From Phycisphaerae bacterium (GTDB lineage Bacteria; Planctomycetota; Phycisphaerae; Sedimentisphaerales; Anaerobacaceae), in assembly GCA_030619925.1 (NCBI GenBank), contig JAUXAL010000041.1, positions 1 through 36,946 of the forward strand: a stretch of 36,946 bases of DNA, read 5' to 3'. Of the stretch, positions 1 to 36,946 are shown one piece after another. Within the stretch, counting starts at the first letter, position 1. Every line of letters begins with the position of its first letter. Under the pieces are notes generated by a model, which was not told the DNA's origin, made no database searches, and saw nothing but the letters and a program-made list of their open reading frames with translations. Made by a program: the position numbers and the translations under genes.

Positions 1-75
1 AGAGTCTTTGGCTGTGCGCAACGCTACTTTGGCCAGTGCTACTGGCGATTTGGTCATTTTTCTTTTCGTTTTCAT
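1..75 (-). CDS. N-terminal fragment of a leftward gene, possibly a transposase
   Basis: Reading leftward from an ATG at 73-75, 25 codons stay open to the window edge. The peptide starts MKTKRKMTKSPVALAKVAL and is basic, with a short helix-like stretch; a second ATG lies at codon 7. The phrase SPVALAKVAL is reminiscent of the start of some IS4/IS5-type transposases, but this is recollection and 25 residues cannot settle it. No good Shine-Dalgarno sequence precedes the start. The rest of the gene lies outside the window. Confidence 0.35.
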   Translation of the reverse strand, partial: MKTKRKMTKSPVALAKVALRTAKDS

Positions 76-146
76 ATATCATAAATCGGCTAACTTCCAC
101 CAGAAAATCCAACCTTTTCAACAGAGCATATTGACTATTGATTCCC

Positions 147-200
147 GAATTAGTGGATTAGAGAATTGGTTAATTAGTGATTAGAGAATTAGTGGATTAG
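147..200. repeat. AT-rich heptamer/octamer repeat
   Basis: Units such as TGGATTAG, TGATTAG and AGAATTAG follow each other in about 54 bp. The block resembles the other 7-bp arrays in this window (23699-23927, 28672-28714, 30834-30868) in being a short-period array in a gene spacer. Confidence 0.5.
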
Positions 201-294
201 CCAAACTACCGTGAGGCTCGAATCCGCTCTGTCGCAGTTGTCTCAAATGCGGGTTTGAGATGGCACAAAATCCCTCCAAACCTTGGCTTTTGCA

Positions 295-323
295 TTGTGA
301 TACGGCCTCAAATCTGCTATAAT
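295..323 (+). promoter_or_regulatory. Probable sigma70-type promoter for the first gene
   Basis: TTGTGA (295-300) and a perfect TATAAT (318-323) are separated by 17 bp. Transcription would start near 330, leaving a leader of about 190 nt before the gene at 523. It is among the best promoter matches in the window. Confidence 0.6.
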
Positions 324-448
324 GCTTTTATCGCTCTTGCTTAAATGCGAGCGGTTTTCATCAAATCGCATCTATTGGACTATGAGAGGGTTTCGTCTGT
401 GGCCAGTAGAGCTTTAGCTGCGAAAGGAGTACTATTACGCGTAGAAAG

Positions 449-511
449 ATGAATTATTTAATTTCTTTTGTTTTGGTGCTGGGCATTGCTCAGAACAGCA
501 CAGCGGATTAG
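449..511 (+). CDS. Possible 20-residue leader peptide
   Basis: A short frame encodes MNYLISFVLVLGIAQNSTAD and ends in TAG at 509-511. That stop overlaps the AGGAGG ribosome binding site (510-515) of the gene at 523. The peptide is like a secretion signal with nothing behind it. It may be a leader whose translation affects the next gene, the relic of a lost secreted-protein gene, or chance. It has no strong ribosome binding site of its own. Confidence 0.3.
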   Translation: MNYLISFVLVLGIAQNSTAD

Positions 512-522
512 GAGGATTACAA

Positions 523-2529
523 ATGTTTTGGAACAAGCGAAAAATTTGGAATCTGGTCGTTTCTTCTGTCATTGTATTGCTGCTTGGAAACGTCCAAACA
601 GTTCTCGCCAGCTCAGTTACACTCTCCGGAATTCTTCGGTACGATGGACAACCAATGTCGGACATAACAGACGTGTCGCCGACATTCTGGTGCCGTAACC
701 TAGAAACCGGACAGGGAGTCAGTGGTATAACATCTACATATGACAACAATACAGGGGTTTACAGTATATCCGGCTTACCTTCAGCTAAAGTTCAAATATT
801 TGTGACGTTTCATATTCGGGGTTATAGATTTAGCCTACCGGGTAATTATAGGGTTTGGAAAATCGCGGATATTCCTAACCTGTCTCTTGACCAGCGCGCA
901 AATTTTGATATAGGTTTAGAACAAATAATCCATATGACAAGTCCGTGGGATAATGATGCCATAAGCCCTCCCGCTCTCATATTTCCGGCTGCATCATACC
1001 CTGAACCTGAGCATGGCCGCTGTCTTGATTTCGCATGGGATGCAGTTCCTGGAGCAACACAATATCGGATAGATATTTCCATTTACCGAGATCCAGACCA
1101 CCCCTATGGCTATGGGTTCGTAGAAAATGTCGTTAATTCGTACCTTCAGGAAACTTCCTTTTCAACTAATTTGGACCTCTCTAATGATTCCCAGCACTAC
1201 GAGGCGTCTATATTCGCCTACGGCTCTGGTGGTAATCTTATAGGTCTACTTATGATAACCTATGAAAACGGCTATGGATGGGATTATCGATTCAGAGTCG
1301 TTGCGCCTTGGGATGTTGATGGAGTTTTGGCATATGATGATGGCACATTCGAGATATATCCCATGATTCATGAGAGCCAGTACCTGCGACAGAGGTTTCT
1401 TGTCAGCGATTTCGGCCTTTCTGGTGATTACCTGATTAAAACAGTGCGAATAAATTGGGGGCCAACTTCCGAGGATTTCGCTGGTGAGATTAAGCTTCGG
1501 GACTATGACACAGGCGAGGTGGTGACTGCCGTGAGTTTTACTCGGCCAGCATCGGGATGGCATGACTATGACGTCTCCGGGTTGGGCTTCGTCAGTGACC
1601 ACTTTTATGTAGAACTGTGGCACACGGCTGGGTACGGTTATATATACGCAGACACGGATGCGCCTCATCATAAGATGAGTGAAGTTAGTACGAATGCTGG
1701 AGTAAACTGGCATTTATTCAACTATCCCGTTACTGGACATTATGAAATGGACTTCATGGTCCGGGCATTGGTAGTGCCGGGGGTACCAGCCGAGAAGGCC
1801 TATAACCCAGACCCGCCTGATGGTGCCCTATATGAGGACACATGGGCCAGCCTTAGCTGGACGGCGGGAGATTTTGCAGCCTCGCACGATGTGTATTTCG
1901 GCGATAATTTTGAGGATGTGAACAACGGCACCGGCGGCACGTTCCAGGGCAACCAGGCCGCGACGTTTTTTATTGCCGGCTTTTGGGGATTTCCTTATCC
2001 GGACGGTCTCATTCCAGGAACGACTTACTACTGGCGAATTGATGAGGTCAATGACACCGAGCCGAACAGTCCGTGGACAGGCGATGTCTGGAGTTTTACG
2101 ATTTATGCTATTGAGAACGTCGAGGACTTCGAAACAGGCGATTTCAGCAAATTCCCGTGGGAACATTACGGAGACGAAACTTGGACTTGGGACGTTACAT
2201 CGTGGCAGAAGCATTCCGGAGCCTATAGCGCCGAAGCTGGTTGGATTGACCACGACCAAAGTACTACTTTGCAGGTGACTCTTGACTGCGTATCGGGCGA
2301 TATCACCTTCTATCGCAAAGTCTCTTCTGAGTCACGTTGTGACTACTTGAAGTTTTACATTGATGGAGTGGAAAAAGGCGAGTGGTCAGGCGAGCAGGAC
2401 TGGGCCGAGGCATCTTTCCCTGTGACAGCGGGCACAAGAACCTTTGAGTGGACCTATTCAAAGGACGGTTCGGAGTCCGACGGCGAAGATACTGCGTGGA
2501 TTGATGATATAGTATTTCCAATCAACTGA
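523..2529 (+). CDS. Secreted multidomain protein with fibronectin-like and beta-sandwich domains
   Basis: This 668-residue protein has a Sec-type signal peptide (about residues 1-29) and probably acts outside the cytoplasm. Residues about 30-105 look like an Ig-like or carboxypeptidase-regulatory-like fold. The central part (about 140-425) contains beta-rich segments. Residues about 430-530 form a fibronectin III-like module with the phrases SHDVYFG, TYYWRIDEVN and GDVWSF, common in planctomycete secreted proteins. The C-terminus (about 535-668) is a jelly-roll-like module ending in WIDDIVFP. No catalytic motif was recognised, so binding or surface display is more likely than hydrolysis. The start is fixed by AGGAGG at 510-515. 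The last eight codons belong to a repeat that recurs at the end of the next, unrelated gene. Confidence 0.8.
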   Translation: MFWNKRKIWNLVVSSVIVLLLGNVQTVLASSVTLSGILRYDGQPMSDITDVSPTFWCRNLETGQGVSGITSTYDNNTGVYSISGLPSAKVQIFVTFHIRGYRFSLPGNYRVWKIADIPNLSLDQRANFDIGLEQIIHMTSPWDNDAISPPALIFPAASYPEPEHGRCLDFAWDAVPGATQYRIDISIYRDPDHPYGYGFVENVVNSYLQETSFSTNLDLSNDSQHYEASIFAYGSGGNLIGLLMITYENGYGWDYRFRVVAPWDVDGVLAYDDGTFEIYPMIHESQYLRQRFLVSDFGLSGDYLIKTVRINWGPTSEDFAGEIKLRDYDTGEVVTAVSFTRPASGWHDYDVSGLGFVSDHFYVELWHTAGYGYIYADTDAPHHKMSEVSTNAGVNWHLFNYPVTGHYEMDFMVRALVVPGVPAEKAYNPDPPDGALYEDTWASLSWTAGDFAASHDVYFGDNFEDVNNGTGGTFQGNQAATFFIAGFWGFPYPDGLIPGTTYYWRIDEVNDTEPNSPWTGDVWSFTIYAIENVEDFETGDFSKFPWEHYGDETWTWDVTSWQKHSGAYSAEAGWIDHDQSTTLQVTLDCVSGDITFYRKVSSESRCDYLKFYIDGVEKGEWSGEQDWAEASFPVTAGTRTFEWTYSKDGSESDGEDTAWIDDIVFPIN

Positions 2530-2652
2530 AAAACTGAGTAAGTACATGAACAGCGGTAATTGACGAGCTTCTTCTTTTCTTGGCATGAGCGTTGGACTGC
2601 GGGTTACGAGCGGCGAAATGAGCGTGAGAACGAACCCAAAACAATTGGCTGG
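2506..2652. repeat. Direct repeat A, copy 1 (about 147 bp)
   Basis: It begins within the last codons of the 523-2529 gene, crosses its stop codon and runs into the spacer. Copy 2 is at 4296-4441. By-eye alignment gives about 14 substitutions and one 1-bp indel, roughly 90 percent identity. The DIVFPI coding end and the stop position are shared. The two copies flank the sulfatase gene. Confidence 0.85.
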
Positions 2653-2738
2653 TGGTCGCCGTCATGGCCGTGCTAATGGGTGTTTTGATGTTGTACACTA
2701 CGCCGATTCGGACGACATGGTTCAGCCGGTTCTGGTAA
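2643..2738 (+). pseudogene. Possible relic of a membrane-protein gene end
   Basis: A frame beginning NWLVVAVMAVLMG continues into a 31-residue hydrophobic tail and stops at 2736-2738. In repeat copy 2 the same NNWL phrase is reached in an uninterrupted frame from upstream (about 4366-4476), while copy 1 carries an extra A that breaks it. This suggests both spacers keep pieces of a degraded gene. The family was not recognised and chance is possible. Confidence 0.25.
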
Positions 2739-2795
2739 TTCATCCCCGGAAATGCTACATTACGTTAGTTTTTGGGCTGTAGTAAAGGGATATCG

Positions 2796-4319
2796 ATGAA
2801 ACGACGGACATTTCTCAAAGTATCGGCGATGAGCACGGCTGTCGCAGCATGTGGAAGCTACGCATCGAACTTGGCGAAGAAGAAGCGCAGCAGACCAAAC
2901 ATTCTGCTGCTTTTCAGCGACCAACATCACGCCGGCGTTATGGGGTGTGCGGGCCACCCGTTGGTCAAGACGCCACACCTCGACCGGTTGGCGAGCGAAG
3001 GAGTTCTATTCTCCAGAGCGTATTGTCCGGATGGAATTTGCGTTCCGTCGCGCACTTCGATGTTTACCGGGTTGTACCCCAGAACAACGGGGGTGATTTA
3101 CAATAGCGACGCTCCACCGCATCCGGAGAGACTCCACCCTCTTCATTCATTGCTCCGCACCAACGGCTATCTCACGGGCTGCTTCGGAAAAAGGCATTTT
3201 CCCCGCGGGCTGAACGAGAGGGATTGGGACGCCTCATGCACAACCATCAATCCCAAACTCGATCCATCCGATGAGAATTACTGGGACTGGATCAAAGGGC
3301 GCGGACAGTACGATTCACACAACCGCGATTTCAAAGAATCGCACGAAGCCTCGCTGATGGCTCACATTTCTCGTACTGCCGCTGAGAACCGAACGACCGC
3401 TTATGCTGCAGACAAGAGCATTGACTTTCTCCGTAGGGCCAAGAATGAGGGGCGTCCGTTCTTCTGCTGGTCTTCGTTTATCTACCCTCATCAGCCATAT
3501 ACGCCACTGGAGCGCTGGGCCCGGCTTTACGATCTCGACAAAATCGAGCTGCCGGGCAACATCAGCGAGCCGGTGGAGAATCTTCCGCAGCGAATGAGGG
3601 AATGGCGCACTCGGACTAAGCCTCCCTGGAATTGCGGCACGGCGGCAAAGGATCACGCAATCTATCGCAGGTACATTGCTTACTACTATGCACTCGTCAG
3701 CGAAGTGGATTATCATATCGGACGAGTACTCTCGGTACTGAGAGACTTGGGGCTTGCAGAAAACACAATCGTCATTTACTCATCCGATCACGGGGATTTT
3801 GTCGCCGGTCACGGCATGGTCGAGAAATGCGCCGTGGGTCACAATGTTTACGAGGATACACTGCGTGTTCCGTTGATATTCCATTGGCCCAGCGAGTTTG
3901 CAAAGGGCCGGACTTACGACGGGCTGGCGGAACTGACGGATCTGTATCCGACGTTGCTGGAGTTAACCGGGATTGACCGGCCCGGTGGTGGGTACGATTT
4001 GCCCGGTCGTTCGCTGACGGCCGTTCTGACCGGCGGCAGTATTCCGCGGAAACCGTATGTCGTTTCGGAGAACTGGTCCCAGGTAACGGTAATTGGCGAG
4101 CGCTACAAGCTGGGCAAATGGATCACTCCGCCGTTGAAATACGCTGCATGGGACTGGGGCAGGACTCATCCGGGGATGTTGTTTGACCGCAAGAACGATC
4201 CGCTCGAAGTGAACAACCTGATTAATGAACCGTATACGAATGACGTCCGCGAGGAACTGGACCGGTTCCTCGCTGAGTGGGAGGCTCGGATTCCCGACAT
4301 AGTATTTCCAATCGAGTGA
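2796..4319 (+). CDS. Type I (formylglycine) sulfatase, Tat-exported
   Basis: Hydrolyses a sulfate ester, presumably on a polysaccharide or oligosaccharide. The protein is 507 residues from the ATG at 2796. That start is preferred over 2772 because it places the twin-arginine motif KRRTFLK at the N-terminus and follows an AAAGGGA ribosome binding site. NILLLFSDQHH near residue 35 supplies the usual metal-binding aspartate. CVPSR with its cysteine at residue 82 (TGC at 3039-3041) is the canonical C-x-P-S-R signature for oxidation to formylglycine. IYSSDHGDF near residue 330 is the second metal site. The final DIVFPIE residues come from repeat A, so the natural C-terminus may have been replaced. 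The whole gene sits between the two copies of that repeat. The substrate cannot be read from sequence. Confidence 0.93.
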   Translation: MKRRTFLKVSAMSTAVAACGSYASNLAKKKRSRPNILLLFSDQHHAGVMGCAGHPLVKTPHLDRLASEGVLFSRAYCPDGICVPSRTSMFTGLYPRTTGVIYNSDAPPHPERLHPLHSLLRTNGYLTGCFGKRHFPRGLNERDWDASCTTINPKLDPSDENYWDWIKGRGQYDSHNRDFKESHEASLMAHISRTAAENRTTAYAADKSIDFLRRAKNEGRPFFCWSSFIYPHQPYTPLERWARLYDLDKIELPGNISEPVENLPQRMREWRTRTKPPWNCGTAAKDHAIYRRYIAYYYALVSEVDYHIGRVLSVLRDLGLAENTIVIYSSDHGDFVAGHGMVEKCAVGHNVYEDTLRVPLIFHWPSEFAKGRTYDGLAELTDLYPTLLELTGIDRPGGGYDLPGRSLTAVLTGGSIPRKPYVVSENWSQVTVIGERYKLGKWITPPLKYAAWDWGRTHPGMLFDRKNDPLEVNNLINEPYTNDVREELDRFLAEWEARIPDIVFPIE

Positions 4320-4441
4320 AAGACTGAGTAAGTATATGAACAGCGGTAATTAGCGAGCTTCTGCTTTTCTTGGCATGAGCGTTGGACTACGGGTTACGAG
4401 GAGCGAAATGAGCCTGAGAACGAACCTGAACAATTGGCTGG
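4296..4441. repeat. Direct repeat A, copy 2 (about 146 bp)
   Basis: Same orientation as copy 1 at 2506-2652, offset 1790 bp until a 1-bp indel near the end. It supplies the last seven sense codons and the stop of the sulfatase, although that gene is otherwise unrelated to the 523-2529 gene. Confidence 0.85.
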
Positions 4442-4480
4442 CGATGCCAGTATTTCTGCCCTTGTATTGGAGATAGAAAA

Positions 4481-5731
4481 ATGAGGATCAAAATATTAAT
4501 AATTCTATTATTGGCCGCTCAGTATTCTGCATCAGCCGATACTCTGACGGTCGGTCCGAGTGTAAGAGCCGGTTATGGTTATTCAAGTATCCAGGCTGCT
4601 ATAAATGCTGCTTCAAATGGGGACACCATCCTGGTGGGGCGCGGCGTATATCACGAAAACTTAACAATAAGCGGAAAAATCATCACACTTGCCTCTAATT
4701 ATATCAATTCGAACGATGAAGATGATATTCTCCAGACGGTTGTAGACGGTGGGGGTACAGGAAGCATCCTTGAAATTCGCAACGTCACTACCGACACCGT
4801 GATCACGGGTTTAACATTACAAAATAGTCCGGACGGAATCCTGCCATATTCAAAATTTACCTTGGTGCACTGTCGCATAACCGGATGTAGCGATGGGATT
4901 GATTACGAGAGCGGCAGCGGGGGTATTTGTATGCACAATGTATTTGAGTATAACAACGACGATGGCATAGATTTGGATGGGGATGTGGACATCGAAATTG
5001 CCAATAATATCATCCGCTACAACCGAGATGATGGCATAGAAATCAGACTGCATCCATACACCGGCCCTACGCTGACAAATAATATACACGACAATATTAT
5101 TATAGGAAACGGCGAGGATGGCATCCAGCTCATCGACTACGATGGTCTTTCCGATCGCGTGTTCTACATCAAAAATAATATCATTGCCGACTCAAATCAA
5201 GCTGGTGTCGGCTGCATGGATAAAGGCGATACCAATGAAGATTACCGGGCCGCAAGTATCCCCGAGCCTGTCTATGTGATAAACAACACTTTTTATAATA
5301 ACGCTTACGGCATAACCGGCGGCGATAATATGGTTGTCAAGAACAACATCTTTGCTGAAATCGACCTGATTGCTCTCAAAAAAGTTGATGGCTCATCCAG
5401 CATCACTCATAATGCTTTCTGGCAAAACGGTACTGATTTCAGCGGCACCTCGCCCGGGGTCGGAAACTACCTTAACACTAATCCATTATTCACCGATGCC
5501 GCAAACGGAGACTACCACCTGCAATCTCAAGCAGGCCGATGGGACCCAAACTTGAATGACTGGGTAGTCGATATCAACACAAGCCCATGCATCGATGCAG
5601 GTGATCCTAACAGCCCCGTTGCTTTTGAGCCATATCCAAACGGCGGCATTATCAACATGGGTGCCTACGGCGGGACAGTCGAGGCCGGCAAATCAGAAAC
5701 TTCATTGGTCCCGGTTTCAACTTCCCGTTAG
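4481..5731 (+). CDS. Secreted right-handed beta-helix protein
   Basis: A 416-residue protein with a Sec signal peptide (MRIKILIILLLAAQYSASA) and the opening YSSIQAAINAASNGDTILVGRGVYHEN, typical of pectin-lyase-like parallel beta-helix proteins. Repeated NNI/NII rungs (about residues 95-300) form the helix. The C-terminal phrases CIDAGDP and NMGAYGGT are common in planctomycete family members. Such proteins may be polysaccharide lyases, epimerases or binding proteins, and no catalytic set was identified. A GGAG ribosome binding site lies just upstream. The gene ends tail to tail with the next, leftward gene; the two overlap by four bases. Confidence 0.85.
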   Translation: MRIKILIILLLAAQYSASADTLTVGPSVRAGYGYSSIQAAINAASNGDTILVGRGVYHENLTISGKIITLASNYINSNDEDDILQTVVDGGGTGSILEIRNVTTDTVITGLTLQNSPDGILPYSKFTLVHCRITGCSDGIDYESGSGGICMHNVFEYNNDDGIDLDGDVDIEIANNIIRYNRDDGIEIRLHPYTGPTLTNNIHDNIIIGNGEDGIQLIDYDGLSDRVFYIKNNIIADSNQAGVGCMDKGDTNEDYRAASIPEPVYVINNTFYNNAYGITGGDNMVVKNNIFAEIDLIALKKVDGSSSITHNAFWQNGTDFSGTSPGVGNYLNTNPLFTDAANGDYHLQSQAGRWDPNLNDWVVDINTSPCIDAGDPNSPVAFEPYPNGGIINMGAYGGTVEAGKSETSLVPVSTSR

Positions 5732-7311
5732 GATGAAGTCTTTCGAGGGGACACTGGTATCGAAACCGTCGGCTTGGAATTATAAATATTGAACAAAGCC
5801 TGCTTACCGACGTTGCGATCGGGATTATCAACACCGAAACCCTGTTCCTTGTTCCACGCCTTAATCCACTTCACCGGCATCTCTGCAAACCATCGGTCCG
5901 TAAAAGGCTCCTCCGCCACCTTCATCCAGTCGCGAATTTTCTCCCAAAGGCTGCGTCTAACTGCGTCGTAGCCGGCCTGGCCCAGCAGGTTCGGGTACTG
6001 ATACTGACCCGTATTATCATACAGACAATACTCCGTATCCGGCGCCAGCGCATACGTATAGTCCTTTGTCACGACTCCGCGAAACACCGTTTGGTAAGGA
6101 GAACCGTTGTTCATATTCGAAGGGTGCATAATAAAGACCGACTCCGGAACCGGACCGCCCGGCAGAGCTAAAATATTCTTCGAAAAGTCCAAACCCGGGC
6201 AGGCATTAAGGTAAGCCAGCGACTCCAGCGCATCCGGCGTGCCTGCCATCTTTAGCTGATCGGCGATATTGGCCAGTCCGCAGATCGTTGGAAAATGATC
6301 AATCGTCGAAAACAAAACATCCAGCTGCACGTTGGCCGGTATCGTGCCGGGCCAGACAACCAGAAACGGAAGCCTCGTCGCCTCGTCCTCGGGATTGCGC
6401 TTCTGGCCGTAACTGATTCGGCAAACGCCGCTCATACCACCGTGGTCCGAGCTGTAAATAAATATCGTATTATTGGCAATGCCCAACTTCGTCATCTTAG
6501 CTAATATGCGCCCGATCTCATCATCCACATCACTGACATGGGCGTGATAACCCTGATGCTCATCGAATTGCTGCAACTCGTCATGCGGATGAAAGGGAAG
6601 AACCGTCGAATTCAGATACAATGCCTTCTTGCCGTCGGGCGCGTCGGTCATCTTGCCATGAGGCGGATTAACCGATATCATCACAAAGAACGGCTCTGGA
6701 TCGTCATGGTGAAGTTCAACCCAGTCTAACGCCTGCGTCACCGTCGGCGTACAGTTCGAATCGTCGCTTGTCCCCCGCATCCAGCTCTTTTTGGGTCCGC
6801 CGTTTTCCCTGAAGGTGCATTGCGTATGATTGTTCGTCCCGTTCCATACGACACATTTGTCAAACCCGAAAGGGCGAAGGTCATTGCCGCCCCAATGCGA
6901 CTTGCCGAAATAACCGGTATTATACCCGGCATCCTTAAACATCCACGCCAGCGTACCCCTGAACTTATCAGTCATATCCGGCCGATCGTCCAGGCGCATA
7001 TGATTGGCCATTATCCCCTGCTCCCACGGCCAGCGGCCCGACATCAACATGCCGCGATACGGCGTGCAAATCGGAAGGTTGCTGTAGCAGCGGTCCATGG
7101 AGACGCCGTTGTTTTTCATCTGCACCATAAAAGGAGTCTGCACGGCCGGCGTCTGCGTATAACTCATGGCTCCCCAGCGGTGTGTATCACTGAAGAAAAA
7201 GATCACGTTCGGCCTGTCAACCGTCCCCCTCGCCTCGGCCGATCCAGACCGGCCCAACATCACTGACGCCAGGCCAACCCCTGCCGCACTGAGAAACTGA
7301 CGACGATTCAT
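5728..7311 (-). CDS. Type I sulfatase with C-T-P-Y-R active-site motif, Tat-exported
   Basis: A 527-residue sulfatase from the ATG at 7309-7311, which begins with the Tat motif NRRQFLS; an in-frame ATG at 7344 would add 11 residues. NVIFFFSDTHR near residue 35 is the first metal site. The cysteine to become formylglycine is residue 82 in CTPYRG, where tyrosine replaces the usual serine or alanine of C-x-(S/A)-x-R-type signatures. IYSSDHGG near residue 275 is the second metal site. It probably removes sulfate from a glycan in the periplasm or outside. Its first 25 codons and 190 bp upstream are duplicated in inverted orientation at 10431-10701. The gene converges on the beta-helix gene. Confidence 0.92.
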   Translation of the reverse strand: MNRRQFLSAAGVGLASVMLGRSGSAEARGTVDRPNVIFFFSDTHRWGAMSYTQTPAVQTPFMVQMKNNGVSMDRCYSNLPICTPYRGMLMSGRWPWEQGIMANHMRLDDRPDMTDKFRGTLAWMFKDAGYNTGYFGKSHWGGNDLRPFGFDKCVVWNGTNNHTQCTFRENGGPKKSWMRGTSDDSNCTPTVTQALDWVELHHDDPEPFFVMISVNPPHGKMTDAPDGKKALYLNSTVLPFHPHDELQQFDEHQGYHAHVSDVDDEIGRILAKMTKLGIANNTIFIYSSDHGGMSGVCRISYGQKRNPEDEATRLPFLVVWPGTIPANVQLDVLFSTIDHFPTICGLANIADQLKMAGTPDALESLAYLNACPGLDFSKNILALPGGPVPESVFIMHPSNMNNGSPYQTVFRGVVTKDYTYALAPDTEYCLYDNTGQYQYPNLLGQAGYDAVRRSLWEKIRDWMKVAEEPFTDRWFAEMPVKWIKAWNKEQGFGVDNPDRNVGKQALFNIYNSKPTVSIPVSPRKTSS

Positions 7312-7501
7312 ACTTATACTTTCGGTGCCCTTTTCAATTCGCATAGTTTGTCATCCAACCTCTTCATTGCCATACCAACCGCCACGACTAAACGCTCAAG
7401 CGACGATTCGTGTGAACAGCCAAGCATCTTTAATATAACAGATTCACGACGCAAACGCCACCATTCTCGTCCCGTTGCGTTTCAAAAGTCATCCGAATTT
7501 A
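7231..7501. repeat. Inverted repeat B, left copy (271 bp)
   Basis: It covers the first 27 codons of the leftward sulfatase (from 7311) and its upstream region. It aligns without gaps to the reverse complement of 10431-10701, with seven mismatches counted by eye (about 97 percent identity). The copies enclose the FKBP-type and pectate-lyase-like genes. Confidence 0.93.
7432..7437 (-). promoter_or_regulatory. Possible extended -10 promoter element of the sulfatase gene
   Basis: On the leftward strand TGT precedes TATATT, giving an extended -10 match; the -35 region is weak. The element lies inside inverted repeat B, so it recurs at 10495-10500. Confidence 0.35.
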
Positions 7502-7756
7502 AGATTCTTGTACGATAGAGAGTTATATGGCGGCCGAGTTTAATTGAATATCGCAACTATGATGTTCTTCCTATCGTTACAGAGGGGGGTTATGCTTATA
7601 GACATCACTTCTGTCCTCTGCCGAAATATCTTGGACAGGTCCTGCCAGTCTGAAGGAGCCAGTGCGCGCGCACGAAACTAACTCGTTGGCGCCCTTCTGG
7701 CACTCGCTTGATTCTCAGCCAGCCGCCAAATTTCTATGTCCGGCAAAAAACAAGTC
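7502..7756. other. Spacer without recognised content
   Basis: Together with the repeat copy it makes a spacer of about 445 bp between the sulfatase and FKBP-type genes. No open frame, terminator hairpin or RNA gene was recognised. The FKBP-type gene ends at 7757. Confidence 0.4.
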
Positions 7757-8491
7757 CTACTTAACCACCTCAAGCAGCTCAACCTCAAAGATAAGCGTGG
7801 AATTGGGTGGAATGCTTGGTCTCCCCAGTTCACCGTAAGCCAGATTTGAAGGTATATACAACTGCCATTTGGAGCCTTCTTTCATGAGCTGCAGAGCTTC
7901 GGTCCAGCCCTTGATTATTCCCTTTACAGGAAACTCAGCAGGCTTATTACGCTTATAGGAACTGTCAAACTCCGTGCCATTAATCAAAGTGCCGCGGTAG
8001 TGAGTCTTCACTCTATCGTCCGCCGTGGGGGTTTTTCCCGTACCTTCCTTGATTACCTTGTATTGCAGACCGCTCGGCAGTACCTGCACACCCTCCTTAG
8101 CCTTGTTCCGCTCAAGAAATGCCATCCCTTCGGCAAGGCTCTTCGCGGCCTGTTTTGCTATTATGCGCTGCTGGAAACTCGTCATAACCTGCTGCCTTTC
8201 ATCTTGACTAAGTGCCAACTCCTTGCCTGCCATAGCATCTTTCAGCCCCCACATCAGCGACTCAATGTTAACCTCGATGTCCTGCTTCTTGAAATTCTGG
8301 GCTATTTGCGTCCCTATCACATAGCTGACCTTATCCAACTCTGTCTTTAGCGAAACCGCTTTGTCTGTCGCGGCTTCACCGGCGGAATGTGATACGTCAA
8401 CTTCCTCTTTGGGGCCTTTTTGGGCTGCATAAACTGACATCACAATCAAACAGCCCAACGCCAACATCACAATATAAATTCTCGTTTTCAT
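7757..8491 (-). CDS. FKBP-type peptidyl-prolyl isomerase, FkpA/Mip-like
   Basis: This 244-residue protein catalyses cis-trans isomerisation of prolyl bonds, helping exported proteins to fold. It has a Sec signal peptide (about residues 1-22), an N-terminal helical dimerisation region of the FKBP_N type (about 45-130, including YVIGTQIAQNF), and a C-terminal FKBP domain (about 145-244) with VKTHYRGTLINGTEFDSS, GWTEALQLMKEG and IPSNLAYG. All are standard for the Mip/FkpA family, and the length is normal. An AAGGAG ribosome binding site precedes the start. The neighbouring secreted enzymes would be plausible clients, though it is likely a housekeeping chaperone caught in this region. Confidence 0.93.
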   Translation of the reverse strand: MKTRIYIVMLALGCLIVMSVYAAQKGPKEEVDVSHSAGEAATDKAVSLKTELDKVSYVIGTQIAQNFKKQDIEVNIESLMWGLKDAMAGKELALSQDERQQVMTSFQQRIIAKQAAKSLAEGMAFLERNKAKEGVQVLPSGLQYKVIKEGTGKTPTADDRVKTHYRGTLINGTEFDSSYKRNKPAEFPVKGIIKGWTEALQLMKEGSKWQLYIPSNLAYGELGRPSIPPNSTLIFEVELLEVVK

Positions 8492-8578
8492 TCTTGTCTC
8501 CTTTTTCGCTCAAGAAATCGCTGTGCGCCGGATCGACCTACGACCCTGCCTAAACACACAACTCCAACACAACCGTAG

Positions 8579-8584
8579 ATTATA
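8579..8584 (-). promoter_or_regulatory. Probable promoter -10 of the FKBP-type gene
   Basis: On the leftward strand TGG precedes a perfect TATAAT, an extended -10 element. The -35 region is poor. The leader would be about 80 nt. Confidence 0.5.
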
Positions 8585-8712
8585 CCAGAAAGCCGGAAAT
8601 ACAGAAACTGTTTTTTTGGCCTTATGCCTTAATGCGTTTCATTAGGCGGGAGCGTCCTACTCACAATTGAATGACTTGCTCAAAGCTAAACACAGCGACT
8701 CGTCAGGGCGGT

Positions 8713-8746
8713 GCCTGCCGTAGCACGGAGCTACGCCGGAGCAGGC
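8713..8746. repeat. REP-like palindrome with CGTAGC/GCTACG stem
   Basis: An outer stem GCCTGC (8713-8718) / GCAGGC (8741-8746) encloses an inner stem CGTAGC/GCTACG with an asymmetric bulge. A related GTAGC/GCTAC palindrome lies at 33381-33414. It sits in the 427-bp spacer 8492-8918, which otherwise holds only the two promoter candidates. Confidence 0.5.
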
Positions 8747-8823
8747 CAGCCGTTCCATACCAGGCCCAGGTCGAGACAGGACATGCAAAGTTCAGATGTT
8801 ATAGAGAATATTGCTCAGGATAA

Positions 8824-8852
8824 TTGTATATCTCCAGCAGATATGGTATCAT
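8824..8852 (+). promoter_or_regulatory. Possible promoter of the pectate-lyase-like gene
   Basis: TTGTAT (8824-8829) and TATCAT (8847-8852) are spaced 17 bp. The predicted leader is about 60 nt. Confidence 0.4.
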
Positions 8853-8918
8853 CTCGGCGCAAAAGCACCGCGGCGTAGCCGAGCAAAAGTCAAATGGTCC
8901 GGAGACAGGAGGTAACTT

Positions 8919-10385
8919 ATGAAACGATGTAATTTTTTCGTTCTGGTAGGCGGGACCCTCGCGTTATTACCGATTGTATTTGCTCATGCCGGAAACACCC
9001 GCAAGCAAGTCGATACTACAGGCTTGTGCCTTACCGTGCGCGATTTCGGTGCCGTTGGAGATGGTAAAGCCGACGACACCAAGGCATTCCAACGCGCGGT
9101 TGATTCAGGACGGGGAGATATCCACATTCCGCGCGGCGTATATCGGCTTACCAAAACCGTAGTGGTCGATCTGGACCGCATCGGACCTGTGTCGATCATC
9201 GGGTCAGGCACGGCGAAAATTATCATGACCGGACCCGGCCCAGCGTTGAAGCTGGTTGGCACACACTCCGGGACAGCGAGCCCAAGCACGGTAGAAGAAA
9301 ACGTCTGGCAGAGCCAGCGTATGCCGACAGTGACCGGACTGGAGATTGTCGGTGCTTCTCCCCAGGCGTGCGGTGTAGAGGCCGGCGGCACAATGGAAGC
9401 GGTCTTTTCACGGCTATTGATTCGCAAGGCGCTGCACGGAATCCACCTCAAGGGCCGCAACCGTAATGTCATAATTTCTGATTGTCACATTTACGAGAAT
9501 CGTGGTATTGGAATATACCTCGACCACGTTAACCTGCATCAGATAAATGTCGGCAATTCACACATAAGTTATAATGCCGGCGGAGGGATTGTACAGCGCG
9601 GCGGAGACGTCAGGAATCTGCAGATCGGCAACTGCGATGTTGAAGCTAATATGAGCGAAAAGGCGCCGGCGACAGCAAATGTGTTGATAGATGCTACGGG
9701 CGGTTCTATCGGAGAAATCGCCATAACCGGCTGTACGATTCAGCATACCCACAACGCGCCTGAGTCGGCAAACATCCGCATCATCGGCCAGGGCCGGCCC
9801 CGACCTTCCTATGCAAAGGGTGAATTGCGGGGCGGTAACATTACCATTACAGGCAACGTACTCAGTGACGTGCAGATTAATGTGCACCTTCATAAGGTTC
9901 GCGGGGTCACAATCGTCGGCAATACCCTCTGGAAGGGTTATGCGCATGACCTTCTCATAGAAGGCAGCTCAAGCGTTGTCATCGGCCCGAATGTATTCGA
10001 CCGCAATCCACGTTACCATTATGGGGACGGTGCCACTGCCAACCGGGGACTTGTCTTCCGCAATTGTGACAACGTTATACTCACCGGGCTGCAAATCAAC
10101 GACGTATGGCGAAAAGAAGGTGGACTTGTCCTGGAAAAATGTCAGCATTTTAATATCTCCGGCTGTGCCATTCTCAACTGCGATAACTGCGGTATTCTTA
10201 TGGATGACGTTCAGGACACAATTGTCTCAAGTTGTGTGGTTCGTGATACCCGCAGGGCACCCGCTGAAACGACAGCTATAAAGGTAAAAACAGGCAAGGG
10301 CAACTTCATAACCAACAATCTCTTTACCGGCCGGGTGGAAATCGCTCCCCATTCAGCCAAGGTAATGAACAACTTAGAGAAATAA
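8919..10385 (+). CDS. Secreted pectate-lyase-superfamily beta-helix protein
   Basis: A 488-residue protein with a Sec signal peptide (about residues 1-24). VRDFGAVGDGKADDTKAFQ near residue 40 is the hallmark of the Pectate_lyase_3 / GH28-like N-terminal cap. HIPRGVYRL follows, and then many beta-helix rungs (about 130-480) rich in ITGN, ISGC and IGNC phrases. The GH28 catalytic quartet seen in the 12453-13982 gene is not evident, so lyase, epimerase or another glycan activity cannot be told apart. AGGAGGT just upstream of the ATG is a strong ribosome binding site. The gene lies between the arms of inverted repeat B and diverges from the FKBP-type gene. Confidence 0.87.
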   Translation: MKRCNFFVLVGGTLALLPIVFAHAGNTRKQVDTTGLCLTVRDFGAVGDGKADDTKAFQRAVDSGRGDIHIPRGVYRLTKTVVVDLDRIGPVSIIGSGTAKIIMTGPGPALKLVGTHSGTASPSTVEENVWQSQRMPTVTGLEIVGASPQACGVEAGGTMEAVFSRLLIRKALHGIHLKGRNRNVIISDCHIYENRGIGIYLDHVNLHQINVGNSHISYNAGGGIVQRGGDVRNLQIGNCDVEANMSEKAPATANVLIDATGGSIGEIAITGCTIQHTHNAPESANIRIIGQGRPRPSYAKGELRGGNITITGNVLSDVQINVHLHKVRGVTIVGNTLWKGYAHDLLIEGSSSVVIGPNVFDRNPRYHYGDGATANRGLVFRNCDNVILTGLQINDVWRKEGGLVLEKCQHFNISGCAILNCDNCGILMDDVQDTIVSSCVVRDTRRAPAETTAIKVKTGKGNFITNNLFTGRVEIAPHSAKVMNNLEK

Positions 10386-10430
10386 TTCCAGCCTTCCAGG
10401 TGCAAGCGGCATCTTATTCTAAAACAACAA

Positions 10431-10701
10431 TAAATTCAGATGACTTTTGAAACACAACGGGACGAGAATGGTGGCGTTTGCGTCGTGAATCTGTTATATT
10501 AAAGACGCTTGGCTGTTCACACGAATCGTCGCTTGAGCGTTTAGTCGTGGCGGTTGGTATGGCAATGAAGAGGTTGGATGACAAACTATGCGAATTGAAA
10601 AGGACACCGAAAGTACAAGTATGAATCGTCGTCAGTTTCTCAGTGCGGCAGGGATTGGCCTGGCGTCAGTGATGTTGGGCCGGTCTGGATCGGCTGAGGC
10701 G
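10431..10701. repeat. Inverted repeat B, right copy (271 bp)
   Basis: Reverse-complement partner of 7231-7501, of identical length. It carries the upstream region and the first codons of the sulfatase, including its Tat signal, and stops abruptly after the alanine-glutamate-alanine codons. It now lies directly upstream of the FAD-dependent oxidoreductase gene. Confidence 0.93.
10495..10500 (+). promoter_or_regulatory. Possible duplicated extended -10 element
   Basis: TGT followed by TATATT, identical to the element in the left repeat copy. If active it would drive the FAD oxidoreductase gene at 10810. Confidence 0.35.
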
Positions 10702-10773
10702 TCCGAGGTCCGATGGACACACTTTGAACAAACAGAGATTCGAGATGTTATACGGAAACCATATAATCAGTAG
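10588..10773 (+). pseudogene. 5' fragment of the sulfatase gene (signal peptide only)
   Basis: The first 37 of 61 codons match the N-terminus of the leftward sulfatase (counted from its ATG at 7344), with three replacements (KDTES for KGTES, TSM for ISM, GIG for GVG). After the Tat signal the frame continues into 24 unrelated residues beginning SEVRWTHFE and stops. No sulfatase domain remains. It is best read as a duplicated gene start. Translation of this fragment, which ends 36 bp before the next ATG, could influence the oxidoreductase gene, but this is conjecture. Confidence 0.8.
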
Positions 10774-10809
10774 TCAGCCACCGCAACGAGATTAAGAAAG
10801 GAGATAGGA

Positions 10810-12276
10810 ATGAATCGTCGAGATTTTTCTAAACACAGTCTAATGCTTGGAATGGGCGTTTTAGCCGGCTTGCCAAAGGGCAGTAGAGCGAGGGCTCTGA
10901 ACCAATCTATGAATTATTACGCCGAGCCAGTGAAAAAATTGCCTGTAAGGAAATTCGATGTCGTCGTAGCCGGTGCCGGCACGGCAGGCGTGGTAGCAGC
11001 TCTCGCCGCAGCGCGTCAGGGAGCCAAGACCGCATTGATAGAGGTAAAAGGTTATCCGGGCGGGACAGTCACGGAAGGCGGCACGGCGCTGCACAGCTTC
11101 TATAACCTATGGAAGGCCTTCCCCGGCGTCAAAAAACGTCAGGTCGTGCGAGGAATTCCTCAGGAGATTATCGACCGCCTTCTAAAAGTCGGCGGCACGT
11201 CGGGCCACGCCGAGATGTCCAAAGGGTACGATTTCGATTCCGTATGTACCGCAATTGATACGGAAATATACAAACTCGTCACTTTTGAAATGCTCGCAGA
11301 AGCGGGCGTTTTTGTATGCGTCAATACCCTTTTGGCAGGTGCGATTATGGACGGTTCCCGGGTCAGGGGTGTAATCGCCGAGAGCCGCTCCGGCAGGGAG
11401 GCATTCTACGCGAAAGCGTTTGTTGACTGTACCGGATACGGCGACCTGGCCGCATACGCCGGCGCCGAGTACACCGAACCGAACGATTACGCGGTCGTAA
11501 ACAGCATCGGCGTCGGCAATGTGAGCATTGACAAGTATTACGAATTTCTCAAATCGCACGACGCCATTTACCAACAGGCCGAAGGCTGGCGCAGCGGCAA
11601 AGATGGGCAAATCGTGCGAATCCAGGGCAGGACGGTGAAGCTGCCCGCCGGGTTCAGAGAGGGGGCGCGCAAGATCGGTATGTCAACGGTCACGACCACC
11701 GTGCACGACAACTATTTTATGTTCATTAAGCTGAATTTGAAAATGCCGGTCAGCCCGACGAACCGAGATGAAGTGGCCAAAGCCGAATTGGAGCTAAGAC
11801 GCCGTCAGGCCAAGGCCATCGAGCTGTTCAAAGAATATGTCCCCGGCTGTGAAAAGGCCTTTATCGCCCGGACAAGCCCCAAACTTTGCATCCGGCGAGG
11901 CAGACTGATTAAGTGCGACTATGACATTTCGCACGAAGACGTCATTGAAGGCAGACATTTCGATGACGACGTCATGGCTTACGGCTTTCACGATTCGGCG
12001 CCCCGCCTTCAAGTGAAAGATGGCGGCACATACGGAATACCTTACAAAGCGCTGCGTGTAGCGGGGGTCGAGAACCTCCTGGTGGCCGGTATGATGATTA
12101 CGTCCGACCATCGCGCCCACATGTCCACCAGAAACACGGTAAGCTGTATGGGACAGGGGCAGGCGACCGGCACTGCGGCGGCGCTCTGCGCCAGAAAAAA
12201 CCGTGGAACACGTGAGCTTCGATACGCGGATTTAAGAAGGGCTCTTAAAAACGGCGGCGTATATTTTGAAAGCTAA
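10810..12276 (+). CDS. FAD-dependent oxidoreductase, Tat-exported
   Basis: A 488-residue flavoprotein of the FAD_oxidored (GidA/fumarate-reductase-like) superfamily. The Tat motif NRRDF opens the protein. The dinucleotide-binding sequence VVVAGAGTAG (GxGxxG at residues 55-60) is followed by the ribose-binding acidic residue in ALIEVKGYPGGTVT. The C-terminal phrases NLLVAGMMITSDHRAHMSTRNT and GQATGTAAALCA are typical of the family's second FAD contact. The substrate is unknown; in glycan loci such enzymes are thought to oxidise sugars or related hydroxyl compounds. AAAGGAGA precedes the start. It sits downstream of the duplicated sulfatase 5' region, which may have supplied its promoter. Confidence 0.88.
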   Translation: MNRRDFSKHSLMLGMGVLAGLPKGSRARALNQSMNYYAEPVKKLPVRKFDVVVAGAGTAGVVAALAAARQGAKTALIEVKGYPGGTVTEGGTALHSFYNLWKAFPGVKKRQVVRGIPQEIIDRLLKVGGTSGHAEMSKGYDFDSVCTAIDTEIYKLVTFEMLAEAGVFVCVNTLLAGAIMDGSRVRGVIAESRSGREAFYAKAFVDCTGYGDLAAYAGAEYTEPNDYAVVNSIGVGNVSIDKYYEFLKSHDAIYQQAEGWRSGKDGQIVRIQGRTVKLPAGFREGARKIGMSTVTTTVHDNYFMFIKLNLKMPVSPTNRDEVAKAELELRRRQAKAIELFKEYVPGCEKAFIARTSPKLCIRRGRLIKCDYDISHEDVIEGRHFDDDVMAYGFHDSAPRLQVKDGGTYGIPYKALRVAGVENLLVAGMMITSDHRAHMSTRNTVSCMGQGQATGTAAALCARKNRGTRELRYADLRRALKNGGVYFES

Positions 12277-12360
12277 GGTTTATTCGCGCCAAATCGCCGC
12301 CATTTGACAGGGCTATGAGGGCCAATTGGTCCGGCTTACTGAGGCGGCTGACAACGGTTC

Positions 12361-12373
12361 GCGGCTGAGCCGC
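12361..12373. terminator. Small hairpin between convergent genes
   Basis: GCGGC-TGA-GCCGC, with GGTT before and AACC after, lies in the 176-bp gap between the converging oxidoreductase and GH28 genes. There is no T-run, so terminator function is uncertain. Confidence 0.25.
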
Positions 12374-12452
12374 TGAAACCAAACATTAGGTTCCGTGTGG
12401 ACACATGAAATTACCAAAAACATGGGGATGGCTTGGCTTCAGCAAAGCCCTC

Positions 12453-13982
12453 CTATTTCTCCACAACAGCACCTTTGCGAGCACCCTCTTTCAAAACAAA
12501 GGGATTTCTCGCGGCCGAAAGGCCGTTTGCAGCCAAAATGATACCTTTCGTAGCTTCTCCCCTAAGTTCGAGAAAGGTGCCGGTTCCAGGTAACGCTCTG
12601 CAGCCCTGAATAAAAGCATCTTCGACATTTTCCATCCGCACGACCGGGTCATCGGCTCGCGGAGCTGTTGTCTTGATTCTATGGAGCTCAACGTTTTTGC
12701 AGTTCCTCAGATCGAAAGCGGGCCCTTTTTCGGCGTTCACCTGTACGTTTTGGAGTTCAAGACCCACAACGCTGTCACATAAGAATCCGGCCTCCGTCGA
12801 GGCCACCAGGTCGGTGATACGCAGCCCTTGTATGGGCATTTCGGGCAACCCAAGGATTTTCGCGGTGCACGGCGAGTTCTTGATCGTAAAAAGGCTAATG
12901 GCAATATCGCGAAAAACCGGCGTGCGCTGCGAAACAGGTTCCGGAGCGGTCTTTGTGTAAAAAGTAGTGATGTATATCGGTTCCCTTACGTTTTCGACCA
13001 CAAAGTTGGAGAAACGGATGTTCTCCACGACCCCACCGCGTCCACGCGTACTCTTAATACGGACCGCACGATCAGTTCCCACACACACGATATTACTGGC
13101 GGTAACGTTGCGGACACCCCCTGACATCTCGCTGCCGATAACGATGGCGCCGTGACCCTTGTACATCACGCAGTTAGTAATGGTGACATTTTCCGTTGGC
13201 CTCGCTTTCAATCGACCCTCCTGGTCGCGGCCGGATTTCAACGTGATGCAGTCATCGCCTGTGTCGATAAAGCAGTTCGAGATGCGCACATTGCGGCAGG
13301 ACTCGGGATTTATGCCATCAGTGTTCGGACTATCCTCAGGATTGATGATCGAAATACCTTCGACCACCAGGTCCTCACAACCGACCGGATGCACTGTCCA
13401 TGAGGGAGAATCTATAATCGTTACTCCCCGAATCAGAACGTTGCGGCAGCGGTAAAGGTTGATAACTCTCGGGCGTCCGTAGGTAAGTATCTTCTTTTGG
13501 CCTTTCTTGCTTTTCTTATCTTTGCGCAAGGCCTGCCACCATGGCTTGCCCTGTCCGTTCAATGTTCCACGACCCGTAATAGCGATGTTTTCGAGGTCAA
13601 GACCGGTGATCAGACTCGAACGTTTTGTGTCGTCTGATAGGATTTGCCAGCCAGGTTTGAAGGGCGGAAAATCATCGAAGTTGGTGCTCGCCAGCAGCGT
13701 GGCGCCTTCTCCTATATGGAGTGTAACGTTACTCTTGAGGAAAATCGCACCTGAGACGTATCTACCTGCTGGGAAATGCACTGTACCGCCTCCAGCGGCC
13801 GCGCATGTATCCACGGCCTTCTGAATAGCCGTGGTGCAGAGAGTCTTTCCGTCCCCTACGGCACCGTACTTCACCACATCAAAGAAAGATGGGCGCTGGG
13901 CCACCTGTCCAAGAAGCGGGCTCGAGGCAAAAACGCTCACAGCAATAAGAACTTGCAAGGCAGTCATCTTAGTTTTTCTCAT
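12453..13982 (-). CDS. GH28 polygalacturonase-type glycoside hydrolase, secreted
   Basis: A 509-residue GH28 enzyme expected to hydrolyse galacturonan or rhamnogalacturonan by inversion. It has a Sec signal peptide (about residues 1-25) and the cap motif VVKYGAVGDGKT near residue 37. All four GH28 signatures are present: NTD (220-222), GDD (242-244, with the catalytic aspartates), GHG (276-278) and RIK (308-310). Beta-helix rungs continue to about residue 490. AGGAGA lies upstream of the ATG. It is the last gene of a leftward run with gaps of 73-80 bp, suggesting co-expression with GH2, the deacetylase and their neighbours. Confidence 0.95.
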   Translation of the reverse strand: MRKTKMTALQVLIAVSVFASSPLLGQVAQRPSFFDVVKYGAVGDGKTLCTTAIQKAVDTCAAAGGGTVHFPAGRYVSGAIFLKSNVTLHIGEGATLLASTNFDDFPPFKPGWQILSDDTKRSSLITGLDLENIAITGRGTLNGQGKPWWQALRKDKKSKKGQKKILTYGRPRVINLYRCRNVLIRGVTIIDSPSWTVHPVGCEDLVVEGISIINPEDSPNTDGINPESCRNVRISNCFIDTGDDCITLKSGRDQEGRLKARPTENVTITNCVMYKGHGAIVIGSEMSGGVRNVTASNIVCVGTDRAVRIKSTRGRGGVVENIRFSNFVVENVREPIYITTFYTKTAPEPVSQRTPVFRDIAISLFTIKNSPCTAKILGLPEMPIQGLRITDLVASTEAGFLCDSVVGLELQNVQVNAEKGPAFDLRNCKNVELHRIKTTAPRADDPVVRMENVEDAFIQGCRALPGTGTFLELRGEATKGIILAANGLSAARNPFVLKEGARKGAVVEK

Positions 13983-14055
13983 AATAGCTGTCTCCTATAT
14001 GCAATATGCAATTTGTAGATAGAGCCGCAAATTCCGTTGTCGAATAAGGTCCACC

Positions 14056-15432
14056 CTATAATTCATGAAGCATTTTGACGGCCTGTTTCACAACAATATC
14101 AGCGGCTTGAGGTGCGAAGGGACTGCTTTTGATTTCGTATCCTCCTTCTACGTACAGATGCTCCGGCGGAAGATACCCAGCCGCACCGTTGCAGTGTGTA
14201 ATCACAAAAGTATGCTTATATGGTGATGCAGCTTTGATTGACATGCCAATTTCCGTCAGCACTTCACCGCCGATACCTACAAAGGCAATGTCACCCACCC
14301 TCGCAACACTTATGTTCAGCGACGTAGGGGGACAATCTTTTTCTATCGTAAGCTCATTTTTCGCCTTACCCGGAAGTTCGAGCGTTACGAAAGCGGTCTT
14401 GATCGCCCCGCCGCCGGAAACCCTCTCGATATTACGGAAGACATGCACTACTTCCTCACCCAACACTGTCCCCAGTAGTACCGGCTCCGGAATCCAGCCC
14501 GGCTCAGTGTTAAATGCAGGAAGCACTCTAAACCACGGGTTGATATCGCCGGATGCGCCTGCAAATGCTGGAGCAATTACGTCTTGACCAAGAATCTTCT
14601 CCACAAACTGCTCGGCTAATCCGAGCACATCGCCGCTGATGACATAATTTTTGCCTCCTAAGCATGTGGCGTGGATTGCATAATCAAACAGCACTGCAAT
14701 AGCGGTACCGTCAGGTTTTGTCATTTTCACCACCAAGACTTCCTTGTCGGTCGGCCCATAGGGATTACGTCCGAGTTTTATTTCGCTGTTCCCCAAACTA
14801 TCGAATCTTAGCTCACGCCGATTCAAACCGACCGGCGAGTATCCGATGCCCGCACCGAGATGGACCGTGCCCATATTATCGAATGCTTTGCGAATTACTT
14901 CTATTAACTTAGCTGTCAAGGTCTCTGTATATTCGAGATTGTGCGGATGCCCTTCTTCCTTGTCTATGGTCAGACTTGGCCCGGCATGTGTATGTATGGA
15001 ACTGAGAAAAAGTTCGGACGGCTCGAGGTCGAATTCATTCAGGATAACTTTTCGAACATGCTCCGCGGTTCCATCGTAAAAACCAATCAGATCACTTGAA
15101 ACCAGCACAAACCGTTTACCATTACTCTGGGTTCCCATTTCGCCATCTTTTTGCGAAATGGGGTCCCTCTCAAATGCAACAATTCGAGCGGATAAAGGGT
15201 CGTGAACGCCCGTAGATAATCCTGTGCGGCCGCGATAGCCGGCCATCTTAACAGATTTTTTCGGTGTTATATCAATCTTCGCAGTACCGGCGCGCAGAAC
15301 ACCTGCACTTTCCCTGGATTGGACGACCGAAGCTCGCCTGCCGGCGGCCAAGGCTGTAAGAAAAAGACAAGCAATAAAAACTACGACGATTGTGCCGATT
15401 CGCTTAAGTGAAAAGACAGATACTTCTCTCAT
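14056..15432 (-). CDS. Neutral/alkaline non-lysosomal ceramidase-like protein
   Basis: A 458-residue exported protein matching the N-terminal catalytic domain of the neutral ceramidase family. AGTAKIDITPK opens the domain; VLVSSDLIGFYDG, SSIHTHAGPSLT (the HTH zinc ligands) and CNGAAGYLPPEH follow in the expected order. Planctomycetes carry many such proteins in glycan loci, where they probably cleave amide or ester bonds of unknown substrates rather than ceramide. The ATG at 15430-15432 is chosen because AAGGAGG lies 7 bp upstream; an ATG 33 bp further out lacks this. A signal anchor or signal peptide covers about residues 10-32. It is the fourth gene of the leftward run. Confidence 0.87.
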   Translation of the reverse strand: MREVSVFSLKRIGTIVVVFIACLFLTALAAGRRASVVQSRESAGVLRAGTAKIDITPKKSVKMAGYRGRTGLSTGVHDPLSARIVAFERDPISQKDGEMGTQSNGKRFVLVSSDLIGFYDGTAEHVRKVILNEFDLEPSELFLSSIHTHAGPSLTIDKEEGHPHNLEYTETLTAKLIEVIRKAFDNMGTVHLGAGIGYSPVGLNRRELRFDSLGNSEIKLGRNPYGPTDKEVLVVKMTKPDGTAIAVLFDYAIHATCLGGKNYVISGDVLGLAEQFVEKILGQDVIAPAFAGASGDINPWFRVLPAFNTEPGWIPEPVLLGTVLGEEVVHVFRNIERVSGGGAIKTAFVTLELPGKAKNELTIEKDCPPTSLNISVARVGDIAFVGIGGEVLTEIGMSIKAASPYKHTFVITHCNGAAGYLPPEHLYVEGGYEIKSSPFAPQAADIVVKQAVKMLHEL

Positions 15433-15510
15433 GGTAAACCTCCTTAATACAATTCGTTCGTTCACAACAAAATTCGTTTGACCGCCTAAAACCTTTCTAT
15501 ATGGCTGTCC

Positions 15511-16419
15511 TTATTTGTTTCCGCCCCTTTGCTCCAGGATATATTGCCCAACCGCTGCCACGGTATCGACCCACAATCCGTTGGCAGGGTCCTGAGCATA
15601 TCGGCAAAGGGCCTCGAGCGTCGAGGCAAACGTAGTTTGGCGCCCCGGTTCGCCAACTTCGTGACCGAAAAGGACAAGCCACCGGCCATCCGCTATGGCC
15701 TCATCCACGAGCTGCCTGACCTGCTCGAAATCCAAACCGTCCATATCTATCCCCGTCACTTGTGCCAGGTCGCAAAAAGCAGGATCGTTAGCCACTTCGT
15801 CAAACGCGCCACGCCCAACTACGAATCGCTCAGCTACCAAGGGAACATAGCTTTTAACAGACAGCCCCCTGCCGACAAATTTTTGCCCGCAAGGGTAGGC
15901 AAACGTCGTTGGCCTGACACCAAGCAGGCGCTCAATGGCCGCGCTGGCCTCGTCCAGCTCGCGTTCGGCATCTTCGAGGCAGTATTGCTCCAAAGCCTTC
16001 TCGCGAGACCATGGGAAATTACCCGTACAAGGATGGTTTAACGTATGGTTACCGATTTCGTGGCCATTGGCCACGGCCTTCTTCCAGCCGCTCAATCGCT
16101 GCTCAACACGGTCAGGCACAACGTAAAAAGTAGCTTTGACGCCGTACGCATCGAGGATGGGCAGGCCACAATCGACCTGGCTGAGTCGCGCATCGTCAAA
16201 ACTCAGACTAACTGCCGCTCGTTTTCCTTTAGGCCAGCGAAAACTGTCTGGCCCCTCTGAGCTGGTTCTCAAATGCACTTTATTGCGTTCGATGGCCGGG
16301 GCAATCTGGTCAGGCTTTGCAAGTGCTTCCTCGTCCTGTGGGCCAAGCGAGGAACAACCTGCCAAACCAACAGCAGCAAAGCAGAACAGCACTACTACGG
16401 AAATTTGTGCGTTTCTCAT
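15511..16419 (-). CDS. Polysaccharide deacetylase (NodB/CE4-like) lipoprotein
   Basis: A 302-residue lipoprotein with lipobox LAGC (cysteine 22), so anchored in a membrane. The NodB domain (about residues 65-210) shows AAVSLSFDDA with the metal and catalytic aspartates at 75-76, and HEIGNHTLNHP with metal histidines at 125 and 129. It probably removes acetyl groups from a glycan, which would clear the chain for the nearby glycosidases. The C-terminal part (about 230-302) completes the barrel. AAAGGA precedes the ATG. It is the third gene of the leftward run. Confidence 0.92.
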   Translation of the reverse strand: MRNAQISVVVLFCFAAVGLAGCSSLGPQDEEALAKPDQIAPAIERNKVHLRTSSEGPDSFRWPKGKRAAVSLSFDDARLSQVDCGLPILDAYGVKATFYVVPDRVEQRLSGWKKAVANGHEIGNHTLNHPCTGNFPWSREKALEQYCLEDAERELDEASAAIERLLGVRPTTFAYPCGQKFVGRGLSVKSYVPLVAERFVVGRGAFDEVANDPAFCDLAQVTGIDMDGLDFEQVRQLVDEAIADGRWLVLFGHEVGEPGRQTTFASTLEALCRYAQDPANGLWVDTVAAVGQYILEQRGGNK

Positions 16420-16496
16420 CTGTATCCTTTCATTAGTTTTTCAGAAAAGACCGGCCATTATTGGAACTATTGGGTTGGCGTTTTACCATTTGCAAC

Positions 16497-18017
16497 CTAC
16501 AGCGTCCATCGGTTGTGATACCTGGGTCGGATATACTTATCGGCTTCAGAGACATTGGTCGCCTTCATATTCGGCCCATCCCAAAACAGTTTTTCTCCCG
16601 TGCGCAGAGCAACATTGCCGAGCAAAATAACTTCGGTCATCGGGCCTGCGTAGTCGAAGTTTGAACTTGGCGGCCAGGGCGACCAGGCCGAAGGCCTGGA
16701 CAGGATCCCACCCGCCGTTGGCGGGCTGGACTGGATCAAACCGGCCTTCGGCCGGCCTGCCTTACAGGCATTAATCCAGTCTCTATGATGTCCTTTGGAC
16801 CTGGCAATCGTTTTCGGCGGTAGTTTGTATGCTTTCATCTTTGTCTCGGGTATCAGCCGGGGGCTCCCACCCCACCCGGCACACATTATTTTGCCCTTGT
16901 CGCCTACAAAGAGAATGCCGTTACCGCTGCCGGTCAATTCCCGGCCCGGCTCCAGCTCGTCCGGTCGTGGCGGCATTATCCCGCCTCCATACCATGTTAC
17001 TTTGACCGGCGGCATGCCTTCACGGGCAGGAAACTGATAATAGACTATGGACGCCAGCGGCGTAGTCTCAGGATTAACTCCCGTCGAATTGGCTTCCACA
17101 CTTGTTGGATGGCCCAACTTCAGTGCCCAGAAAGCAGGGTCCATATTATGACAGGCCATATCTCCTATAGCGCCAGTTCCGAAATCCCACCAGCCTCGCC
17201 AATTATATGGTGCGTACGCTAGGTGATAAGGCCTTTTCGGGGCCGGGCCGAGCCACAAATCCCAGTCCAATCCGGACAGCACCGGCGGTGTCTCTTTCGG
17301 CCTGGCTGTTCTATATCCGGCCCAGTCAACTCCCGTGCGGCTCCATGAATGCACCTCTCTCACATGGCCGATTGCTCCGTCCCATATCCATTCGCAGGTA
17401 AGCCGAATACCTTCATCGCTGTGACCGTGGTTGCCCATCTGAGTAGCAACTCCGGCTCGACGTGCTGCTTCAGTGATTTTGCGGGCTTCGTAAATTGAGT
17501 GCGTCAGAGGTTTTTCACAATAAACGTGTTTGCCGCTCTTAATTGCCGCCATAGTAGCTATCGCGTGTATATGGTCTGGTGTTGCTACCAGCACGGCATC
17601 GATACTTCTTTCTTTTTCCAGCATTTTGCGAAAATCAATGTAGCAAGCACAGCTCTTATACCTGGCTGTTGATTTCCGACCGGCGTAGTGTTTTTCAACA
17701 AGCTCCAAGGCCGGCTTGCGCCCCGCTGTTCCACCGTAGTAGAAGCGACTGTAATCGGCCTGCTCGTTGACATCGCAAACCGCCATCACTTGAACATCCG
17801 AATGCTGAAGGAGTCCCTTTATGTTATGTATACCCTGGCCACCAGTACCGATAATTGCTATGTTAAGTTTTTCGCTCGGTGCAGTGTAGCCACTGCCTCC
17901 CAGTACGTATCGAGGAATAATGGTAAATGCGGCTGCCGTTGCCGCTGCGCCGCTCAAGAAATCGCGTCTGGAGACTCCTGCACCTTTTGAACCGGTAATG
18001 TTGTTATGACATTTCAT
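16497..18017 (-). CDS. Gfo/Idh/MocA-family oxidoreductase, Tat-exported, with a palindromic insertion
   Basis: A 506-residue NAD(P)-dependent sugar oxidoreductase. The ATG at 18015-18017 is chosen over one 30 bp upstream because AAGGGA lies just ahead of it. The Tat motif SRRDFLSG lies near residue 17. Rossmann motif NIAIIGTGGQGIHN follows at about 50, and CEKPLTHS near 160 carries the conserved Lys of the EKP motif. After the Gfo/Idh C-terminal domain the family normally continues directly into SNFDYAGP; here about 30 extra residues (from KAGLIQSS to SPWPP), encoded by the hairpin cluster at 16683-16769, sit before that phrase without breaking the frame. It likely oxidises, or reversibly converts, a sugar released by the co-located enzymes. 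Confidence 0.92.
   Translation of the reverse strand: MKCHNNITGSKGAGVSRRDFLSGAAATAAAFTIIPRYVLGGSGYTAPSEKLNIAIIGTGGQGIHNIKGLLQHSDVQVMAVCDVNEQADYSRFYYGGTAGRKPALELVEKHYAGRKSTARYKSCACYIDFRKMLEKERSIDAVLVATPDHIHAIATMAAIKSGKHVYCEKPLTHSIYEARKITEAARRAGVATQMGNHGHSDEGIRLTCEWIWDGAIGHVREVHSWSRTGVDWAGYRTARPKETPPVLSGLDWDLWLGPAPKRPYHLAYAPYNWRGWWDFGTGAIGDMACHNMDPAFWALKLGHPTSVEANSTGVNPETTPLASIVYYQFPAREGMPPVKVTWYGGGIMPPRPDELEPGRELTGSGNGILFVGDKGKIMCAGWGGSPRLIPETKMKAYKLPPKTIARSKGHHRDWINACKAGRPKAGLIQSSPPTAGGILSRPSAWSPWPPSSNFDYAGPMTEVILLGNVALRTGEKLFWDGPNMKATNVSEADKYIRPRYHNRWTL
16683..16769. repeat. In-frame palindromic cluster E1 (four hairpins) in the Gfo/Idh gene
   Basis: Four perfect short hairpins follow each other: CCAGGCC-GAA-GGCCTGG (16683-16699), CCCGCC-GTT-GGCGGG (16711-16725), CCGGCC-TTC-GGCCGG (16741-16755) and GCCTG/CAGGC (16755-16769). 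The first two linkers each contain GGATC, with the GATC sites exactly 30 bp apart (16704, 16734). The first hairpin plus linker recurs unchanged at 27085-27109. Confidence 0.9.
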
Positions 18018-18097
18018 CTCGGTATCCCTTAAACTATTATTTCCCATCAGCTAAGTTCCCGTTTTGCGATCTTTTTGCGGCGTTGACAAATGTCGAG

Positions 18098-20086
18098 CTA
18101 ATCTTCTCGCTTTTCAATGGCCGCTGGAGCACCGAAGATTCTGCTAAGGCGTTTGATGTCAAACTTCGGTTGGCGCTCGTAGGAGTAGACACCGTTTACC
18201 TCCTGTTCAACGTCGGTCAGCTGGGTGTAGGTAAATCCGGAGATGTGCGGATGGTTGAGCAGGATGTCGGTCAGGGCTTTGATCCGGTCTTCCACCTGCC
18301 TTCTTGTTTTACCGTATCCCCAGCTGTTTCGTCCTTTGCCGGCTTTTTCCGGCTGATTGACATAATCTTTTGTCCAGAAGGTCCCGCCGTACTCATCCAC
18401 CACATAGGGTCGCCCTTCGTAGGGAACCGATACTTCAGGAAATCGGACAAAAGCTTTCTCTGGGGAGTCGGGCGACACACCGGCGTAGCGCTGCCTGAAT
18501 GAATCAGGATTCTGGTCGTAATCGTGTACGGTGAAGATGTCTGTCTCCACGTGCACGTAGCCGCTGGCGTCATTGACCGGTCGGGTCGGGTCAAGCGCCC
18601 GTGTTATCGCCACAAGGGATTTAACCGAGCGGCTGTAGGCCTCGTAATTGTCTCTGGCGGCGCCCCTTGTCTCGTTCAATGGCGTCCAGGCCACAATGGA
18701 GGGGTGGTTGCGGTCGCGCACGACCACATCCCGCCATTCGCGTTCCAGGTTGAGAACTCCCTGCGGGTTACCGAAGGAGTGAGTTCCGCCCCAGTCCGCG
18801 AATTCTCCCCACGTCAGATAACCCAGCCGGTCGGCCCAATAGTGAAAACGTTCCTCAAAGACCTTCTGATGCAGGCGGGCACCGTTAAAGCCGGCTGCCA
18901 TCGACATTTCGATATCCGCCTTCAACGCCGCGTCGCTGGGAGCGGTCCAAATGCCATCCGGATAAAAGCCCTGGTCGAGAACAAACCGCAAATAGATGGG
19001 TTTGTTGTTCAGATAAAAGCAGTTGCCTTCAATGTGAAACTTTCGCAGGCCGGCGTAGCTGTTCACCGAGTCCACCACCTTACCGCCGTCGGCCAGTTCC
19101 AGCCGAAGACCATAAAGATAAGGGTCACGAAGGCCCCAGGGACGCAGATTTTTGACACTAAGAACGACAGAATTCCCACTCTTGGCCGAGCCACGCGATG
19201 AGGCGACCTTTTTGCCTCCCGGCGTCAACAGGGTGGCACGGAATTCCAAGCCGGCAGCGCCGGCCTTGATCATGCCCGCCTTCGGCGGGCCGCCATAGTT
19301 GCTCACAAGCGGGGTCAAAACGAAATGCCCCTTGTCCAGGTCCGGCACAATGTGAACAGATTCTAAGAATTGTTGAGGCCTCGCCTCCAGCCAGACGGTT
19401 TGCCATATCCCGGTAACACGTGTGTAAAAAACGCCGTACGACTCCGGGCGCCTGCTCTGTTTACCGGACGGCTGGACTTCTGATAGCACATCATCAAAGG
19501 CATAAACCACCAGATGGTTTTGGCCCTTTTTGACCGCGTCGGTTATCTCAAAGGCAAATGAGACACTACCGCCATAATGGCGTCCAACAGCTTTGCCGTT
19601 GACCCACGCACGACATTCGTAATCCACCGCGCCGAAATGCAGAAATATGCGGTCATCTTTCCAGCTCTTCGGGAGGATGAAAGTCCGGTGATACCAGAGG
19701 GCCTTGATGAAATCCGTGTGTCCTATACCCGATAACTCGCTCTCGACGCAAAACGGCACCGTAATCTTCTTGTTGAATCCGGATGGGCTGTTTTGCCAGT
19801 CCTCTTTTATCCCGACGGCCTCGTGATCCATCGCGAAATCCCATCGGCCGTTCAGATTGATCCAGGCATCCCGCCGAAATTGAGGCTTGGGATGTTCAGG
19901 ACGGGGTATGGGCGGTTTTGTACGTGAGCCCCCCTCCCCAACCGCCTTTGAGCCTGCCATTAGAACACATACAATTAAGATAACAACGCTAACATTCCTG
20001 AAGAGGCCCGCCGAAGGCGGGTTTGATCGAGGCCGGCGCTGCCGGCCCGCAAAGCGGGAACCCAAATAGTCTTTGCCATATCTCAT
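18098..20086 (-). CDS. GH2-family glycosidase (beta-galactosidase/glucuronidase type) with two palindromic insertions
   Basis: A 662-residue exported GH2 enzyme. The ATG at 20084-20086 is chosen because AAGGAG precedes it; the frame is open further upstream without a better start. The sugar-binding domain covers about residues 70-235 (NLNGRWDF, FGAVDYECRAWVNG), the Ig-like domain about 240-350, and the TIM barrel the rest. Glu472 in AWTPLNE is the expected acid/base and Glu565 in VVDEYGG the nucleophile. Two hairpin elements lie inside the frame: one lengthens the basic n-region of the signal peptide (about residues 9-27), the other falls in a loop of the Ig-like domain (PPKAGMIKAGAAG, about 267-279). 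It is the first gene of the leftward run and has a good promoter upstream. Confidence 0.93.
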   Translation of the reverse strand: MRYGKDYLGSRFAGRQRRPRSNPPSAGLFRNVSVVILIVCVLMAGSKAVGEGGSRTKPPIPRPEHPKPQFRRDAWINLNGRWDFAMDHEAVGIKEDWQNSPSGFNKKITVPFCVESELSGIGHTDFIKALWYHRTFILPKSWKDDRIFLHFGAVDYECRAWVNGKAVGRHYGGSVSFAFEITDAVKKGQNHLVVYAFDDVLSEVQPSGKQSRRPESYGVFYTRVTGIWQTVWLEARPQQFLESVHIVPDLDKGHFVLTPLVSNYGGPPKAGMIKAGAAGLEFRATLLTPGGKKVASSRGSAKSGNSVVLSVKNLRPWGLRDPYLYGLRLELADGGKVVDSVNSYAGLRKFHIEGNCFYLNNKPIYLRFVLDQGFYPDGIWTAPSDAALKADIEMSMAAGFNGARLHQKVFEERFHYWADRLGYLTWGEFADWGGTHSFGNPQGVLNLEREWRDVVVRDRNHPSIVAWTPLNETRGAARDNYEAYSRSVKSLVAITRALDPTRPVNDASGYVHVETDIFTVHDYDQNPDSFRQRYAGVSPDSPEKAFVRFPEVSVPYEGRPYVVDEYGGTFWTKDYVNQPEKAGKGRNSWGYGKTRRQVEDRIKALTDILLNHPHISGFTYTQLTDVEQEVNGVYSYERQPKFDIKRLSRIFGAPAAIEKRED
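19250..19290. repeat. In-frame palindromic element E2 in the GH2 gene
   Basis: GCCGGC-AGC-GCCGGC (19250-19264), linker with GATC at 19268, then GCCCGCC-TTC-GGCGGGC (19274-19290). It has the same two-hairpin order as E3 read on the opposite strand, so one gene holds two copies in opposite orientation. Confidence 0.88.
20007..20064. repeat. In-frame palindromic element E3 in the GH2 signal-peptide region
   Basis: CCCGCC-GAA-GGCGGG (20007-20021), linker with GATC at 20025, GGCCGGC-GCT-GCCGGCC (20031-20047), then an overlapping CCCGC-AAA-GCGGG (20046-20058) with AACCCA tail. The tail hairpin matches E6 at 25526 and part of E7 near 28900. Confidence 0.88.
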
Positions 20087-20556
20087 GTTTGGTTTCTCCT
20101 TGTTAAAGGTGACTTGAATTTTCCCCTGCTTGTTCCCGGCAGGGGTCAGTTTCTTGTTCTTACGGGTTTTTCCTCCGTACCATTGCGATAAACCGACATT
20201 CGCCCTATCAAAGCAGGACCCCATTTTGCAAAAAGTCACAAATTGGGAACCCAGTTATCCAGGCTGCTGAGGTCTCATTTCGGGTAATATACCAAACGCA
20301 GGTGATAAACGCAACTACTTCAAATACTACTTTGGGGGCCCAGAAACTATCTTGGCGCTTCGGCAGTTTTCCTTTATGCTATTAGTGCCGGATATTGCCT
20401 ATCTGAGTCTTGCAAATTGTCCGGAAAATTCCGGTTCAAACGAGTTTTTGCTTTCTTTCGCAGTAGCTGCAATGCGAATTAGAAACTGTAAGCATCGGGT
20501 TTTCAACGGTTGTAGTGTCGGCTTTTTTGTACTTGAAGGAATGTGAGGTGATAATT
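20087..20556. other. Divergent control region between the GH2 run and the DUF5107-TPR gene
   Basis: A 470-bp gap without a gene. It holds a leftward promoter candidate (20286-20314) and a dyad CCGGAA-AA-TTCCGG (20421-20434) that could be a regulator site. No convincing rightward promoter was found by eye. Confidence 0.5.
20286..20314 (-). promoter_or_regulatory. Probable promoter of the leftward GH2-GH28 run
   Basis: On the leftward strand TTGCGT (20309-20314) and TATATT (20286-20291), preceded by TGG, are spaced 17 bp, so the -10 is of the extended type. The leader would be about 190 nt. Confidence 0.5.
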
Positions 20557-23500
20557 ATGAGAGGTTTTCTAAAGAATTTCTTTATCGTTTTGCTTTTCAT
20601 TGGGTCGTCTTTAATAATCCCGGGGTCGAGCTGGGCGGACCCCTCGGCTAAGGTAAGGGCCTGGGAAGACACCGTAACAATCCCCACCTACGGATGGGCA
20701 GAAGATATTAATCCCAAGTTCTGGGCATTGGAAGGCCAAGCTAAATTCTCGAGTATAGTCAAAGGCTCGATTGTCTACCCTTATGCGATGCAGGACCATC
20801 TTTACAGAACCATAGCGGATCGAACCTACAAAGCCTTATTTCTTGAAAATGAATACCTGAAAATCATGTGCCTGCCCGAGCTGGGCGGACGTCTGCACTC
20901 GGTTCTCGACAAGACCGAAGGAACCCCAAACCAGATGTTTCATCTCAACAAAGTTATTAAACCGGGTATGATAGCGATGCGCGGGGCCTGGATAAGCGGC
21001 GGGGTCGAGTGGAACGCCGGCCCGCACGGACACACTGTTACCATCCTCTCGCCGGTTGATGCACTTATCGGTCGAAATGCAGATGGCTCAGCCTACCTCG
21101 AAGTCAGTAATCTGGAAAAGAGCCAGCGGACCCGATGGACGGTGCGGGTGACTTTGCATCCGGGAAAGGCCTATCTGGACGAGCAAATTCGCATTTTTAA
21201 TCCTATCGATGCGATAAGCCCCTACTACTTCTGGAACTGTACCGCTTTTCCGAACCGACCGGGTACGCGCTATATCTACCCTATGAGCCTCGGAACAGAC
21301 CATAACGCAGTCAAATTCTTCTCCTGGCCTATTCACGAAGGCAAGGACCTGTCCTGGCTCAAGAACTATCAGACCTGGGCATCGATTTTTGCTGTTGACT
21401 GTACGTTCGACTTTTTTGGGGCCTACGATGTGGATGCGGACCGTGGAATTGTGCAGGTGGCAGACCACCATGAGCTCAGCGGAAAAAAGGCCTGGACATG
21501 GGGAAATTGGGACTTTGGCCTGGTCAGCCAGAAGAACCTGACTGATGACGACGGCCCGTATATTGAGGTCCAAAGCGGGCCGCTGCCGACACAGTCGGAC
21601 TACGGCATGCTGTTGCCGAGGCAAGAAGTCTCGTGGCAGGAATGGTGGTATCCGGTCCATGGGCTGGGCGACGGTTTCGAATACGCCACGAAGGACCTGA
21701 CCGTTCAGACCACCCGCAACGGTAACAAGCTTCAATTGAGTATGCTCGCGACCGGTAAATTCCCAGGCACAATTTGCACCGTTTCCCAAGAGCATGAGGA
21801 GCTTCTCAAAAAGCGCCTGGACCTTTCTCCGAAGAAGCCCCAGGTGCTGACGCTTTCTCCGGCCCCACAGGCGCCCGTCGATGTAACAATCAAGACCAAA
21901 GATGGAATCATCCTGGCTTCCTTCGTTACCCCCCTGCCGATACCTGAGGTTTCTCTACCTGAGCCCTCCAAGTTAATGACAAAACCTGATGAGCAGCTCA
22001 CTTTGGAGGAAAAATTTCTCAAAGGTCGAAAGTATGACCTGGCAACGGACCGCAAGAAGGCCCGTGAGTATTATGAAGAGGCCCTGGCGGAAGATGCTGC
22101 ATATTCGCCTGCGCTGCGTGGTCTGGCGGTGCTCGATATCGAAGCTGGACTTTATAAGAACGCGGCGCGGCGATTGGAAAAGGCTCTGGACCGGGATGCC
22201 GGTGACGGATTGTCGTGGTTCTTCTTGGGGGTTACTCATTTGAGGCTAAGAAACGACAAGGAAGCCCTTCGCTGCGCTTACCAGGCGGTTAGATGCCTTG
22301 GGACCACTTCGCTCGGCTATGACCTGGCCGGTCGTGCCTATATGCGTTTGGGAGATTATTCAAAGGCCGTAGAGACCTTCGAGAAGGCGGTACGGTCGAA
22401 CCCAGCAGACCCCAAGGCGAAAAATCATTTGCTGTTGGCTTTGTATGCTGCGGGGAATACCAAGTCGGCGTACAAACAGGCCAAACACAGAATTGCCCAG
22501 AACCCTACGGACCTGGTTCCAAGGGCGCTTGTGGCGCTGCAAAACAAAAGGCAAATGGCTCGTTTCGTACGGCAAATCCGTGCTTTTGTCGGTGAGGACG
22601 ATTTTCACGTATTGCAAACAAGTCTTGTTTTCGCGAATCTGGGACTGGTGAATGAAGCGGCCAAGCTGCTTTCGGCGGTGTGCGTCGAAGCGGTCCCGCA
22701 AACCCAACGCAGTCCTTTGCCGCTCTATTACCTGGCTTATTTTGAGCACATACAGGCCCAAGAAAAACGTGCGGAGGCTTACTTGAGAAAGGCTGGCAGT
22801 ATTTACAGGGACTATGTCTTTCCCTCTCGCCCTGAAGCTGTGGAGGTGTTCAAATACGCCGTTAAAAAAAATCCCGATGACGCCCATGCACATCTTCACC
22901 TGGGAAATCTTTACGGGCATCTTGGACGGCTTGATGAAGCCCACTGGCATTGGCTAAGGGCCAGCGAGTTGAACCCGTCCCTGAGCATCGCATTTCGGAA
23001 TCTCGGCCTTTATACATGGGTCGTACAAAATGATCTAACGAAGGCTGCGGAGTATTACAAAAAGGCCATCGCCGCCAGCGCCAAGGACCAGACTCTGTAT
23101 CGGGACCTTGCAGATATTCTCCTGGCCGACAATAAACGCCCCGATGCGATAAAAGTTCTCGAATCCACACCGTATGAGAAGCTGCGACGTGCGGACGTTC
23201 TGATTATGCTCGCCCAGGGTTATCTTGATGAGAAGAGGTACACCGACGCCATCGATTTGCTTGAATCTACGTCGTACTTCGTCAACTGGGAGGGCCAGAC
23301 AATCACGTGGGACATATTCAACGAAGCACATGTGGCACGCGGCCGCAAACGCTTTGAAAAAGGGGATTACAAAGCGGCTTTGCAGGACTTTGAAGCAGCT
23401 CTGACCTATCCGGAAAACATTGGCGTTGGTCGGCCGACCCTGCCGCAGGCGGATATGATCGGACGCAGCGTTGCCGGGCCTCAAGAGACATCGGCCCAGT

Positions 23501-23646
23501 ACTGGAGAGGAAAGGCACTGCAGGGACTCGGACGTCTTGAACAGGCGCGTTCAGCTTGGAGGGCCGGCGCTGCCGGCCAGGAGGGTTCAGAGGAACAGAA
23601 CAAATACAGACAACTCTGCACAGAGGCGCTTTTGAAGACAAAGTAG
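20557..23646 (+). CDS. DUF5107 domain plus tetratricopeptide repeats, secreted
   Basis: A 1029-residue protein from the ATG at 20557, preceded by GAGGTG; an ATG 42 bp upstream lacks support. A Sec signal peptide (about residues 1-25) is followed by a DUF5107-type beta-sandwich (about 30-340) with KIMCLPELGGRLHSVLDK, GVEWNAGPHGH, YFWNCTAFPN and EWWYPVHGLGDGF, a fold resembling galactose-mutarotase-like enzymes. Residues about 490-1010 hold at least ten TPR units, for example AAYSPALRGLAVLDIEAGLY. The combination is known in bacteria but biochemically poorly defined; it may bind or process carbohydrates. A hairpin element near the end adds AGAAG. It begins a rightward run with the symporter. 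Confidence 0.88.
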   Translation: MRGFLKNFFIVLLFIGSSLIIPGSSWADPSAKVRAWEDTVTIPTYGWAEDINPKFWALEGQAKFSSIVKGSIVYPYAMQDHLYRTIADRTYKALFLENEYLKIMCLPELGGRLHSVLDKTEGTPNQMFHLNKVIKPGMIAMRGAWISGGVEWNAGPHGHTVTILSPVDALIGRNADGSAYLEVSNLEKSQRTRWTVRVTLHPGKAYLDEQIRIFNPIDAISPYYFWNCTAFPNRPGTRYIYPMSLGTDHNAVKFFSWPIHEGKDLSWLKNYQTWASIFAVDCTFDFFGAYDVDADRGIVQVADHHELSGKKAWTWGNWDFGLVSQKNLTDDDGPYIEVQSGPLPTQSDYGMLLPRQEVSWQEWWYPVHGLGDGFEYATKDLTVQTTRNGNKLQLSMLATGKFPGTICTVSQEHEELLKKRLDLSPKKPQVLTLSPAPQAPVDVTIKTKDGIILASFVTPLPIPEVSLPEPSKLMTKPDEQLTLEEKFLKGRKYDLATDRKKAREYYEEALAEDAAYSPALRGLAVLDIEAGLYKNAARRLEKALDRDAGDGLSWFFLGVTHLRLRNDKEALRCAYQAVRCLGTTSLGYDLAGRAYMRLGDYSKAVETFEKAVRSNPADPKAKNHLLLALYAAGNTKSAYKQAKHRIAQNPTDLVPRALVALQNKRQMARFVRQIRAFVGEDDFHVLQTSLVFANLGLVNEAAKLLSAVCVEAVPQTQRSPLPLYYLAYFEHIQAQEKRAEAYLRKAGSIYRDYVFPSRPEAVEVFKYAVKKNPDDAHAHLHLGNLYGHLGRLDEAHWHWLRASELNPSLSIAFRNLGLYTWVVQNDLTKAAEYYKKAIAASAKDQTLYRDLADILLADNKRPDAIKVLESTPYEKLRRADVLIMLAQGYLDEKRYTDAIDLLESTSYFVNWEGQTITWDIFNEAHVARGRKRFEKGDYKAALQDFEAALTYPENIGVGRPTLPQADMIGRSVAGPQETSAQYWRGKALQGLGRLEQARSAWRAGAAGQEGSEEQNKYRQLCTEALLKTK
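23562..23578. repeat. In-frame palindrome E4 near the end of the TPR gene
   Basis: GGCCGGC-GCT-GCCGGCC, identical to one hairpin of E3 (20031-20047). It encodes the residues AGAAG inside the final TPR region. No GATC linker is attached. Confidence 0.85.
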
Positions 23647-23685
23647 CCCCCGCTGCTTCGATTTTGCGAAGCAAAACGGCGGGGG
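23647..23685. repeat. 39-bp GC-rich palindrome immediately after the TPR stop codon
   Basis: Outer stem CCCCCGC/GCGGGGG and inner stem GCTTCG/CGAAGC. Its reverse complement recurs at 28805-28843 inside the GH36-like gene with two differences in 39 bp. No T-run follows, so it is not a typical terminator, although a hairpin here could protect the transcript end. Confidence 0.88.
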
Positions 23686-23698
23686 TCAACATTGTAGA

Positions 23699-23927
23699 GG
23701 ACAGAGGACAGAAAACAGAGGACAGAGAACAGAAAACAGAGGACAGAAAACAGAGGACAGAAAACAGAGGACAGAAAACAGAGAACAGAGGACAGAAAAC
23801 AGAGGACAGAGGACAGAGAACAGAGAACAGAGGACAGAGGACAGAAAACAGAGGACAGAGGACAGACAATCTGACTTCTGACTTCTGACTTCTGACTTCT
23901 GACTTCTGATTTCTGATTTCTGTAGTC
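23699..23927. repeat. Two heptanucleotide tandem arrays
   Basis: Positions 23699-23866 hold 24 back-to-back copies of RRACAGA (mostly GGACAGA, AAACAGA, GAACAGA). After 5 bp, 23872-23927 holds 8 copies of TGAYTTC, the last degenerate. With the palindrome before it, this fills the 291-bp gap between the TPR and symporter genes. Long open frames read through it are artefacts of the repeat. Confidence 0.95.
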
Positions 23928-23937
23928 AGGAGATAAC

Positions 23938-25557
23938 ATGGATTTGAGTACTATTGGAATCGATACCAACTTTGGTCTCGTTGACTGGTGTATTGTCGCC
24001 GGCTATCTAATTATCATTGTAGCGGTTGGCGTTTACATAAAACGGTATATCCGCAATGTGACGGATTTTATCGTCGCCGGCCGGGGCTTGAAAACATTTC
24101 TGGCGACCGCGACAATGGTCGGGACCGAATTGGGTCTGGTTACGGTCATATACTCGGCCCAAAAGGGATTTACCGGCGGCTTCGCCGCCTTTCACATAGC
24201 ATTGGCCTCTGCTATTGTAGCGCTAATCATAGGACTGACCGGGTTCATAGTGGTACCGTTGCGAAGAATGAAGGTGATGACTATCCCGGAGTTTTACGAG
24301 AGGCGTTTCGGGCGCGGCGTTCGCATCTTGGGGGGAGTCATATTAGTCTTCTCCGGCATCCTCAATATGGGAATGTTCCTTAAGGCCGGCTCGATTTTTG
24401 TGATGGGCATTACCGGAATGACTTCAGAACTGGAGCTTAAAATCATAATGACTACGCTGCTGGCTATGGTTTTGCTCTATACCACCCTCGGCGGAATGGT
24501 CTCAGTTGTGGTATCAGACTACATACAATTTGTGCTTCTATCGTTTAGCCTTTTGGCTATGTGTATATTATCCGTTAAGCAGCTGAGCTGGCAGAGCATT
24601 GTTGAGACCGTGTCCCTGCTGAAAGGCCAGGCTGGTTTCGATCCATTTCACGGTGAAGGTTTCGGCGGCTCTTATGTGGTATGGATGTTCTTTCTGGGCC
24701 TGGTTAATTGTGCGATTTGGCAAACCGCGGTGATACGTGCCTGCTCGGCTGAAAGCATCCGTGTCGTTAAGAGGCTCTATATATGGTCTTCTATCGGATT
24801 TCTCATTCGAAATCTGCTGCCATGTTTTTTGGGGATAAGTGCTTTGGTCTACATAGCACACAATCCGTCGCTTAAGAAGGTTTTTTTGCCAGAAGGCGCT
24901 GAAGCCGACCCGCAATTGACTCTGATGGCTATGCCGGTGTTCTTGAGTCAAATACTGCCTGTCGGGCTGCTTGGGTTCGTTACGGCTGGTATGCTGGCAG
25001 CTTTCATGTCCACCCATGACAGTTACCTTTTGTGCTGGAGCTCGGTAGTGACGCAGGACGTGGTGGCACCATGCTTCAAGAAAGGTTTGTCCTCGAAAAC
25101 ACGGCTGTTATTGACACGAATTTTTATCGTAGCTATCGGCATTTTCATTTTGGTTTGGGGATTGTGGTATCCTCTGGGTCAGGATTTGTGGGATTATATG
25201 GCGATTTCCGGCGCCATTTACTTTACCGGGGCCATATCCCTATTGATCTTTGGGCTTTACTGGAAACATGCCAGCAAAGTCGGGGCCTATCTGGCCTTAA
25301 TCTCAGGTTTCTGCGCAGTAGTAGGATTGAAACCTGTCAGGGACATGGTCTTTCGTCTCGCTTCGGTTTTAGGATTAGACACGGTTCGAGCCCAAGCTTA
25401 TGTGAATAGCATACCAAGCGCGAAACTGAGTGCGATTGTCGGACTGACTATTATAGCACTTTCGATGGTACTGATGGTGGCCGGTTCCCTAATATTTCCC
25501 GATCGTGGTCCATCTTTGGAAGGCCCCCGCGCAGCGGGAACCCAGCATAAGGAGTAA
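23938..25557 (+). CDS. Sodium:solute symporter (SSS family)
   Basis: A 539-residue inner-membrane protein with about 13 hydrophobic segments, expected to import a sugar or other small solute with Na+. The N-terminal helix DWCIVAGYLIIIVAVGVYI, then DFIVAGRGLKTFLATATMVGTELG and VPLRRMKVMTIPEFYERRFG, follow the SSS pattern. AGGAGATAAC precedes the ATG. The C-terminal tail (EGPRAAGTQHKE) is encoded partly by a palindromic element. The next gene starts 6 bp after its stop. Placed among glycosidases, it is the likely importer of their products; no TonB/SusC-type porin is in this window. Confidence 0.93.
   Translation: MDLSTIGIDTNFGLVDWCIVAGYLIIIVAVGVYIKRYIRNVTDFIVAGRGLKTFLATATMVGTELGLVTVIYSAQKGFTGGFAAFHIALASAIVALIIGLTGFIVVPLRRMKVMTIPEFYERRFGRGVRILGGVILVFSGILNMGMFLKAGSIFVMGITGMTSELELKIIMTTLLAMVLLYTTLGGMVSVVVSDYIQFVLLSFSLLAMCILSVKQLSWQSIVETVSLLKGQAGFDPFHGEGFGGSYVVWMFFLGLVNCAIWQTAVIRACSAESIRVVKRLYIWSSIGFLIRNLLPCFLGISALVYIAHNPSLKKVFLPEGAEADPQLTLMAMPVFLSQILPVGLLGFVTAGMLAAFMSTHDSYLLCWSSVVTQDVVAPCFKKGLSSKTRLLLTRIFIVAIGIFILVWGLWYPLGQDLWDYMAISGAIYFTGAISLLIFGLYWKHASKVGAYLALISGFCAVVGLKPVRDMVFRLASVLGLDTVRAQAYVNSIPSAKLSAIVGLTIIALSMVLMVAGSLIFPDRGPSLEGPRAAGTQHKE
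25526..25544. repeat. In-frame palindrome E6 at the end of the symporter gene
   Basis: CCCGC-GCA-GCGGG followed by AACCCA, the same hairpin-plus-tail type as at 20046-20064 and 28900-28918. It encodes part of the last residues of the transporter. Confidence 0.8.
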
Positions 25558-25563
25558 CGAGAT

Positions 25564-25746
25564 ATGAATTTTTGGATTAACTTTTGGACAATCTTTTTTA
25601 TAGCGAGCCTTGCTATTTTCGCAGTCCTCGCTGTAGTCGTTTCAATCGGCGGTTTTTTCAACATGCTATCACTGTTCAAGACTCTTACGATGCAGCATGA
25701 CCAGGAGCAGGAGAGTACTCGGGAAGAAGGTCATGAACAGACGTGA
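25564..25746 (+). CDS. 60-residue single-span membrane protein next to the symporter
   Basis: No family was recognised. Residues about 5-40 (from INFWTIFFIASLAIFAVLAV) form one long or two short membrane spans, followed by a charged tail (HDQEQESTREEGHEQT). AAGGAGTAACGAG lies upstream, the start is 6 bp after the symporter stop, and the end overlaps the next gene by 14 bp. Tight linkage suggests translational coupling and perhaps a small subunit or stabiliser of the transporter. It could be overlooked by automated annotation because of its size. Confidence 0.65.
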   Translation: MNFWINFWTIFFIASLAIFAVLAVVVSIGGFFNMLSLFKTLTMQHDQEQESTREEGHEQT

Positions 25747-26905
25747 AAGGTTAATGGCGACTTTGCGCGGTGAACCGGTCGACCGGCCCGCAGTCAATTT
25801 CTATGAAATAGGCGGATTCCAGATTGACCCGTCCGACCCGGACCGGTTCAACGTCTATAATGACCCATCCTGGCAGCCTTTGCTACAACTGGCCGAGGAA
25901 CAAACCGACCTCATTCGCATGCGCAGCCCTGTCAGGCCACGCTCCCACGAAACAGATGTCCCACCTGACAAGCTGGACACTAACAGCCGCTATGACGAGT
26001 TCTTCAAAGTAGAGAAATACGCCGACGACGGATACAGTTTCCATCGCACAACTCTAAAAATTGGTAACAAAACCATGACGTCGCTAACACGTCGCAGCCC
26101 TGATATTGATACTATCTGGACATTAGAACATCTGCTCAAGAACACAGACGACCTAAAGGCCTACCTGGAGCTGCCGGACGAGGCTTTCGCCGAAGAGCTT
26201 GATATAGCCAGCCTGGTCGAAGAAGATAAAAAGCTCGGCGATCGGGGCATCGTCATGATTGATACCGAAGACCCAATTTGCGCCGCTGCTTCTCTTTTCA
26301 GTATGGAAAACTTTACTATTGTTGCCCTGACCGAGCAGAAGCTGTTCCATCGTTTGCTTGAAAAGCTTTCCCGCCATATACACGCCAGGACGCAAATCTC
26401 GGCGGAGGCGTTCGGCGGCCACTTATGGCGCATATACGGGCCGGAGTATGCTACTGAGCCTTACCTGCCGCCGCATCTTTTCAAAGAATACGTGGTGCGT
26501 TACACCGGCCCAATGGTGGAAGCTATCCAAAATCACGGCGGGTTTGCCCGAATTCATTGCCACGGCAGGATTCGTGCCGTTCTTGATTACATTGTCGAGA
26601 TGGGCGCCACAGCCATTGACCCGATTGAGCCACCTCCACAGGGGGACGTGGAGCTTGCGTACGTCCGCCGCGAGTACGGCAGGGAACTGGTCCTGTTTGG
26701 AAATATAGAGTTGGCCGACATAGAGAACACTGAGCCGGCCGAATTTGAAAAGGTCGTCGAAAAGAGCCTCAATGATGGAACCAATGGCCGGGGCAAAGGC
26801 TTTGTCCTGATGCCGTCCGCAGCTCCAATCGGCCGGAAAATCACACCCAGAACGATGGCGAATTATGAAACAATGGTACGGCTGGCTGCTAACTTCAACT
26901 CATGA
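25733..26905 (+). CDS. URO-D superfamily protein (uroporphyrinogen decarboxylase / MtaA-like)
   Basis: A 390-residue cytoplasmic protein. The ATG at 25733 is preferred because GAAGAAGG precedes it and NRRERLMATLRGEPVDRPAV is the classic start of this family. ARIHCHGR (His275, Cys276, His277) near the C-terminal third lies where corrinoid:thiol methyltransferase members hold zinc ligands, followed by GATAIDPIEPPPQGDVEL and FGNIE. It is not likely to be the haem enzyme itself, since many planctomycete paralogues occur in catabolic loci. Demethylation chemistry on a methylated substrate is one possibility. Its last 40 codons are duplicated at 28546-28665. Confidence 0.88.
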   Translation: MNRRERLMATLRGEPVDRPAVNFYEIGGFQIDPSDPDRFNVYNDPSWQPLLQLAEEQTDLIRMRSPVRPRSHETDVPPDKLDTNSRYDEFFKVEKYADDGYSFHRTTLKIGNKTMTSLTRRSPDIDTIWTLEHLLKNTDDLKAYLELPDEAFAEELDIASLVEEDKKLGDRGIVMIDTEDPICAAASLFSMENFTIVALTEQKLFHRLLEKLSRHIHARTQISAEAFGGHLWRIYGPEYATEPYLPPHLFKEYVVRYTGPMVEAIQNHGGFARIHCHGRIRAVLDYIVEMGATAIDPIEPPPQGDVELAYVRREYGRELVLFGNIELADIENTEPAEFEKVVEKSLNDGTNGRGKGFVLMPSAAPIGRKITPRTMANYETMVRLAANFNS

Positions 26906-27022
26906 TAGGATATGAAAGTTTACGGAGGTTATATTTGACAGGGTCTAAAGAGGCACAGCGTCGAAGACCACCGCCTCAAAAGGCTTTAGTTCGAACGTGT
27001 GTTCTCTGCCTGCAGATAGTAC
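26786..27022. repeat. Direct repeat C, copy 1
   Basis: It contains the last 40 codons of the URO-D gene and, after a divergent spacer, 78 bp matching the end of the leftward GH36-like gene. Copy 2 (28546-28804) has the same order and orientation. The first 120 bp align without gaps at an offset of 1760 bp. The copies flank the Ntn-hydrolase gene. Confidence 0.9.
26945..27022 (-). pseudogene. Relic 3' end of a GH36-like gene
   Basis: Read leftward, 25 codons plus TAG encode VLSAGREHTFELKPFEAVVF and a five-residue end. This parallels VLSAGKEHTFELRPFAVLVF at the end of the intact gene at 28728-30872, with about six replacements. Nothing further of that gene precedes it. The match ends exactly where the palindromic cluster begins in the intact gene. 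Confidence 0.85.
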
Positions 27023-27070
27023 TATTGCCAGGAGTAACAAATTTTAATAATTATATGAGGAGCAAAGATC

Positions 27071-28570
27071 ATGGGATTGAACAGCCAGGCCGAAGGCCTG
27101 GACAGGATCAGAACCGCCTTCGGCGGCTACTTGTTTTTGGTACTTTTCTTGCTAATGCCCGGGTCGTCGGAGGCCTGCACTGTAGGTTGTGCTATGGGTA
27201 ATGCCACACAAGACGGACGTCCGCTGGCGTGGAAGAACCGTGACGGAGGAAAGAGCAGACACAGGCATTTTGTCATGTACAAGACCGGCAGCACATATAG
27301 TTTTCTTGGAATTGGTCCCGATCTGGATAGCCCCAAGATGGGACTCAATAGTGCCGGCTTAGCCCTGGCAAACGCCACTATCGAGGAGTTCAAGACGGAA
27401 GGTTGGAAGTACTCGAATCACCAGCAGTTCAAGGACTATATTCTTGGAGAATGTTCTACGATTGTCGAGGTGCGCGAGGCGATTATTGCCGTCACCGGCG
27501 GGAACGCGAGCTATTGGCCCAAGCCAATCAGTCTGTCGTCTTCCTTTTGTGATGCCCAAGGATATGCCTGCCACTGGGAATTATGCGCAGATATCTATTA
27601 CGAATACGACCCCACCAATGATAATCGGCTCCGGCAATTCCCGATGCAGTTTGTCGCGCGTGATAATGACTCGCAAAGGCAAACCGGTCATGTTGACAAT
27701 CCCCGCCGAGCCGGCGCCAGGTACCGCAAGGCCGTTGTCAACATGCGCAACTCTGCCGCTGCCGGAGGAATTACTATGGCCGACATGTTCAACGTCGTCT
27801 CCCGCTCGGGATCACCAGGATTTGAGGACCCGGAAGACATAAGCTCAAATGAAAATACCATTGCAGTCATGGTTGCACATGGCGTTAATGCAGGCGAGGA
27901 CCCTCGAATTGCTACCATGTGGGTGGCGTTGGGAAATCCGGACTATACGTGTTTCGTGCCCTGCTGGGTTGCCCTGGAAAACGATATTTCTCCACGCGCG
28001 TCTTCCAACGACACCGACAGCACGCTCAGCGGCGCCTCGGAGAAGCTCTACAACAGCAAGGAAGGCAAAGACTACGACCAATACATCAACCATCTTATTG
28101 CTCCGGTAGAGACAAATATCATTGAAGCGGTCACCGCAGCAAGAGCACAATGGTTTGAAAACGGCTTCGACCTCGAACAAGGCAGACGAATCCACCACGA
28201 GGCATGCGAGACGGCGTGGCGGACCATGAATGCCATGTGTCAGGGAACCGGAAGAAACAGAAATGATACCCCCACCCTCACGAGAATAGAGGCGTCCAGC
28301 AATGGCCTGCGCGTTGATTTCCGTTGCAGCGTCAGTGATACCGACGGACACATTACGGGATACTCCTGGGATTTCGGGGATGGGAACTGTTCACCGTCGG
28401 CGTCACCGGTACACAGATACTCCAAAGGCGGGACCTACCTCGTTCGATGCCGCGTGACAGACAACGGAGGCTCCCGGAACTCGAAATGGATCTATCTTAC
28501 GGTGAAAGAACGTGCTGGGAGTCCGTGCTACGCCGTGAAGCCCACGGCCAGGGCAGGGGCTTCGTCCTGA
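27071..28570 (+). CDS. Secreted Ntn-hydrolase (peptidase C45/acyltransferase-like) with PKD domain
   Basis: A 499-residue exported protein. Removing the signal peptide after alanine 35 would expose cysteine 36 (SSEA then CTVGCAMGNA), the N-terminal nucleophile expected of Ntn-hydrolases. GRPLAWKNRDGG near residue 50 is the conserved arginine-aspartate region, as in C45/AAT and bile-acid-hydrolase-type amidases. GLNSAGLALANATI follows near 95. A PKD-like module (YSWDFGDGN, about residues 395-480) ends the protein. The signal peptide n-region carries palindrome E5, and the last seven residues (ARAGASS) run out of frame into the URO-D relic, so the original C-terminus may be lost. GAGGAG 8 bp upstream sets the start. 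Confidence 0.82.
   Translation: MGLNSQAEGLDRIRTAFGGYLFLVLFLLMPGSSEACTVGCAMGNATQDGRPLAWKNRDGGKSRHRHFVMYKTGSTYSFLGIGPDLDSPKMGLNSAGLALANATIEEFKTEGWKYSNHQQFKDYILGECSTIVEVREAIIAVTGGNASYWPKPISLSSSFCDAQGYACHWELCADIYYEYDPTNDNRLRQFPMQFVARDNDSQRQTGHVDNPRRAGARYRKAVVNMRNSAAAGGITMADMFNVVSRSGSPGFEDPEDISSNENTIAVMVAHGVNAGEDPRIATMWVALGNPDYTCFVPCWVALENDISPRASSNDTDSTLSGASEKLYNSKEGKDYDQYINHLIAPVETNIIEAVTAARAQWFENGFDLEQGRRIHHEACETAWRTMNAMCQGTGRNRNDTPTLTRIEASSNGLRVDFRCSVSDTDGHITGYSWDFGDGNCSPSASPVHRYSKGGTYLVRCRVTDNGGSRNSKWIYLTVKERAGSPCYAVKPTARAGASS
27085..27126. repeat. In-frame palindromic element E5 in the Ntn-hydrolase signal region
   Basis: CCAGGCC-GAA-GGCCTGG (27085-27101), linker with GATC at 27106, then CCGCC-TTC-GGCGG (27114-27126). 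The first hairpin and linker match E1 base for base over 25 bp, although E1 is read from the opposite strand in its gene. Confidence 0.9.
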
Positions 28571-28665
28571 CGCCATCATCAGCTCCAATCGGCCGGAAAA
28601 TCACGCCGAGGATGATGGCGAATTATGAAACAATGGTACGCCTGGCCACTAATTTCAACTTATGA
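28546..28665 (+). pseudogene. Relic 3' end of the URO-D gene
   Basis: Frame GQGRGFVLTPSSAPIGRKIT and the following 19 residues up to TGA correspond to GRGKGFVLMPSAAPIGRKIT at the end of the intact URO-D gene, with about ten replacements in 39 residues. The relic has no upstream domain and is fused to the 3' end of the Ntn-hydrolase gene in another frame. Confidence 0.88.
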
Positions 28666-28671
28666 GAGAGT

Positions 28672-28714
28672 GTGACAGAGGACAGAAGACAGATAATCGA
28701 TTTCTGAATTCTGA
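28672..28714. repeat. Short heptamer array
   Basis: A few RRACAGA units (GGACAGA, AGACAGA) followed by TTTCTGAATTCTGAC. It is a miniature of the 23699-23927 arrangement, in the gap between two convergent gene ends. Confidence 0.65.
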
Positions 28715-28727
28715 CGTTGTGCAAAGC

Positions 28728-30872
28728 CTAAAGAGGCGTTGCATCAAAGACCAGCACTGCAAAAGGCCTCAGTTCAAAGGTATGCTCTTTGCCTGCGGAT
28801 AGTACCCCCGCCGTTTTGCTTCGCAAAGCCGAAGCAGCGGGGGCCATATCCGCGTCTTTTCCCCGCCTTCGCGGGGACAAGTTTACCCCTGCGAGGGACC
28901 CCGCCTTGCGGGAACCCAAAGCAGGGGGGCTCTTCAGAGAATACCTCTGTGCTGCGCCTTTGGGCAGCTCGAAGGCTTTGCCGATATCTATCGTGATCCT
29001 GCGCGGTTTGTCATAAGGATTACGCAGCGACAGGATACCTTTTCGTTTCGACCACGATGCCCAACCGTAAATTTCGCCCTCGGCTGGATCGCCCCCTATC
29101 CAGTGAGTATCGACCAGCACGTCCATATTCTCGCGGGACCATTTCGCCGCCTCGGCCAAAGCGTCCCAGTCCTGCGGCCGCATCATAGAGGGGGTAATGT
29201 ACAGCTCCTGGCAGTTAGTTCCGCTGGCGAAGAATGCGCGAATGTCTTCGACAAGACCATCGACCTGGTTTGGAAGTCCGTGATTGGCTAACATAATACC
29301 CTGGGTCATAAGTGAATTGAGCGGATACAAAGGTGCACGCCTCACGACATTATGGTACGTCTCTTTGTCGCGGTAAGTGATCTGCTGTTGTCGTTTCGAG
29401 CCCCAGCCGTGAGTGTGCCAATCTCTCCCTGAGCGCCACGTCGAGTCGCCGTACCACAGCCAATAAGGTGACGACCATGTACCTGTTGTGATGTTCACGA
29501 AGACGTCAGGTCTGACCTGGCGCAGCTCGCTGATAAGTCGCAGCAGGGCCTGCATATCGCGGACGAATTCAGGACCAGTTCCAGTTGGCCTGCCACCTGC
29601 GCCGATACCATCGAACTTAAAGTAGTTCAACCCGTACTCCCGGACCATGTTGGCACAGACATCACGAAACCGAGCGTAATATTTAGGACCAGCCAGCGAG
29701 AAACCGCTTTTGTTTGTTTCGAAACTCTGCTCCCGGCCGTATTTGAGCCTTTCCTGCTTTGCATCGCCGTAGCCGCCGAAAGGAGAAAGCCAGGCACCCA
29801 AAGCCGAGTCATATTTTTCCGCCACCCGTTGCAGCGGGGCAAACCCATCGGGAAAAGCCTTATGAAACTGCCACAATGAGGCAGTGTCGTCCCACCCGTC
29901 GTCCAAAGCGAACGAATCCATCATTACGCCGCGCCGTTTGACCAGCTCTTTTCCAAACAGTTCGATTACTTCCGAACATTGGCGCTGCTGTATTATCTCA
30001 GCCCGGTAGCCGATATCGTACCAGCTGTTGTAATGCAGGAACGGCCTGTATGGGTGCACCCGCTGGCGTTCGATATAATACAAAAAGCCGCGGCGCAACT
30101 GACCTTGTGGAACAACGCCGATAACCGAACTCTGCACAAGCGGCTCGGCCGGCTTTAGCGGAGCGCTGCAAGGCAAACTGCATCGAAAACGACGCAAGTT
30201 CCCTGGCAATATTTGACTCTTCGACAACGGGTGCTCATAAGCGAAGAATATATTACCCGCCACTACGGGCGAGCCGTCCACGGTGCCCATTACCTCGGCA
30301 TGCGGCGCTGTCAGCTCCAGCAGCACTATTTCTTTTATGTTGATTGGTTTATTCTTAGTCGAGAAGGTTACCTGTTGCCGCACATAATTTGAACCATCGC
30401 GCAATATCGCACGCCATTGGACTTCGAGGTTTATGTTAGGTGAACCAAGCACAACAGTAATCTGCTTACCGCCGAATCGCTCCGCCAATCGGCACGAGTT
30501 GCGCTTTGGCTCCAAATCTTTCATCTTTGGCTTGCCAACGATTCTCAGATCGGAGGATTTCACAGTTTGTCCGCCGTTTAGAACGAGCTGAAAGCATTCG
30601 GCCTGTCTTAGCGGGAGTGTGGTTGCCGATAGCTTATCGACCACACGTTTCGGCTTAAGTCGGCCTTCGGAAATGCTCCAGATACACGAGAGAATTTCAT
30701 TCTCCAGGACAAACTCGCTTTGGCTTACCTTACCCTGGCCATCACCCGGCGCAGGGCCTGGAAATTCAAGCCCCCCCGCACGACCGGCCAGGAATAACAC
30801 GACCAAAACCACCACACCCAGGAACAACCTTACTGAGTTTTGAGTTTTTAGTTTTGAGTTTTTAGTTTCCAT
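28728..30872 (-). CDS. GH36-like alpha-galactosidase, secreted, with palindromic insertion
   Basis: A 714-residue exported protein of the clan GH-D alpha-galactosidase type. A Sec signal lies at about residues 15-35, a beta-sandwich domain at about 45-270, and a TIM barrel at about 275-600 with HYNSWYDIG, DSFALDDGWDD and YFKFDGIG; the Asp in KFDG is the expected nucleophile. A C-terminal beta domain ends in VLSAGKEHTFELRPF. Between YSLKSP and VLSAG about 43 foreign residues (ALGSRKAGSLAG to RSKTAG) are encoded by palindromic cluster E7. The N-terminal ETKNSKLKTQNS is encoded by a heptamer array. A minimal AAGG precedes the ATG. Substrate is probably alpha-galactoside, but unverified. Confidence 0.85.
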   Translation of the reverse strand: METKNSKLKTQNSVRLFLGVVVLVVLFLAGRAGGLEFPGPAPGDGQGKVSQSEFVLENEILSCIWSISEGRLKPKRVVDKLSATTLPLRQAECFQLVLNGGQTVKSSDLRIVGKPKMKDLEPKRNSCRLAERFGGKQITVVLGSPNINLEVQWRAILRDGSNYVRQQVTFSTKNKPINIKEIVLLELTAPHAEVMGTVDGSPVVAGNIFFAYEHPLSKSQILPGNLRRFRCSLPCSAPLKPAEPLVQSSVIGVVPQGQLRRGFLYYIERQRVHPYRPFLHYNSWYDIGYRAEIIQQRQCSEVIELFGKELVKRRGVMMDSFALDDGWDDTASLWQFHKAFPDGFAPLQRVAEKYDSALGAWLSPFGGYGDAKQERLKYGREQSFETNKSGFSLAGPKYYARFRDVCANMVREYGLNYFKFDGIGAGGRPTGTGPEFVRDMQALLRLISELRQVRPDVFVNITTGTWSSPYWLWYGDSTWRSGRDWHTHGWGSKRQQQITYRDKETYHNVVRRAPLYPLNSLMTQGIMLANHGLPNQVDGLVEDIRAFFASGTNCQELYITPSMMRPQDWDALAEAAKWSRENMDVLVDTHWIGGDPAEGEIYGWASWSKRKGILSLRNPYDKPRRITIDIGKAFELPKGAAQRYSLKSPPALGSRKAGSLAGVNLSPRRRGKDADMAPAASALRSKTAGVLSAGKEHTFELRPFAVLVFDATPL
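28805..28927. repeat. In-frame palindromic cluster E7 in the GH36-like gene
   Basis: Three units: a 39-bp palindrome (28805-28843) almost identical to that at 23647-23685 in reverse; CCCCGC-CTTC-GCGGGG (28861-28876); and CCCGC-CTT-GCGGG with AACCCA tail (28900-28918) inside an outer stem CCCCTGC/GCAGGGG (28886-28927). The reading frame of the enzyme passes through all three. Confidence 0.88.
30834..30868. repeat. Heptamer array encoding the N-terminus of the GH36-like protein
   Basis: Five exact-length units of TKAGTTT (TGAGTTT or TTAGTTT) on the + strand, ending one codon inside the leftward start at 30870-30872. Confidence 0.85.
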
Positions 30873-30898
30873 TTACCTTGGTTTGATTGGATATTGTC

Positions 30899-30904
30899 AT
30901 TATA
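30899..30904 (-). promoter_or_regulatory. Possible -10 element of the GH36-like gene
   Basis: Perfect TATAAT on the leftward strand, about 27 bp before the start codon. The -35 region is weak. Confidence 0.4.
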
Positions 30905-30928
30905 CTGTTGCTAATTGGGAAATGGTAG

Positions 30929-30940
30929 CTGTTTAAACAG
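30929..30940. promoter_or_regulatory. Perfect 12-bp palindrome between divergent genes
   Basis: CTGTTTAAACAG lies midway between the GH36-like and isomerase starts, about where the -35 regions would be. Its form resembles LacI-type operators, but no regulator gene is nearby. Confidence 0.4.
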
Positions 30941-30966
30941 GTGTAAATTATTGAACAGGATGTAAA

Positions 30967-31803
30967 ATGAAGATAAGCGCAAGTTACTGGATGTTCGAAG
31001 GCGGACTCGAAGCCGAAAAGCCGATAGCCGAGGCAATGCAGGAAGCCAGAGACCTTGGGTTCGACGCGATCGAGCTCGCCGTCGCCGGCCAAGGAGTTTT
31101 GACAGACCACACCACACAAGCCCAGTGCGAAGATATTGTGGCCACCGCCCAAAAAATCGGTATCGAGATTGCAAGTGTTGCCTCCGGCGAAAGCTGGACC
31201 TGTTCGCCCACCGCGAACGACCCTGAGCACAGAGCAAAAATCATTGACTTTACCCGCAAGGCTCTACAGGTAACAAGATGGCTCGGCACCGATGCATATC
31301 TTTTCGTCCCCGGTGCTGTGGATGTGTTCTTTTTGCCCGATGCCGAGGTAATTGCGTACGACGTTTGTTACGAACGGGCCGGCGAAGCGGTCAAGCAGAT
31401 TCTGCCGGCCGCCGAAGAGACCGGCGTGGCAATATGTATCGAAAACGTTTGGAACAAGTTTTTGCTAAGCCCGTTGGAGATGCGGGACTTTATCGACAGT
31501 TTCAACTCCAAAATGGCAGGTGTCTACTTTGATGTCGGCAACGTCCTGCTGACCGGCTACCCCGAGCAGTGGATTCGGATCCTCGCCGAGCGGATAAAGC
31601 GTGTTCACGTAAAAGACTTCAAGCTGTCTTTCGGCACCGCGGAAGGCTTTGTTGACATGCTGGAAGGGGATGTAAATTTCGAAGCGGTCAAAGAAGCCCT
31701 GGGCCGGATAGGCTATGACGGCTATGTTACCGCTGAAGTGCTGCCCTTTAAGCCGGGCAGACTGAAAAAAACAGCAGATGCGATGAAAAGAATCTTCAAA
31801 TAA
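30967..31803 (+). CDS. Sugar phosphate isomerase/epimerase (xylose-isomerase-like TIM barrel)
   Basis: A 278-residue cytoplasmic enzyme of the AP-endonuclease-2/xylose-isomerase-like superfamily, which isomerises or epimerises sugars using a divalent metal. The expected metal ligands are Glu159 (CIENVWNKF), Asp189 (YFDVGN), His214 (RVHVKDF) and Glu257 (VTAEVLP). Strand and helix order is complete, and the length is normal. The start is weakly supported by AGGATG upstream. It is divergent from the GH36-like gene, with a shared 94-bp control region, suggesting joint regulation and a role in converting imported sugar. Confidence 0.92.
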   Translation: MKISASYWMFEGGLEAEKPIAEAMQEARDLGFDAIELAVAGQGVLTDHTTQAQCEDIVATAQKIGIEIASVASGESWTCSPTANDPEHRAKIIDFTRKALQVTRWLGTDAYLFVPGAVDVFFLPDAEVIAYDVCYERAGEAVKQILPAAEETGVAICIENVWNKFLLSPLEMRDFIDSFNSKMAGVYFDVGNVLLTGYPEQWIRILAERIKRVHVKDFKLSFGTAEGFVDMLEGDVNFEAVKEALGRIGYDGYVTAEVLPFKPGRLKKTADAMKRIFK

Positions 31804-31821
31804 AGAAGCCTCAAACTTTCA

Positions 31822-33213
31822 TTACCTGTCTTCTGAGACCGCAACAAGATGGTGCCTCGTTCGAAAGAACAAGGCCCCTTGTGAAATTGCAGGTGTCGCC
31901 ATACAGGTTTCATTCATCTTATTAGTACCTATCAATTTGAATTCGGGTCCTGCTTTTACAACATATATGTCACCTTTCTCGGCGGTGCAGTAGATTTTCC
32001 CATCCGCTGCAACCGGCGAAGCCGAGAAAGGAACAGATGAGGAGCTTATGCTTTCACGGTACAGCAGCTTACCTGTTTCGGCCTCGATGCAACTTAGTTT
32101 GCCTTTATCTGAACAGCAATAGAGATAATCCTTGTATAGTATGGGCGTTGGTATGTAGTTCCCATCTTTGCTATAACTCCAGGCGATATGTTTATTGCTC
32201 GATTCATCTTCATCCAGTGATATATCGCCGGTTGCCGACAAGCGCACAGCATAGATGGGGGACATGCCTCCGTGGGCATTGGTAATATAGATTAGATTAT
32301 GAGCTACAATAGGCGTTGGAACCGGGATATCGCCGCCGCCCTTCATTTTCCAGATTTCTTTTCCTGTCTTAATATCATACCCGCCGATATGCTTATATCC
32401 ATTGACAATGATTTGGGAATGCTCTTTACCTGTATAAACGGTTGGTGTGCCCCAGGTTGGAAAATCATTTCTGGGCGTTTTCCATATCTGAGCACCATCG
32501 GCCAAATCAAAGGCAGCAAGAAAAGAATTCTCCTGAACATCACATTGAATAATTACCATCTGCTCATGAATGACCGGTGAGCTGCCCCCTCCCCACTGCG
32601 CGGAGGGGCTACTAAAAAAACCCCAGTCAAGTTTACCAAGGTCCTTCTTCCATATAAGTTTTCCCTCCATATCGTAGCAGTACATACCTTCAGATCCAAA
32701 GAATACAACGACGTAATTTCCGTCCGTACAAGGAGTAGGACTGGCGTGGCTGGACTTTGGATGCCGTTTTACCTTTGGCTTTCCTTTGTGAGATTCTCGA
32801 TTCCACAGAATTTGACCTGTTCTTCTGTCTATACAGTAAACATTCCAGCTGAAAATGTTTTTTTCGGTCACTGATTTGACATCACCGTACAAGCCCACCT
32901 TCAACTCTGATTGGCCCTGGTCCTTAACGGCGGTAGTGACAAAAATGCGATCGCCCCATATTGCCGGACTGGAATGGCCAAGCCCAGGAATATAAGTTTT
33001 CCAGCGAACGTTTTCAGATCGTTCAACGTCCCACTTAACTGGAACCAGATAGCCTTCGGCAATACCAGTCGCTGAGGGACCACGAAATGAAGGCCAGTTT
33101 TGTCCAACAGCCGGTATTGGCACCAATAAACAGATTGTGACGAGTAAACCGAACATACGAACCATAAATATATTAACTGGACAATGATGTTGTCTCGCTG
33201 CCTTACGAAGCAT
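31822..33213 (-). CDS. PQQ-like beta-propeller repeat protein, secreted
   Basis: A 463-residue protein with a basic start and a hydrophobic segment (about residues 17-37), then [11 protein letters not shown], the usual opening of planctomycete PQQ-like proteins. Repeated propeller blades follow ([40 protein letters not shown]). Such proteins may be BamB-like scaffolds or quinoprotein-type enzymes; the metal and PQQ contacts of true dehydrogenases were not identified. AAGGAG 8 bp before the ATG supports this start. Its 3' end faces that of the isomerase gene, 18 bp apart. Confidence 0.88.
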
Positions 33214-33347
33214 AATTTATACTCCTTTCCATTAACACCGCCGAAGAAATCATATTGCAAACACCATAATCTGACATTTCGCGCTGGACTTTCGCGTATT
33301 TACACCGCCGTGACTCTTAATCGTCTCAAAACCCGAATCAGCCACCA

Positions 33348-33353
33348 ATTATA
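33348..33353 (-). promoter_or_regulatory. Possible -10 element of the propeller gene
   Basis: Perfect TATAAT on the leftward strand, about 135 bp before the start codon, with a poor -35 region. Confidence 0.35.
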
Positions 33354-33380
33354 ACTCATTTTTCGAGCATTTGCCACCTC

Positions 33381-33414
33381 GTGCTCCGTAGCGGGCTACT
33401 TCGCAGAGTAGCAC
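33381..33414. repeat. REP-like palindrome with GTAGC/GCTAC core
   Basis: Outer GTGCT/AGCAC and inner GTAGC-GG-GCTAC. The core resembles that of the palindrome at 8713-8746. Confidence 0.45.
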
Positions 33415-33426
33415 TGGAACCAGCTC

Positions 33427-33457
33427 ATAACTGTCCCAAAGATTGTGGGACAGTTAT
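33427..33457. promoter_or_regulatory. Strong dyad, candidate operator
   Basis: ATAACTGTCCCA (33427-33438) and TGGGACAGTTAT (33446-33457) are perfect inverted arms of 12 bp around a 7-bp centre. The right arm overlaps the -35 of the promoter at 33443-33471. Confidence 0.55.
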
Positions 33458-33471
33458 ATTTCCAATATAAA
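33443..33471 (+). promoter_or_regulatory. Possible promoter of the gamma-glutamyltransferase-like gene
   Basis: TTGTGG (33443-33448) and TATAAA (33466-33471) are spaced 17 bp. The -35 lies within the dyad, which would suit repression by a bound regulator. Confidence 0.45.
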
Positions 33472-33552
33472 GTGGTGCAATCAGAGTGGATTTGTTAGAA
33501 TATGTATCTCGTATTTCGGCAAACAGCAAAGCAATAACAGGAGCTATGTCTT

Positions 33553-35232
33553 ATGAAAACACTAAAATTTTTTGGCGTGATATGGTGTGCAACGTTGACC
33601 ATGTATGCAGCCTCGGGCGCATCCCAGATCGGTTGGGAAGCATCCGGAAAAGGCGGAGCAGTAGCAGCCGGCGGGAAAGAAGCTGTTGCAGCAGGGGTTT
33701 CCATACTCGAACAAGGTGGCAATGCAGCCGACGCAGCGGCCGCCACGCTTCTTGCACTGAGCATAACGGATTACGGTTCTTATGCTATCGGCGCTGAAAT
33801 ACCGCTTATTATTTATGATGCGTCCGCTAAAGAAGTAAAAGTCTTGTGCGGGCTCGGCGGTGCCCCACTCGACCGGAACGCCATCGAATGGTATTACAAA
33901 AATGGCATTCCTGGCAGCGGCGGCATGAAGGCTGCGCCTGTTCCCGGCGCTCTGAGCCTCTGTATCACGACAGTTAAACTATACGGAACGATGACCTTTG
34001 AACAAGTGGTAGCGCCGTCCCTTGAGTTACTTGATTCCGGGCCTGAACGTGGTCCCCAAGACTGGCACGCGAATCTGGCCGCCACTTTTCGCAAACTTAT
34101 TGAAACGGAAAAAGACACGCCCGGCAGCCGCCAAGAGAAGCTGCAGGCAGCCAGAGACCGTTTCTACAAGGGAGATATCGCCGACGAATTAGTAGCTTTC
34201 TACGTTAGGAATGGAGGATTTCTCCGCAAGGGGGACCTTGCTGCGCATGTAACTCGTGTAGAGGACCCGGTCAAGGTGCAGTATCGAGGCTACACTGTTT
34301 GCAAATGCGACACATGGACGCAGGGCCCATATCTTTGCCAGACACTGCGACTTCTGGAAGGCTTTGATTTGAAGACAATGGGACATCTGTCCGCAGACTA
34401 CATTCACGTACTAACCGAAGCGTTGAAGTTAGGGTTTGCAGACCGCGATGAGTACTATGGAGACCCGCTATTTGTGGACGTGCCGATAGAGGCGCTCCTT
34501 TCCGACGAATATACAAAGATCCGCCGTTCTTTAATCGACATGACCAACGCTTCTGCAGAGGTCCGCCCGGGCGATCCCGTTAACATGAAAGCTATCAAGG
34601 GACGTGGCGCGTATAGACCCGGACCTGGGGGCACAACTACGTGCGTTGTTGCCGACCGCTGGGGAAACCTTGTAGCGGCCACACCAAGCGGCAATCGTCC
34701 CTATGCCCTCTGCCGCGAGCTGGGAGTAGCGCACGGCAACAGGCTTCGGAGTCTAAATACCACAGCGGGACACCCTAATCGTATCGAGCCGGGTAAACGC
34801 CCTCGCATCACGCTGACACCGACAATAGTCCTTAAGGACGGCAAGGCGGTTATCGCCATTAGCGTCGCGGGCGGGGACCTGCAGGACCAGACTACTCTCA
34901 ATTGTCTTCTTAACCACCTTGAGTTTGGTATGATGCCCAAAGATGCGGTGACGGCCCCCCGCTTCAGCACGGGACACCAGGAGAACTCTTTCAACCCCAA
35001 TCCCGATCGCGAGAAAACGCTGGGGACATTGGCAAGCCTCACGCTGGATGACGGCGTCGAGCAAAGCACCAGACGTACGCTGGCTAATCGTGGACACAAG
35101 GTAATAATAGCTTCAAAGCCTATCGCACACCCCGTCATGATTTATGTAGATTCGAATACCGGAATGATATATGCAGCTGGTGACCCTGAGGCCGGACGCC
35201 ATGCCGCGGCCCTGGAAAACACCTCGCCCTAA
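33553..35232 (+). CDS. Gamma-glutamyltransferase-family Ntn-hydrolase, secreted
   Basis: A 559-residue protein of the gamma-glutamyltranspeptidase family, which is normally made as a proenzyme that cuts itself to expose an N-terminal threonine. A Sec signal covers about residues 1-23. AAGGKEAVAAGVSILEQGGNAADAA is the hallmark opening, and GGTTTCVVADRWGN (Thr361 by alignment with the family's TTHYSVVD) marks the maturation site. The usual histidine after the two threonines is replaced by threonine, so catalytic behaviour may differ. AGGAG lies 9 bp upstream of the ATG. Glutathione or gamma-glutamyl peptide turnover is the family role; its link to glycan use is unclear. Confidence 0.9.
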   Translation: MKTLKFFGVIWCATLTMYAASGASQIGWEASGKGGAVAAGGKEAVAAGVSILEQGGNAADAAAATLLALSITDYGSYAIGAEIPLIIYDASAKEVKVLCGLGGAPLDRNAIEWYYKNGIPGSGGMKAAPVPGALSLCITTVKLYGTMTFEQVVAPSLELLDSGPERGPQDWHANLAATFRKLIETEKDTPGSRQEKLQAARDRFYKGDIADELVAFYVRNGGFLRKGDLAAHVTRVEDPVKVQYRGYTVCKCDTWTQGPYLCQTLRLLEGFDLKTMGHLSADYIHVLTEALKLGFADRDEYYGDPLFVDVPIEALLSDEYTKIRRSLIDMTNASAEVRPGDPVNMKAIKGRGAYRPGPGGTTTCVVADRWGNLVAATPSGNRPYALCRELGVAHGNRLRSLNTTAGHPNRIEPGKRPRITLTPTIVLKDGKAVIAISVAGGDLQDQTTLNCLLNHLEFGMMPKDAVTAPRFSTGHQENSFNPNPDREKTLGTLASLTLDDGVEQSTRRTLANRGHKVIIASKPIAHPVMIYVDSNTGMIYAAGDPEAGRHAAALENTSP

Positions 35233-35480
35233 ACCAGGGGCAACCGTGAAAAGGCACAAAAAACACTATGAAAAATTAGCCGCGGATTTACACTGATTTC
35301 GATTAGTGAGGATTAAATCTTGCAGTTTTTGACCATAAGGTTATAATTACAGACCAGCTAACATCGGGGGCCGACAACCGGGGCGGCAGATAATTCGTGA
35401 TTGGTAAATACTTGTCCTGAGTTTATCGAAGGAGTGCTTAGTGAATTGTATTTGGTGAATAATATCTGAGGCACCTTTCT
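35233..35480. other. Spacer with short repeats
   Basis: Contains phrases that look like dispersed intergenic sequence: GCGGATTTACACTGATTTCG (35282-35301) and, at 35396-35463, degenerate 7-bp units such as GTGATTG, GTAAATA and GTGAATT around CTTGTCCTGAGTTTATCGAA. No gene was found. Confidence 0.4.
35320..35347 (+). promoter_or_regulatory. Possible promoter upstream of the HhH gene
   Basis: TTGCAG (35320-35325) and perfect TATAAT (35342-35347), spaced 16 bp. Confidence 0.35.
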
Positions 35481-35690
35481 ATGGAATCATCCAGCTTACA
35501 AGAATTAGAACAAATTCCCGGCGTTGGTAAAACTATTGCCCAGGACATGCATAATATCGGCATCCATTCTATTGACTCTCTTAAGGGCCGGCAAGCTGAG
35601 CAGCTTTATGATAGACTCTGCGAGTTTAAGGCCTCTCCAGTCGACAGATGTATGCTTTACGTATTCAACTGGCTATATACTAAATACTAA
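35481..35690 (+). CDS. Small helix-hairpin-helix protein, Cdd1 (pathogenicity locus) type
   Basis: A 69-residue protein. LEQIPGVGKTIAQDMHNIGI is a helix-hairpin-helix of the kind that binds DNA without sequence preference. SLKGRQAEQLYDRLCEF and DRCMLYVFNWLY match the Cdd1 family. Family members usually run some 15-25 residues longer, so the C-terminus looks shortened. No Shine-Dalgarno sequence is visible. Its role is unknown and it appears unrelated to the glycan genes. Confidence 0.8.
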   Translation: MESSSLQELEQIPGVGKTIAQDMHNIGIHSIDSLKGRQAEQLYDRLCEFKASPVDRCMLYVFNWLYTKY

Positions 35691-35857
35691 CGATTTAGCC
35701 CGTTAGAAGTAAGTTGCCGAAGGCACTTGTCCACTTTCTAACTGGGACTATCGACTAATTTGGCCCCGAGCTGTTAAAATGGGAGAACTGGAAGGATAAG
35801 GAATAACTTACTGCTCACGTGCAGGAAAAAGCAACCGGGGCAGCAATCTCATCATTT

Positions 35858-35886
35858 TTGCATTTTTAATTTTGATTTTTTATATT
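35858..35886 (+). promoter_or_regulatory. Probable promoter of the nuclease-like gene
   Basis: TTGCAT (35858-35863) and TATATT (35881-35886), spaced 17 bp in an AT-rich stretch. Confidence 0.45.
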
Positions 35887-35896
35887 ATTATTGCCT

Positions 35897-35934
35897 GCCC
35901 CCTTGTTTAGAGTGCCTTATACTCTAAGGGGGGC
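35897..35934. repeat. Long imperfect hairpin
   Basis: Arms GCCCCCTT + TAGAGT and ACTCTA + AGGGGGGC, with a 3-nt bulge and a 7-nt loop. It could form in the leader of the nuclease-like transcript, or be a remnant terminator or REP element. Confidence 0.55.
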
Positions 35935-35993
35935 AACTGGCGACGCTCTTACTGCTCGGCTTTGGTGCAGCAGTAGCAATGAAAAGACGATAA
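35928..35993 (+). pseudogene. Orphan PEP-CTERM tail remnant
   Basis: A short frame directly after a TAA encodes GGQLATLLLLGFGAAVAMKR, one more arginine, then stop. Hydrophobic span plus basic end is the C-terminal part of a PEP-CTERM sorting signal, and ATLLLLGFGA is its usual phrase. The PEP motif and the protein it anchored are missing. Confidence 0.65.
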
Positions 35994-36016
35994 ACGTTTT
36001 TTGAAAGGTACAGAAA

Positions 36017-36886
36017 ATGGATAATCTGAAATACGTGAAATTTGAAAAACTGTCTTTGAAAAATCATGCTGTATATAATGAAAAGTGGCTTCAAGAAAGA
36101 ATCGCAGAAGATCCAACCATACTTGGGCTTGGGGACTTGATACTCAAAGACAAAGAGCGGGTTCAGCCAAGCGGCGGGCGACTTGACCTTCTCCTACAGG
36201 ACTCTGACTCGAATCAACGATATGAAGTGGAAATTCAGCTTGGAAGCACAAATGAAACTCACATTATCCGGACAATAGAATATTGGGATATTGAAAGAAA
36301 ACGATATCCACAATATGACCACACAGCAGTTATTGTCGCGGAAGATATCACAAGTCGTTTTTTGAATGTTATCAGTTTATTTAACGGTTTTATACCTCTG
36401 GTTGCAATACAAATGAATGCGATGAGATGTGGAGATCAGATTTCATTGGTTTGCACTACGGTGCTTGACCAGATGAGTTTAGGTTTAATTGATGAAGAGG
36501 AGGACCAGGAAGTTGTTGATCGTTCGTATTGGGAGAAGAGGGGAACAAAGACTACTGTGTCAATGACTGACGAACTTTTGGAATTTATCCACGCTTTCGA
36601 TCCTGCTTTTGAGTTGAAATACAATAAGTTTTATATTGTTTTAGCTAAGGATGGACAAACAAATAATTTTGCGATATTTAGACCTAAGAAAAAATATCTG
36701 CGTTTGGACCTAAAACTGAATAAATCAGAGCAAATAGAAAAAAAGATTGACGAGACGGATTTGGAATTAATCGACTATACTAAGTCAGGCCGCTACAGAA
36801 TTCGCATGTCGAGGAAAGACATTGAAAAACATCAAGATTTTCTTAAGGAAATTCTGAGACAGTCTTATGATGAAAAGGTGGGATGA
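36017..36886 (+). CDS. Predicted PD-(D/E)XK nuclease-fold protein
   Basis: A 289-residue protein without a signal peptide. Residues about 55-80 contain GGRLDLLLQD and then YEVEIQLG, a D...ExQ arrangement of the restriction-endonuclease-like fold, followed by THIIRTIEYWDIERKRYP, which fits the helix after the catalytic core. The acidic middle and basic C-terminal part are not recognised. It may be a solitary nuclease of defence or repair type, or a catalytically changed relative. AAAGG lies ahead of the ATG. Coding sequence is noticeably AT-richer than the glycan genes, hinting at separate origin. Confidence 0.65.
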   Translation: MDNLKYVKFEKLSLKNHAVYNEKWLQERIAEDPTILGLGDLILKDKERVQPSGGRLDLLLQDSDSNQRYEVEIQLGSTNETHIIRTIEYWDIERKRYPQYDHTAVIVAEDITSRFLNVISLFNGFIPLVAIQMNAMRCGDQISLVCTTVLDQMSLGLIDEEEDQEVVDRSYWEKRGTKTTVSMTDELLEFIHAFDPAFELKYNKFYIVLAKDGQTNNFAIFRPKKKYLRLDLKLNKSEQIEKKIDETDLELIDYTKSGRYRIRMSRKDIEKHQDFLKEILRQSYDEKVG

Positions 36887-36918
36887 TAGCTAAGGTTCCT
36901 TTTGACAAGCTGGGTAGG

Positions 36919-36942
36919 GTGTGCAAAATTTATTTTGCACAC
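36919..36942. repeat. Perfect 11-bp-arm palindrome at the right edge
   Basis: GTGTGCAAAAT-TT-ATTTTGCACAC, preceded by GGGTAGG and followed by GCGG. The setting resembles dispersed GTAGGGTG-type palindromes found in several bacterial phyla. It lies 33 bp past the nuclease-like stop and could also serve as a transcript end, though no T-run follows within the window. Confidence 0.6.
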
Positions 36943-36946
36943 GCGG

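Follow-up and report, generated by a model that had tools for sequence, protein, structure and literature searches.

Fungal and algal organelles harbour double-hairpin elements that are compact, mobile and made of two adjacent GC-rich hairpins. In bacteria, the closest described systems include the Rickettsia palindromic elements (RPEs), which according to extracts of PMC3733652 are about 100-150 nt long, RPE-4 and RPE-6 being tagged with CGTC. Extracts of PMC2229807, PMC10969869 and PMC3767692 place some RPEs in exposed regions and some at sites common to species, and as far as the available extracts go, there is no agreed account for Rickettsia of the route by which such elements get into genes. 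The GTAG/CGTC REPs are short, often paired hairpins present in many copies, also in PVC bacteria, and some intragenic REPs lie in replication, repair and tRNA-synthetase genes (PMC3733652, in part). MITEs are longer and have terminal inverted repeats, most of them with target duplications (PMC3733652 and PMC2229807, both in part).

Here we analyse a window of 36,946 nt, the whole of the stretch under study, from a Phycisphaerae bacterium, together with the rest of its genome. An earlier note on this DNA had proposed a mobile palindrome inserted in frame within genes and drawn a parallel with RPEs. The parallel holds, since the element works like RPEs and intragenic REPs: it is palindromic, dispersed, and in frame within conserved protein genes as RPEs are. 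By their descriptions RPEs are nevertheless distinct, the present element being about 40 nt long, untagged, built of two hairpins and a GATC, and hosted by a planctomycete. As with REPs, its hairpins are numerous, scattered and often paired, but it is untagged, no RAYT was found adjoining it, genes hold at least 60 of the 130 copies, and about 4 target nt are replaced. Like MITEs it is non-autonomous, dispersed and palindromic, whereas no target duplication is seen and 19 of 19 clean-hairpin sites lose target nucleotides. The organellar elements would share the two-hairpin layout, in a different host compartment. No description of a ~40-nt two-hairpin GATC element was found in the extracts of open-licence papers covered by our literature search. 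The element is of a known kind but has an unusual 40-for-4 signature of its own.

Results

Architecture and copy number

The unit of about 40 nt consists of two 6-bp hairpins with 3-nt loops, separated by a 10-nt linker centred on GATC, onto which a third hairpin is sometimes chained. Among 79 well-delimited genome copies, stem arms measure 5-8 bp with a single case of 10, a slightly wider range than the 5-7 bp first reported, and the loop-to-loop distance is 25 nt in 62. GATC is present in the linker of 73 of these copies, and of 119 of 130 overall. Stems covary strongly, with 243 cells of both-sided changes against 17 one-sided, and pairing reaches 97.7% versus 78.7% in shuffles, while slid controls collapse. 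A candidate outer stem enclosing both hairpins was rejected, as flank complementarity lies mostly within shuffles (best z 2.6, one tested pair). Positions 16000-29200 of the window gave no match at gathering score to the curated Rfam covariance models.

The element occupies at least 130 distinct sites on both strands of the 4.0-Mb genome (92.8% complete), at least 60 of them in genes by a loose rule, essential genes among these. The total comes from at least 149 CM rows, with 150 of 3367 candidates scored, merged by hand across strands plus one further site, and it is a lower bound because a later scan of fetched stretches gave about 6 extra copies. The pattern CCGCCNNNGGCGGNNNNGATC matches the genome 71 times and its reversed control never, so that the genome-wide consensus search proposed earlier yields counts far above chance; the recurrence of GC-rich, 3-nt-loop hairpins on both strands is likewise borne out. 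The earlier picture is largely right, on a bigger scale than it described.

Sites in the window

The following features belong to the element, apart from the last, which is native.

16682..16755, minus strand: three-hairpin form in the Gfo/Idh gene (16497-18047, minus); hairpins, CM match, homologues without the insert (protein and DNA)
19249..19290, minus strand: two-hairpin GATC element in the GH2 gene (18098-20239, minus); CM 65.1 bits, homologues without the insert
20007..20047, plus strand: two-hairpin GATC element near the GH2 N-terminus; CM match, start-codon context
23440..23479, plus strand: two-hairpin element, decayed, within the TPR gene (20515-23646, plus); CM 30.7 bits, 7 of 7 homologues without the insert, DNA comparison
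27084..27126, minus strand: two-hairpin GATC element in the Ntn-hydrolase gene (27071-28570, plus), at its codon 5; CM match, context
23562..23578, plus strand: hairpin on native TPR residues (GAAG), no insertion; 7 of 7 homologues align gap-free

The Gfo/Idh insert adds a net 78 nt (26 residues), and the three-hairpin form carried by GlnRS likewise adds 26 codons; the inserts at 19249..19290 in GH2 and at 23440..23479 in TPR each add a net 36 nt (12 residues). The copy at 20007..20047 is placed after the start codon and ahead of a signal-peptide-like core, and adjoins a hairpin of another family (B, below); the Ntn-hydrolase copy likewise falls between the start and such a core. Start codons of these two genes were chosen by an upstream AAGGAG or GAGGAG.

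Other palindromes are present in the same region.

20046..20063, plus strand: family B hairpin CCCGCNNNGCGGGAACCC; genome count
25526..25543, plus strand: family B hairpin, 6 codons ahead of the symporter gene stop; family B match, gene context
28900..28917, plus strand: family B hairpin, inside the GH36-like gene (28728-30872, minus); family B match, homologue alignment
28804..28844, plus strand: family C palindrome in the GH36-like gene, with an inverted copy at 23646-23686; repeat and homologue comparison
28860..28877, plus strand: one more GC-rich hairpin belonging to the GH36-like insert cluster; hairpin scan

Family B has 53 genome copies (control 0), and the GH36-like protein is about 30 residues longer at the 28805-28917 cluster than 7 of 7 homologues. 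Seven elements had been taken as one family: those at 16683, 19250, 20007 and 27085 do belong together, while those at 25526 and 28805-28917 belong to other palindrome families and that at 23562 is native sequence, aligned without gap in all seven homologues. What had been missed is the insert of the TPR gene, at 23440-23479. Homologues bear out that conserved protein sequence is interrupted in Gfo/Idh, by 26 residues, and at 19250 in GH2, by 12.

Empty sites and net length

Comparison with homologues, along the lines of the check proposed earlier, revealed empty sites in GH2 (the 5 closest homologues), TPR (7), Gfo/Idh (10 rows, which represent 7 loci and include paralogues), CarB (10), DnaA (16), MurD (11), E2 (11), a methyltransferase-like gene (5), C21:2301 (6), C54:60337 (8) and GlnRS. 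At 30 two-hairpin sites the net gain is 36 nt (22 sites), 39 nt (7) or 33 nt (1), hence divisible by three in all 30, as the earlier note had asked. Because every net length was measured within coding sequence, selection and mechanism are inseparable there; at non-coding sites of a relative, G035, the flanks yielded no alignable empty site. The tabulated set leaves out C54:67865, C90:22428 and KDH C110:16670 (ambiguous alignment) and the G035 sites L336:835, L328:2299 and L330:720. MurD, GlnRS, Gfo/Idh and GH36 are kept apart, as their arrays are longer or their palindromes of another family; the repeat-to-repeat matches L132 and L117/L148 were left uncounted.

All 19 clean-hairpin sites lost target nucleotides (1, 3, 4, 5 or 6 nt) and none showed a target duplication. 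Since protein identity to the relatives with empty sites reaches about 87% at most, this loss is deduced from lengths and flanks. Between G035 and its congener G082, swaps of 40 nt for 4 are found at five sites where both hairpins are clean (AspRS, L335 and the C91:5148 homologue with one site each, and a further gene with two), and the vWA-like gene has such a swap with one hairpin imperfect. For CarB and for C54:60337, one relative each has a residual that differs by 1 nt from that of the remaining relatives at the same site, a difference put down to alignment gaps.

In a structure model of MurD, pLDDT is about 50 over the insert and mostly 70-93 elsewhere, five other short segments also being low. 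Low confidence there is also expected for any stretch absent from the alignment. The Gfo/Idh model (mean pLDDT 57.7) was too poor for use.

Reading frame

At all 29 sites with coding sequence on both flanks, a single frame runs through without a stop. In silico deletion of 1, 2, 4 or 5 nt shifts the frame at 29 of 29, and deletion of 3 nt at none. In G035 (32 sites examined), the 6 both-side-coding sites all keep frame. The suggestion that open frames are tolerated on both strands is also upheld, as 54 of the 60 copies within genes are read in one of the four frames that lack the TGA of the consensus TGATC(A).

Copies with both flanks coding (29 of 130) are mildly rarer than random windows from the same stretches (830 of 3000). 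Simple arithmetic from the random-window rate, rather than simulation, gives about 10-15 of 130 if lengths were random and frame-shifting or stopped inserts lost, on the assumption that non-coding copies suffer no loss.

Taxonomic spread and shared sites

Among 100 genomes searched, full elements occur only in planctomycetes, in 11 genomes of one family, source genome included. Full elements in named records number five, all in Phycisphaerae or Planctomycetota MAGs, three of which were matched to genomes of the window's own family, in line with the planctomycete assignment proposed earlier. Matches in other phyla (L081, L083, L084, L086, L087, L090 and L092) were rejected as chance, no second hairpin being visible by eye; they score 22-32 bits in the CM versus 41-58 for planctomycetes. 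A link to viruses was also dropped, the two viral contigs holding half-sites only.

The same extra residues in other species, which the earlier note took to speak against insertion, were lacking for most genes compared, while some sites are common to genera. The PQQ-like gene has a filled site in both the source genome and G013, of different genera. Of 25 G035 sites compared, 10 had no match, and 4 of the 15 comparable ones are also filled in the source genome, two nearly identically. Such inter-genus sites could reflect descent from old insertions, transfer, or a preferred site. Descent may account for the two near-identical ones, in whose genes the source genome is about as similar to G035 (0.82 and 0.80) as G082 is (0.82 and 0.83).

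Discussion

The genome-wide frame test and the empty sites support the earlier proposal of a mobile palindrome that lands in genes with the frame kept. Judged from sequence comparison, this is most probably a family of non-autonomous mobile palindromic elements, tolerated in genes. The element would move as DNA, since arm changes are almost only paired Watson-Crick swaps; its insertion machinery would remove a few target bases and leave the target unduplicated. Frame-shifting insertions, and those that bring in a stop or hit a protein core, would be lost, and the survivors would be translated as tolerated loops rich in Pro, Ala, Gly and Arg. More tentatively, the element may be frame-neutral: a 40-nt pair swapped for about 4 nt would add 12 codons by construction, each strand of the consensus has one stop-containing frame, and coding DNA would be colonised almost as freely as non-coding DNA. 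The gain of exactly 36 nt at 22 of 30 sites bears on this reading, as does the only mild shortage of copies with both flanks coding; we hold it to be possible rather than likely.

Hairpin pairs and high copy number would also fit an ordinary member of the GTAG/CGTC REP superfamily moved by a RAYT/Y1 (HUH) transposase; intragenic REP copies are known (PMC3733652, in part). The genome indeed has four Y1 transposase genes, one of them beside GTAG-tagged hairpins. Yet GTAG/CTAC is absent from all 79 copies, in the linker and up to 6 nt from the outer stem feet, and CGTC or its complement stands at only 11 of 158 outer ends. No element copy occurs at the four Y1 loci within about 0.6-1.5 kb to either side, a span cut short where contigs end, and no transposase turned up adjoining the element, although at this genome completeness a gene may have been missed. 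Moreover, IS200/IS605-type insertion is not known to remove target bases, so the loss seen here is not expected from it. We consider this origin unlikely. Equally doubtful is the capture of copied element DNA at breaks by end joining with few bases lost: the small, slightly variable loss at the 19 clean-hairpin sites and the absence of duplication agree with it, but a loss centred on 4 and exact element ends are more regular than break capture would predict.

As hairpins within conserved genes, our inserts resemble mobile bypassing elements (byps) in outline. That they are bypassed or excised at some step following transcription (as byps or introns), leaving normal proteins, is nevertheless very improbable, as frame would be needless whereas 29 of 29 sites are in frame and open, with net lengths in multiples of three at 30 of 30 tabulated sites. 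Formation in place by template switching, without mobility, would produce the paired stem swaps and is just as hard to credit, given the 40-nt layout and near-identical sequence in unrelated genes on both strands and no precursor in aligned homologues.

In this lineage, filled and empty sites can be compared by the dozen, among them those in DnaA, MurD, CarB and two tRNA synthetases. They also amount to a natural insertion-scanning experiment on conserved proteins. Any enzyme proposed for the insertion must explain the signature of about 40 nt in, about 4 out and no duplication. For annotation, lineage-specific loops of 12-26 residues may be mobile DNA.

Architecture and copy number of the element

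The genome of which the window is contig C65 is a 4.02-Mb assembly of 141 contigs, 92.8% complete, and its named relatives are planctomycetes. Hairpins with 3-nt loops are repeated across genes and on both strands of the window, and alignment of the copies gives a single clear element: a first hairpin (CCCGCC-GAA-GGCGGG), a 10-nt linker with a central GATC, and a second hairpin such as GCCGGC-GCT-GCCGGC or CCCAGC-GTT-GCTGGG. Of 79 copies scoring at least 44 bits with both hairpins delimitable, 62 have a loop-to-loop spacing of 25 nt and 73 have GATC in the linker; some copies, as in Gfo/Idh (16683-16755) and GlnRS, have a third hairpin chained on.

Exact matches to a half-element pattern number 71 across the genome, whereas the reversed pattern, used as a control, gave none. 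The covariance model, built from 26 copies, returned at least 149 rows in the genome, which after merging over strands and with one additional site represent at least 130 distinct places; about six further copies lie inside stretches fetched around known copies. When base pairs were counted across 150 of the 215 aligned matches, 97.7% of cells were paired; both sides had changed in 243 cells (shuffles, 60.9) and one side in 17. These counts are inflated, since the aligned set had been fitted to the structure and some copies entered it as matches on both strands; slid controls collapse all the same. The few one-sided (G-U) changes suggest that the element is constrained, or copied, as DNA.

Several window palindromes fall outside this element. 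The earlier note had treated 25526 and 28805 as one family with the rest, but they belong to other palindrome families:

20046-20063, 25526-25543 and 28900-28917: family B palindrome, CCCGCNNNGCGGGAACCC
23646-23686 and 28804-28844: a third family, represented by two 41-nt copies in inverted orientation with 95% complementarity

Family B has 53 copies in the genome (control, 0); several lie no more than 100 nt from a contig start, so the palindrome may form one end of a longer repeat. The hairpin at 23562, previously read as an in-frame insert, encodes native residues, and the list of window hairpins gains a TPR insert at 23440 that the note lacked. Tandem arrays of 7-nt units (AGAGGAC/AGAAAAC, TCTGACT) occupy 23668-23922, between the TPR and symporter genes. 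Two diverged direct repeats of 143 and 78 nt are found at 26776-27022 and 28536-28805; the 78-nt repeat spans the GH36 C-terminus, and its copy at 26945 is without the palindrome seen next to it at 28804.

Reading frame in host genes

About 2 kb was fetched on each side of the copies, and codon usage was scored independently in the 210 nt on either side. Coding was clear on both sides and on one strand at 29 of 130 sites, all 29 in the same frame without a stop; the others lie between opposite strands (5) or have coding on one side (41) or neither (55), and the weak classes hold true in-gene sites too, for instance in a MoxR-like gene. In silico deletion of 1, 2, 4 or 5 nt shifted the frame at 29/29 sites, and deletion of 3 nt at 0/29. 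In random windows from the same stretches (n = 3000) the frame was the same in 830 and shifted in 9, the strands were opposite in 38, and coding was weak in 2123. A looser rule asked for matching best frames without a stop, an ORF no shorter than 150 codons and a single flank above threshold; by it, 60 of the 130 sites are in genes, scattered over gene length and near equal in orientation (28 and 32). Irrespective of that rule, the frame is open at 78 of the 79 sites with agreeing best frames. The four frames free of the TGA of TGATC(A) hold 54 of these 60 copies, the phase being taken from the first position of the model and so approximate for copies of unusual length. At 32 sites examined in the relative G035, coding was found on both sides at six, all in frame.

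Homologues without the insert and loss of target bases

Compared gene by gene, homologues of other genera have no insert at the matching place. The gene names are those we take to apply from sequence motifs, not from family search. Among the matches listed, five of these genes have one match each in this genome, and in a second listing twelve do.

Inserts in host proteins and homologues without them
MurD: +20 aa; 11 homologues
GlnRS: +26 aa; 4 homologues (relative G013 has +13)
DnaA: +12 aa; 16 homologues
E2 acyltransferase: +13 aa; 11 homologues
Methyltransferase-like protein: +12 aa; 5 homologues
Gfo/Idh: +26 aa; 10 rows covering 7 loci, with paralogues among them
GH2: +12 aa; the 5 closest homologues (two others, at 36% identity: one without, one ambiguous)
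TPR 23440: +12 aa; 7 homologues
GH36: about +30 aa; 7 homologues
CarB: +12 aa; 10 homologues
C21:2301: +12 aa; 6 homologues
C54:60337: +13 aa; 8 homologues
C126 TPR-like protein: +12 aa; 3 homologues (G035 filled)
ECF-type sigma factor: +13 aa; 3 homologues
C72: +13 aa; 3 homologues
GltD-like protein: +12 aa; 4 homologues
Sulfatase-like protein: +12 aa; 1 homologue

In MurD a short repeat, different from the 7-nt units of the window, also seems to be inserted, as SIENRASRIEH.

Net gain was tabulated for 30 two-hairpin sites, 19 of them in this genome and 11 in G035: 22 sites gained 36 nt, seven gained 39 nt and one gained 33 nt. When no more than 6 bp is counted per arm, element span minus net gain at the 19 clean-hairpin sites was 4 nt at 9, 3 at 4, 5 at 3, 1 at 2 and 6 at 1; target bases are thus lost, never duplicated. 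The clearest swaps are between G035 and its congener G082, such as TTAGACAA(C/T)AAAATA[40 nt or GTTA]CTCGATTC, with further clear cases in AspRS and others.

Distribution and shared sites

In 100 genomes searched under stricter filters (65 candidates scored each, E <= 1e-5), the model matched 11, this one included, all of one family. Besides this genome, G035 alone is rich in copies, and 39 genomes from the same order but other families yielded no match. Named Phycisphaerae records that carry it are MAG B3T3L8 (JADFJC01), bin_34 (JAFNGF01) and CSMAG_1493 (DAOVNI01), which correspond to genomes of that family, and two more, those of loci L089 and L091. A site in a PQQ-like gene is common to this genome and G013, as is the GlnRS site, where G013 has a different, decayed insert.

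Four of 15 comparable G035 sites are also filled in this genome. At two of them the element is nearly identical, the surrounding DNA is only ~80% identical, and G082 is empty. Common descent may account for the two sites, since similarity to G035 is about equal for this genome and G082 in both genes; it seems unlikely that G082 lost a copy exactly and so regained its native sequence, as insertion replaces a few target nucleotides. Transfer, repeated insertion or constraint on the element may each explain these two sites. Apparently matching regions on contigs C91 (this genome) and C153 (G035), with vWA, TPR and MoxR-like genes, are element-rich in both, mostly at different positions, and were read as a regional hot spot.

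Discussion

The element is a dispersed repeat of exact structure, in frame and open within genes, with empty sites and loss of target bases. It would be mobile and move as DNA. Four Y1 transposase genes are present in the genome, one adjoining GTAG-tagged hairpins, and no element copies lie beside the four in the fetched stretches. At two Y1 transposase loci, L010 (C33:581-952) and L011 (C9:18846-19127), hairpins were seen nearby: GTAG-tagged ones (GGTGGGGCTTGCCCCACC) at one, and five similar hairpins (CCCTGCGGTGCAGGG type) ~36 nt apart at the other.

The insert, with its abundance of Gly, Ala, Pro and Arg, would be translated and tolerated in surface loops. The predicted MurD model has a confidence of about 50 over the insert, a low value that would fit a flexible loop, as it would a stretch missing from the alignment.

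Passages of PMC2229807 describe in-frame palindromes in Rickettsia, where a palindrome-bearing guanylate kinase is translated and active with altered substrate affinity, and part of PMC3733652 reports intragenic GTAG/CGTC REPs, PVC bacteria included. The element resembles both in how it works, but the GTAG/CGTC tag, the defining mark of REP superfamilies, was looked for and does not characterise it; it would therefore be a variant, rather than a plain member, of a known kind.
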